Part shown: one piece after another, positions 1-64,000 of the stretch
How the letters are laid out: each line of letters begins with the position of its first letter
Numbering within the stretch: position 1 is the stretch's first letter
From: an uncultured Alphaproteobacteria bacterium
GTDB taxonomy: Bacteria; Pseudomonadota; Alphaproteobacteria; RF32; CAG-239
Direction: 5' to 3'
NCBI GenBank assembly: GCA_944390315.1
Contig: CALXPO010000011.1
Span: 1-64,000, forward strand
DNA: 64,000 nt
Notes under the pieces: model-generated
What the model saw: the letters and a program-made list of their open reading frames with translations, nothing else
What the model was told of the DNA's origin: nothing
The model's database searches: none
Translations under genes and position numbers: made by a program

Positions 1-30
1 TTCTGAGCCAGGATCAAACTCTCATATTAA
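1..30 (-). rRNA. rrs: 16S ribosomal RNA, 5' end only
   Basis: The reverse complement of the first 22 bases is the conserved 16S start region (AGAGTTTGATCCTGGCTCAG, the universal 27F primer site). The gene runs off the left edge of the window, so only its first bases are present. The exact mature 5' end is uncertain by several bases; about position 30 is estimated from the usual distance of 5-8 bases upstream of AGAGTTTG. A strong promoter lies about 190 bases upstream at 219-247. Confidence 0.93.
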
Positions 31-218
31 ATTTAATCCTGCCTGTCATTACTTAACTCTAAAGAATTTCCTTAGGTTCCTTAATATACAGACTTTATAA
101 TCTTCGTATCTCTACGCTGATCATACCATCCGCATATCCTCTAGCTTCCTATCTACTCTGTTCTATAACCGCAAACCTTATGGCCCGCGCTCCAACACTC
201 ATCGCGTCGGTGAGCTGG

Positions 219-247
219 TTTATAATGCACCTCTCCCCATTTGTCAA
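219..247 (-). promoter_or_regulatory. rrn operon promoter
   Basis: On the minus strand TTGACA (247-242) and TATAAA (224-219) are separated by exactly 17 bases, a near-consensus sigma70-type promoter. It reads toward the 16S gene and would give a leader of roughly 180 bases, typical for rRNA operons. The rest of 31-479 is AT-rich leader and upstream sequence in which I see no gene. Confidence 0.8.
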
Positions 248-494
248 TAACTTTTTTCATATTTTTGCTTTTTTTTTCTTGCCCTAAACTATCTCCTTGT
301 TTTTACCCGCCTTTATCATATCATACCTACACCCATACCCTTCCTGCTATATGCAATGGTAACTCTTATTTGTTAAAATTAACCTGAATCGCTACTCATC
401 TTTCTATCTATTTTCTTTCTTTTTTAATATATCTTTGCTATACTTGATGGCATTAATACGCTGATTTTCAATTTAATACGTGGTGCTGATAAAA

Positions 495-1331
495 ATGAGC
501 TTTGTTTTTTTTACATTTGGAGGACAACAACTTTGGGAAGACGTTTTTGTTTACAAAAAATGGCGAATCCAACGTAATATTATATCAAAAACATATAGAG
601 TGCTTGATGCATGGGATATTAGGCGCGCTAACGGCTCTTTTGATGCTTGTTGGCATTATTTTGAACGCTGCATAAAAATCTTTCAAATTCCAACCCCTAA
701 TCAACGTGTTATGGTGATGATACATGGTCTGGGCGGTCAAAAAAATCAATTCAAAAAACTATCTAACCTATGCGAATCGCTCGGATACGAAGTTGTCGCC
801 GTTAATTACCCTTCAACCCGAAAAAATATTGATGCTTTTATACGGCAGTTCGATTTTTTACTTAATCGACTTGATTTTGCGACGGAATTTTCCTTCATTG
901 CCTATGGCTTAGGCGGCCTATTGCTTCATAATCTCCTTATTTCCGATGCGCCGTGGCGGCAAAAAAAAATAGATCGAATCATTTTAATCAATTTTCCGAA
1001 TCGGAGATACCCCTTACTTGATAAATTAGCAAAACTTAAATTCTTGCAATTTTGTTTCGGACCGTTGCTTAAATTTTTTAATGATAAGCAAATAGCCCCG
1101 TTTACTCATCTGCCACAAAATATCAATTATTCTCTCATTTATGCAAATAACCGATTCGCATATGTATTATCGCTAATCGCCCCTAAAAAATGGAAACACC
1201 TTTTCGTCAAACAAGAAAATACGCATTTGGCAAATGCTAACCATATGATAACTTTTGATACTTGGTCTATTAACCCCCTCAACAGTAAAAAAGTAATTTT
1301 GGCGTGTAAAAATCTTTTGTTGAATAAGTAG
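495..1331 (+). CDS. Alpha/beta-hydrolase-fold protein, nucleophile apparently lost
   Basis: The protein (about 278 residues) has the alpha/beta-hydrolase layout of the lipase/PGAP1-like type. There is an oxyanion-strand motif (VMVMIHGLGG) near residue 75 and the expected nucleophile-elbow position near residue 140. The elbow reads AYGLGG where active relatives read a form of xHSxGG: the catalytic serine is a glycine (codon GGC at about 906-908). From family knowledge this should abolish ordinary esterase or lipase chemistry, so it may be a binding or scaffold protein. The function is unknown. I prefer the ATG at 495 over a GTG at 480, though neither has a strong ribosome binding site. It is transcribed away from the rRNA operon, and the following operon has its own promoter at 1387-1395. 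Confidence 0.75.
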   Translation: MSFVFFTFGGQQLWEDVFVYKKWRIQRNIISKTYRVLDAWDIRRANGSFDACWHYFERCIKIFQIPTPNQRVMVMIHGLGGQKNQFKKLSNLCESLGYEVVAVNYPSTRKNIDAFIRQFDFLLNRLDFATEFSFIAYGLGGLLLHNLLISDAPWRQKKIDRIILINFPNRRYPLLDKLAKLKFLQFCFGPLLKFFNDKQIAPFTHLPQNINYSLIYANNRFAYVLSLIAPKKWKHLFVKQENTHLANANHMITFDTWSINPLNSKKVILACKNLLLNK

Positions 1332-1386
1332 TTTTTCATAAAAATGAAAAAATAAAAAAACTGTAACAATTATTTGATTTTTTTTA

Positions 1387-1395
1387 TGTTATAAT
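1387..1395 (+). promoter_or_regulatory. Extended -10 promoter for the virB6 cluster
   Basis: TGTTATAAT is a perfect extended -10 (TGn-TATAAT). The -35 region is poor, as is common for this class. Initiation near 1402 would leave a short leader before the TGGAG ribosome binding site (1405-1409) and the ATG at 1418. Confidence 0.5.
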
Positions 1396-1417
1396 AAGCA
1401 AAAATGGAGTGGTGTAT

Positions 1418-1594
1418 ATGAAAGTAATCCTTATAAATATAGGAATATTGTTATTTTTCGTAGCAATGTACTACTTTGATTTTTGGGCTCTGTTTACTTT
1501 CAAACATGCTTCATGGTATGCTTTTGGATTGGTAGTTATTATGCTGCTAATCGGCTTAAAAGTATTCGGCAATCCCTTTGGAAAGAGGAAATAG
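1418..1594 (+). CDS. Small two-helix membrane protein
   Basis: This 58-residue protein has two predicted membrane segments (about residues 2-20 and 32-50) and a basic C-terminus (FGKRK). The ATG at 1418 is chosen over the upstream in-frame GTGs because TGGAG at 1405-1409 is 8 bases before it. It is the first gene of the cluster encoding four VirB6-like proteins, and only 2 bases separate it from the next start. I do not recognise a family. Its position suggests a small accessory membrane component of the secretion system, but this is inferred from context alone. Confidence 0.6.
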   Translation: MKVILINIGILLFFVAMYYFDFWALFTFKHASWYAFGLVVIMLLIGLKVFGNPFGKRK

Positions 1595-1596
1595 CA

Positions 1597-4227
1597 ATGA
1601 CTGGAAATTGGAATAAACAATTAATTTTTGGACTTTTGGCGTGGGGACTATTCGTATTCTCGACTCCCTCCGCAAACGCTCAGCTTTCCCCTTTCGGTGC
1701 ATCGGGAAATGCCGCACGCGCCATCGGAGCTCAAATTATTCGTTCCGGCGGACAAGAAGCTGTTGATAAATTGGCCGAAAAAGCAGGATATCAATCTGAT
1801 AATATTAAAGCCGTTTCAAATGACGATGCTAAACAATTGTTGCGCGAAGGATACGAATCGCAAAACAGAACAGGTGCGCTAAATGCCGCAAAAGCCAGAA
1901 TGTCCGGCTCGGACAATGCCCTTAAAGGTGCTTGGAACGCCATCAGCGGTGCCGCTAAAGACCTTTTCAGATCATCTGATGAAATTGCCGCCGATTTGGA
2001 AACATATCGAAATGAAGAAAATTCGCAATATATAGATAATGCTATCGCTGCCGCTAAAGATGTTCAGGGCGAAGGTTCTAATATATTATCCGGAAATATG
2101 AAATCTATTCCGGACAGACTCGATAAAATTAATGCGGCGGCTAATGCCGTTGCCGTCTACGAAACTGCCGACGGACAAAAAATTTATCTTGATATGAATA
2201 TGGAATCGTTAAACGGTATGATGAAAGGATGCGTACCGTTACCACTCAAACTGGAACAAAGCCGCAAATGTATCTTATGTCCGCTGTTCGTTATCTTGTT
2301 TAATACGGCTCAGGCTATGAGCTCTGCATCCTATAATACACTTGCCGCCGGTTTCTCTAATCTTCTGCTGATAGGATTTGCATTATACGTTGCTTATGTC
2401 ACCCTTAAGCAAGTCAGCTCTTTTACAAAACAAGACGGACCTAAATACGTTTCCGACTTATTAACCATGTCTTTTAAAGTCCTTTTGGCTTACCTGATTT
2501 TGCAACATGTCGATCAACTCTATAATCTGGTACTTGAACCTCTGCTCAGTGCGGCCATGGATTTTGGCGGTGCATTTTTGTTCCGCAGTGCCGACAGTAA
2601 TGCCGATAATTCGTTTATGGCTTGCGCCGCTGCATCTCAATTGCCTGACGGTGTTAGCATCTATTCCGGTTATTATTCACCAGCGCTGTTTGCTAAAATT
2701 GATTGCTTTGTACGCTCAATTCAGCAAGAATTGGCTGTTGCAACTTCCATCGGAAGCTCTTTAATGTGCGTTGCGCAAGAAGAAGCCTCTCATCTTCATT
2801 TGTTGCCTGACTTTTCAATGCTCTTCGCCGGCCTCATCATTTGGGTATTCAGTTGGTTGGTATGTCTGGCTTTCGGATTTTATCTTATCGACTCCGTTGT
2901 ACGACTCGGCGTTATCGGTGGATTGATGCCGTTCTTGATTGCCGCATGGCCATTCAAGCTGACATCCGGATACACCAAAAAAGGTTGGGATATGTTTATG
3001 AACGCTTTCTTTACCTTTGTCTTTCTAGGATTGGTCGTAAGCGTTAATATCGAACTTGGTCTTCAGGCTGTTACCGGCGGCGAAGGCGGATACGATAAAA
3101 TTATGGAACTGATTAATGCTAACGAAGTCAAACCGTTGGTTGAAATCATGAGTATCGGCTTGACAGGATTGTTGTTCCTAATTCTATGCTGCATCTTCGG
3201 CTTTAAACTTTGTGCCGAAGCCGTTTCTTTGGCTGCACAAATGAGCGGCGGACAAAGCGGAAATATTGGATCAAATATTGCTTCTATAGGTGCCGGTGTT
3301 GCTAAGTGGGGAACAACAAAATCGCTTAAAGCCGGAGGAAAAGTTGCTCAGAGAATCGGAACAAAAGTCGGTGAAGCTACCGGATTAACCGATGCCGTTC
3401 ATTCCGTAGAAGAAAATATCAGTAAAAAAATAAACAATGTCGGCGCTAAATTTGGTCAGGCTGCAGGCTTAAAAGGATTCGGAGCCGGTGGCGCCGGTGC
3501 CAAAAACAATGCTGCGGCAGCTAACGCTCAAGGCTCTGCAGCAAATGCCGCTAAACCTAATGCAGCCGCAGGAAAAGGCCAAGCCGGTGAGAATAATACC
3601 GATTCCGATGCAACCGCAAATAAAAAACAAACAGGACAGGCCGCTTCTGCAGGAAATGCTCGGCGCAATGCTCAAAACGATGCTTCTTCGGGCAACAATG
3701 ACGCTAATAATTCCGCCGCACAAGTTATGAATACCAATACGGCTCAAGGTGCAGATGCTAACGCTGCTGTACCGGCAACAGACGGCGGCGCAGCAAACGC
3801 AGAACCTCGCGGCAACAACGATAACAACAATGCAAGTACCACTAACGTTAACCAGACGGTTGTTAATGCTAAACAACAAATTGCCGATGCCGCTCAAAAT
3901 GCTGCCGCAAATAAAGGAAATGCATCTCACGCCGATTCTAAGAATGCTGTACGTCAGCAAGGCAATAACGGCGCGAAGAAAGATAAGAATCAGAATAATG
4001 AAGAACTCAAACGTGCAAAATCTCTAATCGAAGATTTGAAGAAACAAATCAGCGCGTTGGAAATAGAAAAGGATAAATTAGAGAAGAAGATAAATTCACA
4101 AAACAATAGTCAGGGCTCCGGAACATCAAACTCTGATGCAGAGCAACTTAAAAAAGTAACTGAAGCAAAAGAAAAGGCTGAAGCTCAACTCAATAGCTTG
4201 TTAGACTCAATGAAAGAGCAAAAGTGA
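1597..4227 (+). CDS. virB6: VirB6/TrbL-like T4SS inner-membrane channel protein, paralogue a
   Basis: VirB6 proteins are polytopic inner-membrane components of type IV secretion systems. The start at 1597 follows AGAGGAA by a normal spacing and gives a signal sequence ending ANA-Q (about residue 28). After about 200 polar residues comes a CILC motif and FxILFNTA, then five or more membrane segments (about residues 230-560). The last 300 residues are rich in Ala and Asn and end in a charged coiled coil. The ordinary family member has about 300 residues, so the N-terminal polar domain and the tail are additions. Three similar genes follow in the same operon. I am confident of the VirB6-like membrane core; the roles of the additions are unknown. 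Confidence 0.8.
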   Translation: MTGNWNKQLIFGLLAWGLFVFSTPSANAQLSPFGASGNAARAIGAQIIRSGGQEAVDKLAEKAGYQSDNIKAVSNDDAKQLLREGYESQNRTGALNAAKARMSGSDNALKGAWNAISGAAKDLFRSSDEIAADLETYRNEENSQYIDNAIAAAKDVQGEGSNILSGNMKSIPDRLDKINAAANAVAVYETADGQKIYLDMNMESLNGMMKGCVPLPLKLEQSRKCILCPLFVILFNTAQAMSSASYNTLAAGFSNLLLIGFALYVAYVTLKQVSSFTKQDGPKYVSDLLTMSFKVLLAYLILQHVDQLYNLVLEPLLSAAMDFGGAFLFRSADSNADNSFMACAAASQLPDGVSIYSGYYSPALFAKIDCFVRSIQQELAVATSIGSSLMCVAQEEASHLHLLPDFSMLFAGLIIWVFSWLVCLAFGFYLIDSVVRLGVIGGLMPFLIAAWPFKLTSGYTKKGWDMFMNAFFTFVFLGLVVSVNIELGLQAVTGGEGGYDKIMELINANEVKPLVEIMSIGLTGLLFLILCCIFGFKLCAEAVSLAAQMSGGQSGNIGSNIASIGAGVAKWGTTKSLKAGGKVAQRIGTKVGEATGLTDAVHSVEENISKKINNVGAKFGQAAGLKGFGAGGAGAKNNAAAANAQGSAANAAKPNAAAGKGQAGENNTDSDATANKKQTGQAASAGNARRNAQNDASSGNNDANNSAAQVMNTNTAQGADANAAVPATDGGAANAEPRGNNDNNNASTTNVNQTVVNAKQQIADAAQNAAANKGNASHADSKNAVRQQGNNGAKKDKNQNNEELKRAKSLIEDLKKQISALEIEKDKLEKKINSQNNSQGSGTSNSDAEQLKKVTEAKEKAEAQLNSLLDSMKEQK

Positions 4228-4244
4228 TACGAAGGGAATCGCCT

Positions 4245-5600
4245 ATGAAAAAGAATATCGACATAGCTAAAATTCTGAAATTGCTGCTCCTGATTCCTGC
4301 AATTGTCTTGCTTTTTGCTTGTACTGAAACAGATGGGCAAAACTCTGCCGTAGATACCGAAACTAATCAAGAAGAACAAGAGACTAAGCACCGCGAATGT
4401 TGGCAAGCTGCTGTTATTCGTGCAATTTATGACACAACCAGTCGTATCACCATGAATATGTACGGGCATATGACTCAGGGAGCTCTTGCCCTTATGATGG
4501 TCGCCTTTGCAGTTTGGCTGTCTTTCAGAATTATGCGTCATGTCAGTTCTTTTTCGGAAGAATCTCCCGCAGAAGTCTGGACCGAAGTGATGAAAAAATT
4601 CTTTCTGTGCATGGTTTGCGGTTTGCTTGCCACTTCCACAAGCGGCGTGTTATGGGTTTTGAACTCTATCGTTTTTCCAATATACAATGCTTTTCTTGAA
4701 CTGGGTGGCTATATGCTTGGACATTTTGCCGAAAATGCCGGTGGCGGAAGCAGTGTTCAACAATATACAGGGCGATTTTTGTACATTCCTTTCTCTAACG
4801 ATGTAGAAGCTAAATACAGCGTCGTATGCTCCGTTTCTAATATGGATCCTGCAACAATTGACAGTTTTCCTTCGGCACCGAAGCAAATGATGGAATGCCT
4901 GATTTGCGCCTTAAATGAACGAATAAATTTCGGATACAAGCTCGGATGGGTCATTATAACCCAAAAAGGATTTATGGCCTTAATCTGCGGCTTAATTATG
5001 ATGTGTTTGTTTACCTTCGTAAAACTGGGCTTTGTCTTTTATCTGGTCGACGCCATGTTCCGTTTTGCCATGATGGTACTTATGCTGCCTTTGTTGATAA
5101 TGGCTTATGCTTTCAAACCTACAAGGAAATGGACACAAAAAGGATTTTTGACTATCTTAAATTCTGCCGCCTTTATGATGTGTATTGCTATCGTGATTTT
5201 AATGGCGATGGCAGCAATTCAACAAATTCTCGTAGATAACAGAGAATTGCTTGAAGGAGATAAAACGTCTCTAGCTGACTTTAGCAAACCCCTGATGATG
5301 TTGATGCTGGTCGGTTTCTTATTAATCGGCTCTATGGATGTCGCCAAGAGTATTGCCGATACCCTTATCGGCGGCGGCGGAAGCGCAAACTTCCAAAAAC
5401 AATTTGGTACCGCTTTATTTAAAACAGGAGCTTGGGCCGTTAAAGGAATCGGCGGAGCAGCCATCGGCGCCATTGTCGCAAGCTCGCCAAAACTACGTGC
5501 TCTTCGCGATAATGCCCGAGGCGTTAAAAATTCTTTTAGTGCCGTCGGAAAGCATCTTACGGGCGAAGATGAAGAAGATGACGATGACGATAGAAGTTAA
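4245..5600 (+). CDS. virB6: VirB6/TrbL-like T4SS inner-membrane protein, paralogue b (lipoprotein signal)
   Basis: This protein has about 451 residues. The ATG at 4245 is preceded by GAAGGGA at 4231-4237; an upstream GTG at 4224 overlaps the previous stop and lacks a site. The N-terminus has a lipobox (LLFAC), so it may be acylated at Cys26 or so. The body has VirB6-like membrane helices, including a central segment with FYLVDAMFRFAMMVLMLPLL, and a Gly-rich stretch followed by an acidic C-terminus (EDEEDDDDD). It is the shortest of the four paralogues and has only one Cys (RECW) where the others have CxxC. Its spacing and shared strand place it in the operon. Confidence 0.75.
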   Translation: MKKNIDIAKILKLLLLIPAIVLLFACTETDGQNSAVDTETNQEEQETKHRECWQAAVIRAIYDTTSRITMNMYGHMTQGALALMMVAFAVWLSFRIMRHVSSFSEESPAEVWTEVMKKFFLCMVCGLLATSTSGVLWVLNSIVFPIYNAFLELGGYMLGHFAENAGGGSSVQQYTGRFLYIPFSNDVEAKYSVVCSVSNMDPATIDSFPSAPKQMMECLICALNERINFGYKLGWVIITQKGFMALICGLIMMCLFTFVKLGFVFYLVDAMFRFAMMVLMLPLLIMAYAFKPTRKWTQKGFLTILNSAAFMMCIAIVILMAMAAIQQILVDNRELLEGDKTSLADFSKPLMMLMLVGFLLIGSMDVAKSIADTLIGGGGSANFQKQFGTALFKTGAWAVKGIGGAAIGAIVASSPKLRALRDNARGVKNSFSAVGKHLTGEDEEDDDDDRS

Positions 5601-5615
5601 TGAAAGGATTGTACT

Positions 5616-7775
5616 GTGATAAAGCAGAGTGACATATTCAACAAAATTAAAGCATATTTATGGCTAGTGCTTGTATTTTGCTTTGCTCTGTCGGCATATT
5701 CGCAAAACGCTTTCGCCGGACAGACATACAGTAGTGCGCCCTCTCAAACCGTATCATCTTCTCAAGGAGATGCCGCCTCATCCGAAGGTTGTTCCAAAGC
5801 AAGAATGGATTCTATCTATAAATCAGGATGTTATGCTTGTGACGTCGTAACCGCCCTAATCAGCAGTTTTTTAAGCGCCTGCACCTATCTTTACGACATT
5901 TCAAAAGAAGCCGGTACAAAAATTTTATATATCGGGATTATGCTCTGGATTGCTTTCTATATCTTGCAGCAGCTTGCTTCTCTTAAAAATATTGAACCTG
6001 CCGCAATGGTGAATGATTTGCTTATTATGGCCTTTAAGGTCTTAGGAGCCTATTTGGTCATTAATGCCGGTGTGGATTTCTTTATACGCTTTGCCGTCGT
6101 TCCCTTTATGAATTTTGGTTCTGAATTTGGTATACAAATGCTGGCCAGTTCTCAAAGCGTCAGCGGACTTGATATAAACAGTGTTAAAGTCGACAGCGCT
6201 TATTCTTTCAGCGGAAACGTGCTTCCCGAAAGTTTTATGAATAACCTGCTCAAATATATTGCCGCAGTTGATTATACCGTATCTACTCATATGGAAATAG
6301 GTCACATGTTAACCTGTCATTCGACTCATGCCGGAGCGTATAAATGGTTGCATGTCATTCCAAATATATGGTTATGGTTAAGCGGTGCTTTCATTTGGTT
6401 CAGCGGATTTATGATGACTTTGTCCGTTGCTTATTATCTCGTCGATATATCCTTTAAACTCGGCTTTGCCATTATCGCTTTGCCGATAACGGTCGGTTTG
6501 TGGCCGTTCAACATAACAAAAGGAAAAGTAGCGTCTTGTTTCAGTATTATTCTTAAATCAGCAGGTATTTTAATATTCTTAGCCATGACGGTATCTGCCG
6601 GTTTGGCTTTGGTTGATGCTTCTTTAGGGTCAAAGGCCGTCAATTCGTCCATAGAATCCGTCAATCAAGCAGACGGCGGAACAGACAAAATTATGACCGC
6701 CATAGAAAATAGTGATACCGAATATGTCAGTGAATACTTCTCTTTCTGGAAATTTGCATGGATTATTATTCTTTTTGCTTATCTGTTCGCCATAAAACTT
6801 ATCGGTTCGACAATGAGCGATTATGTTGATAAGTTCTTCCCCGATCAGGTATTTTCCAGTGCCTCGCCTATGCATATGCAACTAACAAAAGCTACGGATA
6901 TGGCGAAGAAAACAGCAATGAAACCTATAAAATTTACAGGTAAAGTCGTTGCTCATCAGTCCGGAAAATTAGCTAAAAAAGCCGGTGCTTTGGTCTCCAG
7001 AGGAATCGGCAGAGTTGCGACCGGTATATTTATGAGAAAGAATAAAAATAATCAAGGCATTATGGATAGAGCTAAAAATTTGAATAATAAAATTGATCAA
7101 CTCAGCCAAGGAAACTTCAATAACGAACAAAATAATCAAAATAAGCAACAATCTATGGCTCAAAGTGCAAAATCCATGGCTGGTCTGAACGCCGATAAAG
7201 ATCAGCAAGCCATGAAAGGACAAACAAACGGAAATAGCGGAAGCGGAAGCGGAGCCGGACAAGCTATGCAGCAAACAGGTCAAGCCATGAAAGAAAGCGG
7301 AAGACAAATTAAAGAGGCTGCGGACAATATTGATCAAAATCTGGCAAATGCACAACAAAGCGTGCAATCCGGCAATCAAGCCGTTACGGCTGCCGCTCAT
7401 GCCGGTACGGCCGCTTCATTTGGTATTGCGGCTCCGGTTACCGAAACCGCCGCTGCCGCAAGCAATACTGCCTCGGCAGCATCTTCAGCGGCTATTAGCG
7501 CCGGTCGTGTTGCCGCAACATCCATGAAAACCGTTGGTGATGTTTTAGAAAAAACAGGAGAAACTTTGGAACAAACCGGAAAAGCCGTCGAAAAAGGAGA
7601 AAAAATTATTAACAAAGCATCCGGTGCTGCAGATTCGGCAACTAAATTAGCCGATGCAATAGACAAGACGGGTAATGATGCCTTGGGAGCTAATGCGGAT
7701 CCTCAATCACAATCAGATGATATGATTGGTAGTGCTGCAGATAATCTCTTGGGCGGAAATAACAAAAAGAAATAG
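5616..7775 (+). CDS. virB6: VirB6/TrbL-like T4SS inner-membrane protein, paralogue c
   Basis: The gene encodes 719 residues and starts at GTG 5616, with AAAGGA 7 bases upstream. A signal sequence (ending AFA-G, about residue 34) is followed by a CYAC motif near residue 72 and at least six membrane segments to about residue 410. The region YYLVDISFKLGFAIIALPI matches the conserved central helix of the other paralogues. The C-terminal 300 residues are low complexity, rich in Gln, Ala and Asn, with amphipathic heptad-like stretches (for example GQAMKESGRQIKEAADN). This tail presumably lies in the cytoplasm, which is inference from topology. Confidence 0.77.
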   Translation: MIKQSDIFNKIKAYLWLVLVFCFALSAYSQNAFAGQTYSSAPSQTVSSSQGDAASSEGCSKARMDSIYKSGCYACDVVTALISSFLSACTYLYDISKEAGTKILYIGIMLWIAFYILQQLASLKNIEPAAMVNDLLIMAFKVLGAYLVINAGVDFFIRFAVVPFMNFGSEFGIQMLASSQSVSGLDINSVKVDSAYSFSGNVLPESFMNNLLKYIAAVDYTVSTHMEIGHMLTCHSTHAGAYKWLHVIPNIWLWLSGAFIWFSGFMMTLSVAYYLVDISFKLGFAIIALPITVGLWPFNITKGKVASCFSIILKSAGILIFLAMTVSAGLALVDASLGSKAVNSSIESVNQADGGTDKIMTAIENSDTEYVSEYFSFWKFAWIIILFAYLFAIKLIGSTMSDYVDKFFPDQVFSSASPMHMQLTKATDMAKKTAMKPIKFTGKVVAHQSGKLAKKAGALVSRGIGRVATGIFMRKNKNNQGIMDRAKNLNNKIDQLSQGNFNNEQNNQNKQQSMAQSAKSMAGLNADKDQQAMKGQTNGNSGSGSGAGQAMQQTGQAMKESGRQIKEAADNIDQNLANAQQSVQSGNQAVTAAAHAGTAASFGIAAPVTETAAAASNTASAASSAAISAGRVAATSMKTVGDVLEKTGETLEQTGKAVEKGEKIINKASGAADSATKLADAIDKTGNDALGANADPQSQSDDMIGSAADNLLGGNNKKK

Positions 7776-7784
7776 GTGGAAGCC

Positions 7785-9962
7785 ATGACGATCAGAGATA
7801 TATATACCAAAATAAGCACAAAAAAGCTTTTGCTTTTATTTGTACTGGTTGTTGTTTCTCTCGTATCTTTTGATGCGATAGCTTCTTGTGAACCTTATGA
7901 AGAAGTCCGCGCCAGATACAGAGAATGGGGATGTTTGTTCTGCAAGCCTTTTCAAATTTTGTTTAATACGGCTAGCGTCATGGCTAAACAATCTTTTGAT
8001 GTTTTGGCTCAAGCGGTTATTGTCGTCGTTGTCGTTGCTTTTGGTCTTTGGCTCTGCGTCGTCATCTTGAGATTTGTTTCTACCATGGAGATTCGTGAAC
8101 CGCGTACCTTTGTCAAAACACTTCTTAATCAAGCCTTTCGTGTCATCGTGGTGGTTGTTTTGCTCAATGCCGGTCTCAGCAGTATTTTATCATTAACCGT
8201 AGACCCCGTGTTTTCAACCGGCTTAAAAATAGCTCAACTGGCCGGAAGAATGTCTGAAAGTTGCGATTTGGAAGCTGAAAATTTAGCTGTTGTCGGACCC
8301 GAACAAGGCGGGCTGTCTCAAGCTATGGGAAACAGCATAATCTGTACCATCAAATCGGTGCAAGACCAAATTGTGGACGTTTTAGCCCTCGGTCGTGTTT
8401 GCTTCTGCCTTTCCTGGAGTTCGGAAAACAGAGTAATGATTGTATTCCCGCATTTGGGATACCTTTTTACAGCTATCGTCTTTTATATATCCGGCGTCTT
8501 GCTGCTGCTTATTTATCCTTTCTTATTAATCGACTGTATTCTAAAGCTGGCAATTGCCGTTGCCTTGTTGCCGGCTGCTCTCGGTGCTTTTGCTTTCAAA
8601 ATTACCGCAAACTATCTTAATAAAATTTGGGAAATTTTCCTAAACTCAATGTTTGCATTTATCTTTATGTCCATTGTCATCTTTATCATTGCATCTATCG
8701 CCGCCGATGCTTTGAATGAGATTCTTACAACCGAAGTCGGTATTTTTATTCGGTTGTTCTGGTGGATGATTGAAGTTGTAAAAGTCGTTGGTATCTGCTT
8801 TTTGGGTTGGGCCGTTTTGGGCGAAATCAAAATATTTGCAGATGCCTTTGCAAAAGGTTTAGGATTTGGCGGCGACGGAATAGGCAGCCCGACAGGAAGC
8901 AGCGTTATGGCCGTTGGAAAATGGGCCGGTCTGAAAGCCGGTAAACCTGTCGTTAACAAGGCTAAACAAGCAGGAACAGCCGTTAAAGATATGGCATCCG
9001 AAGCTATTCACGCCACTTCGATAAATCATTGGAAAGACGCCGCAACCGGCGAAAAAAGATCTTTCAAAACGCTCGGGGCAAAAATCTCACAAGCTACCGA
9101 TGAAGATGGTAATGTTATGACTGACGAAGATGGAAACGTCATGTATAACACAACGAATTTTTGGCAAAAAATGCGCGGTAAAAAACAATTCCGCAGCTTT
9201 AGTACTGATGCCAGCGGCAATACACGTATGAGCGTTGTTACTCAAACCAGAAAAGGGAAAACAACGGTTACAAACACCGATGCTTATGCAACCGTTACGA
9301 AAAAATATGACATAAACGGACATATGTTGAGTGAAGATTCCCAAAAAAATGCTTTTATGCTAAAGCATATTATGAAAAAAGATGGGACATATAATCAAGA
9401 TGTTGTCAATGAATTTATGCAAAATTCGTTAATTAATGAACAAGACAAGCAAGTTATGTTTGTTAAAACAGTTCTTAATTCCAGAATGAGCGGGGAATAT
9501 ACCGGACATTCCTTAGAGGATAGTTACAAAAATCGTACGGTAGAAAAAGGAACCGATGAAGAAGGACATGAAACAATTACAATTGAGCAGCTTAATTTAG
9601 ATGGCACCACATCCACCTTTAAGATTACCATGGGCGGAAACAATCGTGTTATGTCTGAAATTAAGACCGTTGACAGTAAAGGAAACGGCAAATCCTTTGC
9701 AACGGACGGTATTGTTCAAAGAAAATCTTATATTTCGACGCAAAAAGATGATCAAGGTAATAACGTGACCGTCGTTGAAGACAGATATTCCTTCAGCAAT
9801 TTTTACTCTTCGCAGTCCAGTCGTCCTCTTTATTCTGACGGAACAACCGGCTCTAACATTCCGGCTGACCAGATTATGTTTGGGCAGCAAGATATGGAAA
9901 AATTTGCCCAACAAGTGGCTCAAAAAGGAAATAAGGCCTTTTCATTCAAGGAGTTTCAATAA
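7785..9962 (+). CDS. virB6: VirB6/TrbL-like T4SS inner-membrane protein, paralogue d with long soluble tail
   Basis: This protein has 725 residues. ATG 7785 is preferred to GTG 7776 because the AGGTGG at 7774-7779 overlaps the GTG and suits the ATG. A signal segment (ending AIAS) is followed by CLFC-xxF-xILFNTA, almost the same motif as in paralogue a, then VirB6-like helices to about residue 360. The remaining 360 residues are hydrophilic and contain short repeats of the form DEDGNVM and DASGN, reminiscent of Asp-Gly-rich beta repeats, and no recognisable enzyme motif. It ends the virB6 cluster and is followed by two hairpins at 10021-10051 and 10146-10174. Confidence 0.75.
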   Translation: MTIRDIYTKISTKKLLLLFVLVVVSLVSFDAIASCEPYEEVRARYREWGCLFCKPFQILFNTASVMAKQSFDVLAQAVIVVVVVAFGLWLCVVILRFVSTMEIREPRTFVKTLLNQAFRVIVVVVLLNAGLSSILSLTVDPVFSTGLKIAQLAGRMSESCDLEAENLAVVGPEQGGLSQAMGNSIICTIKSVQDQIVDVLALGRVCFCLSWSSENRVMIVFPHLGYLFTAIVFYISGVLLLLIYPFLLIDCILKLAIAVALLPAALGAFAFKITANYLNKIWEIFLNSMFAFIFMSIVIFIIASIAADALNEILTTEVGIFIRLFWWMIEVVKVVGICFLGWAVLGEIKIFADAFAKGLGFGGDGIGSPTGSSVMAVGKWAGLKAGKPVVNKAKQAGTAVKDMASEAIHATSINHWKDAATGEKRSFKTLGAKISQATDEDGNVMTDEDGNVMYNTTNFWQKMRGKKQFRSFSTDASGNTRMSVVTQTRKGKTTVTNTDAYATVTKKYDINGHMLSEDSQKNAFMLKHIMKKDGTYNQDVVNEFMQNSLINEQDKQVMFVKTVLNSRMSGEYTGHSLEDSYKNRTVEKGTDEEGHETITIEQLNLDGTTSTFKITMGGNNRVMSEIKTVDSKGNGKSFATDGIVQRKSYISTQKDDQGNNVTVVEDRYSFSNFYSSQSSRPLYSDGTTGSNIPADQIMFGQQDMEKFAQQVAQKGNKAFSFKEFQ

Positions 9963-10020
9963 CATTAAAATATGTTATTTGTCGCTCTGCGTCATGGCAA
10001 AAGCCAGAATTTGTTCTTAG

Positions 10021-10054
10021 ATTGCCGCCTGACAAAATATCAGGCGGCAATTTG
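10021..10054 (+). terminator. Perfect hairpin downstream of the virB6 cluster
   Basis: A 12-base-pair perfect stem (ATTGCCGCCTGA / TCAGGCGGCAAT) with a 7-base loop begins 58 bases after the last virB6-like gene. Only three T residues follow, so it may be a weak terminator or an mRNA 3'-end stabiliser. Confidence 0.6.
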
Positions 10055-10145
10055 TCGTCCCAGCAGATTTTGAAGCAACCTTATGTTTTTTAAGTGCAAC
10101 TTAGTCCTTTTTCTTGCTTTCAATTTTGGCAATATTTTTAAAAAG

Positions 10146-10177
10146 AATAGCGAAAAATCTTTTTTTTCGCTATTTTT
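10146..10177 (+). terminator. Intrinsic terminator before the HTH regulator
   Basis: AATAGCGAAAAA pairs with TTTTTCGCTATT across a short loop and is followed by further T residues. It would stop readthrough from the virB6 cluster into the regulator gene. The stem is A/T-rich. Confidence 0.6.
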
Positions 10178-10187
10178 GTGCACAAAA
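10174..10187. promoter_or_regulatory. 14-bp palindrome, candidate operator
   Basis: TTTTGTGCACAAAA is a perfect palindrome 23 bases upstream of the putative -35 of the HTH regulator. Its position suits an autoregulatory operator, but binding is inference. A partial copy (TTTTGTGCA) lies at 44981-44989, just before the predicted pilus-operon promoter. Confidence 0.35.
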
Positions 10188-10210
10188 TTGTCATTTTTTA
10201 CGCAAAATTC

Positions 10211-10238
10211 TTGATTATTTTCTTATATGGATTATTAT
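10211..10238 (+). promoter_or_regulatory. Putative promoter of the HTH regulator
   Basis: TTGATT (10211-10216) and TATTAT (10233-10238) are 16 bases apart, upstream of the ATG at 10281. Both boxes are close to consensus, but the region is AT-rich and a chance match is possible. Confidence 0.35.
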
Positions 10239-10280
10239 TTACCTAGTTTTTTATCCGTAACAATGCAAAGGTGGTAAATT

Positions 10281-11252
10281 ATGGAAGAAATTATTTTCCC
10301 CAACCAAATCAGAATGTACAGACGGTTGCGCGGACGTTCCATGCAGGAACTGGCTGATCACTTGGGCGTAAGCCTCTCGGCTATCTCTAAAATTGAAAAA
10401 GGTTATCGTCGAATAGATCAAGAACAGCTGGTCCGAGTTGCTGAACTTTTAGATTGTCCGATGCAGGATTTGTTTGTAAACGAACAAAATTCACAAGAAG
10501 ATGTTATCTTATCTTGGCGCAGAGAGCAGGAAAGAAGAAATAAAATCAACGAAAAAGCCGGACTAAAAACACTCGGTGCCGGTTTGCGACAAATTCGTAA
10601 CGAAAAAAATCTGACCTTAATTGAGGTTGCCGAGCGTTCCGATATGACCCTTTCTGTTTATCATCGTATTGAAATGGGGCAAAGAGAAGTTTCTGACAAG
10701 GAAATGAAAAATATAGCCAAATCTCTGGGTTATACCGTCGAAGAATTAAAAGATGCTATTAAAAACCTTGATAGCAAAGGTATGTTGGAAGAAATTATTC
10801 AACGTAATGACGCTAAATATAAATTGCTATCAAATCCGCGTGGCGCAATTTCTGCTTTCGATACGGCTCCCCGCGACAGTCAAAAAATCCCTGTATACGG
10901 AATTCCCGGAAGAGACGGCAATGTTATCGTTGACAACGATAAAGAAATTAAATGGGTTAGTCGTCCCGGTATGCTTAATGGCAAAAAAGATGTATATGGT
11001 ATTAATTTGTGCACACGCCGTTTGGGCAGCTTGTTACCGGCACGTTCCGTTTTGCTTGTCGATCCTCAAGATGTGGTCAGCGTCGGAGATATCGCCGTTT
11101 TTCAGGCTGATCCCGAAGAAGTTATGATACTGAGCATTCGCGAAGATGATAATGGAAAATTATATGGCATGCGCTGGAATCCAGACGAAAAAATTCAAAT
11201 TAATGACAATGATTTGAATAAATTGCATAAAGTCGTCGCCATTTATTTATAA
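10281..11252 (+). CDS. Double XRE-type HTH regulator with S24-like C-terminal domain
   Basis: This 323-residue cytoplasmic protein has two Cro/CI-type helix-turn-helix domains (about residues 6-63 and 98-160); the first contains MQELADHLGVSLSAISKIE. The C-terminus (about 200-323) resembles the LexA/CI peptidase S24 fold, with PVYGIPG at its start, LLVDPQDVVSVGDIAVF in the middle and HKVVAIYL at the end. The usual G-x-SM nucleophile motif is absent (LCTRRLGSLLP in that region) and no catalytic Lys is evident, so autocleavage is unlikely. It may sense a ligand or simply dimerise. AAGGTGG precedes the ATG. It stands alone between the two plus-strand secretion gene groups, which makes it a candidate regulator of them, though nothing in the sequence proves it. 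Confidence 0.8.
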   Translation: MEEIIFPNQIRMYRRLRGRSMQELADHLGVSLSAISKIEKGYRRIDQEQLVRVAELLDCPMQDLFVNEQNSQEDVILSWRREQERRNKINEKAGLKTLGAGLRQIRNEKNLTLIEVAERSDMTLSVYHRIEMGQREVSDKEMKNIAKSLGYTVEELKDAIKNLDSKGMLEEIIQRNDAKYKLLSNPRGAISAFDTAPRDSQKIPVYGIPGRDGNVIVDNDKEIKWVSRPGMLNGKKDVYGINLCTRRLGSLLPARSVLLVDPQDVVSVGDIAVFQADPEEVMILSIREDDNGKLYGMRWNPDEKIQINDNDLNKLHKVVAIYL

Positions 11253-11271
11253 AAATTAAACCTTTTATCAG

Positions 11272-11307
11272 ATAAAAAAAGAATCTCCATAAAAGAGATT
11301 TTTTTTT
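11272..11307 (+). terminator. Intrinsic terminator of the HTH regulator gene
   Basis: AATCTC (11282-11287) pairs with GAGATT (11295-11300), extended by an upstream A-tract and a downstream run of nine T residues. Element A1 begins at the end of the T-run. Confidence 0.7.
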
Positions 11308-11453
11308 ATGATTCGAACATAACACTACCTGTATAAGCAGGTAGATGTAGACATATCAGCCCAGCCGTAAGGCTTGCGGAGCTTTGAGGCCGGGCGAACG
11401 AAGTTCGAATAGGCTAATAGCGCTTGCATCAGCGAGTGGAAGTTTATGACTTC
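11308..11453 (+). repeat. Intergenic element family A, copy 1
   Basis: This is a 146-base structured repeat with close copies at 55896 and on the minus strand at 42635-42782. It holds several hairpins: TACCTGTATAAGCAGGTA, a longer stem around AGCCGTAAGGCT closed by GCCCAGCC/GGCCGGGC, GAACGAAGTTC, and a last stem CGCTTGC/GCGAGTG. It starts directly after a terminator T-tract. Antisense reading frames across it are products of the repeat, not genes. The rest of 11253-11665 holds only this element, the terminator and a promoter. Confidence 0.8.
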
Positions 11454-11619
11454 TGCAATATCGGATTTTTCCGACCTGATGCCAAAATACATAACAGATG
11501 TTATTTGAGATGCAAATCCGTCTTTATTATAAACCGTTAAGTTAATTTTATTTTTGTATCTGCCATGTAACCACAAATTTTATGGAACGAATGCGTTTGT
11601 ATGATTGACATTTATGGAT

Positions 11620-11648
11620 TTGACTTTATGTTGTATTCAGTATATTCT
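11620..11648 (+). promoter_or_regulatory. Promoter of the 11666-16736 gene group
   Basis: TTGACT (11620-11625) and TATTCT (11643-11648) are 17 bases apart. Initiation near 11655 would give a very short leader before the G-run at 11659-11665. An alternative -35 (TTGACA, 11607-11612) lies further upstream. Confidence 0.5.
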
Positions 11649-11665
11649 ATATATGTTTAGGGGGG

Positions 11666-14128
11666 ATGACTGTGGCAGAAGATATAAATACCTCAGCAAG
11701 TTTTGGACAAGCCAAAAACGATGATGAAGAATTACCCATCATCGTTGCACAACGTTTTTTAAATATTTTTCGTCAACTGCATATCTTCAGTAATGAAAAA
11801 CGTGAAGCCTTTAATAAAATGCTGCTTGAGCTTCCTCAAGAAGTTAAAAATATTTTTCAGACTTTGCCGGGCGGAACACCTTTACAAGAATATATGGAAG
11901 ATTTGGTCCAAAAAAGTAAAGGTCTCGCTCCTTTGGCGCATCATGAGCATAAAAAAAGCTCAACTCTTTTGCAAAATGCCCTTGAAACACAACATGAAAC
12001 TTCGACCGTTCAAGGCAATGTCATAAGCGGCGATTTTGCCAAAATATTAGCCAATAGTCTTGCTCAATCTAATGCCGAAATTATCAAAGAATTGCAAAAT
12101 TCTCGATCTGCGGCTTCGTCAGACGGAAAAGTATCTCCCTCTGATTCCGGCGCCCCCATGAAATTGGTCGCAGATGAATCTTTTACAAAAATTATTTCCA
12201 ACGCTCTGGCAGAAGCTATCGAGACTTCTGAAAAGAAAAGACTGGAAGACAACAAAATTATTGCGCGTTCCTTTATGGAATTGCAAGAAAATTTAACAAA
12301 ACTTATTGAACAAAACGAACAAGTTAAATTTGTCAGCACCGATAATAAAGGCGGCGTTATTCCTATGAAAGGTATCGTCGACGGTCTCGTTAAAGCCCAA
12401 TCCGAATTTTTGAAAGAAACGACAAAAAGCCAAAAGGATGAACTATCTTCCATCATCTCTACCGCCATCAAAGAAAGCCAAAAAGTTTCGACGCAAGCTC
12501 TTGTCGAATCCCTTAAACAAATGAATACAAGCGGCGGCCCCGCCCCTATTACTTATGCTGCCTCCTCTCCCAAAGGAAGCGCCGCGACAATGGATACTGT
12601 TGAACAAGCTCTGAAAGCTCAAGGAAAAGAATTTTCTTCAATTATATCTATGGCCCTAAAGGAAAGTCAAAAAAACTCAGCACAAACTATTATTGAAACT
12701 TTGGAAAACCTAAAAAAGGATTCTGCTCTCGGCAGCGGACAAGGCAATCTTAAGGTCGAAGAAATTATGCGCATGCAAGCTAACTTATTTAGAGATATTG
12801 CACGTGCCCAAAATCAAGAATTTTCAGCATTGATTTCTTCCGCCTTAAAAGAAAGTCAAAAACAGTCAACCCAAGCTATCATTACGGCCTTGTCACAATT
12901 GCAAAATCTTCCCATACAAACAATTGCAATTCAGACGCCTGTTGCTGCGAACATACCCCAAAACGCATTACCTTTGGAAACGACTCCTCATAATCAATTC
13001 AATATTTCTGAAAATACCGGTTCAAACAGCTTATCTGTTGCCCCTCAAGATTCAAACGAATCTTCATCTCTTATCGAGAAATATCTTGAAAAAGAACCTT
13101 TGGAATCTGAAGACATCAGTAATCAAGACGAATCTGAAAATCAAATAGATGATACTGCCACCAAAAAGAAAAAGAAGAAAAAGAAAAAGAAAAATAAAGG
13201 GAATGAAATCTTGTCTGAGGTAAATATTTCAAATGATACCTCTGATAATATCACAGAACCGACACAGAATACAAAAGCCGAAACGGTACCGGATAATACC
13301 GCTACGCAAGCGCCATTGTCCGAAAATACTAAGAATATTTCTCAACAGAAAGATGATAATCCCCAAACGACCGTGCCGGAAGTTGCACAAAAACAAAAGA
13401 TATCTGATGAAACTGTCGCTAAACCTGCTGCTAATCAGGCTTCCTCGCCTACTTTATCCAATTCAGATAGCAAATCGCACACCTCTATGTTGGAAAAGTT
13501 GATGACGATATCGAACGCGTTTGCAAATACCAGCGATATTAAAGATAACGATATTCAGGACTGGAATTGGAAATCTGATAGTGCCGCCGACAGCTATGCC
13601 GATACTTATTCAACTAAAAGCTCTTCTTTCAATTATGATGACGACGGGGCTGCAACAACTGCCGGTAATAGTGACAGCGATCAGGATTGGGAATGGGAAT
13701 ATGAAGAAGTTCCCGATGATGCTGAAATGTCCGGAGAAGAAGGACAAGACTGGGAATGGGAATATGAAGAGGTTCCCGAGGGTGCGGAAATGTCCGGAGA
13801 AGAAGGACAAGACTGGGAATGGGAATATGAAGAAGTTCCCGACGAAAGTATTACACCAGAAAATACGACAAATGAGCAATTTTATGCCGCTGACAATTTG
13901 CATGACACCAAAGATATTGCTACACCTTCTAATACCGCAGAGCCTGATGAATACGAATATAATGACGGTGCAAGCGTTCTTGATAACAGTTTATTCAACT
14001 TAACACCGGAACAATTTGCACAACATTCTGAAATCACTCTCAATCAATTGCCTCAACTGATGCTGTTGGGATTAGAAGATGAGAATTTCCGTGATCCTTA
14101 TATTGAAAATAATGATAATATCGGGTAA
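11666..14128 (+). CDS. Large acidic repeat protein, T4SS-linked, function unknown
   Basis: This 820-residue protein lacks a signal peptide or membrane segment and so is probably cytoplasmic. Its middle has three copies of an amphipathic helical repeat (SALKESQKxSxQAII and variants, about residues 260-415). A run of ten or more lysines occurs near residue 500. The C-terminal third is strongly acidic and includes two full and one partial copy of a 21-residue repeat, QDWEWEYEEVP plus spacer (63-base units at 13682-13744, 13745-13807 and from 13808). I recognise no family. It leads a group that ends in a secretin-like lipoprotein and a bitopic protein, so it could be a substrate, effector or cytoplasmic scaffold. 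GTG 11672 is an equally good start, because the G-rich site at 11659-11665 almost touches ATG 11666. Confidence 0.7.
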   Translation: MTVAEDINTSASFGQAKNDDEELPIIVAQRFLNIFRQLHIFSNEKREAFNKMLLELPQEVKNIFQTLPGGTPLQEYMEDLVQKSKGLAPLAHHEHKKSSTLLQNALETQHETSTVQGNVISGDFAKILANSLAQSNAEIIKELQNSRSAASSDGKVSPSDSGAPMKLVADESFTKIISNALAEAIETSEKKRLEDNKIIARSFMELQENLTKLIEQNEQVKFVSTDNKGGVIPMKGIVDGLVKAQSEFLKETTKSQKDELSSIISTAIKESQKVSTQALVESLKQMNTSGGPAPITYAASSPKGSAATMDTVEQALKAQGKEFSSIISMALKESQKNSAQTIIETLENLKKDSALGSGQGNLKVEEIMRMQANLFRDIARAQNQEFSALISSALKESQKQSTQAIITALSQLQNLPIQTIAIQTPVAANIPQNALPLETTPHNQFNISENTGSNSLSVAPQDSNESSSLIEKYLEKEPLESEDISNQDESENQIDDTATKKKKKKKKKKNKGNEILSEVNISNDTSDNITEPTQNTKAETVPDNTATQAPLSENTKNISQQKDDNPQTTVPEVAQKQKISDETVAKPAANQASSPTLSNSDSKSHTSMLEKLMTISNAFANTSDIKDNDIQDWNWKSDSAADSYADTYSTKSSSFNYDDDGAATTAGNSDSDQDWEWEYEEVPDDAEMSGEEGQDWEWEYEEVPEGAEMSGEEGQDWEWEYEEVPDESITPENTTNEQFYAADNLHDTKDIATPSNTAEPDEYEYNDGASVLDNSLFNLTPEQFAQHSEITLNQLPQLMLLGLEDENFRDPYIENNDNIG
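13682..13843 (+). repeat. 63-bp tandem coding repeat (QDWEWEYEEVP)
   Basis: Two complete 63-base units and the first 36 or so bases of a third lie in frame inside the acidic protein. The units are nearly identical at the DNA level, which implies recent duplication or ongoing homogenisation. Confidence 0.85.
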
Positions 14129-14177
14129 ATTGCAGATAGTTAATTAAAAATACAATATAAAAGCAAGGAGCAGTGAA

Positions 14178-14666
14178 ATGGAGCAAAATAATATAAACAA
14201 CCCGGATCTATGGTATGTCGATAATTATATCTTGCTTAAAGATTACTATGATCGCACCATATCAAGAATTGCTGCTCGTTGCGTTCGTAAAGGGAATATC
14301 GCCATTGAAGATTATCCTTATTTCGGATATATCTTAGACGTTTTGGAAGAAATTAGCGAAACAGGCGAATATATACTTCAACATCAAGAGCTTTATCCCT
14401 ATGTTGAGAGAAAAATAGCCGGTGGATTAAACGGTCTGAAAAGAACTTTGTCCGAGTATCAAAATGAGCTAAAAAGCAATTCTACACCGGATATGATAAA
14501 AGAAGATGCCCGTGAAGTGGAAAAAATGAAACAAGCTCTCGGAAATGTTGACAAATCAGAAGATCCGACCGTCGGAGCAGGCATGGGAATGGAAGAATTA
14601 ATGGAAAAACTAATGCAGGAAAATAATATAAAACCAAATTTTCCAACTGACGAAGAAACAAAATAA
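14178..14666 (+). CDS. Small helical cytoplasmic protein, unknown
   Basis: The 162-residue product has no signal sequence or membrane segment and appears largely alpha-helical, with charged heptad-like stretches around residues 90-120 and 130-150. AAGGAG lies 8 bases before the ATG. The gene sits 49 bases after the acidic repeat protein and 32 before the secretin-like lipoprotein, so it is probably co-transcribed with both. I do not recognise the family. A chaperone-like or adaptor role is possible from its size and position but is not supported by any motif. Confidence 0.65.
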   Translation: MEQNNINNPDLWYVDNYILLKDYYDRTISRIAARCVRKGNIAIEDYPYFGYILDVLEEISETGEYILQHQELYPYVERKIAGGLNGLKRTLSEYQNELKSNSTPDMIKEDAREVEKMKQALGNVDKSEDPTVGAGMGMEELMEKLMQENNIKPNFPTDEETK

Positions 14667-14698
14667 ACTTAACATATCAAACAGAAAGTAGCTGACTG

Positions 14699-15970
14699 AT
14701 GATTAATATTTATCATAAATTTTTAATGGTAACATTGGGCACAATATTAGGCTTAACCTTAACGGCTTGCAAAACGCCCGCGCCACAGCCGGAACCCGTT
14801 GAAGTTAATCCGAAAACAGCCGCAACCTTAATCGATTTGCAGGATCCTAATATGATCCGAACACCTAAAGGTGCCAGCTCTCTTGACCTGGAAACGCCTT
14901 TAAGATGTCAGGTCAACTGGAAAACTCAAGAAATGATTACGGCACTGCCCTATAATTTAAAAGCTTTTAATTTGGTAAAAAACGGTATTAACAATCCTTT
15001 GCCCAGATATGAGGTAACAGGTTTTTCATTTAAAACCATGCCGGCAGAAAAAGCCTTACTCAAACTTTTGAAAGAAGCAGATATTCGCTTAGTGGCAAAA
15101 GATGCTCCTTATACCAGTATCTCTGCCGAAAATCTGCGTGGCGAACTTTCCGAAGTTGTTAAAATGATTACCGATGCGGCAGAAATCTATTATAGCTACA
15201 ATTCCGAGACCAAAACCATGACTATCGGTCGCAAAGCTAATTTTACTCTCTATGTACCAAAATCAAGACCTATTATTCTCGCTTTGCTTGATGTTATGCG
15301 CGGAGCCGGTATTACAAGTGTCACAACGGATTGGTCTGATTACTCCATTACTTTTGACGCAGATTTTGAACTGAAAACAAAAATTCAGGACTTAATAGAC
15401 TACTTTGAAGAAAATCCTGTTCTAATTGCTTATGATGTCAGCATTTTTACCATCTATCCTTATAACGAAACTCAAGATATAGAATGGCAAAAATTGCTAA
15501 ATATATTTGATTTCGGAACTATAAAAACTGCTAAAACCGGTGTTATCGGACGAGTATTAACAACATCCGATGACTTAAACTTTAGTACCTTACAAAGATT
15601 TTTATCCGGTCAAGCAAGAGTTGTTAAAGCAGCCGAAGGAAAATTTGTTGTTCCTAATTTGTGGCTGGCACGCTTTGATATCGGAAAATGTGCCGCTCGA
15701 AAATCTCATGAAGCACAGATTTCTTTGTTGGCAAGATCTTCCTTAATGCCGCAAAATCGTATCTTTTCGGACATTACACTTGAAGGTACAGACGGTCAAA
15801 TTACTCAATTTAATATCCGCAGCAAACTGGGCGAAAATTTTGTAATTATCGGTATCCCAAATGAGATTTTCGGAATCACTAAACCTAAATCAGAGACAAT
15901 TGTCTTTATGGTGCCGCGTATCATTCGTACTCTCAAAAAACAAGTATCTGAAACTGATAATGCACAATAA
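14699..15970 (+). CDS. Secretin-like outer-membrane lipoprotein
   Basis: This 423-residue protein starts with a lipoprotein signal (LTLTAC, Cys at about 24). Residues of about 105-175 resemble the secretin N0/STN domain (FSFKTMPAEKALLKLLKEA and the next strand-helix unit), followed by an N1-like unit. The end (about 385-415) resembles the secretin core C-terminus (ETIVFMVPRIIRTL, compare the usual LxIFITPRII). The central beta-barrel region is shorter than in true secretins, so it may form a reduced or degenerate ring or a periplasmic collar. A second, more typical secretin is encoded at 47388-49007. Being in this group suggests an outer-membrane part associated with the secretion system; this is inference. 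Confidence 0.65.
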   Translation: MINIYHKFLMVTLGTILGLTLTACKTPAPQPEPVEVNPKTAATLIDLQDPNMIRTPKGASSLDLETPLRCQVNWKTQEMITALPYNLKAFNLVKNGINNPLPRYEVTGFSFKTMPAEKALLKLLKEADIRLVAKDAPYTSISAENLRGELSEVVKMITDAAEIYYSYNSETKTMTIGRKANFTLYVPKSRPIILALLDVMRGAGITSVTTDWSDYSITFDADFELKTKIQDLIDYFEENPVLIAYDVSIFTIYPYNETQDIEWQKLLNIFDFGTIKTAKTGVIGRVLTTSDDLNFSTLQRFLSGQARVVKAAEGKFVVPNLWLARFDIGKCAARKSHEAQISLLARSSLMPQNRIFSDITLEGTDGQITQFNIRSKLGENFVIIGIPNEIFGITKPKSETIVFMVPRIIRTLKKQVSETDNAQ

Positions 15971-15986
15971 TTGAAAGGGAAAAAAG

Positions 15987-16736
15987 ATGAATAACACAAA
16001 TCTTACGCCTAACGCAGCTCCCGTTCGCCACAAATTGAAAAAAGTAAAAAGACCGATTAAACGTCCTATTAATAATCCGGATATGCTGTCTGTGCCTCCC
16101 AAAACAACAGATTCTTCTTTTGCATCCATGCAAAATCAAAGTATTGCACCTGCCATGACAGTTGCTGCCGTGCCTAATCTTACTCCTGAAACAAACAAGC
16201 CTCAAACAGATAAAGTTGATGCTTTTAACTTAGATGCCTTTTTGGATAATGACAATTTGCCTACCATCCAACAAGACACCAGATTGCAACAAAATAATTT
16301 TGAGCGCAGCTATATCAATGATGAAGACCTTATGCCTGCTAATGCCGGTTGGCGCGAAAAAATGATGGTTGGAGATCTTTATACCGGATTTGCCGTCTTT
16401 ATCACCGCCGCAGTCTTTTTACTGTTTGGTATTATGTTTGCAAAAATCTTTTTAAGCGGTCCAACAACTGTTCAAAATGGTTTACAGGGTGTCGTTATTA
16501 ACTCCGAGGTTCCAAGAGGACGTGCTCGTTGTGGTGTGGCAGAAAAAACTCAAGGTTGCGTCCTTTATATTATGAATCCTCAAAGACAAGACTTAAACGG
16601 GCGCGATTTCTATGATTTAGCTGCTCAATTAACCGGTCGGCAGCGTTTTATGATAGAAACGGGAAATATGAGATATTCGAGCATTAAAATTAAACCCGGC
16701 GAAATTGCTCAATTGAATATTCCCCCACTCCAATAG
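15987..16736 (+). CDS. Bitopic inner-membrane protein, unknown
   Basis: The 249-residue protein has a basic, Pro-rich and disordered N-terminal region (about 1-125), one membrane segment (about 133-155, TGFAVFITAAVFLLFGIMF) and a small periplasmic domain of about 90 residues with two Cys (RARCGVAEKTQGC) that could form a disulfide. The arrangement is like VirB10 or DotF N-terminal halves, but I see no sequence match to either. AAAGGGA precedes the ATG, 16 bases after the secretin-like gene. A terminator follows. A role as a membrane tether between the cytoplasm and the secretin-like lipoprotein is plausible but unproven. Confidence 0.65.
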   Translation: MNNTNLTPNAAPVRHKLKKVKRPIKRPINNPDMLSVPPKTTDSSFASMQNQSIAPAMTVAAVPNLTPETNKPQTDKVDAFNLDAFLDNDNLPTIQQDTRLQQNNFERSYINDEDLMPANAGWREKMMVGDLYTGFAVFITAAVFLLFGIMFAKIFLSGPTTVQNGLQGVVINSEVPRGRARCGVAEKTQGCVLYIMNPQRQDLNGRDFYDLAAQLTGRQRFMIETGNMRYSSIKIKPGEIAQLNIPPLQ

Positions 16737-16748
16737 ACAAATTTTGTC

Positions 16749-16787
16749 GACAACCTCTAAATTTTAAATTTAGAGGTTGTTTTTTTG
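16749..16787 (+). terminator. Intrinsic terminator
   Basis: ACAACCTCTAAATT pairs with AATTTAGAGGTTGT, followed by a T-run. It ends the 11666-16736 group, and its T-run overlaps the -35 region of the next gene. Confidence 0.85.
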
Positions 16788-16804
16788 TTTATTTTGGCTA
16801 TAAT
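16777..16804 (+). promoter_or_regulatory. Promoter of the M29 aminopeptidase gene
   Basis: TATAAT at 16799-16804 matches consensus exactly, with TTGTTT (16777-16782) 16 bases upstream. The -35 lies within the preceding terminator, so the two units are tightly packed. Confidence 0.45.
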
Positions 16805-16848
16805 GCTCCTTGATATTTTTTATTATTAATCTCTTAATACTATTTTTT

Positions 16849-17955
16849 ATGCAAAAAGATGAACGCTTAACTCGTTTAGCACAGACAATCCTGAACAATT
16901 CGGTTCGACTGAAACAAGGTGAAAAAGTCTTTATTGAAACTTTCGGTTCTTCAACCGTCGAACTGCTGACAGAACTCATTAAACAGTCTGTTAAAATCGG
17001 AGCCGTTCCCTTTTATCTCCATAATGACGTCTGCTTAAGAAATGCCTTTTTTTCTCATGCTGACGAAAAACAAATCAACGAATATGCCGCCATCCAACGC
17101 GACATAATGGAACAGATGGATGCTTATATCGCTGTTCGCTGCTATGAAAATCCTCTGGATAATGCTATGAGCGCCGACCAACAAAGTATGTACAATCGCT
17201 TCTTTATGAAGCCCGTACATATGGATGTTCGGATTCCGAGAACAAAATGGTGCTTGTTATATTATCCAAATCCGACATTGGCTTTTCAGGCCAACATGTC
17301 AACTCAAGCCTTTGAAGATTTTTACTTCTCAGCTTGTCTGGCCGATTACAGCAGAATGTATCAGGCTATGTTGCCCCTGAAAGAACTGATGGATCAAACG
17401 GATAACGTGCGAATCGTTGCTCCCGGTACAGATTTAACTTTTTCTATCAAGGGAATCGGAGCAACACCATGCCACGGTTTGAGGAATATTCCAGATGGAG
17501 AAATTTATACGGCGCCTGTTCGGCATTCCGTAAACGGCAAAATCCGTTTTAACACCTTGTCTACCATGAACGGTATTGTCTTTCGCAATCTGACGCTCAC
17601 CTTCCATGAAGGCAAAGTTGTACAGGCATCCGCTGATGCAAATCAAAAGGATTTGGAAAAAATCCTTGATACCGATGAAGGCGCAAGATATTTGGGAGAA
17701 TTTGCTTTTGGGGTTAATCCCTTTATTAAGCAAGCTATCGGAAATACGTTGTTTGATGAAAAAATTTCCGGTTCCATCCATATCGCCCTCGGAAACTTCT
17801 GCGGTAATGCCTACAATGGAAACAAATCTGCAATCCACTGGGATTTAGTTCAAATCCAAACCCCCCAATATGGCGGTGGCGAAATTTGGTTCGATAATGT
17901 CCTCATCTGCAGAAACGGGCAATTTGTCCTTCCTCAGCTTCTTGCTCTCAACTAA
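16849..17955 (+). CDS. M29-family aminopeptidase (AmpS/aminopeptidase T-like)
   Basis: M29 aminopeptidases are cytoplasmic dimetal enzymes that remove N-terminal residues from peptides. The protein (about 368 residues) has the normal family length. It shows the expected metal-ligand motifs in order: GEIYTAPV (Glu), LGEFAFGVNP (Glu), GSIHIALG (His) and SAIHWDLV (His and Asp). The ATG at 16849 is chosen because the family begins close to MQKDERLTRLA; upstream in-frame codons encode an unlikely hydrophobic leader. No clear ribosome binding site is seen. It is a housekeeping gene between the two T4SS gene blocks, with its own promoter and terminator. Confidence 0.88.
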   Translation: MQKDERLTRLAQTILNNSVRLKQGEKVFIETFGSSTVELLTELIKQSVKIGAVPFYLHNDVCLRNAFFSHADEKQINEYAAIQRDIMEQMDAYIAVRCYENPLDNAMSADQQSMYNRFFMKPVHMDVRIPRTKWCLLYYPNPTLAFQANMSTQAFEDFYFSACLADYSRMYQAMLPLKELMDQTDNVRIVAPGTDLTFSIKGIGATPCHGLRNIPDGEIYTAPVRHSVNGKIRFNTLSTMNGIVFRNLTLTFHEGKVVQASADANQKDLEKILDTDEGARYLGEFAFGVNPFIKQAIGNTLFDEKISGSIHIALGNFCGNAYNGNKSAIHWDLVQIQTPQYGGGEIWFDNVLICRNGQFVLPQLLALN

Positions 17956-17982
17956 ATCATCTGGTGAGTTTGTTTTCTTTTT

Positions 17983-18010
17983 AGCGCCTGTTTTATACAG
18001 GCGCTTTTTT
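17983..18010 (+). terminator. Intrinsic terminator of the aminopeptidase gene
   Basis: AGCGCCTG pairs with CAGGCGCT over a 7-base loop, followed by six T residues. Element B1 begins immediately after it. Confidence 0.9.
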
Positions 18011-18120
18011 ATTAGTTGCTTTACAGAAAACCCCAAGTTTACTCGGGGCTGAATGCCAAGGTGTTGGAACAACACCGCTCCACGCCAACGAGCGTGGTCA
18101 AGCCACAAGGTTTGTAGCTG
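18011..18120 (+). repeat. Intergenic element family B, copy 1
   Basis: This 110-base structured repeat is nearly identical to the copy at 63453-63566 and related to the minus-strand copy at 42541-42634. It has four hairpins in a row: CCCCAAG/CTCGGGG around TTTA, GGTGTTG/CAACACC around GAA, CCACGC/GCGTGG around CAACGA, and a short one around CACAAGG. The rest of the gap (18121-18713, about 590 bases) is AT-rich and holds nothing I can name. Confidence 0.8.
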
Positions 18121-18713
18121 ATTTTAAACCAAAAATTTACTGGAGAATATTTACTCTGCTTCAAGCAATCCTAAGGATAATAATTCTTTTGATAATATAA
18201 CACCAGATGACTATCCTTCTCTTACAAACCTTATAAGTATTGTCCGGTAGAAATTTTAATTCGTTACCTTCTATATGTTTTTGAAACTAATTTGACTGAG
18301 TTTGCTTGATACATGTGCTTTCACAACCAAATAGAACTATATTCCTTATCAAATTTTGATGATGAATAATTATTAAATAAGAAATCAAGTCAAAATTCAG
18401 GCTATTTTTTTACATTATAACCTTACTTAATTTTCTATATCTAAAAATCTTTTACAATCACTTGTCTTGCTATTTTTGCGGACAAGACTAAACTCTGTCC
18501 AGAAACTGCCGGCAGATATTGCATTTATTTTTATATTGCTAAAAAAAGTACTTCATTCATGGTGAAATACCATAAAACAAAAACGGTACTGTTTTGTAAC
18601 TATCAATGCGTGAGGCTTTATCTTACTCAGAACTCAGGCGTTGCAAATACCGCATCATATTCAATATATGATTTTTTACATATTTATTGAAAGAACCGTA
18701 GCATTCTTCTGAT

Positions 18714-19682
18714 TTAGGTTACTTCGGTAACAGCACGCAAGTTACCATCACGATTTATTTGAACCACTCTTAGCTTATGGTGCATTTCTTCAATTGTTTT
18801 CTCTCTGTCCATAGTCGGATAGGTATGTAATATACGATCCATAAATGCCTCATAAGCAGCCGTTGAACTTTCCGCGTGAATTGTTGCCAGACAGTTATCA
18901 TGGCCTGATCCCATTAATTCCCATAAGGCTCCGGCGTTGCTTGTTGAAATTTCGCCTCCGATAATCGCGTCCGGCGTAAAACGTACAACCAAGTCAATGA
19001 TTTTTGCATAGTCAAACTGGTTGGTCTGTTCTGTACGAGACATCACGATATGGGTGCGATTGGGATGCGGTACGATCAGTTCGCGCGTATCTTCTATTGT
19101 AATTATTCTTTTGTGAATATCCAAAATTTTGAGCAAATTGTTTAGAAATGTCGTTTTACCTGTTGATGTCGCACCACTGACTAATATATGGTCTCCTCTT
19201 TTTATACTTAGCAAGAGCCTTTCATAGGGATCTTCAGGATCCTTAATTGACTTTAACGGATTTATTTGGTGCAACTTTTCACCTTGTTTTAATCCATAGT
19301 CACCAAGTCCAAAAGCCACATCGTCGCTATGTACACGAATGGTTAAGGCGACACCTCCGGTCAAGTCATTTTCATCATACATAACGTTTTTTCCACAAAT
19401 GGCGGAAAAACGGTGTTCTCCGGGAATCGTCGCATAGACAACCGGGCTTCCTGCTATCGGATCAAAAGGAATTTCATAAGTATTGGCTACAATATATAAC
19501 AAATCCGTTAGATATTCTTTTGTTAGCTTCTCATCCTTATACATTACCCATGGATAAGCACGTTTGCCACGTAACCGCAACCATACCTGTTCGGATCTAT
19601 TAATTGCTACCTCTTCTATATTTTCTTGGTTATACCAATATGAAAGCGGACGCAAAACGGATTCTAATACTTCAAAACTCAT
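18714..19682 (-). CDS. virB11: VirB11-type secretion ATPase
   Basis: VirB11 ATPases form cytoplasmic hexamers that power type IV secretion together with VirB4. This 322-residue protein has a Walker A motif (GATSTGKTT, residues 170-178), the Asp-box region TIEDTREL followed by HPNRTH, a Walker B-like strand (PDAIIGGEI, 237-245) and the His-box region (GSGHDNCLATIHA). The length is normal for the family. AAGGAG precedes the ATG and the VirB10 C-terminal gene ends 10 bases upstream. It is the last gene of the minus-strand operon. The order B8-B7-B8-B9-B10-B11 supports VirB11 over PilT or GspE. Confidence 0.93.
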   Translation of the reverse strand: MSFEVLESVLRPLSYWYNQENIEEVAINRSEQVWLRLRGKRAYPWVMYKDEKLTKEYLTDLLYIVANTYEIPFDPIAGSPVVYATIPGEHRFSAICGKNVMYDENDLTGGVALTIRVHSDDVAFGLGDYGLKQGEKLHQINPLKSIKDPEDPYERLLLSIKRGDHILVSGATSTGKTTFLNNLLKILDIHKRIITIEDTRELIVPHPNRTHIVMSRTEQTNQFDYAKIIDLVVRFTPDAIIGGEISTSNAGALWELMGSGHDNCLATIHAESSTAAYEAFMDRILHTYPTMDREKTIEEMHHKLRVVQINRDGNLRAVTEVT

Positions 19683-19691
19683 TTAATCTCC

Positions 19692-22600
19692 TTAAAATAA
19701 TTGTGGTACACCGCTACCAGAGCTTGAAGAACCGGATGATGACGCCGGCGGAGCATAACTACCACTGCTCGGCGGCGGAGGAGGTGTTGCTCCTACCGTT
19801 GAAGCGGGCGCTCTGCCCGATTGCTTTTTATCTTCAATTAATACCGGTTGAGCTTCTGTTTTCTCGGATTCGTAGACAACTTCGGAAGAAACATCACCAC
19901 TTGTTCCACCCGCTTGTTTAATACGACGTTCTGCCGCCTGAGTAGCAATTCTGTCTTGTGCTTCTTTATCATCAATCAAGACATCTTTTCTCTTCATATT
20001 TGTTGAAACATCCATATCTCTATCAACCGTTCTTAACCAGAGGTCAACCTTTGGATAAACAATAATACGTGTACCGGCAGGGACATAGGTTAAAGCACGA
20101 ATATTGGTCTTATCTGCCAAAATCATTTCAAATATCTGATTCATTTGGTCAATGAAATTCTGCCGTGCATCATTGGCCGCTTGCTGACGCGATGTCTCTG
20201 TTTCCATTGACCCTTCTTCTTCATCCGTAGCCATCATGTAGCTGGTAGCACTGGTAAGAAGAGTCGTAATTAACGGCATTCCGTATTTCTTGCCCAGTTG
20301 TTGGTCAACATATCCGAGTGCGCCACCGCGACCTTGGGCATCTCCGGTTTCACCTTGGAAGGTAAACAATACACCGTCAGGACGAATTAGACGTTGCCAT
20401 ACAATCGTAATACGGGCAGATTCTGAAGATGTTTCTGTTCCGCCGCTGGTCGCTCCTCCCAGTTCACCCATCAATCTACTACCTGCCGGAATTACAATAT
20501 TTCTACCATCTTCCGCATAAACATTGCGTTCTACAAATGCTGTAATCGGAACAGGATTTTGAGTATCAATCGAACGCGCTATAACGGCAGGAATCGGCTT
20601 GTCTGCAAGTATCATCTCACTCATATCAACTCGCCATGAAGATATAACTTTATCAATACCCTGCTCTTCCCAGTCTTTTTGGTAACCGTCAAAGGCTTCT
20701 TTGCGAATATTAGAGCTTATTTTTCCGACATACATCCCTTTGCGGCGCTCATTTTGAGCTGCTTGCAAAGCTGCAGATCTTTGCGGATCATACCGTTCTC
20801 CGGGACCAAAGCCTCCTCCGGGTCCAAGATTTCCGGCTCCGGTGCCTGTTCCGTATGCTCCACCTTGACCAAAGGTTCCTGCCGGAACAAACATTTCTCC
20901 CGTATCCGATTTTTTGGCCGCTTCTTCTATTCCTATCAGGGATCCTTCTTTATCAACAACTAAACCATCCGGAAGCAACTTGCCGATAACATTTCCTCTT
21001 TTATCAACGACGTTGCCATCCTCAAGAATATCGCCAAGATATTCGCCGTCAGGGGTTAGCGCTATGTTAAGCGAACGTTTGTACTGTCCGACATCTGCTA
21101 CCGTTCTTGCCCCAACTTCCGGTATGTCGCTCGGTTTATAAGTTTCCGGTTTTTGGTACCAATCCATACGAATATTACCTATGACATTGCCGTCTAAACC
21201 GATGGCTGTACCGTCTTTATCTAACTGACCTATAATATTTCCTTTGGCATCAACAATATCTGTCTTATTTCCTTTTTCATCAACATAGCCGATAATATTG
21301 CCATTTTGATCATAAACAGCGCGCATGCTATCTGTTTCAGTTGTTTTTTCGGAAACAAGAATACCTTCATCCTTTTCTGCTTCGGGTGCTTCATAAAATT
21401 GTAAAGGACGAGCCGTGGCTATAACTTTGCCATTATTATCCGTAATTTCACCTTTCTTACCCAAACTACCAACATATTCATTGTTAGAATTAATAACTTT
21501 TCCATCTAACTGCAACTCTCCGATAATCGAGTTAAGGTTATCTCGAATATGAAAATCTCTGTTGCCTCGACCTATAACTTTCTGTGAGCTGTCTACCAAA
21601 AAGCCTTTTGTTAATCCACCCAGATTTTGATTATTTAACGACAATATTTGACCATCCGGCAAGATGTAACCTATAACAAAATTGTTGTTATTATAAATAT
21701 ACATGTCATACAGAGCATAGCCAATTTTATTTTCTCCGGAAAGTACATTTCCATCAAAATCAACCACACCTATATTTTCACCTTTTTCATTTATCACTTC
21801 GGCTTTATCGTTAATTGTACCTATCAAATGGTTATTTTCGTCAAATGCAAAACGATATTGAAACAAAATTCCCGTAGGTAACCCGCTCTTTGAGCTAACT
21901 GAATCGTCCGGACGAATGTAGCCGACAACACTATTTTGCGAATTAACAACATTGCCGTCAAGCGTTGAGCGACCGATAATAACCCCGTTAAAATTCATGA
22001 CCGGTTTTGTTTCAATAACTTTACCGATAAGGGCTTTTTTGCTATCAAACATTCTTCCTCTTTGGTCTACACACCCCAAATTTTCATTTGCATAATTGAG
22101 CACTCTACCCGAAGATGACACAATACCTATTGCATTGCCGCCGTAGTCAATCACAACACCCGGCTTTACGGCATAGCCTATTATGGCGTTATTAACCGAA
22201 AACGCCTGACCGTTTGCCAACAATTTACCCATGTTGACTTCTCGATAATTGCGTATATCGCCTTGTCCTGTTGCCACACCGACAAATTCGCATTGTTCGT
22301 TGATAATCGGTGCATAAGAAACTGCTTCACCTATCGCCATACCGCCATTGTCAAAAACAATACCGTCGGCACTTACCTTGCCCTCAATTGTTGATTTTGT
22401 GTCATACACCAATCCTGCATGATTGATATAGCCTAAATAACGACCTTGGAATCCTATTGCGATTTCTTGTTTACCCGCCTTACCTATGCTGGGCATTAAA
22501 GAGGCCGGATTGCTTAAATCAGAGACAACCGCATCATCCGGTAATATTTTAGCAATCTTTTTCAGACCTTTATCCAACAGCATATTTCCATCAGCTATCA

Positions 22601-24110
22601 AACCTAAACTATTGCCGCGATAATCCACAGCATAGCCGGCATTAATATTTTTACCGAGGATGGTATTTTTATCATCAACACTATATCCGTATTGTGTCAG
22701 TTTTCCATTGACCGGAGCATTATTATTTACAAGTTCTCCGTTCGGATATATCAGAGCAATAGTTTCACCGCTTGAATTATATACGGCTCCGAGAGACAAT
22801 AAATTACCGTCTATCCCGCCTTCCGCATCATAAACATAACCAAACGGAGATATTATTTTCTTTACTTCTCCCAAACTAAATGCCGAGCTAATGCCATTTA
22901 CACCTAATACTTGATTTAATGAATTGACGATTAATTTAGCCTCAAACGTCATACCTATATTACGACCATTGTAATCTGATACTCGGTTACCATAAGTTGT
23001 TCCTATGGGTGTTCCGCTCAATAAGATAGCCTGACCATTTTTAAGGGCATGGGCTTTAAGCGTACCGCGATAATCAAAAACCGGTCCCGATACCGTAAGT
23101 TTACCGATTACGATTCCATCTGTTCCCAAAATTGTTTGTCTCGGACCCATCGTTCCTACAAAATTTCTGGCCTGAGCTATTCTTCCTTCAGGCATAATTC
23201 TGCCGATATATTTTCCGCTTATATCTGTTGCCGTAGATGCAATATCTGCCATATATCCTATGACATTGCCTTTTGAATCTGCAATATTACCGTCAATTTG
23301 CAAGTGCCCGACAACTTTGTTTGATTTAACAACATCACCGTTATATGTTACAAATCCCACATATTTTCCGTCGTTAGAAAAAGCATACCCCGATTTGACA
23401 ATTCGACCTATGATTTTATTCTGCGCATCATAAGCAAACCCATTGGCATGGATTTGTCCGATGATTTTACCATCAAAATCTGTCACTTTACCGCCGGGGG
23501 ATATGCTGCCGACAAACTTTCCGGAAGCATCAATTATCATTTTTGACGAAATCAATCTGCCGTCAAGCACAAAATCATTACCGACACGGCGGTAAGCATA
23601 GCCGTCCGGTGAAATAAATCCTATATTTTGTCCTTGAAGATTAGAATATAAGCCATCGCCGGTTAAGCGTCCGACTGTTTCTCCGCTATCTGAATAAACA
23701 AGTCCCGGAAAAAGTACAGCCCCCAATACGGAAAAACTCTCATCGACAACCAAACCATTAGGCAATACCTTGCCGACAATTTTTCCCGTCGCCAAACGTA
23801 CTGTTCCGTCGTTATTTACTTTTCCTAACAGGCGGTTATCATTGCCAATTGCTATTCCTTTCGGAACAACGCCCCCGATTAAAACTCCATCAGAATCGAC
23901 TATCAAACTGTCTGCCGTAATATTACCGATTAATTGATTTTCAAAACTTACGACTTTTCCATCGGGGATAACTTTACCTATTAAATCTCCGTTAAAATCA
24001 ATAGCGGTAATTTCCTGTGCCGATGCAACAGATACGCTGAAACTCAGAAAGCAACCGATCAACGATGTTTTCATTGAGAATGTCAATATTTTGCCCAAAT
24101 CAAGTTTCAA
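19692..24110 (-). CDS. virB10: VirB10 C-terminal half: exported repeat protein with VirB10/TrbI domain
   Basis: VirB10 spans the envelope and forms part of the outer-membrane core complex. This 1472-residue protein begins with a Sec signal (ending ASA-Q, about residue 32) and has no inner-membrane anchor. Residues of about 34-1065 are tandem 17-18-residue units of the form G-x-x-I-G-x-V-x-x-x-G-x-V-x-D. The VirB10/TrbI beta-barrel domain occupies about 1160-1370 (IPAVIARSID, VIPAGSRLMGELGG, VPAGTRIIVYPKVDLWLR). A Pro/Ser-rich tail follows. The start is a TTG at 24110, supported by GGAGG 8 bases before it inside the end of the upstream gene, so translation is probably coupled. Ordinary VirB10 has a cytoplasmic N-terminus and one anchor; that part is encoded by the neighbouring gene. 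Confidence 0.88.
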   Translation of the reverse strand: MKLDLGKILTFSMKTSLIGCFLSFSVSVASAQEITAIDFNGDLIGKVIPDGKVVSFENQLIGNITADSLIVDSDGVLIGGVVPKGIAIGNDNRLLGKVNNDGTVRLATGKIVGKVLPNGLVVDESFSVLGAVLFPGLVYSDSGETVGRLTGDGLYSNLQGQNIGFISPDGYAYRRVGNDFVLDGRLISSKMIIDASGKFVGSISPGGKVTDFDGKIIGQIHANGFAYDAQNKIIGRIVKSGYAFSNDGKYVGFVTYNGDVVKSNKVVGHLQIDGNIADSKGNVIGYMADIASTATDISGKYIGRIMPEGRIAQARNFVGTMGPRQTILGTDGIVIGKLTVSGPVFDYRGTLKAHALKNGQAILLSGTPIGTTYGNRVSDYNGRNIGMTFEAKLIVNSLNQVLGVNGISSAFSLGEVKKIISPFGYVYDAEGGIDGNLLSLGAVYNSSGETIALIYPNGELVNNNAPVNGKLTQYGYSVDDKNTILGKNINAGYAVDYRGNSLGLIADGNMLLDKGLKKIAKILPDDAVVSDLSNPASLMPSIGKAGKQEIAIGFQGRYLGYINHAGLVYDTKSTIEGKVSADGIVFDNGGMAIGEAVSYAPIINEQCEFVGVATGQGDIRNYREVNMGKLLANGQAFSVNNAIIGYAVKPGVVIDYGGNAIGIVSSSGRVLNYANENLGCVDQRGRMFDSKKALIGKVIETKPVMNFNGVIIGRSTLDGNVVNSQNSVVGYIRPDDSVSSKSGLPTGILFQYRFAFDENNHLIGTINDKAEVINEKGENIGVVDFDGNVLSGENKIGYALYDMYIYNNNNFVIGYILPDGQILSLNNQNLGGLTKGFLVDSSQKVIGRGNRDFHIRDNLNSIIGELQLDGKVINSNNEYVGSLGKKGEITDNNGKVIATARPLQFYEAPEAEKDEGILVSEKTTETDSMRAVYDQNGNIIGYVDEKGNKTDIVDAKGNIIGQLDKDGTAIGLDGNVIGNIRMDWYQKPETYKPSDIPEVGARTVADVGQYKRSLNIALTPDGEYLGDILEDGNVVDKRGNVIGKLLPDGLVVDKEGSLIGIEEAAKKSDTGEMFVPAGTFGQGGAYGTGTGAGNLGPGGGFGPGERYDPQRSAALQAAQNERRKGMYVGKISSNIRKEAFDGYQKDWEEQGIDKVISSWRVDMSEMILADKPIPAVIARSIDTQNPVPITAFVERNVYAEDGRNIVIPAGSRLMGELGGATSGGTETSSESARITIVWQRLIRPDGVLFTFQGETGDAQGRGGALGYVDQQLGKKYGMPLITTLLTSATSYMMATDEEEGSMETETSRQQAANDARQNFIDQMNQIFEMILADKTNIRALTYVPAGTRIIVYPKVDLWLRTVDRDMDVSTNMKRKDVLIDDKEAQDRIATQAAERRIKQAGGTSGDVSSEVVYESEKTEAQPVLIEDKKQSGRAPASTVGATPPPPPSSGSYAPPASSSGSSSSGSGVPQLF
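20925..24010 (-). repeat. Coding tandem repeats in the exported VirB10 protein
   Basis: About 1,000 residues of degenerate 17-18-residue units. Sequence drift is greater here than in the neighbouring gene, where near-identical 159-base blocks persist. Confidence 0.8.
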
Positions 24111-24112
24111 TG

Positions 24113-27100
24113 CTAGTTCCTCCGATTTTTAGCGACTTCTTGCAAAGCATATCCGGAAACTTTTTTATCCAAATTTATAAAAGAACCGTTGCTCTTTAGA
24201 TATCCTATAATTTTTCCCTCTCGACTAACGACCGTACCATCGGCACGCAATCGTCCGGCATATTGTCCGTCGTTACTCAGAATCGTTGTACCTATTTTAT
24301 ATATTCTGCCGAGAACAGCATCATTATTATCAACAGCTAAGTCTGAGGACATACTGCGACCTATGACTTCTCCTCCCGAGCTGGTTACAATTCCACCAAA
24401 ATTAACATAACCAACGACCTTATCTTCATCGTTGATGACAATATCTCCGTCCAAAACTTCTCCTATCAGTTTGCCGGAATTATTAATAACACTTCCGTCT
24501 GACAAAACTCGCCCGATATAAATATTAAGGACATCTATTACACTTCCGTCAGGCGTAACCGCTCCGATAACCTTTCCGCTATAATCGATAACGGCTCCTC
24601 TTCTAAGAAGACTCAAATTCTTATCTGTCGAACCACCGGGTAATATGGCCGTAATATTATTATTTTTGAGATCAATTACATCTCCCAAAGAATTAACTCG
24701 TCCCTTATAATTGCCCAAAATATCAATGACTATGTTCTCCGGAATAATTTCTCCGATGACGCTGCCGTCTTTATCGACAATCTTGCCGTCTGAGGTACTG
24801 CGACCGTTCATCTTGCCTTCTAAGTCAATAACTCGTCCATCTGACAGACCATAGCCCAAAAAGGCTCCATCATATCCTACGCCGGCACCGCGTTTTACAA
24901 CAGCTCCTTTATATTCGCCGTTTTCATTGAAAAATATACCTTTTGCATCAACATAACCAAGTCTTTCGCCGAATCTGTTAACCGCCTTGCCGTTATAATC
25001 CGTTTGACCGATTATTTTACCATCAAAATCAGTAATTAGTCCGCCGGAAAGTCTGTTACCCAGAATATGGTTATAAAAACTCATGCCGTCACTATACATT
25101 TTTCCCATAGATACACCTTTACTATCATAGACATATCCGTCCGGAAATAAATGACCGATAACTTTTCCTGCGGAATCTAGTATCGTGCTTTTTTCAGGTA
25201 AAGTTACACCTATAATTTTATTATTTTCATCAACAACGACATTATGAGCCAAAAGTCTTCCGGCAGATTGCCCTTTTAAGGGAACTCTTCCGCTTTCATT
25301 AACCATATTCAAAAATTTGCCTTCCATATCATAGGCATAAGTATTTTTTAGAATATGACCGACATAACCGCCATTTTTATCAAAGACGTCTCCGTATGTA
25401 CCGACGCAACCTACTGCTTGGCCTTGCGGAGAAAATACCAACCCATTTGAACTAACCGATCCCAAAAAATTGCCGTCGTATGATACAGCTATACCCGACC
25501 GCGACACACCGCCGACAACTTCTCCTCTTTCATTCAAAACCGTACCATCCGGATTAACACAGCCGACATAACTGCCTCCGCTATCGCGAACTATACCATC
25601 AGTATCTACTTCGCCTATCATGGTACATGTATTGTCAAAAACAGGTCCCGGAGTGACAACTTCGCCTATATAAGCTCCGCTGTCATCAACGACAACTCCG
25701 TCGGCAGTCAATTTGTATCCCGTTTCTTCGTTGGACTTTCTAATGACGCCGTCTTTTTCCAAATAGCCTATATTTTTACAGCCCAAACCAACGACAAGTC
25801 CTCCACGTATCATTCGGGCAACAATTTTTGAACCAGATGGATTTTTAACCAAACCATTCGCTAATATTCTGCCAACAATTTGCTTATTATCATTTTCTAC
25901 CGTGCCGTTTGACTTCACTTCGCCCAAAATCGTTCCTTGAGGTGTTACAGGTATCATCTGTTCTTGTATCAAACGTCCCAATATTGTCTGCGTACTGTTA
26001 ACAATATTTCCGTTTTCATCTACATAACCGACTATATTACCATCTTTATCATAAACTTCATTATTTTTGCCGACATAGCCGCTTATCTTACCGTACTTAT
26101 CTAAAACGATTTGCGAAAAACCGGCAACCTCTCCCAACGGATTACCATCTAAGTCAACTATGGTTCCGTCAGGCAACATCTTACCGATAACATTGCCGTT
26201 AAAATCAACAACATTACCGTTCTCGTCAACATAGCCGATAACATTGCCATCTTTATCATATGCCAATTTGCGATTAACTGTTCCTGCTCGACCTATAACA
26301 TTACCGTTTTCGTCAACAATGGTGCCGTCTTCCAACATTTTACCGATAATATTGCCATCAAAATCAACAACATTACCATTTTCGTCGATATAACCGATAA
26401 TGTTGCCGTCTTTATCATATGCCAAACGCTGATTTGCCGGACCTGCATGACCTATAACATTACCATTAGCATCAACAATGGTGCCGTCTTCTCTGACTTT
26501 TCCGATAACATTTCCTGCAAAATCCACAACATTTCCGTTTTCATCTATATAACCGATAATGTTGCCGTCTTTGTCATATGCCAAACGGCGACCGCTGGCA
26601 TCTACTTTACCGATAATATTACCTTGTCCATCTATCAAACTGCCGTCCGGTAACAATTCTCCTATCTTTTTGCCGTCTGCACCTATGACGCTGCCGTCAT
26701 CTTCGACATAGCCCATAACCTTTCCGTCTTTGTTATACGCCAAAAGATTTCCCGTCGTACCGGCTGACCCCATTTCTTCACCGCGCATATTTACCAACGT
26801 TCCGTCCGGACGACTGCGACCAATCGTATTTCCGTCAAAATCTATGACATCACCTTTTTCATCAACATAACCTATAACATTTCCGTCCTTGTTATAAGCT
26901 AAGCGACGACGAACACTCTTAGCATCCAAATTTTTATCGGCAATCACATTGCCGTTTTCATCAACACGACCGACGACATCTCCATTTGCATCAACAACAG
27001 ATCCATCCGGCATAACTACCCCGATGATATTACCATCGCTATCAACAGCAACTTGACCTGATTTCGTTACATGACCGATTACATTACCGTTGGCATCGAT

Positions 27101-28180
27101 AACTTCGCCTTTTTCGTTAACACGTCCAATAACATTACCATTTAAATCAACAACGGTTCCGTCCGGCATAACACGACCGATGATATTACCATTTTCATCA
27201 TATACATACCCCATGTCAACGGCTTTGCCTATGGCGTTTCCGTCATTATCGACAACGGTTCCGTCCGGCAACATTCGACCGTTTACATTGCCGTTAACAT
27301 CAACCATGCTGCCATCGGGATTAATATAACCAATAACGTTATTATTATCATCATAAACCAGTTTGCGATTATTGGCGACCCCTATAATGTTGCCATCCGC
27401 ATCAACAGCTAGACCATTTTCGTTAATACGACCGATAATATTGCCGTTTTCGTCATAAATGTAACCATCTTCATCAGCATAGCCGATAAGTTTTCCGTCA
27501 GGACCGATAACGGCGCGTTGCATTTTTTTAGCCGTCGACGAAGTTGTTCCGCCGCCATTGCCTACACCGGGTATATTTTCACAAAAATTACAATCTTCTT
27601 TGTTTATCGCATTTCCATAGACAGGAACTTTTTCCGATTTTGCATTTCCTTGTGAAACATTGCTTTCGTGCCAAGATACAATAAAATTATTTTGAACATT
27701 GCCCGCAACAACAGGAACCCAGCTCATGGTAATATCGCAGGTTTCCTTGCCTCTTAAGAGTTTTCCGCTGCAATTATCGTTAAATTCAAAACCATCAAAA
27801 GGAGCTTCTGCTAACTGAACGGATATAATCATAACAGATGTTTTTCCGTTTGTGCCTATGGTCAATACATTTTTCGCATCAGTCCCCAGAACGACCTGAC
27901 CTAATGCTATCGGATTAGGTGTTGTCGTAATCGGTATTTCCCCGTCATCTACCGTGCTAAATTCTATACTTTCTTGTACGGGTTCGACACTGGGCACATT
28001 TAAGGCATCATCATTGTCCGTAAATACAGGTTCTTCATACTCTTCTATTGGCTCATCGCTTGAAAAAAGCAGATATAATCCAAACAAAAAGACTAAAAAT
28101 GAAGTAACACCAACCGCAAGAATTATGCGGTTGGTTTTTTTGATATAACTTTCAGAATGTGTTAAGACTTCTTTGCTCAT
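24113..28180 (-). CDS. VirB10/DotG N-terminal half: membrane-anchored repeat protein
   Basis: This 1355-residue protein has a short cytoplasmic N-terminus and one membrane segment (about residues 20-42), as in VirB10 or DotG. An Ig-like domain of the ASH/MSP type follows (about 85-200: LTIGTNGKTSVMI, then SCS/CD-type Cys residues in NDNCSGKLLRGKETC). From about residue 225 to near the end it consists of 17-18-residue repeats (DGNIIGYIDENGNVVD and variants), in places organised as 53-residue blocks. There is no VirB10 beta-barrel; that domain is in the next gene. The ATG at 28180 overlaps the stop of virB9 (ATGA), which supports this start over a more upstream one. I infer that this and the next product together replace one VirB10/DotG. 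Confidence 0.82.
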   Translation of the reverse strand: MSKEVLTHSESYIKKTNRIILAVGVTSFLVFLFGLYLLFSSDEPIEEYEEPVFTDNDDALNVPSVEPVQESIEFSTVDDGEIPITTTPNPIALGQVVLGTDAKNVLTIGTNGKTSVMIISVQLAEAPFDGFEFNDNCSGKLLRGKETCDITMSWVPVVAGNVQNNFIVSWHESNVSQGNAKSEKVPVYGNAINKEDCNFCENIPGVGNGGGTTSSTAKKMQRAVIGPDGKLIGYADEDGYIYDENGNIIGRINENGLAVDADGNIIGVANNRKLVYDDNNNVIGYINPDGSMVDVNGNVNGRMLPDGTVVDNDGNAIGKAVDMGYVYDENGNIIGRVMPDGTVVDLNGNVIGRVNEKGEVIDANGNVIGHVTKSGQVAVDSDGNIIGVVMPDGSVVDANGDVVGRVDENGNVIADKNLDAKSVRRRLAYNKDGNVIGYVDEKGDVIDFDGNTIGRSRPDGTLVNMRGEEMGSAGTTGNLLAYNKDGKVMGYVEDDGSVIGADGKKIGELLPDGSLIDGQGNIIGKVDASGRRLAYDKDGNIIGYIDENGNVVDFAGNVIGKVREDGTIVDANGNVIGHAGPANQRLAYDKDGNIIGYIDENGNVVDFDGNIIGKMLEDGTIVDENGNVIGRAGTVNRKLAYDKDGNVIGYVDENGNVVDFNGNVIGKMLPDGTIVDLDGNPLGEVAGFSQIVLDKYGKISGYVGKNNEVYDKDGNIVGYVDENGNIVNSTQTILGRLIQEQMIPVTPQGTILGEVKSNGTVENDNKQIVGRILANGLVKNPSGSKIVARMIRGGLVVGLGCKNIGYLEKDGVIRKSNEETGYKLTADGVVVDDSGAYIGEVVTPGPVFDNTCTMIGEVDTDGIVRDSGGSYVGCVNPDGTVLNERGEVVGGVSRSGIAVSYDGNFLGSVSSNGLVFSPQGQAVGCVGTYGDVFDKNGGYVGHILKNTYAYDMEGKFLNMVNESGRVPLKGQSAGRLLAHNVVVDENNKIIGVTLPEKSTILDSAGKVIGHLFPDGYVYDSKGVSMGKMYSDGMSFYNHILGNRLSGGLITDFDGKIIGQTDYNGKAVNRFGERLGYVDAKGIFFNENGEYKGAVVKRGAGVGYDGAFLGYGLSDGRVIDLEGKMNGRSTSDGKIVDKDGSVIGEIIPENIVIDILGNYKGRVNSLGDVIDLKNNNITAILPGGSTDKNLSLLRRGAVIDYSGKVIGAVTPDGSVIDVLNIYIGRVLSDGSVINNSGKLIGEVLDGDIVINDEDKVVGYVNFGGIVTSSGGEVIGRSMSSDLAVDNNDAVLGRIYKIGTTILSNDGQYAGRLRADGTVVSREGKIIGYLKSNGSFINLDKKVSGYALQEVAKNRRN
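24140..27490 (-). repeat. Coding tandem repeats with a 159-bp block in VirB10 N-terminal gene
   Basis: The repeat unit is 17-18 residues. Between about 26250 and 26575 the DNA repeats with an exact 159-base period (53 residues, three units); the element RLAYDKDG marks each block. The low divergence of these blocks indicates recent duplication. Confidence 0.88.
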
Positions 28181-29817
28181 TGTGTTCTGACCACGCTGCA
28201 AAATACTCCGTTTCTACCCAATTTACTGCATACACTGTCACCTTCGTCCAGCGTTTCTACAGGTCCTATCCGCAAGTGGAAAAGCTCTTTGCCTTGTCCA
28301 TCTGCCGGTGCATCAACCGAGAAGAACGGATCATAGTTCTTTAAGATTTTGGAATATTTGGATGACAAATTATCCCACAAAGATTCAAGATTTTCGACAT
28401 CGGCATCTGTTCCAAGTTCTATCGAAATGTTAGATCCGCTGTCGGCAAAACCCGAGCCATAGCGATATTGGCTTGCCAAATTGCTTGCCGCCGCATCAAA
28501 TTCTTGTGTATTTTGTATTCTATGCATTTTAGAGTAATCAAAATCTCCGCCTTGGGAAGTAACATCTCCGCCAAACATAGAATCGGCTCCATATCGAATG
28601 GTTACCCCGCCGTTACCGCCGTTATTATCTGAGCCGTAACCATTGTTGGAAGACGAAGCACCATACATGCCGCCCGTCGAATTTTCATTACCGGCGCCAT
28701 TACCGCCAAAACCGTCAGGATAATCGGCTCCGCCGCTCTTACCTTGCTTTCTGTCTGGCAACGCAGGAGGAACATCCCATTCTTTATCCGTAATATCATC
28801 GGCATAGCTGATGTTATCCAGCCCAACTTCATCGGAACGACGCAATTTTAAGCATACAATACGTTTTCCGTTACGCAAGACCATATCGCCTATTGCTTCA
28901 ACAATAATCAGTCTATTGTTTGGACCTTTTGTTCTGAAGCCAACAGGAACTTCTACACGCTCTACTATCAATGTTACAATCGGACGTTGGGTCATATTCA
29001 ATGATTTTTCACCTAAATCAATATAGGTAAAAATATCATCTCGCCATACTCTTTCCGGAGCTATGACTACATCGTCCGGATTGGGTACATAGACCTCTAT
29101 ATCAAAACGAAATTGCGACGGATCAAGAGGAATACTCTTTATCCAATCATTTTTTTGAAATCTTTTTGTAAAAGTTGAATCAACTGATTTACCGCCATTG
29201 CCATAATATTTGCTGGCATTGACTCGTCCTGAAGACGATCCGCCGGATCCAAGCGTGCCTGCACCTCCTGCGCCGTCAATAACATCTATATCAACAATTG
29301 CATTTGTTAAACGTTCCGTATTTACGCCTTCACTGCGAACATAGAAAACATAGCGATTACCAGAACGTCCAAAGACGATAATATTTGTATCAACACCGAC
29401 ATTTGCGCCTTTGCGAGGATAGAGAAGCAAAGTATTAGGACCAGATATTTGGCCGTCAAAAGTAGCATTATCACCGATATATATATCTTCTACCATTTCC
29501 CATTCCGGAAAATTAAGCAATGTAATCATGCCTTCTCTTAAACGAAGCGGCAAGACCAAATCCGGAGACCAATAATACTTGGAATAGGCCGGCTTACTTT
29601 GTCCTTCTCCCAAGTTTTGCAGTGGATCAAGCCATGCACTTTGCATCATGCCAAGTGAATTGAAGCCCGCATATCCCATATCCATCGGCTGATATTGACC
29701 TTGTGACTGATCTGCGTTCTGATCCATGCTGTTGATGGTTGCTTGAGCATAAGTTTCTGAAGCAAACATCAAACCTATCAAACTTAATAAACTTATTTTC
29801 AAAGACTTTGCTAACAT
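28177..29817 (-). CDS. virB9: VirB9-type T4SS outer-membrane core protein with SPOR-like C-terminus
   Basis: VirB9 proteins form the periplasmic/outer-membrane ring with VirB7 and VirB10. The product (546 residues) has a signal peptide (ending TYA-Q, about 25). A VirB9/CagX N-terminal domain covers about 88-165 (REGMITLLNFPEWEMVEDIY, then PNTLLLYP and RYVFYVRS), and the C-terminal part of the family lies at about 240-350. A Gly/Asn-rich linker of about 100 residues follows. The last 50 residues (LFHLRIGPVETLDEGDSVC and on to VFCSVVRTQ) resemble a SPOR peptidoglycan-binding domain. I chose the ATG at 29817 because AAGGTGG lies 8 bases upstream; an earlier GTG falls inside that site. Ordinary VirB9 has about 280 residues. 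Confidence 0.87.
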   Translation of the reverse strand: MLAKSLKISLLSLIGLMFASETYAQATINSMDQNADQSQGQYQPMDMGYAGFNSLGMMQSAWLDPLQNLGEGQSKPAYSKYYWSPDLVLPLRLREGMITLLNFPEWEMVEDIYIGDNATFDGQISGPNTLLLYPRKGANVGVDTNIIVFGRSGNRYVFYVRSEGVNTERLTNAIVDIDVIDGAGGAGTLGSGGSSSGRVNASKYYGNGGKSVDSTFTKRFQKNDWIKSIPLDPSQFRFDIEVYVPNPDDVVIAPERVWRDDIFTYIDLGEKSLNMTQRPIVTLIVERVEVPVGFRTKGPNNRLIIVEAIGDMVLRNGKRIVCLKLRRSDEVGLDNISYADDITDKEWDVPPALPDRKQGKSGGADYPDGFGGNGAGNENSTGGMYGASSSNNGYGSDNNGGNGGVTIRYGADSMFGGDVTSQGGDFDYSKMHRIQNTQEFDAAASNLASQYRYGSGFADSGSNISIELGTDADVENLESLWDNLSSKYSKILKNYDPFFSVDAPADGQGKELFHLRIGPVETLDEGDSVCSKLGRNGVFCSVVRTQ

Positions 29818-29830
29818 TAATCTATCCACC

Positions 29831-30562
29831 TTATTTTACTTTATTATAAGTCAGAGAGTACTGATAAACCGTAAAGCCGACCGGATTTTTTAGTCTTCCT
29901 TTATATTTTACTCTCTTACTGCGGTATCCAACTTTTAAACTTGCCGTCCAATAATTAATCTCCGGTGTCTTAGAATCCGGATACATATCTCGAGTTTCGT
30001 ATTCAACTTGCCATATTCCAGACCCCAACTCGTTAACCGTCATAATACGTACATCTCGTATCATTTGTCTGGTCCGAATCAGTTGAAGAGCTCGATTGGC
30101 CGTATTATCTATAAAATCTTTATAAACCGACGGACTTGACATTTCTTCTATCATACCGCCGGGCATCCAACGTGCCTCAACTTCCGGAATATCTCGATTA
30201 AAAGAACTCCGAAGTAATACATATTCTCTTACAAAAACTTCGGTTATCTCTTTTTCGTCTTCCATATCTCGGTTAACCGCTTGGATATTATAAACCTGCT
30301 CCTCTTTATCCTGAAAAGTCAGTAAAAACGGTTCTACGCGATAGAGGGGAATAACTTGAGCTATTGCCAACAACAGAATAATATTACAGCACAAACTGAT
30401 TGCTGTAATAATTGCAAACGCACGTGCCGTCCACAAATAGCGTTTTTCCGCAATATTTGCCACAAAAGCATCTTGCGAAGAAGATGAGTTTGCACGACTT
30501 CGTTGTTTGTTCCCGGCTAAAAGACGCTGATTTTGATTATTTACCCCCAATTGCTGTACCAT
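29831..30562 (-). CDS. virB8: VirB8-type inner-membrane protein, paralogue 2
   Basis: VirB8 is a bitopic scaffold protein of type IV secretion. This 243-residue protein has a polar cytoplasmic N-terminus, one membrane segment (about 48-72) and a periplasmic domain that ends with the family signature KNPVGFTVYQYSLTY. It is 28% or so identical by eye to the protein at 30881-31639, mainly in the motifs VEPFL, REYVLxR and NPxGFTV. It lies between virB7-like and virB9, 13 bases from the upstream stop to its start. Confidence 0.88.
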   Translation of the reverse strand: MVQQLGVNNQNQRLLAGNKQRSRANSSSSQDAFVANIAEKRYLWTARAFAIITAISLCCNIILLLAIAQVIPLYRVEPFLLTFQDKEEQVYNIQAVNRDMEDEKEITEVFVREYVLLRSSFNRDIPEVEARWMPGGMIEEMSSPSVYKDFIDNTANRALQLIRTRQMIRDVRIMTVNELGSGIWQVEYETRDMYPDSKTPEINYWTASLKVGYRSKRVKYKGRLKNPVGFTVYQYSLTYNKVK

Positions 30563-30574
30563 CTTTAGAACCTT

Positions 30575-30763
30575 TTAGATTGTTTCTATAAACCAATCAG
30601 GAAGAGTCTTTGGTAATTCTACTTGCATGCATGCGCAAGGAGAAAGTTTGAGTTCATCTGATGCGCGACCAATACCAACCGGCTCCGGTTCATAGTACGA
30701 ACCAAAAAGACCGCACGCCGATAATAACATCAGAATCAAGACTAACATTAAATTTTTATACAT
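30575..30763 (-). CDS. virB7: VirB7-like small lipoprotein
   Basis: The 62-residue product has a lipoprotein signal (LMLLSAC, Cys at about 17) and a short mature part with two more Cys (LSPCACM). Size, lipobox and position between two virB8 genes and virB9 fit VirB7, which stabilises VirB9 at the outer membrane, partly by a disulfide in Agrobacterium. AGAGGA lies 7 bases before the ATG at 30763, which excludes the upstream in-frame start. Short lipoproteins diverge fast, so the assignment rests mostly on position. Confidence 0.7.
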   Translation of the reverse strand: MYKNLMLVLILMLLSACGLFGSYYEPEPVGIGRASDELKLSPCACMQVELPKTLPDWFIETI

Positions 30764-30880
30764 TAGAATATCCTCTCTCATGATAAGATATATTGAAGTT
30801 AAACTTTTTTTTTACAAAAGTCTACCTTTTTTAATGTGTTCAGCACTTAATTGGGTTATAAAACAAAATGGTTAACAAAT

Positions 30881-31639
30881 TTACAAGAATTCAACTTCAC
30901 TTTGAGAATATCTTGTAACCGTAAAACCAAGCGGATTTAACAAACGTTTTCCCATAAACTCTCGACCTGGGATAAAGTATGATGTAATTGAGGCCGTCCA
31001 ATAATGAACTCTTAAAAAAAGTGCTCCCGTTTCATTGTTGCGGCGCCGTGCAGAAACTTCATAAGTCTTAAAATCGACCTTCCATACCGGACTTTTTTCA
31101 CCGCCGACACGCCCTATTGATATAATCTCCACTTCTTGAGATGTTTGGTTATCCGTAATCCCTTTCCATATTTTTTCTCTGTATTTATTAAATTCACTAA
31201 ATACTTGCGGCGAGGACAGATAATTAACTATACCGCCCGGATACCAGCGAACCATCATCTCTCGCTCATCATTGATGATTGTGTTGCGATAAAGAACATA
31301 TTGACGAACAAACGTTTCCATAAGCATCTTTTTTGATGCCATATCATACGCTATCGGCTCATAACGAACAATGTCGTCCGACGAACTTTGATCTATGATT
31401 AAAAATGGCTCAACCGTGACCTGAGGGGCTAAACTAAATAGCGATAATGACGATGCCAAAAAAAGAAGTAACGAAGCAACTGTCGTCACAATAAAAAAAC
31501 GCGACAACCACAAGTAATATGTCATTTTGGCACTGACAACTTCTTTTTCTCTTGTTCCAATAAATTTATATTCTTTGCCATTTTTATCGGCAATTGCCAA
31601 TATCTTGCTGCCTTCTAACATATTACTTAGTTTACTCAT
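30881..31639 (-). CDS. virB8: VirB8-type inner-membrane protein, paralogue 1
   Basis: This 252-residue bitopic protein has one membrane segment (about 45-70), then the VirB8 periplasmic NTF2-like domain with EPFLIID, RQYVLYRNTI, RWYPGGIV and the C-terminal NPLGFTVTRYS. Two different VirB8 proteins in one operon suggest a heteromeric scaffold, or one for each of two functions. It is 19 bases downstream of the giant secreted protein gene, and 100 bases separate it from virB7-like. Confidence 0.88.
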   Translation of the reverse strand: MSKLSNMLEGSKILAIADKNGKEYKFIGTREKEVVSAKMTYYLWLSRFFIVTTVASLLLFLASSLSLFSLAPQVTVEPFLIIDQSSSDDIVRYEPIAYDMASKKMLMETFVRQYVLYRNTIINDEREMMVRWYPGGIVNYLSSPQVFSEFNKYREKIWKGITDNQTSQEVEIISIGRVGGEKSPVWKVDFKTYEVSARRRNNETGALFLRVHYWTASITSYFIPGREFMGKRLLNPLGFTVTRYSQSEVEFL

Positions 31640-31658
31640 CTCTTACTTTCTTTTTTAT

Positions 31659-34600
31659 CTAATAGGCCATACACATCGGAATTTCATAATTATTTATTTC
31701 ATCCTGTAGTCCAGATAGCGACTGATCTTGCGACTTAGACATAACTTCCTGGTTTGCTCTCTCGCTTATGATGGACTCTTCAAGACTACTGCCCGCTTCT
31801 GTCGAATTGTTCATATTTATCAAAGCGTCATAATCTTGAACCAAAGCTGCCCGCGTATTATTAGCTTTTGCATAACGCTCGCTTACAACCGCATCCGTGG
31901 CATTCAAACCCGATATTTGTGAATGGGCCTGACCGACAAGACTATTTTTATATTCCAACAACTTAGTTCGAATATAATTATACTCATCATCATTAGCAAG
32001 ATTAAAATTAGCACTAACCTTAAATCCCATTGCCGATAAATATTCTTTTATCGTATTTCGGGCATCATCAATACTTAGGGCAAGCTCCTCGACACTTTTT
32101 CTTATATTGTTTTCTTTATCTACAAAATGTAAGAAATTTCCTATTTGATTATTGGCATACATTGCCTTTTGATATACGTTATCTCTCACTTCATAATCGA
32201 AATCATCTCCGTTGGCATCATCTTCCAACTCAAGCATTCTCTCATATACATCATACGCTGTTTCGTTAAAACGAAGTTTTTGCCCACTGTAAGATAAAAG
32301 GGTACCAAGCTCGCTGGCCGTAACAGATGTCGCGGCTTCTTGCGTGCCGGCGCTTACACTCTTGTCTAATTCCAAATCCGTAACCGTATAATACAGCGTA
32401 CCTTTAAGTGATATATCCAGGCATGTCGGTATCTTTGAAGAACCGTTACGACTTATCAAATAGCGTCCGCTCGTTTGGCTCAAATCAACTTTTGAAGCCG
32501 CAACGTCTACCGTCTTATTTCCTATACGACAAGGATACAAAGTTCCCCTCATAAAGGATTTGCTCTCGCCTCCTTGCTCCAAAAGATTGCTTAAATCCAA
32601 ACCTTTTTCAACAAATGCATTTTCTGAAAGCATCTGCTTCCAAATATTCGGAATTTCTCCTCCGTATTCCAAAAAAGAATCTTTGCTGATGACACCATCT
32701 TGGGATTTTTTGATATTTCTATAATCCGTAGCATCAAAATGGACAATATCTCGCGGTGATGGATAATGCTCAAATTCAGGTGCCCGCGGAGCCTTAAAAT
32801 CTCTTTTCTTAGCTCCCAGTCCGACAAAATACTCAGTATCTGCACTGTTACAAGAAACTTGACCACATATGTCTTGGGTAATGGCCGAATTTAAGGCACT
32901 TGACATAAGAGAAACAATCGCCGATGTACTGCCCCCTCCGATAGCAAGCATGGCCGAAGAAATAAACTGCGTTTTGGGCATTTCTTTTAAGGACTCTATC
33001 AGCTCTTTATGACGACGAACAACTACGGCATTGTTGCGAGTCTCATATAACCCGTCACCTAAATTATATAGATCATTACGGGCTTCATCTATCAGTTTTA
33101 TTGCATATTCTTTGGCATCAGAAACCAAGCCGTCTGCTTTAGAAGCAACTCCGCTTAAACCTGTCGCATGTATATTCAGTTTGCTGATAAGACTTGCTAA
33201 AGTCGGCGCAGATGAGGAATTGGACGCAGTTTCCATCTTTTGTGCGTATTCCGCCTCAATAACGGCCTTGCGATTTATGTAGTCTTCTTCTATTGAAGCG
33301 ATTCGTTTTTCTATCGCTTCAAGTTTTTGATTTATAGAATCGCGCTCTTCTTCATATGTTTTGACTTCTAATCTTAAATTATTGGCTTTTCTGGTATTTT
33401 CTAATTCTTGCTTACTTCCGGATGAAAAATCTTTTCCGGCTGCAGCATATAAGGTCGAATTTGATGTATCGCCTCTGCTGTTCATCAGTTTTATGGTGTT
33501 ATACGAACTGGCTACTTGCGCTTTACCTGTTTCCGTGTCCGAATCTGCTTGACTCACCTCGTCGTTTAGGCTGCTTATTTTAGAAGCCGTCGTATCAAGT
33601 TGCGATAGCAATTTTTCTTTTTGGGCCTTATATGTTTTAAGCGCTGCGGTTTCCGCACTATCAACTTTTGCTAAAGCTGATTTTTTAGCATCTACCATGG
33701 TCGTATCGGCAGAGCCAGCCGATTTTTGGTTAGAAAGATACGACGATATACGATTCAAACCTGATTGTGTCGAATTTTTCAGTGTACCGTCTTCCCTGTC
33801 ATCATTTATAATTTCTGCTATACGCAACGCTACTTCCGTTAAATCCAATTGACGAATATAATTTTTCATATTCTCGTATTTTCCGTCAATATATTGGTTA
33901 TAAAAGCTCTTTTGATCCTGCCATAACGGATAAGGATTTTCTGCACGACCGTACAAAGAATCAGACGCATATTGATCTTCGGCTAATATCTTTGCTGCCT
34001 GTGCCCCTATTTGCCATACAATCAGCTCAACTTCTCTTGTTGATTCCGAAAAACTTTCTTCTTGACTTGGAGCGGCCAACGCTGATGAAGAATCAATTTT
34101 GGAGACTTGCTCTTGTATTTTATCTATCTCACTTACACTGGTATTACCCGCGTTATACCCTAGGTCTATCGTTGAAAAAGAATCCGTATCCAATCCGGCA
34201 CTTTTGTCCGCATTGGCAACCTGAAAGGCTGATATAGCCCAACCGGAAAGTCCCGTTCTGTTGTCATAATCCGTCGGATCCGTCGGTATACGGGTTGAAC
34301 CATACCACACTTTTTCCGGTTGTGCGTAATGACGCCCCAAATATTGTATTACGCATTTATCCGAATCGGCCACGGCTTGTTGTGCTTTCTCATGTAATTT
34401 TTTATACATTTCATACTGTTGAAACAGCTTTCTGTATTCGGGAAGCTGTTTTACCAAATTATGCACTTCAATCGCACTATTAAGATATTTTTGAGCTTCC
34501 GAAATATGCTGCAACGCTTCAAATTGCTCTTTACTGCCGCTCATTAAAGGTTGAGGCGTAGGTGCTGCCGGAACAGAAAAAGATACCTTTCCCTTTGACA

Positions 34601-35846
34601 CAACCTTTTTATTATCATCTTTATCCTCAGCCGCAGTAAGTATATCTTTTTCCTCTAAAGTCTGTTTTTGACTTTGCGTTGCAGAAACTTGACGTAAAGG
34701 AACTTGCTTGGTTGATACAAAAGGCTGAAATTCTTTTGTTTGAACAGTTGCCTCCTCTTCATCCGGTTTAGATATAATACCAATATCTCCGTTTTGTACT
34801 CTGGCGACCGCTCCGGCTTTCGTTACCGTAGCACTTGCCGATGGAGCTTTAGCGACCGTACCGGCTTTCGTTGCCGTAGCACTTGCCGATGGAGCTTTAG
34901 CGATTGCTCCGGCTTTCGTTACCGTAGCACTTGCCGATGGAGCTTTAGCGACCGCTCCGGCTTTCGTTGCCGTAGCACTTGCCGATGGGGCTTTTGCGAC
35001 CGCTCCGACTTTCGTTGCCGTAGCACTTGTCGATGGGGCTTTAGCAGCCGAATTTGACATACCTGCACTTACGTATTGTGCAAAAGCTATTTTACTATGA
35101 AAATATTGGGATGATGATAATGTATCCGATGATGTATCTTCACTATCTTTTTCGTAGGGCGCCGGTAAAATTGTTTTTCTATATATCGCTCTGGCAACAT
35201 AATATTGAGAATAAAGCGCCATGACTTCTTCTGTAATTTTTAGAACATCATTAAACTTTTTATGGGCTAGATACAAATTATAGTAATTTCCATTTTCATC
35301 TTCGGAAGAAACAGAACCCGCGCTGCCTCCTGAGGGAGCAACGGCATCTTTTGAAAACGTATCTATTTCAGAACGCAAATTATTAAGCTCTTCCTCCAAT
35401 CTTTGTGAAGCCGTTTGTATTTCTATCAGTGTATCATAATAAAATTCGGCAGCTTCGTTCTCATAAAGTTTATTTATGCGTGGGTCATCTGAAGGGTATT
35501 GTAAAAACAATTCGTTAAATGCGGCTTGGACAGCCGTCGGATCATATATATCCACGGAACTTTCGGCAAATTTTCTGGTACCGGGGACTTTTTCGGCAGC
35601 ATTTTTTCTTTTTCCGAAATAAGAACCTATACTTGCTTTTAGAGCTGTAACCTTTTCTTTTACGAATTTTATAGCTTCGTCGGCTTTTGTTTGTATTTGC
35701 TCAAAAATTGGGGTAATAGATGCCGCGGCATCACCTAAAAAGTCAAAAGAAACTCCGGCCACCAACTGAGCTTGAGAAGGTGACGCACCAAACAAAATTC
35801 CGGAAATTAACAGAACACTAAGGTAATATTTTATTTTTTTATTCAT
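31659..35846 (-). CDS. Giant exported coiled-coil protein in the VirB5 position
   Basis: The 1395-residue product has a signal peptide (ending SQA-Q, about 27) and is largely alpha-helical. Coiled-coil regions occur at about 75-190, 440-500 and 690-900. Residues of about 265-350 contain five tandem copies of a 16-residue repeat (AGAVAKAPSASATATK) that also occurs in the protein at 37727-39271. Several Cys appear in the C-terminal third (ITQDICGQVSC, LYPCRIG, PTCLDIS, IPMCMAY). I recognise no enzyme motif. It belongs to a run of four exported helical proteins between virB4 and virB8, where VirB5 minor pilins normally are; they may form a surface tip or adhesin. GGAGG precedes the ATG. Confidence 0.75.
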   Translation of the reverse strand: MNKKIKYYLSVLLISGILFGASPSQAQLVAGVSFDFLGDAAASITPIFEQIQTKADEAIKFVKEKVTALKASIGSYFGKRKNAAEKVPGTRKFAESSVDIYDPTAVQAAFNELFLQYPSDDPRINKLYENEAAEFYYDTLIEIQTASQRLEEELNNLRSEIDTFSKDAVAPSGGSAGSVSSEDENGNYYNLYLAHKKFNDVLKITEEVMALYSQYYVARAIYRKTILPAPYEKDSEDTSSDTLSSSQYFHSKIAFAQYVSAGMSNSAAKAPSTSATATKVGAVAKAPSASATATKAGAVAKAPSASATVTKAGAIAKAPSASATATKAGTVAKAPSASATVTKAGAVARVQNGDIGIISKPDEEEATVQTKEFQPFVSTKQVPLRQVSATQSQKQTLEEKDILTAAEDKDDNKKVVSKGKVSFSVPAAPTPQPLMSGSKEQFEALQHISEAQKYLNSAIEVHNLVKQLPEYRKLFQQYEMYKKLHEKAQQAVADSDKCVIQYLGRHYAQPEKVWYGSTRIPTDPTDYDNRTGLSGWAISAFQVANADKSAGLDTDSFSTIDLGYNAGNTSVSEIDKIQEQVSKIDSSSALAAPSQEESFSESTREVELIVWQIGAQAAKILAEDQYASDSLYGRAENPYPLWQDQKSFYNQYIDGKYENMKNYIRQLDLTEVALRIAEIINDDREDGTLKNSTQSGLNRISSYLSNQKSAGSADTTMVDAKKSALAKVDSAETAALKTYKAQKEKLLSQLDTTASKISSLNDEVSQADSDTETGKAQVASSYNTIKLMNSRGDTSNSTLYAAAGKDFSSGSKQELENTRKANNLRLEVKTYEEERDSINQKLEAIEKRIASIEEDYINRKAVIEAEYAQKMETASNSSSAPTLASLISKLNIHATGLSGVASKADGLVSDAKEYAIKLIDEARNDLYNLGDGLYETRNNAVVVRRHKELIESLKEMPKTQFISSAMLAIGGGSTSAIVSLMSSALNSAITQDICGQVSCNSADTEYFVGLGAKKRDFKAPRAPEFEHYPSPRDIVHFDATDYRNIKKSQDGVISKDSFLEYGGEIPNIWKQMLSENAFVEKGLDLSNLLEQGGESKSFMRGTLYPCRIGNKTVDVAASKVDLSQTSGRYLISRNGSSKIPTCLDISLKGTLYYTVTDLELDKSVSAGTQEAATSVTASELGTLLSYSGQKLRFNETAYDVYERMLELEDDANGDDFDYEVRDNVYQKAMYANNQIGNFLHFVDKENNIRKSVEELALSIDDARNTIKEYLSAMGFKVSANFNLANDDEYNYIRTKLLEYKNSLVGQAHSQISGLNATDAVVSERYAKANNTRAALVQDYDALINMNNSTEAGSSLEESIISERANQEVMSKSQDQSLSGLQDEINNYEIPMCMAY
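34800..35050 (-). repeat. 48-bp tandem coding repeat, five units
   Basis: In-frame units encode variants of AGAVAKAPSASATATK. The same unit is repeated in a neighbouring gene at about 38325-38665. Confidence 0.88.
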
Positions 35847-35868
35847 CTCTTGCCTCCCGCAGTCCGTA

Positions 35869-37068
35869 TTAATTTTCTTTATCTTCCGACGACGTCATAT
35901 TATCCTCAGCGTCCGTTAAGATTGCTCCGCTGCCCGACGTAATTTCTTTTTCCAATTCTCCAAGTTTTTCTTGTTCCTCTGCTTCTGCCGTTTCAAATTC
36001 TTCATCGCTTGGCGGCGTGAATTTGTAGTTATCTAAATTAAAATCCCCAACGGCTTGTTCCGGATTAGCAACCCCAAAGTTTTCCGTTGCCAAATCTTTT
36101 GCTATATCTAATTGCACTTTTTGCAGTAAAATTTCCGTAAAATTAAGAAGAGCTTGGATGTTGTCCGCTTTCATGGTAACAACCGTTCCGACTGCTCCGC
36201 CCAGACTCTCAAAATCCGCCGTAGATACTTTGCTTTTTTCTGCTTTTTCGTTATCTTCCGCAAGTTTTGATTTTATCATCATAACTCTTCCCATGGCCTT
36301 GCCCATCGTATTGATATACATTTTTTTATAGATTGCGGCATAGGTCGCTATAACATGTGTATTGACTTCCGTATCTTTACCCGGCATTAAAGAAGAAGCC
36401 GTTTCCTGCAAATCTTCAGACGAATCATAACTTGACGTAATTGTTGAAATTGATGATATTAAAGAACTTGCTTTCCCTTGCAAATCTCCTATCTGATCAC
36501 TTAAATTCCCCAACTTTTTATCTGCGTCTTTATTTATTTTCTTGGTTTCTTTGGCAAGGTTGTTGGATAGCTTTTTCTTTTCTTTCTCGTTTTGTCTGAT
36601 TTCTTTTTGATATTTCGATGCGTTATCAGGATCTTCTATTATTTTTTTTCTTAATTCACTATTATTTTTATCCAGTTCAACAATTTTTTCATTCGTTTCT
36701 CTGGTCTTATTCGCAATCTCGGTTGCCGCTTCAACTTTTACTTTATTGCTTTCAGCCTCTTTTGCCTCAATATCTCCCATGATGCCGCCTAATTCGTTTA
36801 AATTTATCGACCCCATATCGTTTAATGCTTTTGTTGCAAAATCATAGGCTTCTTTTGCTCCTTGTCCGTAAGTAATCCCTGTTTGTATAATGGATGACTC
36901 TTGCACGGCCTTACTTGCCGTTTGAGACAGGGTATTGCCGTACGCCACAATTTCGTTGCCAATTGTCGTAATATCTGCTTTAAATGGCGGTAGCGGAATA
37001 ACCGCTTCGGCCGTATAAGCGGTATAAAAAGCACTAAAAGCTAAAATACCTAAAATTTTCACTTTCAT
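35869..37068 (-). CDS. Exported helical protein in the VirB5 position
   Basis: The 399-residue protein has a signal peptide (cleavage near residue 22, TAEA-V) and an alpha-helical body. It includes a strongly charged coiled coil at about 110-200 (ETNEKIVELDKNNSELRKK and continuing) and an acidic C-terminus. The start of the mature part (ITTIGNEIVAYGNTLSQTA) is like the amphipathic N-terminus of VirB5 proteins. Its ATG overlaps the stop of the previous gene by one base (TAATG), so translation is coupled, and GAAGGAG lies upstream. The VirB5 label rests on position and helical character, not on a clear motif. Confidence 0.7.
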   Translation of the reverse strand: MKVKILGILAFSAFYTAYTAEAVIPLPPFKADITTIGNEIVAYGNTLSQTASKAVQESSIIQTGITYGQGAKEAYDFATKALNDMGSINLNELGGIMGDIEAKEAESNKVKVEAATEIANKTRETNEKIVELDKNNSELRKKIIEDPDNASKYQKEIRQNEKEKKKLSNNLAKETKKINKDADKKLGNLSDQIGDLQGKASSLISSISTITSSYDSSEDLQETASSLMPGKDTEVNTHVIATYAAIYKKMYINTMGKAMGRVMMIKSKLAEDNEKAEKSKVSTADFESLGGAVGTVVTMKADNIQALLNFTEILLQKVQLDIAKDLATENFGVANPEQAVGDFNLDNYKFTPPSDEEFETAEAEEQEKLGELEKEITSGSGAILTDAEDNMTSSEDKEN

Positions 37069-37727
37069 TACTTTTCTCCTTCCGTCTCTCCGCTTTCTTC
37101 CGCTTTACTACTGTATCGTTGTGCCATTTCTAATAATCTTAATTCGTCAATTGAGGCCTGCATGTCCCAGATATGCGATATACGACGTGCATTTTCCATA
37201 GCTTCTTTTGTCGCGGCAGATTGTAATATTTCTCTACTGTTTTCTGCGGTTACGGTTTCTTCTTGCGCACCGCCTTCCGTTCTATCTTTTTCCATATTGG
37301 TGCGAAGCGTCAGAGCATAAGCATACAAACGGCTTAAACTCTCGCGTCGTGCGGCCTCCGCGGCATTCTTAACTTCTATGTAAGTTGCTGTTTGATCCGT
37401 ATCCGTGTATTCGGGAATTATGTTTCCCGTAAAGGCACCTTCCAAATCTTTTAAGTTCCCGACTTTGTCAGAAACAGAATCCAAAAGTTTAACATCAACT
37501 TTTCCTATATTCGGAATACTGCTGCTTATATCGGCCAGCTGACCAAAATCTCCTTGCCTTATGGCATTTAGTTTTGATTCTACGGTCTTTAGCTTTTCTT
37601 GGACGTTTTGTGCTTCCTTTTGCACATCTTCCAGTTTCCCCAGAACAGTCTCCAAGGCTTCAAAATCAGCATACGCCGGCATACAGCCAAAAAATATGAG
37701 TAATGTCCAGACAAAAAATGTTTTCAT
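37068..37727 (-). CDS. VirB5-like exported helical protein
   Basis: This 219-residue protein has a signal peptide (ending AYA-D, about 21) and long amphipathic helices (EDVQKEAQNVQEKLKTVES). Its size is closest to classical VirB5 (about 220 residues), which forms minor pilus or tip components. Both its ends overlap neighbours by one base in TAATG junctions. It is the best candidate for the true VirB5 among the four exported proteins here, but no diagnostic motif is visible. Confidence 0.72.
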   Translation of the reverse strand: MKTFFVWTLLIFFGCMPAYADFEALETVLGKLEDVQKEAQNVQEKLKTVESKLNAIRQGDFGQLADISSSIPNIGKVDVKLLDSVSDKVGNLKDLEGAFTGNIIPEYTDTDQTATYIEVKNAAEAARRESLSRLYAYALTLRTNMEKDRTEGGAQEETVTAENSREILQSAATKEAMENARRISHIWDMQASIDELRLLEMAQRYSSKAEESGETEGEK

Positions 37728-39271
37728 TATTCTTCTCCATCAGAATCCTCACCCAAAACATCTTTTTGCATCGTGCACAACTGTTCCGCCGTCTCCAGAA
37801 TTATCTGTGAAGAAAAACTCATGGATAGTCTATTCAATAAAAGTTGTGTCTGCTGATTGCTCATTGCGATAACTGTCAGGTCTCCTCTGACATCAGTCGA
37901 ATCTCCTGCCAAGTCATCTTGCTCATCAAGCGTATCACTATAGTTCGCTGCTTCGTATTTGGCTTGTGTAGCTTCCGCCAGCAAAGCTACAACCGTATCA
38001 TATATCATTTTTTGACAATCTTTTACGCTTAATGATGCGTCATAGCTATTATCTGCGTTATTATCTTTTATTATTTGCTCTATACATTCTTTTCTTTTGT
38101 TTTCGTCATTAATAAAAGTCTCGGGATCAATTTCACATTTTTGCGCCATTGGAACAACGTAGACATCTCCAATATAGCTGTTTCCCGCAGAACTTCCGTC
38201 ATTAGCACTGGCAAACGCGACTTTATCATGATGTCTGTATGTGTTGGAGGATACTCTGTCTACTTTGACCGCTTGCGGCGATACCCTAAATTGTTTTCTG
38301 GTCGGAGATACGGTTGTTGGCGTTTTGACTGCCGTAGCGCTTGCTGACGGAGATTTAGCAACGGCTCCGGCTTTCGTTGCCGTAGCATTTGCTGACGGAG
38401 ATTTAGCAACGGCTCCTGCTTTCGTTGCCGTAGCATTTGCTGACGGAGCTTTGGCAACGGCTCCGGCTTTCGTTGCCGTAGCACCTGCTGACGGAGCTTT
38501 GGCAACGACTCCCGCTTTCGCTGCCGTAGCACTTGCTGACGGAGCTTTGGCAACAGCTCCGGCTTTCGTTGCCGTAGCACTTGCTGACGGAGTTTGAGCA
38601 ACGGCTTCTGCTTTCGCTGCCGTAGCACCTGCTGACGGAGCTTTGGCAACGACTCCCGCTTTCATTGCCGCTGCATTTGCCGGCAAAATGCCATACCCAT
38701 CTTGCTCTATTTCCTCATTTTTCGTTTCATCTTCATAGAGCTTATCCGTTGATGTCATCAAAGAATCAATGGGCATTGCTTTGTTTTGTTGCAATGTCGT
38801 GTATTCATCGCTCGCCTTAACGTTTTCGACAGAAACAGCTTCTCCTGCTGCCACCTGAGTTTCTTCTTGAGGCTCGCCATCTTCTTTATCCTTATTCAAA
38901 CTGTCTATTGCAGCTTGATAGAGCTCTTTCTGTTCCTTTAGCTCTGCCGTGTGTTCGTCTAAAGCTGTTTTAGCCTCCTCCGCTCGTTGCATAGCTTTTT
39001 GTCCGGCTTCGACTGCGGCCTGAATATTTTCACCATATTCCGATTGAAATTTTGCAATAGAGGCTGCACCATCACCGACTATCGTATTAAGCTCACCGAC
39101 TTTTCCGCTTATTTGCCCTATTAAACCGATATTTTCACCACCGTTTTTTACAATCCCGATGCTTGACGTCACATTTCCAACGTCTAGCGTTGGCAATCCG
39201 GCGTAAGCATTGACTGCCAACACAAAATTTATACCGGATAAAACGATGCCCCAGCTTTTATAATTCACCAT
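37727..39271 (-). CDS. Exported protein with 16-residue Ala/Lys/Pro repeats, VirB5 position
   Basis: The 514-residue protein has a signal peptide (ending AYA-G, about 24) and a helical N-terminal region (about 40-130). Seven tandem 16-residue repeats follow (AGAVAKAPSASATATK and variants, about residues 205-320), then a helical C-terminal region with four or five Cys. The repeat is basic and Pro/Ala-rich and therefore probably extended. The same repeat is found in the giant protein encoded at 31659-35846. The gene starts 75 bases downstream of virB4, with GGAGGG before the ATG. Confidence 0.75.
   Translation of the reverse strand: MVNYKSWGIVLSGINFVLAVNAYAGLPTLDVGNVTSSIGIVKNGGENIGLIGQISGKVGELNTIVGDGAASIAKFQSEYGENIQAAVEAGQKAMQRAEEAKTALDEHTAELKEQKELYQAAIDSLNKDKEDGEPQEETQVAAGEAVSVENVKASDEYTTLQQNKAMPIDSLMTSTDKLYEDETKNEEIEQDGYGILPANAAAMKAGVVAKAPSAGATAAKAEAVAQTPSASATATKAGAVAKAPSASATAAKAGVVAKAPSAGATATKAGAVAKAPSANATATKAGAVAKSPSANATATKAGAVAKSPSASATAVKTPTTVSPTRKQFRVSPQAVKVDRVSSNTYRHHDKVAFASANDGSSAGNSYIGDVYVVPMAQKCEIDPETFINDENKRKECIEQIIKDNNADNSYDASLSVKDCQKMIYDTVVALLAEATQAKYEAANYSDTLDEQDDLAGDSTDVRGDLTVIAMSNQQTQLLLNRLSMSFSSQIILETAEQLCTMQKDVLGEDSDGEE
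38325..38665 (-). repeat. 48-bp tandem coding repeat, seven units
   Basis: Seven in-frame units of 48 bases, with variants at a few positions (Gly/Ser/Asn after PSA, Val/Ala before Lys). The unit is shared with the gene at 31659-35846. Open frames in the opposite strand or other frames are by-products. Confidence 0.9.
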
Positions 39272-39346
39272 ACCACCCTCCGTCTAGGTCTATATCACTT
39301 TAATAATAGCAAAAAAAAACAATTTTATAAATCTAATTTCGCATAA

Positions 39347-41779
39347 CTACGCAAGATTTAAATATTTTGTAACAAAGTTATCTTCCCCGTATTGTTTTAT
39401 AAGTTCTTCAACCAACAAAACGTTCTTACGTCCTGAATTATATAGTTTTAAGTAAGGACCAAGACCGCTTAAATTAACATCAAGAATAACGGACTCTCCC
39501 GTTGCAGGACGCGATAATAATATGGCATACGGAAAATCTCTGTAAGACTTACCAAAAATAAAATCAATTTCGCGTTGGTTAAGTTTCCAGTTTGTATAAT
39601 CTTCCGGCATTCCTTGAGGGTTACGGAAAAAGATAATAGTTTGGCATTGACCGCGGATAACACCGCCAACGCCCAACTGATCAATAATATCGGGTTGTTG
39701 GAATGCGCAGAGATATGCTTGACGTTTTTTACGTCCTTCACGCAAACCAATTTCGAAATACTCTCGGAACATCGGGTGTTTTAACATCGGCGCCGTTTCA
39801 TCTATCATAATCAAAGCCGGAGCACCGGTTTCGCCTGTTTCAGTCTGAATTCTGTGCATAATGTAACTGATAACGGCCGGAGCCAACGTGTCATCTTCAA
39901 ATATATGCGTAAAATCAAATGCGATAAAACGCTTTGAGTGCAAATCCAAACTATCTTTAGTCGAATTAAAAATATTGCCGTATTGATCAGGATTAACCCA
40001 ACGATATAGCTCTCGACGCATGTTTCCTGTCGGAGAAAAACAACTCTTATACAAGTTGCTCATAATACGCTCTTCCGGTCGCAAATAATCAAATGCCGTG
40101 GTTACGGCACGCGCAATTTCTCTTTCGGACAGAGCATCGTCAACCATTGTAATCGACTTCATCCAGCGACGCAGAAACGCCCTGTTGGTCTGGTTGGGTT
40201 CAGCATCAAAAGGATTAAGTGAAACATTCTTTTCATCTCCGTCAAAACCGACATACGCTCCCTTAACGGCTCGAGTAAAAATTTCGGCACCACGGTGTCT
40301 ATCAAAGAAAAACACTTTCAAATCTTTGTGCCTCATAGCCTGACCGGCCAAAAAGGTCAATAATGTCGTTTTGCCTTGTCCGGTAGGACCGATAATACAA
40401 CAGTGCGCTACGGCAGCTTCTTCAGATGAAACATGGAATTGAAAACGATAAGCAGAACCTGTCGTCGTTCTAAAAATTGTAATGGCTCCCGGACCCCAGT
40501 CGCTCTTTGCGAAACCTTCCGAAGGCTTGTCAAACGAAATGGCCACCGCAGCGACTCTTGAAAGATAACGATATGTCCGAGGATATGTATCATATGTCGG
40601 AAATTGATTAAAAAATGTTGCTTGGCTGACCCAGCCTTCGCGAACCGGAGTAACACCAAACAAACGGCATATTCTCTGTACTTCACCTTCGGCAAAATCT
40701 ATTTCCTCCAGACTTTCTCCTTTCAAAATTAAAGTCATGGAATATTCCGTTAAAGCCTGATAATTTGCATCACTGTCTTCTATTGAAGAAAGAGCTTCAT
40801 CATACTGAGCAATAACATCGCCAGAAAAACTCGTCATTCTTGCCATATTTGCCTGTTGCAACAATAAGGCCCGCGCATTAGGCTTAAATATAGGCTTGAT
40901 ATTGTGCAGCATGGTCAGTTCGCAATCAATTGCCAACAGCGAAACAATCATAGACTCATCCATGAAATCTCCGGATGTCCGAAGCCCCATGCTGATGGCG
41001 TACATTTCCTTATCACCTGAAAAAAATTTGATAATTCCGTTTTCTCCGGTAAAGTGAATATGATCGGCCGTTAAAATTTCATTCAGCATCGTCCCTTCTG
41101 CGTTGCGAACTTTTGGCTCAGGTTTTGAAACTGGACTGCATATCCGGCTAAAAATGAAAAAAGGACTATCTTTGGGTTGGCTATCTTCACTTTCAAACAT
41201 TGCTCTGACGCCGTATTCGCTCAATGTGGCCATTAAAGTCTGCGACGCATAGTTCAGGTCTTTAAGTGCATCAGGTCTGTCTGCTACGGAAATGATTATA
41301 TAGTGAGAATTACTATAAACACGATTTAACGTACTTTGCCAAGTATAAGCAACTTGTTCAAGCAGAGGGTTATCAAAAGTTCCGAGAATTTCATCAGGCG
41401 GAATTCTTTCTCTCAGTGTTATAACGCGGCATGTGATTTGCAAATCGGACATATTGTCAATCCATGCCTTACGAGCCTCTACCATGGCCATGTTTTTTTC
41501 TTCAGTGGCAAAAGCCAAATCCAACCCTTCTATCTTGAAAACTCGAGCAAAAGAGCCGTTATAACAACGAATCGTCATTCCGTCAGACATGAGTTTATTA
41601 AACGGAAGAAAATCCGCAACTTTAGATTCACTCGGCTGAGGCAAAATACTTCGCCCCAATTTAGTTACCCACAAACCGGCAAATGCCGCAGCAGAAATAA
41701 AACCAATCACTGCGACAATAACTTCTTTGGCACTCAGACCTTGCACGAAAGTGCTGAAAAAATCAAAATCAGGGTACAA
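39347..41779 (-). CDS. virB4: VirB4-type secretion ATPase
   Basis: VirB4 is the largest and most conserved ATPase of type IV secretion, bound to the inner membrane. This 810-residue protein has an N-terminal hydrophobic segment (about 18-40), the CagE/TrbE/VirB4 domain, a Walker A motif (GPTGQGKTT, residues 464-472) and a Walker B strand (ALIMIDETAP, about 650). The length is normal. Its start overlaps the end of virB3 by 11 bases, a common VirB3-VirB4 arrangement. It is the strongest single marker of the system. Confidence 0.95.
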   Translation of the reverse strand: MYPDFDFFSTFVQGLSAKEVIVAVIGFISAAAFAGLWVTKLGRSILPQPSESKVADFLPFNKLMSDGMTIRCYNGSFARVFKIEGLDLAFATEEKNMAMVEARKAWIDNMSDLQITCRVITLRERIPPDEILGTFDNPLLEQVAYTWQSTLNRVYSNSHYIIISVADRPDALKDLNYASQTLMATLSEYGVRAMFESEDSQPKDSPFFIFSRICSPVSKPEPKVRNAEGTMLNEILTADHIHFTGENGIIKFFSGDKEMYAISMGLRTSGDFMDESMIVSLLAIDCELTMLHNIKPIFKPNARALLLQQANMARMTSFSGDVIAQYDEALSSIEDSDANYQALTEYSMTLILKGESLEEIDFAEGEVQRICRLFGVTPVREGWVSQATFFNQFPTYDTYPRTYRYLSRVAAVAISFDKPSEGFAKSDWGPGAITIFRTTTGSAYRFQFHVSSEEAAVAHCCIIGPTGQGKTTLLTFLAGQAMRHKDLKVFFFDRHRGAEIFTRAVKGAYVGFDGDEKNVSLNPFDAEPNQTNRAFLRRWMKSITMVDDALSEREIARAVTTAFDYLRPEERIMSNLYKSCFSPTGNMRRELYRWVNPDQYGNIFNSTKDSLDLHSKRFIAFDFTHIFEDDTLAPAVISYIMHRIQTETGETGAPALIMIDETAPMLKHPMFREYFEIGLREGRKKRQAYLCAFQQPDIIDQLGVGGVIRGQCQTIIFFRNPQGMPEDYTNWKLNQREIDFIFGKSYRDFPYAILLSRPATGESVILDVNLSGLGPYLKLYNSGRKNVLLVEELIKQYGEDNFVTKYLNLA

Positions 41780-42059
41780 ATTTATTCCCCTTTGTCTTAT
41801 ATAGATTCTTGGTTACACGATAAGTTTGTCCATATGCCTGTATCATACTTGAAATATGCGGCTCTTTTGTGCCCCAAAACACAATTGCACCATGTACAAG
41901 CAAGATACTGGCAACGAATATAATTGGGTTAATTTCAAAGGCGCCTATTGCCACAAACATAATCGGAAATTGAACACCTAGATTAAGCAGTACGGGCAAA
42001 AACGGCCCCCATAAAATCTTCGGCGGGCTGGCAACAGCTTTTAATACAGGTTCTCGCAT
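41769..42059 (-). CDS. virB3: VirB3-type inner-membrane protein
   Basis: The 96-residue protein has two adjacent membrane segments (about 18-62) and the usual short N-terminus with a Pro near the first helix (KILWGPFLP). Size, topology and overlap with virB4 identify VirB3, which anchors VirB4 to the membrane. It is the first gene after the long gap that carries elements A3 and B3. Confidence 0.85.
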   Translation of the reverse strand: MREPVLKAVASPPKILWGPFLPVLLNLGVQFPIMFVAIGAFEINPIIFVASILLVHGAIVFWGTKEPHISSMIQAYGQTYRVTKNLYKTKGNKFVP

Positions 42060-42540
42060 TTCTTCACATTCCTTTGTTTTTTTTGATTCTACAAGAAAAG
42101 TTTTTTTTATGCAACAAAAAAGCTATTTATCGCAGAAATCGTATATTGCTGCGTCGATTTAATTTTTCCCGCTTAGAAGATTGAATGCCATTATGCCTTA
42201 TCGTTATCGTTTTATAAATCCAAACGGTAAATTTATAAATCACCACGAGAATATTTTGTTTAAAAAATATTTGAAAATACCTAATTAAAATTATTTTCAA
42301 AGAATTATCATACAGCAATCTATATTCAGAATCGGATTCTTCATACCCATAAAATATTTTAGAATAGATATTATGCGTCACATAGATGCTCAAATGCAGC
42401 TGAAAAATATAGTTTAAACATATTTATATTATGGCTGTATTGTTTTTGCTATTTGCCCAAAGCTAATTTGAAATTTTCTCTGTTGAAATTATAGATATCC
42501 CCAAGATATCCTCGATACACGGAGACTTCTAAATCAGCTA
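42060..42540. other. AT-rich gap upstream of virB3
   Basis: I see no convincing gene in these 480 bases. A short minus-strand frame at 42127-42393 lacks a ribosome binding site and family resemblance. The gap separates the virB2 group from virB3 and is likely to hold a promoter for virB3-virB11, but no convincing pair of boxes stands out. Confidence 0.5.
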
Positions 42541-42634
42541 AGACCTTGCGGTTCGACCACACTCTTTGGCGTGGAGCGGTGTTGTCCCAACACCTTGGCA
42601 TTCTGCCCCGAGTAACTCTGGGTTTCCCGTAAAA
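42541..42634 (-). repeat. Intergenic element family B, copy 3 (diverged)
   Basis: Read on the minus strand it follows element A3 directly. Hairpins GGTGTTG/CAACACC and CCACGC/GTGTGG are kept; the latter changes a G-C pair to G-U, which preserves pairing in RNA. It is the most diverged of the three B copies. Confidence 0.7.
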
Positions 42635-42782
42635 CAACTCATAAACGTCCACTCGCTGACACAAGTGGTAATTAGCCTATTCGAACTTCGTTCGCCCTGC
42701 CACAAAGCTCCACAAGCCTTACGACTGAGCTGGTATGTCTACATCTACCTGCTTGCACAGCTAGATGCTACGTTCGAAGCAT
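42635..42782 (-). repeat. Intergenic element family A, copy 3
   Basis: On the minus strand it begins at the end of the terminator T-run and shows the same hairpin order as A1 and A2. It shares the core GAACGAAGTTCGAATAGGCT with the other copies. A and B are head-to-tail here, which suggests they can occur as a composite. Confidence 0.8.
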
Positions 42783-42821
42783 AAAAAAAAATGCCGCCTG
42801 GGAGAAAAGGCGGCATTTTGC
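42783..42821 (-). terminator. Intrinsic terminator of the virB2 group
   Basis: On the minus strand, AATGCCGCC pairs with GGCGGCATT and nine T residues follow. It ends transcription after the third VirB2-like gene. The flanking A/T tracts may make it bidirectional. Confidence 0.85.
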
Positions 42822-42835
42822 GGTACTTCAGGTTA

Positions 42836-43879
42836 TCAGAATATATTACCTAAATTACCCGGAATATCCATAATTCCGTTACCTATACCATTAATAGTAC
42901 CAAGATCTTCAACAACTCCTTTACCTTCGTTGGCGGCATCATTAATACCTGAGAAGAAGTCTCCAACCCGTTCTCCCAATCCCGGTTGTCCTTCCTTATC
43001 CGTATAGTTGGTGCCAAACGTTCCTGCCGCAGAAGTAAGTGCCCCTGTTGCAGATCCGAGATTATTAAAGGCACCGACGCCAGCCGTCAAAATACCGCCT
43101 ATGCCTTGGGCTCCTTCAAATCCTTTCACAGTTGAATCTACGGCGTTATATACCGTTCCGGCAGCTGCGATAACCGAGTTGGCCGTATTGTAAGCCTTCA
43201 GACCTTCTTCGGCAACAGTTTTAATCGTATCCTTAAACTTCTGCCAGCCCGTACGCGTATCTACATCACCCATAGAATTTTTTAATTGATCTAAACCCGC
43301 CAGACCGCCTTTTTCGGTTGTTGCTTTGCCTTGAATATTGCTGCTGTCTATTTTTTCAATTCTCGGTCTCTCCATACCGTCTTCGCCAACAGGCATACCG
43401 TTTTCATCCATACCGCTTCCGGTTAAAGTCGTAGACGTCGGACATTCATCGCCTTCGCATTCCCCAAAAGTCATTGAATAATCATCTTCCGTAAAATCAG
43501 GCTGCAGAAAATAGCCGTAAGTCAACGGAGTGCTGCCGTCCTCAGATGTAAAATATTCTATAAAAGGCGTAATCATCGAAAGTAAAAACAAACTTAACGC
43601 AATATTTGCCAAATGTTTGAAACTTATTTTGTTAAAAATCGCCGCAAACGTAAACGCTATTAGACCAAAACCGCCAAGGGTATAAACAATTTTACGTATA
43701 TCAAACAGCGTTGTCGTTATTTTACAAGCAATAACCTTAAAAATACCTTGCTTGGATTCATCTTCCAGACATCCAAGCAAATCAGCCATGGCATCTCCAG
43801 GGTTATAGCAGACAAAAATCAGCGTCAGCAATAACAACAGAGATACAGATATTCTATCTTTCGTCTTTGAATTTTGCAT
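42836..43879 (-). CDS. VirB2-like protein with long C-terminal extension
   Basis: The 347-residue protein has a signal peptide and, at about residues 58-110, the two-helix core of the neighbouring VirB2 proteins (DIRKIVYTLGGFGLIAFTF...IFNK). A hydrophilic extension of about 220 residues follows, including a Gly/Ala-rich half that may form short helices. A Cys pair (LLGCLED and VIACKI) flanks the start of the core. Normal VirB2 pilins have 100-130 residues. AGGAGGG precedes the ATG. It may be a pilus cap or a specialised minor subunit; that is inference. Confidence 0.75.
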   Translation of the reverse strand: MQNSKTKDRISVSLLLLLTLIFVCYNPGDAMADLLGCLEDESKQGIFKVIACKITTTLFDIRKIVYTLGGFGLIAFTFAAIFNKISFKHLANIALSLFLLSMITPFIEYFTSEDGSTPLTYGYFLQPDFTEDDYSMTFGECEGDECPTSTTLTGSGMDENGMPVGEDGMERPRIEKIDSSNIQGKATTEKGGLAGLDQLKNSMGDVDTRTGWQKFKDTIKTVAEEGLKAYNTANSVIAAAGTVYNAVDSTVKGFEGAQGIGGILTAGVGAFNNLGSATGALTSAAGTFGTNYTDKEGQPGLGERVGDFFSGINDAANEGKGVVEDLGTINGIGNGIMDIPGNLGNIF

Positions 43880-43903
43880 AGCACCCTCCTAAATCTCTGT
43901 AAG

Positions 43904-44275
43904 TTATTTCTTTAATTCGGAATCATTGCCGCTTATAAGCGTATCGGTAATCATATCAGGCGTAATAACCGTTTTTTCCACCATGTAGTTAATGATGCCT
44001 GCCGTTGAAGCAATTACCATTAAACCGATTATAATAGCTCCCAGCCATTTCCAGTTAAAATTACCGAAAAAGCCGCCGATAGCTATTGCAACAATACCAA
44101 ATCCGGCTACGGCATAAATAATTTCTCTCATACCGCGGAAAATCTCGGCACCTTTCGATGTCAAATCGCTGAAAAGACCGGACTCAGCGTAAGAATTGGT
44201 TGCAAATAAAATTGAAGAAGCTACGAACGCAACCAATGCAACTATTGTTATTTTCTTTAATTTTACGTACAACAT
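43904..44275 (-). CDS. virB2: VirB2-type major pilin-like protein, paralogue 2
   Basis: The 123-residue protein has a signal peptide (ending SYA-E, about 26) and two membrane helices separated by the short basic/aromatic loop typical of VirB2 (GFFGNFNWKWLGA). VirB2 forms the T4SS pilus and channel lining. I chose the ATG at 44275 because AAGGAA precedes it and the signal peptide begins there; an upstream in-frame start would add 19 improbable residues. Confidence 0.85.
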   Translation of the reverse strand: MLYVKLKKITIVALVAFVASSILFATNSYAESGLFSDLTSKGAEIFRGMREIIYAVAGFGIVAIAIGGFFGNFNWKWLGAIIIGLMVIASTAGIINYMVEKTVITPDMITDTLISGNDSELKK

Positions 44276-44371
44276 CTTCTTTTTTCCTTTTTTTGTTAGT
44301 AGTAAAGAGGGAGGGCTGCATTGGCTAGCCATAACTTCTGCCAGCCCTCCCGACCGATTTAAGCCGTCAGA

Positions 44372-44713
44372 CTATACACCGAAAGTATCGGCTACGCCCG
44401 TACTGGCTTTTGAACCGGCTGCATATTGTACAACAGCGTTTGCTGCTGCCAAAATAGCCAAACCTACAGCCAGAGCTGCAAACCATTTCCAGTTTACTTT
44501 ACCGAAAATAGCAGCAAAAGCGACGCCAACCAAACCGAAACCGCCAAGAATGAAGATGATTGTTCTAACGGCTTCAAATACGTTAGACACCTTCTGGCTA
44601 GCTTGGGTCATCAAGCTGCCGCCGTCAATAGCTGCGGCATCGCCAACCATAGCAACGGTTATAAACATAACCATTGCGGCCAGCGTCCAGATATTTCTTT
44701 TAATAAATTGCAT
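44372..44713 (-). CDS. virB2: VirB2-type major pilin-like protein, paralogue 1
   Basis: This 113-residue protein has a signal peptide (ending AAA-I, about 29) and two membrane helices with the loop IFGKVNWKWF. It shares GGFGL, the aromatic/basic loop and the helix pattern with the other two VirB2-like proteins. AAAGGAG precedes the ATG closely. It is the first gene of the minus-strand T4SS operon and the most VirB2-like. Confidence 0.87.
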   Translation of the reverse strand: MQFIKRNIWTLAAMVMFITVAMVGDAAAIDGGSLMTQASQKVSNVFEAVRTIIFILGGFGLVGVAFAAIFGKVNWKWFAALAVGLAILAAANAVVQYAAGSKASTGVADTFGV

Positions 44714-44998
44714 AGTTTTTCTCCTTTAATTAATTAAAAGTGCATCACTTATACATTTTTAGAATACCTGATTTTTTAAAAAAATTCCAGTATTATCACT
44801 TCATCTCATTTTTAACTAACCTATTGATTTGCATATAAAAAAAATCCTGTAACAAAAAATTCATAGTTAGTTCGCTCAAAAATTTTTGAATTATTAAGTC
44901 AACTTAATCGTCTCTCATCATTTTAAGCTCTTTAAAATATTTTCGACAAATTTTTCATAAAATGCTTTGCTATTTTTTATTTTTGTGCAAATATCTAC

Positions 44999-45027
44999 TT
45001 GCCATTTCTCATATTTTAAATTATTGT
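44999..45027 (+). promoter_or_regulatory. Promoter of the type IVb pilus operon
   Basis: TTGCCA (44999-45004) and TATTGT (45022-45027) are 17 bases apart. TTTTGTGCA at 44981-44989, just upstream, matches half of the palindrome near the HTH regulator. The region 44714-45050 is the shared control region between the divergent T4SS and pilus operons. Confidence 0.45.
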
Positions 45028-45050
45028 TAACCTTTAGAGGGGTCAAGTTA

Positions 45051-46631
45051 ATGAGAAAAAAGACTTTTAAAATATTTATTAACAGTTTTGTTATCTCTTT
45101 ATTTGTTATTTGGTCGGCAAACGAACTTTTTGCCATACCGCAAAAAACGCAAAGTAAAGAAATATCCATTCCTGATAAAAACATAGCACTTTTCTTTCAA
45201 CAAGAAAGTCCTATGGTTAACTACGTTTCGTCTACGCCCGTAGACAGTTTTTCTCTGGCCGCCCCAAAACCAAAGCCCATTGAACGAGAGCTTATGATTG
45301 ACGAAGGTTTATTTGTTTTTGATGAACCCGAAGAACCCGGCATCAAAATAAGTTCAATTGAAGATGTCGCTGATATTCCTCTTGAAGAGCAAACGGTTCA
45401 AAACAAAACATTTTCAACTTCCTCCGCACAAAATGATTTACCCGAGTCGCCGACTTTAGCTCAAAAAGAAACATCATCGGATACGAACCAGTATGATGCA
45501 ATAACAGACATCGCACCAAATTTGGATGATAAAACAATTTCTTCCGATATTGTGTCCGATACCACTTTAGTGGCTTCAAACGCAACAGCACAAAACAATT
45601 TGCAAGATGATGATGTTTTGATACCTCTTGAATTCAGCAATACTCAACCTGAGACCAACATCGAAATTGCTACGCAAGCCCCTAATAACCAAATCGCCAT
45701 GGCTGACGGCGCAAAAGTTGATATTGACGGAATCGCTGTTGAACAAAAAGAAGAAATGCAGCCGTCCGCACAAAAAGAATGGTACGAAATGTCGGAAAAA
45801 CAGCCAAACGATAGTCCGTGGCTTGTTGCCCGTGGTACAAGAAACCCCAAAAACAATCACGTTTTGGAAGAAGATTTTTATAAAGGAATCAGCGAATCGG
45901 AGATTGCCGCAGCACTCAATAAACCTCAAACCATGGCAGAAGACAATAAAGAAGTCCAAGTTGCCGAGATGGTCAAAAACATTCTTATTCCTATTCCCGA
46001 AGATATTTTGAACGATAAAAATCTCACACCTCAGCTTGTTTCGCCTAAAAAATTAAAAAAAGCGGCTGAGGAAAGTACATCAGAAGAAATTACTTCCGAT
46101 GCGGAAGAGCCAAAGCATAAAGAAGGCGGCATACTCAAGAGCCTGACGTCTATTTTTACGGGTTCCGAAGATGATGCATCCTCAGAAGACGAAAATAGCG
46201 AAGCCGGCGAAGAAGAAGATGCGACTCCTAAAAAACATAGAGGCTTATTCTCTGTTTTTGGCAGCAAAAAATCTCCGGCAAAAATTCTGCCGGCCGAGAT
46301 GCGCTTGTCTTTCCAACCCGGACGCGCCGAAATTTCCGGAACAACTTTGCGCTGGATTCAGGCCTTTGCCAATAAAGTCATAGAAGACCCAAGCGTCATT
46401 TTGGAAATAAGAATAGATAGAACCAGTTCTTTTGAGCTACAACAAAAAAGATTGAATTTATTACATAATATTTTAACTAATAAGGGTGTAGATTATGGTC
46501 GAATCAATACCGTTTTCACATCCAGAGAGCCAAATTCGTTTATTATCAGGACTTTAAGGATTAATGATAACGTTAACAATACTGTTCAGGAAAATAAAAA
46601 AGGACAGGCTTTATATTACCAGTCTTGGTAG
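45051..46631 (+). CDS. Exported protein with degenerate OmpA-like C-terminal domain
   Basis: The 526-residue product has a signal sequence (about 1-28, ending LFA-I), a long acidic disordered region (about 30-420) and a C-terminal domain of about 100 residues. This domain resembles the OmpA-like peptidoglycan-binding fold (RLSFQPGRAEISGTTLRWIQ, then LEIRIDR and ELQQKRLNLLHNILTNKG). The usual NxxLSxxRA motif is only partly kept. The ATG at 45051 is 8 bases after AGAGGGG. It opens the pilus operon and could tie the pilus assembly to peptidoglycan. Confidence 0.7.
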   Translation: MRKKTFKIFINSFVISLFVIWSANELFAIPQKTQSKEISIPDKNIALFFQQESPMVNYVSSTPVDSFSLAAPKPKPIERELMIDEGLFVFDEPEEPGIKISSIEDVADIPLEEQTVQNKTFSTSSAQNDLPESPTLAQKETSSDTNQYDAITDIAPNLDDKTISSDIVSDTTLVASNATAQNNLQDDDVLIPLEFSNTQPETNIEIATQAPNNQIAMADGAKVDIDGIAVEQKEEMQPSAQKEWYEMSEKQPNDSPWLVARGTRNPKNNHVLEEDFYKGISESEIAAALNKPQTMAEDNKEVQVAEMVKNILIPIPEDILNDKNLTPQLVSPKKLKKAAEESTSEEITSDAEEPKHKEGGILKSLTSIFTGSEDDASSEDENSEAGEEEDATPKKHRGLFSVFGSKKSPAKILPAEMRLSFQPGRAEISGTTLRWIQAFANKVIEDPSVILEIRIDRTSSFELQQKRLNLLHNILTNKGVDYGRINTVFTSREPNSFIIRTLRINDNVNNTVQENKKGQALYYQSW

Positions 46632-46708
46632 AATATCTGCTTGATTATTTTTTCTCAGTATGTATGATAGGTTTAAACATGAATAAAAACAGCTTAGGAA
46701 ACAAAAAA

Positions 46709-47401
46709 ATGAACTACAAATTTCTTTTATCAGTCAGTTTTTTAGGAGTTTTGCTGTTATCGGGTTGCGCCGTCAACGATGAATATGTATACGATTATAC
46801 AGATACACCGACCACACCCGGTTCAACCGTAAAACAAACTTGTCCCGCCGGACAATATCCAACACCGGGAATGACCGGCTGTGCCGCAGAAGATGAGTTT
46901 GTCAATTATACAAAAGTGGCTGCAGATTACAGAGAGTATGGAGAAAGAACTCCGCGTGATCATATGATTGTACAGGCTGGCGCAGGTAGCAATTTGTCTG
47001 CGACAATTCCTCCGTCAATAGACGGCGAAGTTGTCGATTACGAAGAAGAGATATCGGTAGACGAATCATCTCAAGATCTTACCGGAGCAGGAAACGATGA
47101 GAGCACCGGAGATAATTATGAAGCGGATGATCCTGTAGAAGATTGGCTCGCCGAAGAAGGTAAAAGCCTAAAGCTGTTATTGACCGAATGGTGTGATCGA
47201 GCCGGTTGGAGACTGATATGGAATACCAACCGCAATTATACATTAACAGCAGGTGCCATGTTCAGAGGACGTTTTGCCGACGTTAGCTCTGCACTCATTC
47301 GAGCCTTCGCTCGTGCTCGTCCGGCACCCATCGCAACATTTTATAAAGGTAACCGCGTCTTGGTAGTAGAGACTAAGGAGGATGAGAATGCATATGAATA
47401 A
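46709..47401 (+). CDS. TcpQ/PilL-like pilus lipoprotein
   Basis: The protein (about 230 residues) has a lipobox (LLLSGC) near residue 18. Its C-terminal region of about 90 residues matches the TcpQ domain found in type IVb pilus loci (LKLLLTEWCDRAGWRLIWN, then a short beta-rich part). TcpQ-like proteins help their secretin to localise or assemble, and the next gene encodes the secretin. ATG 46709 gives the cleanest signal peptide; ATG 46679 is also possible. The last 14 bases overlap the start of the secretin gene. Confidence 0.75.
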   Translation: MNYKFLLSVSFLGVLLLSGCAVNDEYVYDYTDTPTTPGSTVKQTCPAGQYPTPGMTGCAAEDEFVNYTKVAADYREYGERTPRDHMIVQAGAGSNLSATIPPSIDGEVVDYEEEISVDESSQDLTGAGNDESTGDNYEADDPVEDWLAEEGKSLKLLLTEWCDRAGWRLIWNTNRNYTLTAGAMFRGRFADVSSALIRAFARARPAPIATFYKGNRVLVVETKEDENAYE

Positions 47402-49007
47402 TTGGCTGAAATATAGTCTGTGCATCGGTTTGGTCGGTTTTATCGGAGCTTGTTCCGTTTCGACTAACATGGATGCGACTCTTGAAAGAGAAATTGAAGC
47501 CACAACAGAGTTAAAAGAAAAAGCAAAAGTTCCAACAACGGTTGCTCCAGACGATGTTGTTCGTGTTAAGAATGAAATATGGCTGGGTGATAAAAGCGTT
47601 GTTGAATATGAGGGAGCTCCTATCCCTGCTTATTTGGAAACAAAAGAAGGTATAACCTTAATCAGCAACCGCCCCATTACTTTATACGAAGTCGGCGATA
47701 TGATTAATAAAATCACTTCCATTCAAGTAAGATATGCTCCTCATTTGGAAGAAGATTTATTGGAAGATGCCGCAGAAAACGTACCTTCTCCCGATCAAAT
47801 TAACGCGCATTGGGCCGACCCTAGTAAAATGTTAGTTTCTTACCGTGGTCCGTTAAGCGGTTTGCTCGATGAAATTGGTTCTCGTTTCGGTATTTGGTGG
47901 AGATATGACAAAAATGAGATTTATTTCTACAAATATATGACCAAGACGTTCGTTTTGTATAGTTTACCGACCAAGCAAAGTTTAAGTTCCAATATCGGCG
48001 GTTCTTCCACAGATTCAGGAAGCGGCGGTACATCTGCCTTGACCTTGACAAATACCGCAGAGTTGGAATTATGGAGCAATATCGAAAAATCCATAACATC
48101 AATGATTGGTAAAGATGCAAAATTATCAATGGATCCTACCAACGGCACGATTTCGCTTACGGCAACTCCAAACGAAATCAGACGTGTTGCTCAATACATT
48201 AACGAACAAAACATGAGATTGTCTCGTCAGGTTGCTATTAGCGTTAAAGTATTGCAAGTAACTATTGATGATTCCGATACATTTGGTTTGAATCTCAGTT
48301 CCATTTTCAAGGACAGTAAGTCAACCATTGGTTTGGCCAGTGCTGCCAGCGGTTTAAGTTCTGATATTACGCAAAACTTGACTATGACTTTAATGCCCGG
48401 AAACTGGAATATTAATGCCAGCATTCAAGCCTTATCTACACAATCAACCACCAACTTGATTACAAGCGGTACTGTTACGACGCTTAATAATAAATCAGCA
48501 CCGATTCAAGTTGTTAAGAAACAAAATTATATTTCTGAAATTACAAAAACAAACAGCGGTGGTGATTCTGATTATTACGATTTGTCAACTGAGACGGAAG
48601 AAATCGAAACCGGATTTACCATGAATGTTTTACCAAGAATCATGGAACATGGTCGTCTGTTGCTGAAATTTGATTTAACATTGTCCGACTTGTTGGCTTT
48701 GGAAAAAGTTGATTTAATCAGCGGTTCTACCGAAGAACAAAGCGGTGGCGGCGAATATATTCAAAACCCGATTATCGAATCCAGAGGCTTTACGCAAGAA
48801 GTTGCCATGAAATCAGGTGAATCTTTGGTTTTGACCGGATATGAAAGAGTTGAAAATACAGCTGATAAAAGAGGTGTAGGTTCTGCTACGAATTCTTTAT
48901 TAGGCGGTGCTGCAAACGCAGGAAAAGTAAGAAGTATCTTGGTAATCATTTTGACGCCTGTTGTTTTGGAATCTCCGCTTAACCCGGAAACAAGAGTCCA
49001 CGACTAG
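47388..49007 (+). CDS. pilN: Type IVb pilus secretin (PilN/BfpB family)
   Basis: Secretins form the outer-membrane ring through which the pilus passes. This protein (about 539 residues) has a lipobox (IGAC, Cys at about 22), an N0-like domain (TLYEVGDMINKIT), an N1-like domain at about 245-300 (ISLTATPNEIRRVAQYI) and the secretin core with the C-terminal signature SGESLVLTGYERV and SILVIILTPVVLE. ATG 47388 has AAGGAGG at a good distance; two other ATGs lie 6 bases either side. It has the family's usual length. Confidence 0.9.
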   Translation: MHMNNWLKYSLCIGLVGFIGACSVSTNMDATLEREIEATTELKEKAKVPTTVAPDDVVRVKNEIWLGDKSVVEYEGAPIPAYLETKEGITLISNRPITLYEVGDMINKITSIQVRYAPHLEEDLLEDAAENVPSPDQINAHWADPSKMLVSYRGPLSGLLDEIGSRFGIWWRYDKNEIYFYKYMTKTFVLYSLPTKQSLSSNIGGSSTDSGSGGTSALTLTNTAELELWSNIEKSITSMIGKDAKLSMDPTNGTISLTATPNEIRRVAQYINEQNMRLSRQVAISVKVLQVTIDDSDTFGLNLSSIFKDSKSTIGLASAASGLSSDITQNLTMTLMPGNWNINASIQALSTQSTTNLITSGTVTTLNNKSAPIQVVKKQNYISEITKTNSGGDSDYYDLSTETEEIETGFTMNVLPRIMEHGRLLLKFDLTLSDLLALEKVDLISGSTEEQSGGGEYIQNPIIESRGFTQEVAMKSGESLVLTGYERVENTADKRGVGSATNSLLGGAANAGKVRSILVIILTPVVLESPLNPETRVHD

Positions 49008-49028
49008 ATTTTGTAAAAGGAAGCAAAC

Positions 49029-50300
49029 GTGTTAGATGATGCTAAAATACTAGATAACGATTATAAAGCTGATCAAGATCGCAGTTGGGGAACATATTTT
49101 GTTTCCGGAGGGGTTGAATATGCAACGAGCTTATTCTGGCAATCTCTGCAGAATCAAGATGCTCCCCAAGCTGAGATTATAGAATCGTCTCAGGGTGTTC
49201 TTGAAGGCGCTGACTTATACTGCATCAAAAAAGGAAAGACACCACAATTTGGTATCTGTGTTTCAACGGACGGATACAAGGCCGGAATGAGTGCCGGTGC
49301 CATCGGCATTGCGACGGCTTTGAGCGATCAACCCTCCTTCGTTGCTGTTTTCAAAGTACCAAACGGTTGGTGGTATGTCTGCGTACGTGATGATGTCATA
49401 CTGGCAAACGGCGATATGCTGTACTTACATGAAGAAGATGCAAAAAAGCAGTTTATGAGTATGTTGATGGTTCCGGATTGGAAACTGAAAATCGCTCCGC
49501 CGGAATGGAATATTGAGGACACCTTATATCCTGATCTTGAGGAATTGTTGGCTCGCGGTAGTAAAACAAAACTTCAAAAGATTAATACAAAAGGAAAAAT
49601 GTTTTATGCCATTGCCGGTGCAGGAGCTTTTGTTGTCCTTTATGTTTTATATCAAATATTCATGAGTTTATTTGCATCTACGCCGACTGCACCTGTTGTT
49701 ATTCCCGTAAAACCTAAAGTGGTTAAAACTCAGGAACTTCCTCCTGAACCCAAACCATGGGAAAATTTACAGGATCCCACAGAGATTTTGGTACAGTGTC
49801 ACGATCGTATACTCGATCTTGTTCAGATTATGCCTCCCGGCTGGAAAATAAGTCCCGTCGTATGCAATAGCGGCGGCGCAAACACCAGTTGGTCGCGTGT
49901 ATTCGGACGTATATCAATTGCCGATAAAGCCTTAAATGCATCAGGTTTGAATTTTTCGGCTCGTTCTATTGATGACAAAGGGACCAAAGTGATGGCAGCT
50001 TTGAATCTCGGTGAAATTAAGACCGATCTGTCTGAACCGACAAAATCTGTCCTAGATTTGAAAATCAATTTGAATGAATTTTTCCAGTCTATCGGTCAAA
50101 CTGTTGCTTTAAGTGATGAAACTTATACTTCGCCACAACATAATGTTTATCGTTTGGTAAACTTTAAGTTTTCATCAAACTACAATCCTAGAGTCTGGAG
50201 CACATTGTTAACAAAATTTTCAGGACTTAAAATTAAAATGATAAAATATACCCCGGATACCGGTGTTTGGGATTATGAAGGAGCTATCTATGCGTTATAG
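49029..50300 (+). CDS. Type IVb pilus PilO2-like inner-membrane protein
   Basis: The 423-residue protein has a cytoplasmic N-terminal half, one membrane segment (about 196-218) and a periplasmic C-terminal half. The topology and length, and its position between secretin and PilP, fit PilO2 of R64-type thin pili, which belongs to the inner-membrane assembly platform. The start is a GTG at 49029 after AAAAGGAAG. Its C-terminus overlaps the next gene by 11 bases. Confidence 0.72.
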   Translation: MLDDAKILDNDYKADQDRSWGTYFVSGGVEYATSLFWQSLQNQDAPQAEIIESSQGVLEGADLYCIKKGKTPQFGICVSTDGYKAGMSAGAIGIATALSDQPSFVAVFKVPNGWWYVCVRDDVILANGDMLYLHEEDAKKQFMSMLMVPDWKLKIAPPEWNIEDTLYPDLEELLARGSKTKLQKINTKGKMFYAIAGAGAFVVLYVLYQIFMSLFASTPTAPVVIPVKPKVVKTQELPPEPKPWENLQDPTEILVQCHDRILDLVQIMPPGWKISPVVCNSGGANTSWSRVFGRISIADKALNASGLNFSARSIDDKGTKVMAALNLGEIKTDLSEPTKSVLDLKINLNEFFQSIGQTVALSDETYTSPQHNVYRLVNFKFSSNYNPRVWSTLLTKFSGLKIKMIKYTPDTGVWDYEGAIYAL

Positions 50301-51807
50301 TTTTAGAAATACATTATGTGGTTTGTCAGTATTAATTGCTGCAGGAATGTTAGCCGAGCAATCATTTGCACAAACCGTTACTTTGGTTGAAGACAATGAA
50401 ACCGTTGATCTTGCCCCAACGGGAAATGAAATGTCTGCCCCGCAGGAAATATCATTATTTGATGAGCAATCCGGTGATATTTCTTTACCTGCTGCAGGAA
50501 ATTCCGCTTCTACGTCCGCACAGACGAATAGTTTACCAAGCGATATTATTCCTATGGAAGGAAGTACGGATACAGCATCAGATGAAGGTGATATTTCTAT
50601 TTCGATAGAGGGAGACAACAATCCGCTGAACACACCGGCAACCCCCGCACAACCTTCTGCTAATATGCAAAGTGCTTCAGTCGCTCCCAAAGCGGCTCAA
50701 TCCCCTGCGGCAGCAGCTCCCGTTGTAACCGGAAAATTACTTGCGCCTCAAGCTCCGGCAGAAGTATTTGATGCTAATATTAATCCAAGCATCAGCAATG
50801 AACTTTTCCAAAGGATGTCCGATTTGGAAAAACAAACAACACTTCTGAATCTTGAATTGAAAAAAGAACGCGTTCAAAATGAAATTGCCGCGGTTAAGGC
50901 TCAAAGAGTAAAAGCTCAACAAGAAGAGGAAGCTCGCAAAAAAGAAGAAGAGAAAAAACGGATTGAATGGGAAAACCAGCAACAAAGATTGATGGTAGCT
51001 GAGGAAACAAAATTAAAAGAAGCCGAAGCTGCTCTCGAAATGCTGCGACAAGAAAAAATAGTTAAAGCCTATAAGGAAACCATGCTCGGTGAAATCCAAA
51101 AATGGATTAAGGTTAATGCCGGTGCTTATTCCATTGTTGCTCAGAGAGATGCAGAAATTAAAAAGATGATGGAAGATTACTCGAAAAAATTTGCTTTTCT
51201 TAATCAGAAAGCAAATGATTTAAAGAGTAAAGCCGAAGCCGCTAAAACAGCTCATGACAAAAAAGTGGCTAATCTTGAAAGTCAAATTTCTATCTTAAAA
51301 ACCAGATTGGAAGCCGAAAGAGAATCTTCTAAGAAGAAACTTGCCGAAATTCAAGCCGAAAACAGCAAGACGTCTCGTCGTAATCCTTTTGCGACCTCAA
51401 CATCTTCTGACTTATTGTCCCTGCCTCTTTCAAAAGCAAAACTAAGCGATGAATATGCAATTATGGAAATTACGGGACAGAACGATAATTTGGCTGCTAA
51501 ATTGATAAATGTTGATGGTGATGTTTTCTTGGCTAAAGTCGGAACAACTTTAAGAAACGGTTATACAATTGAAGAAATAAATCAAACTTATTTGAGTGCG
51601 GTTAAAGATAACGAAAGAGATGTTTTATACTTCTCAGCCGGCGGTGTCTTGGATCAGGAACCTGTTCCGTCCAACATTAATATCAAAGACAATGCCGGAG
51701 GAGCCGCAGTTAACAATAACAATGCCGATTCTAAAAATGCCAGAGGTAGACAAATCAATACAACTCAAGGCATTCCAAGTTTAGGTAAAGGTATGTTTAT
51801 CAGATAA
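50290..51807 (+). CDS. pilP: Type IVb pilus PilP-like periplasmic protein
   Basis: The 505-residue protein has a signal peptide (ending SFA-Q, about 27) and an acidic low-complexity region. Charged coiled coils occupy about 170-360, and a C-terminal beta domain follows (AKVGTTLRNGYTIEEINQTY, about 415-435), similar to the PilP/GspC homology region that binds the secretin. Classical PilP proteins are shorter (about 150-200 residues); the long coiled coil is an expansion. GAAGGAG precedes the ATG at 50290, within the end of the previous gene. Confidence 0.75.
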   Translation: MRYSFRNTLCGLSVLIAAGMLAEQSFAQTVTLVEDNETVDLAPTGNEMSAPQEISLFDEQSGDISLPAAGNSASTSAQTNSLPSDIIPMEGSTDTASDEGDISISIEGDNNPLNTPATPAQPSANMQSASVAPKAAQSPAAAAPVVTGKLLAPQAPAEVFDANINPSISNELFQRMSDLEKQTTLLNLELKKERVQNEIAAVKAQRVKAQQEEEARKKEEEKKRIEWENQQQRLMVAEETKLKEAEAALEMLRQEKIVKAYKETMLGEIQKWIKVNAGAYSIVAQRDAEIKKMMEDYSKKFAFLNQKANDLKSKAEAAKTAHDKKVANLESQISILKTRLEAERESSKKKLAEIQAENSKTSRRNPFATSTSSDLLSLPLSKAKLSDEYAIMEITGQNDNLAAKLINVDGDVFLAKVGTTLRNGYTIEEINQTYLSAVKDNERDVLYFSAGGVLDQEPVPSNINIKDNAGGAAVNNNNADSKNARGRQINTTQGIPSLGKGMFIR

Positions 51808-51821
51808 TCTGAGCCGATAAA

Positions 51822-53477
51822 ATGGTAGAAGAAAAAACAAGCAGTGAAGGAAATGCATCTTCAACATCTGAAGAGCCAAAGAAAGTAACAGCAAAGGAAT
51901 TTATAGAAAACCTTTTTGCTAATGATAACTATCTTTGTACCTTGCCAAAGGCAAAACTTCCCGATGGATCATCCCTCAACATTAATGATGAGACTCGGCG
52001 TAGGCTTGCGCTTTTTGCAGACGGGACCTTGCTCATTTCCAAAGATCACCGTTTTGACGGTCCTGTTCTCAGTTTCTTGAGTATTGCTGAAAAGAAGGGG
52101 ATTAAAATGAAATCCCCTACTTATATCACGCAAAACGAATTATCTACCATTTATGCCGTAGCTGAGCGTAACCAAGTTTTTTCCGAAGATGATGAAGATC
52201 TTGCTCGCTTGCAAATGCAGCGTGACTTTGTAAATATCGTAAAAAGAGCGGCTTCATTAAAAGTTTCGGACGTCCACGTCGTTGTATCCGACAACTGTAC
52301 GGAAATATTTTTCCGTGCAAATGGTATTATGCTAAAAGAAATGGAATACAGCAAAGAATGGGGAGACCAATTTGTTCGTGCAGCTTTTGCATCGGCCGAT
52401 ATTTCTGATGCTAACTATGCCCAAAATGAATTTCAGGGAGCACAAAAACTCGGCTCGACCCCATTGCGTGGTTCTAAAGGAAAGCTGATGCTTCCGCATA
52501 ATGTGTTGGCTATTCGTCTGCAATTTAACCCTATTGCTTTCGGATCACAATACTTGGTTATGCGTATTCTGTATGCCGATGATAATCCTGACGGCAACGA
52601 CGACTTGTCTGCCTTGGGATGCGGCGAATATGAGCAAGATCTATTTTTCCGGTTGCGTGCGGCTCCTGTCGGATTAAATATTGTGGCAGGTCCTACCGGT
52701 TCCGGTAAATCGACTCTGCTTCAAAGAAACATGATTAAGCTGTTAAAAGAGAAAAACGGAGAAATCAATCTGCTAACCGTTGAGGATCCGCCGGAATATC
52801 CTATTCCCGGTGCAAGACAAATGCCTGTAACCAACGCTAACACCGAAGAAGAAAAAACAGTACAATTTACTTTGGCTTTGTCAGCGGCTTTACGTTCAGA
52901 CCCTGATGTTTTGATGGTTGGTGAAATCCGTTCTTTGGCTACGGCCAGCTTAACTTTCAAAGGAGCACTGTCCGGACACTTGGTTTGGGCAACGTTGCAC
53001 GCAAACTCAGCACCGGCTATTGTTACACGTCTAAGAGATATGGGCGTCCAAACATATATGCTTAGTGATCCGGAATTGCTAAAAGGACTTATTTCTCAAC
53101 GTCTATTCAGAAAGCTCTGCCCTTACTGTCGTGTCCCTGTTAAAGAAAGATTGGATAATCCTGCCGTTAAACGTTTACGCACGGCTTTGGGCGACTTTGG
53201 AGTTGAAAATACCTATTTGAAAGGTCCGGGATGTAAATTCTGCGAAGGACGCGGAATTAAAGGACGTTTGGGTGTTCAGGAAATGATTTTGCCCGACGGC
53301 ACTTTCCTTGAATTAATGATTGCCGGTGAGACACGTAAAGCCATTGATTATTGGACCGGTGATCTTAACGGTCGAACCTTAAAAGATGCAGCTCTGGAAC
53401 GCATGTTAAAAGGTTTGATTGATTTGGATGAAGTTGAACGTTGGTGCGGTTTGCTTGATCAGCGACCGGTATATTAA
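51822..53477 (+). CDS. pilQ: Type IV pilus assembly ATPase (PilQ of type IVb systems, GspE family)
   Basis: This cytoplasmic ATPase powers pilin polymerisation. The 551-residue protein has a Walker A motif (GPTGSGKST, residues 290-298), an Asp box (TVEDPPEYP), a Walker B (DPDVLMVGEIRS) and a His box (GHLVWATLHAN). A tetracysteine zinc site follows (LCPYC and GCKFC), as in GspE and PilB. The N-terminal domain (about 1-140) is less conserved. No good ribosome binding site precedes ATG 51822, so it may be coupled to the preceding gene. Confidence 0.92.
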   Translation: MVEEKTSSEGNASSTSEEPKKVTAKEFIENLFANDNYLCTLPKAKLPDGSSLNINDETRRRLALFADGTLLISKDHRFDGPVLSFLSIAEKKGIKMKSPTYITQNELSTIYAVAERNQVFSEDDEDLARLQMQRDFVNIVKRAASLKVSDVHVVVSDNCTEIFFRANGIMLKEMEYSKEWGDQFVRAAFASADISDANYAQNEFQGAQKLGSTPLRGSKGKLMLPHNVLAIRLQFNPIAFGSQYLVMRILYADDNPDGNDDLSALGCGEYEQDLFFRLRAAPVGLNIVAGPTGSGKSTLLQRNMIKLLKEKNGEINLLTVEDPPEYPIPGARQMPVTNANTEEEKTVQFTLALSAALRSDPDVLMVGEIRSLATASLTFKGALSGHLVWATLHANSAPAIVTRLRDMGVQTYMLSDPELLKGLISQRLFRKLCPYCRVPVKERLDNPAVKRLRTALGDFGVENTYLKGPGCKFCEGRGIKGRLGVQEMILPDGTFLELMIAGETRKAIDYWTGDLNGRTLKDAALERMLKGLIDLDEVERWCGLLDQRPVY

Positions 53478-53491
53478 TGAGGATGTAAATT

Positions 53492-54616
53492 ATGGATGAA
53501 AAGAAAAGAGATTCCGCTGCAAATTTAAGCCAAGCCTTACGAAAAGTAAATGCCTTAGAAATTTATTATGCAAAATTTACATGTATGACTTCCGGTGCAA
53601 CCCGATTAAAAATTTATCGTAAAATAGCCTCATTAATGAGTAACCGATTCTCTTTAATGAATGCCTTGGATATGTTGCACGCGACTATCAGTAATGACGG
53701 TAAAAATCCGAGTGAACCTATGGCAATTGCAATTGCCCAGTGGGGATACGCCTTACAAAACGGTATGTCTTTCTCCGATGCTCTAAAAGGATGGGCTCCC
53801 GACCGCGAAAGATTAATGCTTTCCGTCGGTGACGTCTCAGACTTGGAGGGGGCTCTTTACAACCTGATTCGAGTTACCGAAGGTACAACGAAAATGGTTC
53901 GCCCTATTGTCGGTGCTATTTCTTATCCGGCCTTTTTGATGATGATGGTTGTGTTGATTATTTATGGTATTGGTGCTTTCATGGTGCCGCCAATGATTGA
54001 TGCAGCTCCTAATACGCGGTGGCAAGGCAGTGCAAAAACACTCGTTGCCTTGTCTGACTGGATTCAGGCAAACTGGGTCATCGCCTTTTCTATTTTACCT
54101 GCAATCATGCTAATCATCTATCTCACAATCGGTATCTGGACTGGTCCTACTCGGGTTATTGCAGATAAATTGCCGCCTTGGTCCCTCTATAAAACGTTTG
54201 TCGGTATTACTTGGTTATTGGCTATGTCGGCCTTAATTAAAGGTGGTACCCCCGTTTCTAACGCAATGCGTGCTTTGAGAAAAGATTCTACACGCTATTT
54301 AAGAGAACGAATTGATAAAGCCTTAGTCTTTATTAATAACGGTGATAACTTGGGGCAAGCTCTGTCCAAAACAAAGTTGGATTTTCCTGATGCGGAAATT
54401 ATAGGCGATTTAAAAATTTATTCGGAAATGGATAATTTTGAAGAGGCTTTGGAAAATTTGGCAAATAACTGGCTAGACGAATCAGCTTACGTGATTGAAC
54501 AAAAAGCCAGCGTGTTAAACATGATTGCCTTATTAATGGTATCAGGTATTATTGCTTGGGCCGTTATGGGTACCTTTGAAATGCAAGATCAAATCACCAG
54601 TTCAATGGGCATGTAG
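53492..54616 (+). CDS. pilR: Type IVb pilus inner-membrane platform protein (GspF/PilR family)
   Basis: The 374-residue protein has the T2SSF domain twice (about 40-180 and 235-350). There are three to four membrane segments, including one at about 148-170 (FLMMMVVLIIYGIGAFMV), a central pair near 195-220 and a C-terminal helix. This family links the ATPase to the growing pilus. GAGGATG precedes the ATG, 15 bases after the ATPase gene. The length is normal. Confidence 0.92.
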   Translation: MDEKKRDSAANLSQALRKVNALEIYYAKFTCMTSGATRLKIYRKIASLMSNRFSLMNALDMLHATISNDGKNPSEPMAIAIAQWGYALQNGMSFSDALKGWAPDRERLMLSVGDVSDLEGALYNLIRVTEGTTKMVRPIVGAISYPAFLMMMVVLIIYGIGAFMVPPMIDAAPNTRWQGSAKTLVALSDWIQANWVIAFSILPAIMLIIYLTIGIWTGPTRVIADKLPPWSLYKTFVGITWLLAMSALIKGGTPVSNAMRALRKDSTRYLRERIDKALVFINNGDNLGQALSKTKLDFPDAEIIGDLKIYSEMDNFEEALENLANNWLDESAYVIEQKASVLNMIALLMVSGIIAWAVMGTFEMQDQITSSMGM

Positions 54617-54620
54617 AATT

Positions 54621-55166
54621 ATGCAAAAATTCAATATTCGACAATTATTTCCTCTTATGGCTGTCGTTGTAGGCGTTCTAGGTGTTATTGTTTGGTTTTA
54701 TATCACACCAAACAAAAAACTGGATCAAGCCGCCCGACAGGTTACGGAAATCGCTCAACAAATAAGAAAACATTTTGTTGCCCGAATCGATTATTGGAAA
54801 TTAGATACAAAATATGTTGCAGATAATAATATATTAACTAATTTTGTGTACCATAACGGCAACTTAGTTAATGCTCTCGGCAAAAAGGTTGTTATTGGCC
54901 AAAATGAAGACGGAACAACCATTATGCCCGGAGATCGGACTTTTGGGATCGCTTATACGGGTTTAACTGGTGCAGAGTGCATTGCTCTCTCATCTTACCA
55001 CTTTGAGCATCCCGAGGACATTGGTCTTCTTGCCATAACCATCATAAACAGCGACAATCGTCAGAGTTTTGACTGGGGGGAAGGAGATTATAAATTGCCG
55101 ATTAATCGGCAAAAAGCAAAAAGATTTTGCAAAAATAATTCGACTATCTTGTGGACATTCGAATAA
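54621..55166 (+). CDS. Pilin-like protein without a prepilin peptidase site
   Basis: The 181-residue protein has an N-terminal membrane helix (about 9-30) followed by an amphipathic helix and a C-terminal domain like that of the neighbouring pilins. It shares a G-L-[ST]-x-E-C-[IV] segment (GLTGAECIAL here, GLSKEACVQM there) and a late Cys followed by a W near the end. The usual GRSMxE cleavage motif is missing (MQKFNIRQLFPLMAVVVG instead), so prepilin peptidase should not process it. The ATG at 54621 comes 5 bases after the previous stop. It may be an initiating or anchoring pseudopilin. Confidence 0.7.
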   Translation: MQKFNIRQLFPLMAVVVGVLGVIVWFYITPNKKLDQAARQVTEIAQQIRKHFVARIDYWKLDTKYVADNNILTNFVYHNGNLVNALGKKVVIGQNEDGTTIMPGDRTFGIAYTGLTGAECIALSSYHFEHPEDIGLLAITIINSDNRQSFDWGEGDYKLPINRQKAKRFCKNNSTILWTFE

Positions 55167-55204
55167 TTTTCTGGATATTTTTTGCTTTATCAATTAAAAA
55201 AAAC

Positions 55205-55233
55205 TTGTATTTTTTGTAAATATAAGCTAAATT
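55205..55233 (+). promoter_or_regulatory. Possible promoter of pilin 1
   Basis: TTGTAT (55205-55210) and TAAATT (55228-55233) are 17 bases apart, 37 bases before the ATG. The region is AT-rich, so the match is weak. Confidence 0.3.
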
Positions 55234-55269
55234 ACTTAGTTGGAATACGATTTTTTTTGGGAGAAAAAA

Positions 55270-55848
55270 ATGAATACTTTTAATAAAAAAGAACAAAGTG
55301 GACGTTCAATGGTTGAAATGCTCGGTGTTTTGGCTATTATCGGTGTGCTCTCAGTTGGTGGTATCGCCGGTTACTCCAAAGCTATGGCTAAATTCAAAAC
55401 TTCTAAAGCCTTAGACCAAGTTTCTACAACAGTTGCTAACGTTCGTACTCTTTATTCCGGTCAACCGAACTATTCTGGTTTGACCACTGAAGTTGCTATT
55501 CAAATGGGTGCTATCGGTGCTGAAATGTTAGGTGGCAGTTCTGCTACTTCTGCTTCGGTTGCATACAACGCTTTCAATGGTGCAGTAACTATTAGTGCAA
55601 CTACTGTTTCCGGTCGTACAAATGCAGGCTTTGAATTGGTATTCTCTGGTTTGTCAAAAGAAGCTTGTGTTCAAATGGCATCTTCTGACTGGGGTTCAGG
55701 TTCCGGTTCTGGTTTAGTCAGTGTTCAAGCCGGTTCAGCTACTGCAGGAACAACAGCTGCGGGTACTTTGCCTTTGAATTTGGCTACAGCCGCATCTGGT
55801 TGTAATCAAGAAGGTGATAACAATAAAGTTACTTGGATTTATTACTAA
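55270..55848 (+). CDS. pilS: Type IVb major pilin (prepilin), paralogue 1
   Basis: The 192-residue prepilin has a short basic leader and a class III signal (QSG then RSMVEMLGVLAIIGV), with Glu at mature position +5. The probable cleavage is after Gly, leaving an Arg as the first mature residue. The body has a typical pilin alpha-spine, then a Ser/Gly/Thr-rich beta domain with two Cys (EACVQM and SGCNQEG) for the C-terminal disulfide loop. It uses codons such as GTT, GGT and GCT much more uniformly than neighbours, consistent with high expression. GGGAG precedes the ATG. A terminator follows at once. Confidence 0.93.
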   Translation: MNTFNKKEQSGRSMVEMLGVLAIIGVLSVGGIAGYSKAMAKFKTSKALDQVSTTVANVRTLYSGQPNYSGLTTEVAIQMGAIGAEMLGGSSATSASVAYNAFNGAVTISATTVSGRTNAGFELVFSGLSKEACVQMASSDWGSGSGSGLVSVQAGSATAGTTAAGTLPLNLATAASGCNQEGDNNKVTWIYY

Positions 55849-55866
55849 TAAGCCTAAACGGCTTAA

Positions 55867-55896
55867 AAAAAGGAAGGTTTTGCCTTCCTTTTTTTA
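55867..55896 (+). terminator. Intrinsic terminator of pilin 1
   Basis: AAGGAAGG pairs with CCTTCCTT over a short loop, with a long T-run. It ends the pilus operon; element A2 begins directly after it. Confidence 0.9.
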
Positions 55897-56042
55897 TGAT
55901 TTGAACGTAACATTACCTGTGTAAGCAGGTAGATGTAAACGTACCAGCCCAGCCGTAAGGCTTGCGGAGCTTTGAGGCTGGGCAAACGAAGTTCGAATAG
56001 GCTAATACCACTTGCGTCAGCGAGTGGAAGTTTATGGCTTGA
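55896..56042 (+). repeat. Intergenic element family A, copy 2
   Basis: This copy is nearly identical to A1 (11308-11453). Hairpins include TACCTGTGTAAGCAGGTA, the long stem closed by GCCCAGCC/GGCTGGGC around GTAA, and CCACTTGC/GCGAGTGG around GTCA with eight pairs. It begins at the terminator T-run. Confidence 0.85.
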
Positions 56043-56060
56043 ACATCATATCTCCTATAT

Positions 56061-56180
56061 CAGCAAGAGGGAATGATACCAGCCCAGCTGTAAGGCTTGC
56101 GAGCTTTGAGGCTGGGCAAACGAAGTTTGAATAAGTTAATACCACACTTGCGTCAACGAATGGAAGTTTATGCTTTAAAC
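56061..56180 (+). repeat. Intergenic element family A, copy 2' (truncated, tandem)
   Basis: A second, diverged A copy follows A2 in the same direction. The first hairpin is lost; the GCCCAGC/GGCTGGGC stem and later part remain, with substitutions. The rest of the gap (56181-56779) is AT-rich and I see nothing in it. Confidence 0.75.
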
Positions 56181-56779
56181 ATCCTATGACCTTTATTAAA
56201 AACCAATGCAGATATGATTTTATATTATACGGTTAGTAAAAACTTGGTTTCAATAACAGCTAAATCCGAATAAATAAAATTTCCCCATTGCTCTTCGTAA
56301 TTTGAGCATTTATAGAAAATAATTCTATTACATAAAAATGTGTTTTCATTAATTAGTGTAAAGAAAAATACTGTTGGACTCTGACTGAATGCCAGATTTA
56401 AAAAACGTCAACTTTCCTAATTAAAATATTGCTTATGTTTTATATAGGCTCATGTATGAAGCAATAAACGTTTCATGATAGAATCTCAGGATATTTGAAC
56501 AAATAATGCCCATACGTATTTTAGCCGTTTTATATCCCCTACGACCTAAAAAATCTATATCGAAATGCCCCAAAAGAACCTTGCATAAACAAGAGACATC
56601 TCCATTTTATAATTTTGCCCCCTGCTAAAACTGGCTTTTATGAAACCAAAGTATTTATCTGAAACAAATACCTTCTTAATTGTTTTTCTTTCAAAACATC
56701 TAATATTTTAAACTATCTTTCTTATTTTTATTTACTATAATTTCTACTATGAATTTATGTTCACGTCTTTCAAATATAC

Positions 56780-56808
56780 TTGTCTTTACTAAAAATAATT
56801 TTTATATT
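56780..56808 (+). promoter_or_regulatory. Promoter of pilin 2
   Basis: TTGTCT (56780-56785) and TATATT (56803-56808) are 17 bases apart. The ATG lies about 30 bases downstream. Confidence 0.45.
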
Positions 56809-56839
56809 TGCTTTAATAACCTGACAAAAGGAAATGATA

Positions 56840-57430
56840 ATGACCTATAAATTTATTCCTATGCAATATGGACGTTCAATGATTGAAATGCTTGGCGTAT
56901 TATCTGTCGTCGGGATATTATCGGTCGCCGGAATTACCGGATATTCGCAAGCTATGGCAAAAAATAAGTTAACAAAAGCAATGGAACAGCTATCCGCTAC
57001 CGTTACAAGTATCAGAGCCATGTATTCGGCTCAGCCTAATTACAGTGGATTGACCACTGCCACCGCTATCCAAATGGGATTAATTGATGTTGATATGTTA
57101 AATCAGCAGGACGTAACGACTGCTTCCAAAATATTTAACGCTTTCAGCGGCAGTGTAGATATCAATGCCGTCAGCACCACATACCACGGTATCACCAAGC
57201 CTCTCGGCGGCTTTGAAATAAAATTTTCCGGTTTATCAAAAGACGCTTGCGTTCAAATGGCAACGGCAAACTGGGGGACAGGAAGCGGAATTATAAGTGT
57301 TCAGGCCGGCGAAAACCAAAATAATATCGGCAAAAGTGAAAATGGTTCTTTGCCGCTAAATATGGCAACGGCTATTTCAGGTTGCAATGAAGACGGCAAC
57401 GGCAATTCTATTATTTGGATATTTTATTAA
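56840..57430 (+). CDS. Type IVb prepilin, paralogue 2
   Basis: The 196-residue prepilin has the same signal class (YG then RSMIEMLGVLSVVG) and the same late Cys pair (DACVQM and SGCNEDG) as pilin 1; similarity runs along the whole length. AAAAGGA precedes the ATG at 56840 by a normal distance. Its stop codon is followed at once by the ATG of the OpgB-like gene, so the two are translationally coupled. It has its own promoter, unlike the operon-encoded pilin 1, and may be an alternative or minor pilin. Confidence 0.9.
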   Translation: MTYKFIPMQYGRSMIEMLGVLSVVGILSVAGITGYSQAMAKNKLTKAMEQLSATVTSIRAMYSAQPNYSGLTTATAIQMGLIDVDMLNQQDVTTASKIFNAFSGSVDINAVSTTYHGITKPLGGFEIKFSGLSKDACVQMATANWGTGSGIISVQAGENQNNIGKSENGSLPLNMATAISGCNEDGNGNSIIWIFY

Positions 57431-59179
57431 ATGAAAACTTTTACCGGTATATTATCTTATTTTTTGTGGACCGCAATTTTTGCGGCCTTGTGGACCTATG
57501 TTAATTTTGGTCAACTTTCTGTACCGCAAACTTTGAGCAATTTAGCAAATATTAATGTCATATCCTCTAAAATTTTGCTTTCTTTCGGTTTATGGGTAAT
57601 GTTGCCCTCGATAATATTGTCTTTTGCACCGGGGAAATTGCAGCTTATTTTTATTCCTATAGGATTAGCTTTTTTCTTTTTTGAGTTTAATATTATAAAA
57701 TATTTTTTGAACCAAAATGTCTATAATACGCTATATGAAGACGAATTTGTCACAATAAATAAACATGAAATTTCTCATCCCGAGAATGCGCATAATTTAG
57801 TCGTCATTTATGTTGAATCTCTCGAAAAACAGTATGGGGACTCCAAATATAATCGCGAAATATTAACACCCTTTATACAAGCTCAAAAAGATAAAGAAAT
57901 TTCATTTGAAGGATATTATCAATTGCCTGCTACAAAATATACCCTTGCCGGCATTTTAGCCTCTCAATGCGCTCTTAAGAACAATTCCGATTTCAAAAAT
58001 ACTATTTCAACTCCGGATTTTTATCCTCAACTTGCCTGCATTCCGGACATCTTAGCTCAAAATGGCTATACAAATTATTTTTTCAAATCTGCAAATTTGG
58101 AATTTGCCAATACCATTTTTTATGCAAAACAACATAGTTTTCAAGTGATGAAAGGCTATCCGCAGTGGAAAGCAGAAAATCCAGACAACACAAATATTCA
58201 AGGAAATTCTTGGGGTGTGCGTGATAGTTTTTTATATGAACAAATTAAAAATACCATCTTGCAAGCCGAAGCCAAACATAAACCTTATGCTATTTTTGCA
58301 ATTACCGTAGATACTCACGGTGAAGCAGATTTTCTTGATCCTCTTTGCCAACCTGCAGCTGTCAATTCACAAAATATTGTTAAATGTGCTGATACTTTAC
58401 TTAAAAATTTTATTGAATGGTGCCAAACACAACCTTTTTATAAACAATTGACCATCGTGATACTGGGAGATCATACGGCACACGGCATAAATAATCCGAT
58501 TTATATCAAACAACCTCAAAATCGACAAATTGAAAATATTATTTTTAATTCGGTCAAAAAGGATAAAATAGCGCATCAATGGACAACTTTTGACGTAGCT
58601 CCAACCATTATGGAAGCTATTGGATACACTATGCCGGCTATGGGATTGGGGCGCTCACTTTTTGCAAATGAGCCAACTTTGTACGAAAAATATGGTAAAA
58701 AATTAAATATCCTATTGGAACAACAATCTCATTTTTTGGACCATGCAACCTCTGACAAAACACTTACCAAATATGTCAACAAACGCTTTTTGAAAATTAA
58801 GAAAAATCATCTCTATCAAGGAGAAAATGAGCTGATGCCCTTAAAAGAATTTTCTTATCAAGCCGATTTTTCTTTAGGATATCTTTGGCTCAGAAATCTT
58901 AATTTAGAAATCGATTCTTCTCAAGAAGCAACGCTCGAAATAGATGCCATTGCCATACATAATAATAAAGACAGAGTGTTTAACGTTTATGCCAACGATG
59001 AAAAAATCGGACAAATGATTTTTGAAAAAGATAAAAATGAAAACAAAACCTTTTATATCACCATACCCAGGCACATTATGCAGCATAAAAAAATAACTCT
59101 AGACTTTATTAATAACGATATTCAGCATTGGAGCATGCACTTGCTGGGAATAGGAATCAGAAAATTAACCATACGCTAA
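57431..59179 (+). CDS. OpgB/MdoB-like phosphoglycerol transferase
   Basis: OpgB (MdoB) transfers phosphoglycerol from phosphatidylglycerol to periplasmic glucans. This 582-residue protein has three to four N-terminal membrane segments (to about residue 95), then an alkaline-phosphatase-fold domain. Conserved features include IYVESLE (Glu129), the catalytic-Thr motif KYTLAGILASQC (Thr171), TVDTHGE (292-298) and LGDHTAHG (346-353). The C-terminal 130 residues form an extra beta domain. E. coli OpgB is about 760 residues. Because it starts one base after a pilin gene and a third pilin gene follows, its acceptor may be a pilin, as in Neisseria pilin phosphoglycerol transfer; that is inference. 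Confidence 0.85.
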   Translation: MKTFTGILSYFLWTAIFAALWTYVNFGQLSVPQTLSNLANINVISSKILLSFGLWVMLPSIILSFAPGKLQLIFIPIGLAFFFFEFNIIKYFLNQNVYNTLYEDEFVTINKHEISHPENAHNLVVIYVESLEKQYGDSKYNREILTPFIQAQKDKEISFEGYYQLPATKYTLAGILASQCALKNNSDFKNTISTPDFYPQLACIPDILAQNGYTNYFFKSANLEFANTIFYAKQHSFQVMKGYPQWKAENPDNTNIQGNSWGVRDSFLYEQIKNTILQAEAKHKPYAIFAITVDTHGEADFLDPLCQPAAVNSQNIVKCADTLLKNFIEWCQTQPFYKQLTIVILGDHTAHGINNPIYIKQPQNRQIENIIFNSVKKDKIAHQWTTFDVAPTIMEAIGYTMPAMGLGRSLFANEPTLYEKYGKKLNILLEQQSHFLDHATSDKTLTKYVNKRFLKIKKNHLYQGENELMPLKEFSYQADFSLGYLWLRNLNLEIDSSQEATLEIDAIAIHNNKDRVFNVYANDEKIGQMIFEKDKNENKTFYITIPRHIMQHKKITLDFINNDIQHWSMHLLGIGIRKLTIR

Positions 59180-59284
59180 TTTGTTGAAATTTTTATTTTT
59201 TATTTAAAAAATATGTAATTTTAATTGTAATTTTATATAAATTAGTATATCGTGTTAAAAAATGTTTTTTTTTGCAGGTATGTC

Positions 59285-59878
59285 ATGCAGAACTTGATAA
59301 AATTTCAGAGCGGACGCTCTATGATTGAAATAATTTCCGTATTGGCTATTATCGGTATGCTTTCCATCGGCGGTATAGCCGGATATTCTAAAGCTATGGA
59401 AAAAATGAACACCAACAAATTGATAGAAGATGTCGCTTTCACCCTCCGACGCATTAACACCCTCTACTCAAATCAGAAATCTTTTGAAAATATTGATAAA
59501 TATGTATACGAACTAAACATTGTACAAGGTGTGCATAAAACCGAGGGAATGCAAAAAAAACTTATTCATGCTCTAAACGGAGAAGTTATCGTTAAATCTA
59601 TTGCCTACAATAATGGCTGCGTCATTGTATACAACGGTTTGAACCAAGCAGCTTGTTCAACTCTAACCACAACAGATTTTGGAATAAATTCTTCGGGATT
59701 GGCTTATATGGTCGTCAGCCCAACAGGCATTATCCCGCCAAGAGGTTTTCCTTCAAATTTGGATTGGGGAGAATTTAGAGCCGAAGATTTGCCTTTATCA
59801 CCGGCTGAAGCAGTTTCTTATTGTAACTGTGATTCCTTTTATAAGTGCGGAATTGCGTGGTTTTTCAAAATACAATAA
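59285..59878 (+). CDS. Type IVb prepilin-like protein, paralogue 3 (diverged)
   Basis: The 197-residue protein has the prepilin signal (QSG then RSMIEIISVLAIIG) but a body different from pilins 1 and 2. It keeps the helix and two regions with Cys (NNGCVIVYNGLNQAACS and SYCNCDSFYKCG), with four to six Cys in all, more than the others. The ATG at 59285 follows a weak AGGT site. It lies 105 bases after the OpgB-like gene. It is probably a minor pilin or tip subunit. Confidence 0.82.
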   Translation: MQNLIKFQSGRSMIEIISVLAIIGMLSIGGIAGYSKAMEKMNTNKLIEDVAFTLRRINTLYSNQKSFENIDKYVYELNIVQGVHKTEGMQKKLIHALNGEVIVKSIAYNNGCVIVYNGLNQAACSTLTTTDFGINSSGLAYMVVSPTGIIPPRGFPSNLDWGEFRAEDLPLSPAEAVSYCNCDSFYKCGIAWFFKIQ

Positions 59879-59884
59879 AAAATC

Positions 59885-60451
59885 TTATGAGAAATCTATC
59901 GATATCAAAACCGCTGTATAAGGATTGCCGGAAGGACTGCAAATAAAAACTCCGCTTTCTATGCTCTCTTTATCAAGTTTTAAATTAAAGCTCCTTACAG
60001 AAATAAAATTCAGTCCGTTGAGCGAGTAAGAAAGCTCATATCTATGCTTTTCCGTTCGTTTTAACCTAAACCATACTTCCTGTTCGCTTCCTATAATAGG
60101 TGTAAGTGCCATATCGGAATCACCATCGTTCGTTACAACGGTTCCGACATTCATGTTTGTACCATTCTTGGAAAACAGAGAAATCTTAAACCAATTTTTA
60201 TCGTCTATTCTGCCCATTAATCCGCATTGTGCAAAATTTAGCGGTATTCCGCATCTCCAGTGCGTCGTCATAGAAAAAGCTCCTTGTTTGGAGCAAAAGA
60301 AAAAATGTCCATTAATTTTATTGTAGTCTTCTGTTTTATCTTGCCAAAAGTCCGTCTTAGGAAGCGCGGTTATCTTTAAACCGCGCTCACTAAATGCGAA
60401 CTCATTGGGCTCATTCAGCCATTCAAAATTGCGTAACGCCTCCAGTAACAT
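59885..60451 (-). CDS. DUF1349 family protein
   Basis: The 188-residue protein resembles DUF1349 (concanavalin-A-like fold), with a start like NFEWLNEPNEF, the DFWQDKTEDY motif near residue 35 and WFKISLF in the middle. No enzymatic activity is established for the family, which is annotated as a regulator of enolase in older databases. Its ATG overlaps the stop of the DnaJ-like gene (TGATG), so both are co-translated. No signal peptide or membrane segment is seen. Confidence 0.75.
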   Translation of the reverse strand: MLLEALRNFEWLNEPNEFAFSERGLKITALPKTDFWQDKTEDYNKINGHFFFCSKQGAFSMTTHWRCGIPLNFAQCGLMGRIDDKNWFKISLFSKNGTNMNVGTVVTNDGDSDMALTPIIGSEQEVWFRLKRTEKHRYELSYSLNGLNFISVRSFNLKLDKESIESGVFICSPSGNPYTAVLISIDFS

Positions 60452-61395
60452 CAAAAAGTCCTTACATTTTCATCCGGAAGACTTTGCAACACTTTTTCCA
60501 AATCGGCATTTTTATTTCGCGGAGAAACAATTCTTAAACTAACCAACTGATCTCCGACACCGTTTCTATTTTTGAGTCCTTTGCCTTTCAGACGCAGTTT
60601 ATCCCCACTACTTGCATAGGGAGGAATTTTTACCATAACTTGACCATCAATAGTCGGAACTGTAACTTTTGCGCCTAAAACGGCTTCTTTTATGCTGATT
60701 GGCAATTCTATTAATATATTTTGCCCATCAAGACTAAAATACGGATGTTTTTCAACATTAAGCGTAATCAGGACATCACCGTTTTCTCCGCCATAGTGAC
60801 CGGGATTTCCAAGGCCTTTCAAGCGTAATGTCTGACCATCGACAGTTCCCGAAGGAATCTTTACATTAATATTTTTTCCGTTAAGCAATACTTGTCTTTC
60901 CCCACCTTTAACAGCGGTAAGAAAATCGATACACATTGTATAATTAATATCTTCACCTTTTCTGACTCGGCGCGAAGAACCTCCAAAACCTTGGTAGGCT
61001 CCCTGTGTTCCTCCGCCAAAAGCTGAAAAAATATCATCTCCGAAAATTGAAGAAAAGTCAAAATTAGCACCGGCGCCGCTTGACGAAGACGAATAAAATC
61101 CTCTTTGACCAAAAGGATTTTCTGCTCCGCTATAAGTCCCACCGCCAAAGCCGGCGCCAAAACCCGTTGGCTTTCCGTCAGCATCAATTTCATTATTATC
61201 ATATTGCTTACGTTTTTCGTCATCTCCCAAGATATCATAAGCTGCCGATACCTCTTTAAATTTGTCGGCAGCCTGCGGATTATCTTTATTAACATCCGGA
61301 TGATATTTTCGCGCCAGCTTATGATATGCCGTTTTAATTTCTGCTTTAGTCGCAGTCTTAGAAACGCCTAATATACTATATAAATCTTTTCCCAT
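60451..61395 (-). CDS. DnaJ/CbpA-like co-chaperone without zinc finger
   Basis: J-domain proteins stimulate Hsp70 ATPase activity. The 314-residue protein has an N-terminal J domain with the HPD triad (KYHPDVNKDN, about residue 33), a Gly/Phe-rich linker (about 75-140) and two C-terminal beta-sandwich domains (about 145-300). There is no CxxCxGxG zinc-finger region, so it is CbpA-like (type B) rather than canonical DnaJ. The length is typical of CbpA. It is transcribed ahead of the DUF1349 gene. Confidence 0.88.
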   Translation of the reverse strand: MGKDLYSILGVSKTATKAEIKTAYHKLARKYHPDVNKDNPQAADKFKEVSAAYDILGDDEKRKQYDNNEIDADGKPTGFGAGFGGGTYSGAENPFGQRGFYSSSSSGAGANFDFSSIFGDDIFSAFGGGTQGAYQGFGGSSRRVRKGEDINYTMCIDFLTAVKGGERQVLLNGKNINVKIPSGTVDGQTLRLKGLGNPGHYGGENGDVLITLNVEKHPYFSLDGQNILIELPISIKEAVLGAKVTVPTIDGQVMVKIPPYASSGDKLRLKGKGLKNRNGVGDQLVSLRIVSPRNKNADLEKVLQSLPDENVRTF

Positions 61396-61458
61396 TTGAT
61401 ACTCTTTAGCTTATTTTAAAATTGCTGTTCTTTGTATCTATATAGGAAATATTACATT

Positions 61459-61947
61459 CTATTGCAAGCGCAAGCAATCAAAAGTAGCCCGTCTTGCATA
61501 ATTTTTGTAAAGAATAACGCTACGGAGTACTGCCGTACGATTGCCATGTTCTTGACAATAGCGTGAAGCCAAAGGAGCTAATTCGTCAACACGTACATCC
61601 TTATACTCATAGGTTACATAATTTTCAGAACGCGCTTTGATAACAACATTATTGATGAAGCGATCATAAGCTGAATCATAGGCAAGTTTTTCCAACGGTT
61701 CATCGGGATGCATAACCTCAATTTCTTCTTTATTTTTATCTTCGCCTTTATCTTCAGTTGCTTGAGCATTGGTCGTTTCATTCTTTGTCTCAGCAGGTAT
61801 TGCCGTCGCCTGCACTTTTTCCTTTTCTGATGTTGCGGCAACGTTGTTTTCAACGTTTAATGAATTTTCATCGTAGTAATATTCATTATACTGACATCCG
61901 GCCAAGATAAAGGCCAAACCCCAAACGGCATATTTCAGCTTGATCAT
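61459..61947 (-). CDS. Lipoprotein, unknown
   Basis: The 162-residue product has a lipobox (FILAGC, Cys at about 18) and an acidic, disordered middle part. The last 75 residues or so are more ordered and include two Cys (RYCQEHG and FDCLRLQ) that might form a disulfide. The ATG at 61947 is chosen because it starts the signal peptide and has GGGGA upstream. I recognise no family. The upstream neighbour also encodes a small exported protein. Confidence 0.7.
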   Translation of the reverse strand: MIKLKYAVWGLAFILAGCQYNEYYYDENSLNVENNVAATSEKEKVQATAIPAETKNETTNAQATEDKGEDKNKEEIEVMHPDEPLEKLAYDSAYDRFINNVVIKARSENYVTYEYKDVRVDELAPLASRYCQEHGNRTAVLRSVILYKNYARRATFDCLRLQ

Positions 61948-62010
61948 TTGTTTTCCCCACATTATTAGTTCTACTTCATAAGATATAACATTTTTTTTGT
62001 TATGCAATAA

Positions 62011-62316
62011 TTAATCAAGCAAATTATATAAGTCTTTTCCTGCTTGTTCCAAAATTTGCAAAACACGGCGGTTGGTCGTATTTTTACTTCTGTTATTACT
62101 CAATTTATCCAGCATTTTCTGAACTTTGGCATTAAATCTTTTGTCTTCGCGCAGTCTTTCTATATTACGAATATTTTCTTCGTCATCTATTTTATAATTA
62201 ACCACAGCTCGTAAAACGGCTATGTATTGTGCGTCTTTGGTCGCCGACATTTGTGCTTTTGCTTCAAAAGAAAAAATAAATATTGAAAATACCATGAGTA
62301 AAATGATTTTTTTCAT
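62011..62316 (-). CDS. Small exported helical protein
   Basis: The 101-residue protein has a signal peptide (ending AKA-Q, about 22) and a mature part of about 80 residues, highly charged and helical. GGAG lies 7 bases before the ATG at 62316. It precedes the lipoprotein gene by 63 bases on the same strand. No family is recognised. Confidence 0.65.
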   Translation of the reverse strand: MKKIILLMVFSIFIFSFEAKAQMSATKDAQYIAVLRAVVNYKIDDEENIRNIERLREDKRFNAKVQKMLDKLSNNRSKNTTNRRVLQILEQAGKDLYNLLD

Positions 62317-62345
62317 ACACAGTCTCCAAAACAATCAAAAAAATA

Positions 62346-62373
62346 TTGTGTTAATCGATACAAATAATATAAT
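62346..62373 (+). promoter_or_regulatory. Promoter of the ELM1-like gene
   Basis: TTGTGT (62346-62351) and a perfect TATAAT (62368-62373) are 16 bases apart, 44 bases before the ATG at 62418. Confidence 0.5.
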
Positions 62374-62417
62374 AACAAACGAATCGTTTTACTATAAAAA
62401 TATTAGAGTTATCAAAC

Positions 62418-63398
62418 ATGAAAAAAACTATTTGGGTACTATGCGACGATCGTAAAGGAAGCGTCGGTCAGGCAAAAGGTATTGCAATGAAACTCGGCGA
62501 TACTTTTGAAATTGTTGAAAAAGAAATTGTTTACAATAAATTGGCAGGTCTGCCAAATTGGTTGCGCCGATCCACTTTATTGGGCGTAGATCTTAAAAAA
62601 AGTTCTCCTCTTAAGGGACAGGAATTTCCAGATGCCGTTATGTCCGTCAGTCGCAGAACTTTGCCGATTGCTTTATGGATTAAAAAGAAATCGGGAAACA
62701 AAACAAAAATCATTCAATTAATGTTCCCCGGAAAATTCGGACTCGATAAAATTGATTTGCTCGTTATATCCGAACATGATCGCGGCAAAACCGACGGAAA
62801 TAATGTCTTTTATGTTACCGGAAGTCCGCATCGCGCTTTTCCCGAAGTGTTGGACGAAGCTCGTAAAAAATGGACCCCCGTTTTTGAAAAATTGCCCAGA
62901 CCTTGGACCGTTGTCATTTTAGGCGGCGAGATTAAAAATAAACCCGTTAATCCCGAAAATTTTGAATTGCTCGGCGAGCGTCTATTGCAACTGCATAATG
63001 TTATAAGCGGGTCGCTTTTGGTTACTTCATCACGACGCACGGGCAAACAAGCTGAAGATATCATTATGAACAAAATAAAAGATATTCCTTCTTATACCTA
63101 TCTTTGGGGTGAGAAAAAAGAAAATCCGATTATGGGTTTTTATGCTTGTGCTGACCGAATTGTGGCAACGGGAGATTCTGTTTCGATGGTATGTGAATCT
63201 TGCGGCACCGGAAAACCTGTCATGATATTTAAAGGAAAAGGTTGGCTGCCCAAAAAACACCAAAAATTTGTGCAATCTTTATATGACGGACATTATGCCG
63301 TTGATATTGATGCTCCTAATGCCTTGGATTTTGTTCCTGACAAAAGTTTAAATCCGGCTTTCGAAATTGCCGACAAAATTAAGGAAATGTTTTCATAA
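62418..63398 (+). CDS. ELM1-like protein (DUF1022, mitochondrial-fission ELM1 family)
   Basis: The 326-residue protein matches the ELM1/DUF1022 family common in Alphaproteobacteria and plants. It begins with a short strand and GSVGQAKGIA, has a middle motif PRPWTVVILGG and a nucleotide-sugar-transferase-like end (ATGDSVSMVCESCGTGKPV). The structure resembles GT-B glycosyltransferases, and bacterial members are thought to act in envelope biogenesis, but no reaction is established. It is monocistronic with a strong terminator. No ribosome binding site is evident. Confidence 0.85.
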   Translation: MKKTIWVLCDDRKGSVGQAKGIAMKLGDTFEIVEKEIVYNKLAGLPNWLRRSTLLGVDLKKSSPLKGQEFPDAVMSVSRRTLPIALWIKKKSGNKTKIIQLMFPGKFGLDKIDLLVISEHDRGKTDGNNVFYVTGSPHRAFPEVLDEARKKWTPVFEKLPRPWTVVILGGEIKNKPVNPENFELLGERLLQLHNVISGSLLVTSSRRTGKQAEDIIMNKIKDIPSYTYLWGEKKENPIMGFYACADRIVATGDSVSMVCESCGTGKPVMIFKGKGWLPKKHQKFVQSLYDGHYAVDIDAPNALDFVPDKSLNPAFEIADKIKEMFS

Positions 63399-63422
63399 AT
63401 ATTTTAGAAATTTCCAATATAT

Positions 63423-63450
63423 AAAAAAGGCACCGTACGGTGCCTTTTTT
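63423..63450 (+). terminator. Intrinsic terminator of the ELM1-like gene
   Basis: AAAAAAGGCACCG pairs with CGGTGCCTTTTTT around TA. It is followed at once by element B2. Confidence 0.93.
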
Positions 63451-63452
63451 AT

Positions 63453-63566
63453 ATGTTATTAGTGCCTTACAGAAAACCCCGAGTTTACTCGGGGCTGAAT
63501 GCCAAGGTGTTGGAACAACACCGCTCCACGCCAACGAGCGTGGTCAAACCGTAAGGTTTGTAGCTG
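63453..63566 (+). repeat. Intergenic element family B, copy 2
   Basis: This copy is almost identical to B1 and has the same four hairpins; the first is perfect here (CCCCGAG/CTCGGGG around TTTA). A further hairpin at 63575-63592 (CCCCCAG/CTGGGGG around TTTA) has the same loop but a different stem, like a covarying extra copy. Confidence 0.85.
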
Positions 63567-63574
63567 TTATAGAA

Positions 63575-63592
63575 CCCCCAGTTTACTGGGGG
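63575..63592. other. Extra hairpin after element B2
   Basis: A perfect 7-base-pair stem with the loop TTTA sits between B2 and the end of the CorA gene. It could act as the CorA terminator on the minus strand, though there is no good T-tract. Confidence 0.5.
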
Positions 63593-63609
63593 ATCTATAA
63601 AAGCAATAG

Positions 63610-64000
63610 TTAGAACATACCTTTTTTTCTAAAATAAATAATTGCAAAAACAGTTGCCAGAGCTGACAAAGCCATAACAATCAAAAAACCGTACGGATTA
63701 CCGGCACCCGGAACCGGGACGTTCATTCCCCAGAAACTTGCCAGCATTGTCGGAATGGAAAGAATTATCGTGATGGCGGCCAAAAACTTCATAACCAGGT
63801 TAAGATTGTTATTGATGATAGAAGCAAAACCATCCATCATACCTTCCAAAATAGAACGGTGCATATCCACCATTTCTATCGCCTGTTTATTTTCGACGAT
63901 TACATCTTCCAACTCATCAATATCTTCATCGGTAAATTTAATCAGCTTACTCATGGCCGGAGAATTAACCATGCGCAGAATTTTAAGCAAAACCAGATGA
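63610..64000 (-). CDS. corA: CorA-type magnesium transporter, C-terminal part
   Basis: CorA is a pentameric Mg2+ channel. Only the last 130 residues or so are in the window; the frame is open to the right edge and the gene continues beyond it. It has the long pore-lining helix (DMHRSILEGMMDGFASIIN) and the two C-terminal membrane segments with the GMN signature (FWGMNVPVPG), and ends in a short basic tail. The usual variant at this place is GMNFxxMP; GMNVPVPG occurs in many relatives. Confidence 0.93.
   Translation of the reverse strand, partial: HLVLLKILRMVNSPAMSKLIKFTDEDIDELEDVIVENKQAIEMVDMHRSILEGMMDGFASIINNNLNLVMKFLAAITIILSIPTMLASFWGMNVPVPGAGNPYGFLIVMALSALATVFAIIYFRKKGMF

Follow-up and report, generated by a model that had tools for sequence, protein, structure and literature searches.

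The VirB10 of this bacterium is divided into two proteins, a membrane-anchored half and a Sec-exported half. This division is strongly supported and is not a frameshift; the split of VirB10 is real and old. Both genes lie in the window, the whole stretch of 64,000 nucleotides that was analysed, whose minus strand carries a VirB-type operon, as judged from the open reading frame list and from Pfam and NCBIfam profiles. The features on which the argument rests are the following.

29831-30562 and 30881-31639 (span 29831-31639), minus strand: two virB8-like genes (Pfam).
28177-29829, minus strand: virB9-like gene (CagX over the Pfam cut-off).
24113-28180, minus strand: anchored half of VirB10, 1,355 residues (open reading frame list, Pfam; aligned in 54 loci).
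28067-28126, minus strand: N-terminal transmembrane anchor, after SYIKKTNR (hydropathy).
27683-27931, minus strand: ASH or choice-of-anchor-D-like domain with two invariant cysteines (profiles below cut-off).
24137-27550, minus strand: predicted 17-residue beta-hairpin repeats of the anchored half (Pfam, AlphaFold2, lag identity).
24116-24160, minus strand: C-terminal end of the anchored half, SGYALQEVAKNRRN, kept in 54 of 54 pairs and in 0 of 42 fused proteins.
24108-24123, minus strand: junction, with GGAGG, stop and start in sequence.
19692-24110, minus strand: exported half of VirB10, 1,472 residues (open reading frame list, Pfam).
24018-24110, minus strand: Sec signal peptide, cleavage predicted between ASA and QEITAIDF (cleavage-type motif before the first repeat).
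21411-24017, minus strand: predicted 17-residue beta-hairpin repeats of the exported half (AlphaFold2).
20736-20786, minus strand: predicted helix ahead of the barrel (AlphaFold2).
20034-20612, minus strand: TrbI/VirB10 C-terminal domain of the outer-membrane core (Pfam; ComB10 2bhv, E 4e-17).
18714-19682, minus strand: virB11-like ATPase gene (Pfam, NCBIfam).

Besides the pair, the operon contains two TrbC/VirB2-like genes, VirB4, two VirB8-like genes, one VirB9-like gene and VirB11. Several of its large proteins match no Pfam family over the cut-off. The plus strand carries two VirB6-like genes, of which one exceeds the Pfam cut-off and the other falls short of it. The order virB8-virB8-virB9-A-B-virB11, where A is the anchored and B the exported half, is found in the window and in relatives. 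The best model for the VirB11-like ATPase is VirB11 (TIGR02788, E 2.7e-42), at 144.9 bits under its cut-off of 249.95. A DotB-type ATPase, as in the Dot/Icm (type IVB) systems, is not indicated: its model (TIGR02524) reaches only 17 bits against 463.3 (E 0.0026). The VirB9-like protein (28177-29829) ends in a SPOR-like stretch (20.9 bits against a cut-off of 21) that might contact peptidoglycan. Two large operon proteins, at 31659-35846 and 37727-39271, have in common a tandem repeat of the KAPSASATATKAG type. A lipoprotein-like protein is encoded at 14699-15970; a Pfam search of it found nothing, and it may be secretin-N0-like, perhaps a large VirB7-like part.

The anchored half starts with the ATG at 28180, which overlaps the virB9 stop (ATGA); an alternative upstream start in the open reading frame list, the TTG at 28201, gives 1,362 residues. 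Its transmembrane segment is a constant feature, with 19-residue KD maxima of 2.48-3.27 across the anchors of 54 pairs. The ASH-like domain scores under cut-off in both collections (Pfam ASH, E 0.012; NCBIfam choice_anch_D, E 4.3e-5) and is followed by a repeat region of about 1,100 residues. A Pfam search of the anchored protein found no TrbI/VirB10 barrel, and a search of solved structures with it found none of ComB10, VirB10, TrwE and TraF. The exported half matches all four structures through its TrbI part. Pfam TrbI covers its residues 1167-1359 (E 2.2e-34; 119 bits against a cut-off of 35), and the NCBIfam VirB10 model gives 101.8 bits, below its cut-off of 220. A cleavage-type motif stands ahead of the first repeat in 53 of 54 exported halves by a rule-based reading, and in the remaining one the rule found no repeat start. 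The repeats of this half span about 870 residues and give way to a variable linker with a few further repeats. The helix predicted between linker and barrel has a position that fits the inner-layer, VirB9-binding helix of VirB10 in solved systems, as described in sections of PMC8486379 and PMC9259494. The inner-membrane anchor is absent from the barrel chain and is carried by the neighbouring protein in all 54 complete pairs. An earlier note, made from the DNA letters alone, had described one gene with an anchor and no barrel, the other with a signal peptide and a VirB10 barrel and no anchor, and the same repeat in both. The analysis bears out all three descriptions. The anchored half exceeds 2,000 residues through added repeats in four loci (L093, L095, L098 and L086, the last two with the anchored frame open at its start), and the exported half remains at 1,402-1,470 residues.

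Separate stop and start signals lie at the junction. GGAGG (24123-24119) lies inside the last codons of the anchored half; its TAG stop (24115-24113) is followed two bases on by the TTG start of the exported half (24110-24108). All 54 pairs have a Shine-Dalgarno-like sequence and a start for the exported half, and this start lies within four bases of the anchor stop in 50 of them. The last four anchored-half residues may owe their conservation to the ribosome-binding site that lies in their codons. The two genes do not stand in one fixed frame relation: 10, 24 and 20 of the 54 pairs fall into the three frames, which argues against programmed frameshifting. A sequencing error, an assembly break or such a frameshift could mimic two proteins, and broken genes do occur: G351, of a fused family, is broken with a 4-base overlap, and an additional break occurs in both G122 and G038. 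Against this stand the 54 separate loci, the signal peptide and the ribosome-binding-site-like sequence that mark the second start, and the varying frame relation; the break in G351 has no signal peptide. We consider an artefact of this kind so improbable that it can be set aside. The frames, their coordinates and their separate start signals (ATGA overlap; GGAGG before TTG) are as the earlier note had read them, and its argument against a recent frameshift has gained force from the 54 pairs.

The split is conserved throughout the loci read in the order. A search with an alignment of 13 barrel domains was positive in 121 of 153 genomes; the loci of 64 of these 121 were fetched and read. They comprise 54 complete pairs, five incomplete pairs (three anchor frames open at the end of the fetched stretch or contig, two damaged or N-containing anchors) and five undecidable loci, in which the barrel frame runs off the contig or into N. 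None of the 64 has a fused anchor-barrel chain. A fused frame in close relatives, which the earlier note had named as the finding to look for, is thus absent from the loci read, and single chains were found only in other orders of the class. An apparent giant protein in G063, a frame of 25,213 residues, was rejected as a run of N. Among the 32 barrel-negative genomes of the order, 20 family members were searched again, and VirB4 is also missing in 13 of these. Of the seven that lack the barrel and keep VirB4, only G143 has an anchor, about 7 kb from the contig start. Both halves seem to travel together.

Single-chain relatives are found elsewhere in the class. There are 42 complete fused loci, of which 29 belong to one order (32 of 35 positive genomes fetched: 29 fused, the broken fused gene of G351, two open), 11 to a second (all 12 positive genomes fetched: 11 fused, one open), and one each to two further families. 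The fused chains measure 1,273-2,831 residues and consist of an N-terminal anchor, an ASH-like region, repeats and a barrel. In yet another order, G122 is split with a similar signal-peptide start; its genes lie on two contigs. The protein database gives a comparable picture among the best 120 of 1,040 relatives of the anchored protein, which fall into chains of 784-1,581 residues without TrbI versus 1,576-2,363 residues with TrbI, within lengths of 0.55 to 1.75 times the query. The earlier note had taken a single chain with both anchor and barrel as the rule for known VirB10 proteins, a premise that calls for a caveat. Among 11 other VirB10 loci of the class that were examined, eight (L040, L041, L042, L225, L226, L227, L275 and L276) have a lipobox-like signal after which hydropathy shows no further strong hydrophobic segment. 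Several of the eight have an ASH-like look, and the frame of L041 is open at its start. They are possible lipoprotein forms of VirB10, so that barrels lacking an inner-membrane anchor may be more widespread.

Joined end to end, the split pair matches three fused sets in collinear order (E 6e-285, 7e-260 and 3e-212). Two of these sets lack a 91-residue stretch at nearly the same place, A1309-B37 and A1319-B47, with anchor residues numbered from the TTG at 28201. The aligned path runs to anchor residue 1308 or 1318 and picks up again at exported residue 38 or 48, so that the missing stretch corresponds to the last 44-54 residues of the anchor, the signal peptide and a few additional residues. 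The fused protein L032 aligns across the junction, interrupted by a gap of just 13 residues, and the short L035 aligns to the anchor part only; in fused proteins the junction can be placed only to within some repeats. In a FastTree tree of barrel plus VirB11 (120 loci, 535 columns), one clade with support 0.985 holds 58 of the 60 split-labelled loci together with five undecidable loci. No clade holds all 42 fused loci without also including the split clade. Since the split loci form one clade, the split is most simply explained by one old fission of a fused ancestor.

Bflower, Bflower_2 and DUF3659 repeats are over the Pfam cut-offs in both proteins. Repeat-lag identity reaches 0.253 in the anchored and 0.163 in the exported half and is above chance, since 300 shuffles of each protein never exceeded 0.117 and 0.106, respectively. 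A spacing of 17 residues predominates; in the anchored half, 18 comes next. AlphaFold2 models of the single chains (anchored residues 163-1362, exported residues 31-1140) have mean pLDDT values of 80.7 and 86.4 and pTM values of 0.68 and 0.77. The anchored model is weaker in the regular N-terminal repeats and reaches about 90 over the last 600 residues. In the exported model, ten-residue block means lie at 85-97 over about 870 residues (first block 77), with low values past the main array. Beta-hairpins run to both tips in these models, with no capping helix or domain; a seven-residue disordered tail follows the anchored tip. Multi-repeat indels between near relatives measure three, six or nine units in 44 of 59 cases (26 of three, 14 of six, four of nine), the others being six of two, six of four, two of five and one of seven. 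Single-unit indels number 29, and 110 of the 198 indels in total fall into no class; longer indels have somewhat wider size classes, and the pairs compared are not independent. Invariant cysteine pairs of the anchored half are 51 residues apart (808/859 and 881/932). Together with the indels that favour multiples of three, they point to a unit of three repeats, and three repeats (about 51 residues) probably form one structural unit. The cysteine pair of the exported half (607/680) is not 51 apart, lag-51 identity is not above lag-34 identity in the conserved halves, and identity in the regular repeats of the anchor peaks at lag 53. RHS_repeat is also over the Pfam cut-off in the anchored half. 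Foldseek against Rhs proteins and teneurin gives a best E of 3.2e-45, yet TM-scores of 0.10 or less and an rmsd of about 30 A; local similarity is strong, and no global match to Rhs or teneurin shells was found.

The facing ends of the two halves are distinctive. The motif GYxLxxxAxNRR(N/D) stands at the very last residue of the anchored protein, and (E/D)(I/M)xA(I/L/V)(D/N)(F/Y) stands near the start of the exported protein; each is present in 54 of 54 pairs and in none of the 42 fused proteins. In windows of 54 residues over 54 loci, the first 54 residues of the exported half after the signal peptide rank second of the 844 windows of the repeat region. The last 54 residues of the anchored half rank 103 of 1,104 (139 without the last five residues) and form the third best separate conservation peak of its repeats; the two best windows (residues 263-378) adjoin the ASH-like domain, not the end. 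Equivalent windows in fused proteins are average (ranks 684 and 1,026 of 1,440) or low (1,520 and 1,474 of 1,600), which suggests that the ends came under constraint once they became ends. Conservation at both facing ends favours end-to-end docking over side-by-side packing. Packing of the two arrays along a long overlap, the example given in the earlier note, would fit the kind of repeat common to both halves, and stretches of about 600 residues in the anchored and about 860 in the exported half that show no length variation in the 54-locus alignment could represent one long interface. The best windows of the exported half, however, weaken away from the facing end (3.51, 3.37, 3.17 and 2.99 bits), and fused relatives carry both parts in succession; we regard such packing as unlikely.

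The account that we favour, with modest confidence, is that one ancient fission divided VirB10 near a repeat boundary and that the repeat ends facing each other dock in the periplasm and so reunite the halves. Translation of both genes would be coupled. The anchored half would insert into the inner membrane, and the exported half would cross by Sec and join VirB9 in the outer-membrane core through its C-terminal part. The uncapped last hairpin of the anchored half would then meet the uncapped first hairpin of the exported half. Docking of the tips would restore the ancestral rod without a covalent bond, and the repeats would join both membranes. The uncapped beta edges that face each other in the models suggest mutual capping, and the facing ends could also bind VirB9, VirB8 or peptidoglycan rather than each other. 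A direct bridge might be missing altogether if the exported half were a self-sufficient part of the outer-membrane core and the anchored half a separate inner-membrane scaffold, linked by VirB8, VirB9 or others. The eight lipoprotein-like loci of other families, whose barrels lack a clear inner-membrane anchor, would agree with this, as would solved maps in which links between parts of the VirB10 or DotG chain are unresolved, according to portions of PMC8617172 and PMC8486379. The two genes are nevertheless adjacent in the 54 complete pairs and apparently translationally coupled, the pair aligns with one chain of ancestral type, and an anchor without a barrel occurs only in G143 among the 20 members searched again. 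We judge two unbridged halves to be rather improbable. A tentative extension of the docking proposal is that VirB10 forms a two-part rod with a reversible joint: the hairpin ends would cap each other, the membrane parts could differ in copy number or disengage, and covalent continuity would be dispensable for a type IV secretion system. Copy-number mismatches between layers are described in parts of the accounts of solved systems (PMC8486379, PMC9259494), and a jointed VirB10, if true, would be a simple way to tolerate them.

What is new here is the division of VirB10 in two; the VirB10/TrbI family itself is already known. VirB10 is described as spanning both membranes in a passage of PMC8617172. 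A natural and widely conserved split makes it testable whether one continuous chain is needed between the inner-membrane motors and the outer-membrane gate. The pair shares with VirB10, TrbI and ComB10 (PF03743) the C-terminal TrbI domain, the place between virB9 and virB11 and the predicted helix before the barrel. It differs in having anchor and barrel on separate proteins, in its giant repeats and in a score too low for the cut-off of the NCBIfam VirB10 model. The fused repeat-VirB10 proteins of other alphaproteobacterial orders likewise have an anchor, an ASH-like region, repeats and a barrel, but they have neither end motif, and the alignment of the two large fused groups reveals no internal signal peptide. 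CagY of Helicobacter pylori is likewise a VirB10 ortholog enlarged by repeats; it is one protein with surface-exposed repeats, as an excerpt of PMC5954226 describes it, and the likeness drawn here is one of description. DotG of Dot/Icm is a VirB10 homolog with parts in the periplasmic ring and dome (sections of PMC8486379), but it is one protein, and the system here looks VirB-type. Through the repeats, the beta-flower sequence families, described only recently, gain a setting in a machine whose position in the envelope is known. The repeats here share with beta-flower proteins (PF21784, PF21785) a repeat sequence over the Pfam cut-offs. Those proteins form small closed 4-, 5- or 6-fold barrels, as set out in part of PMC10584680, whereas the repeats of the divided VirB10 are predicted to form long hairpin arrays, probably with a three-repeat unit.
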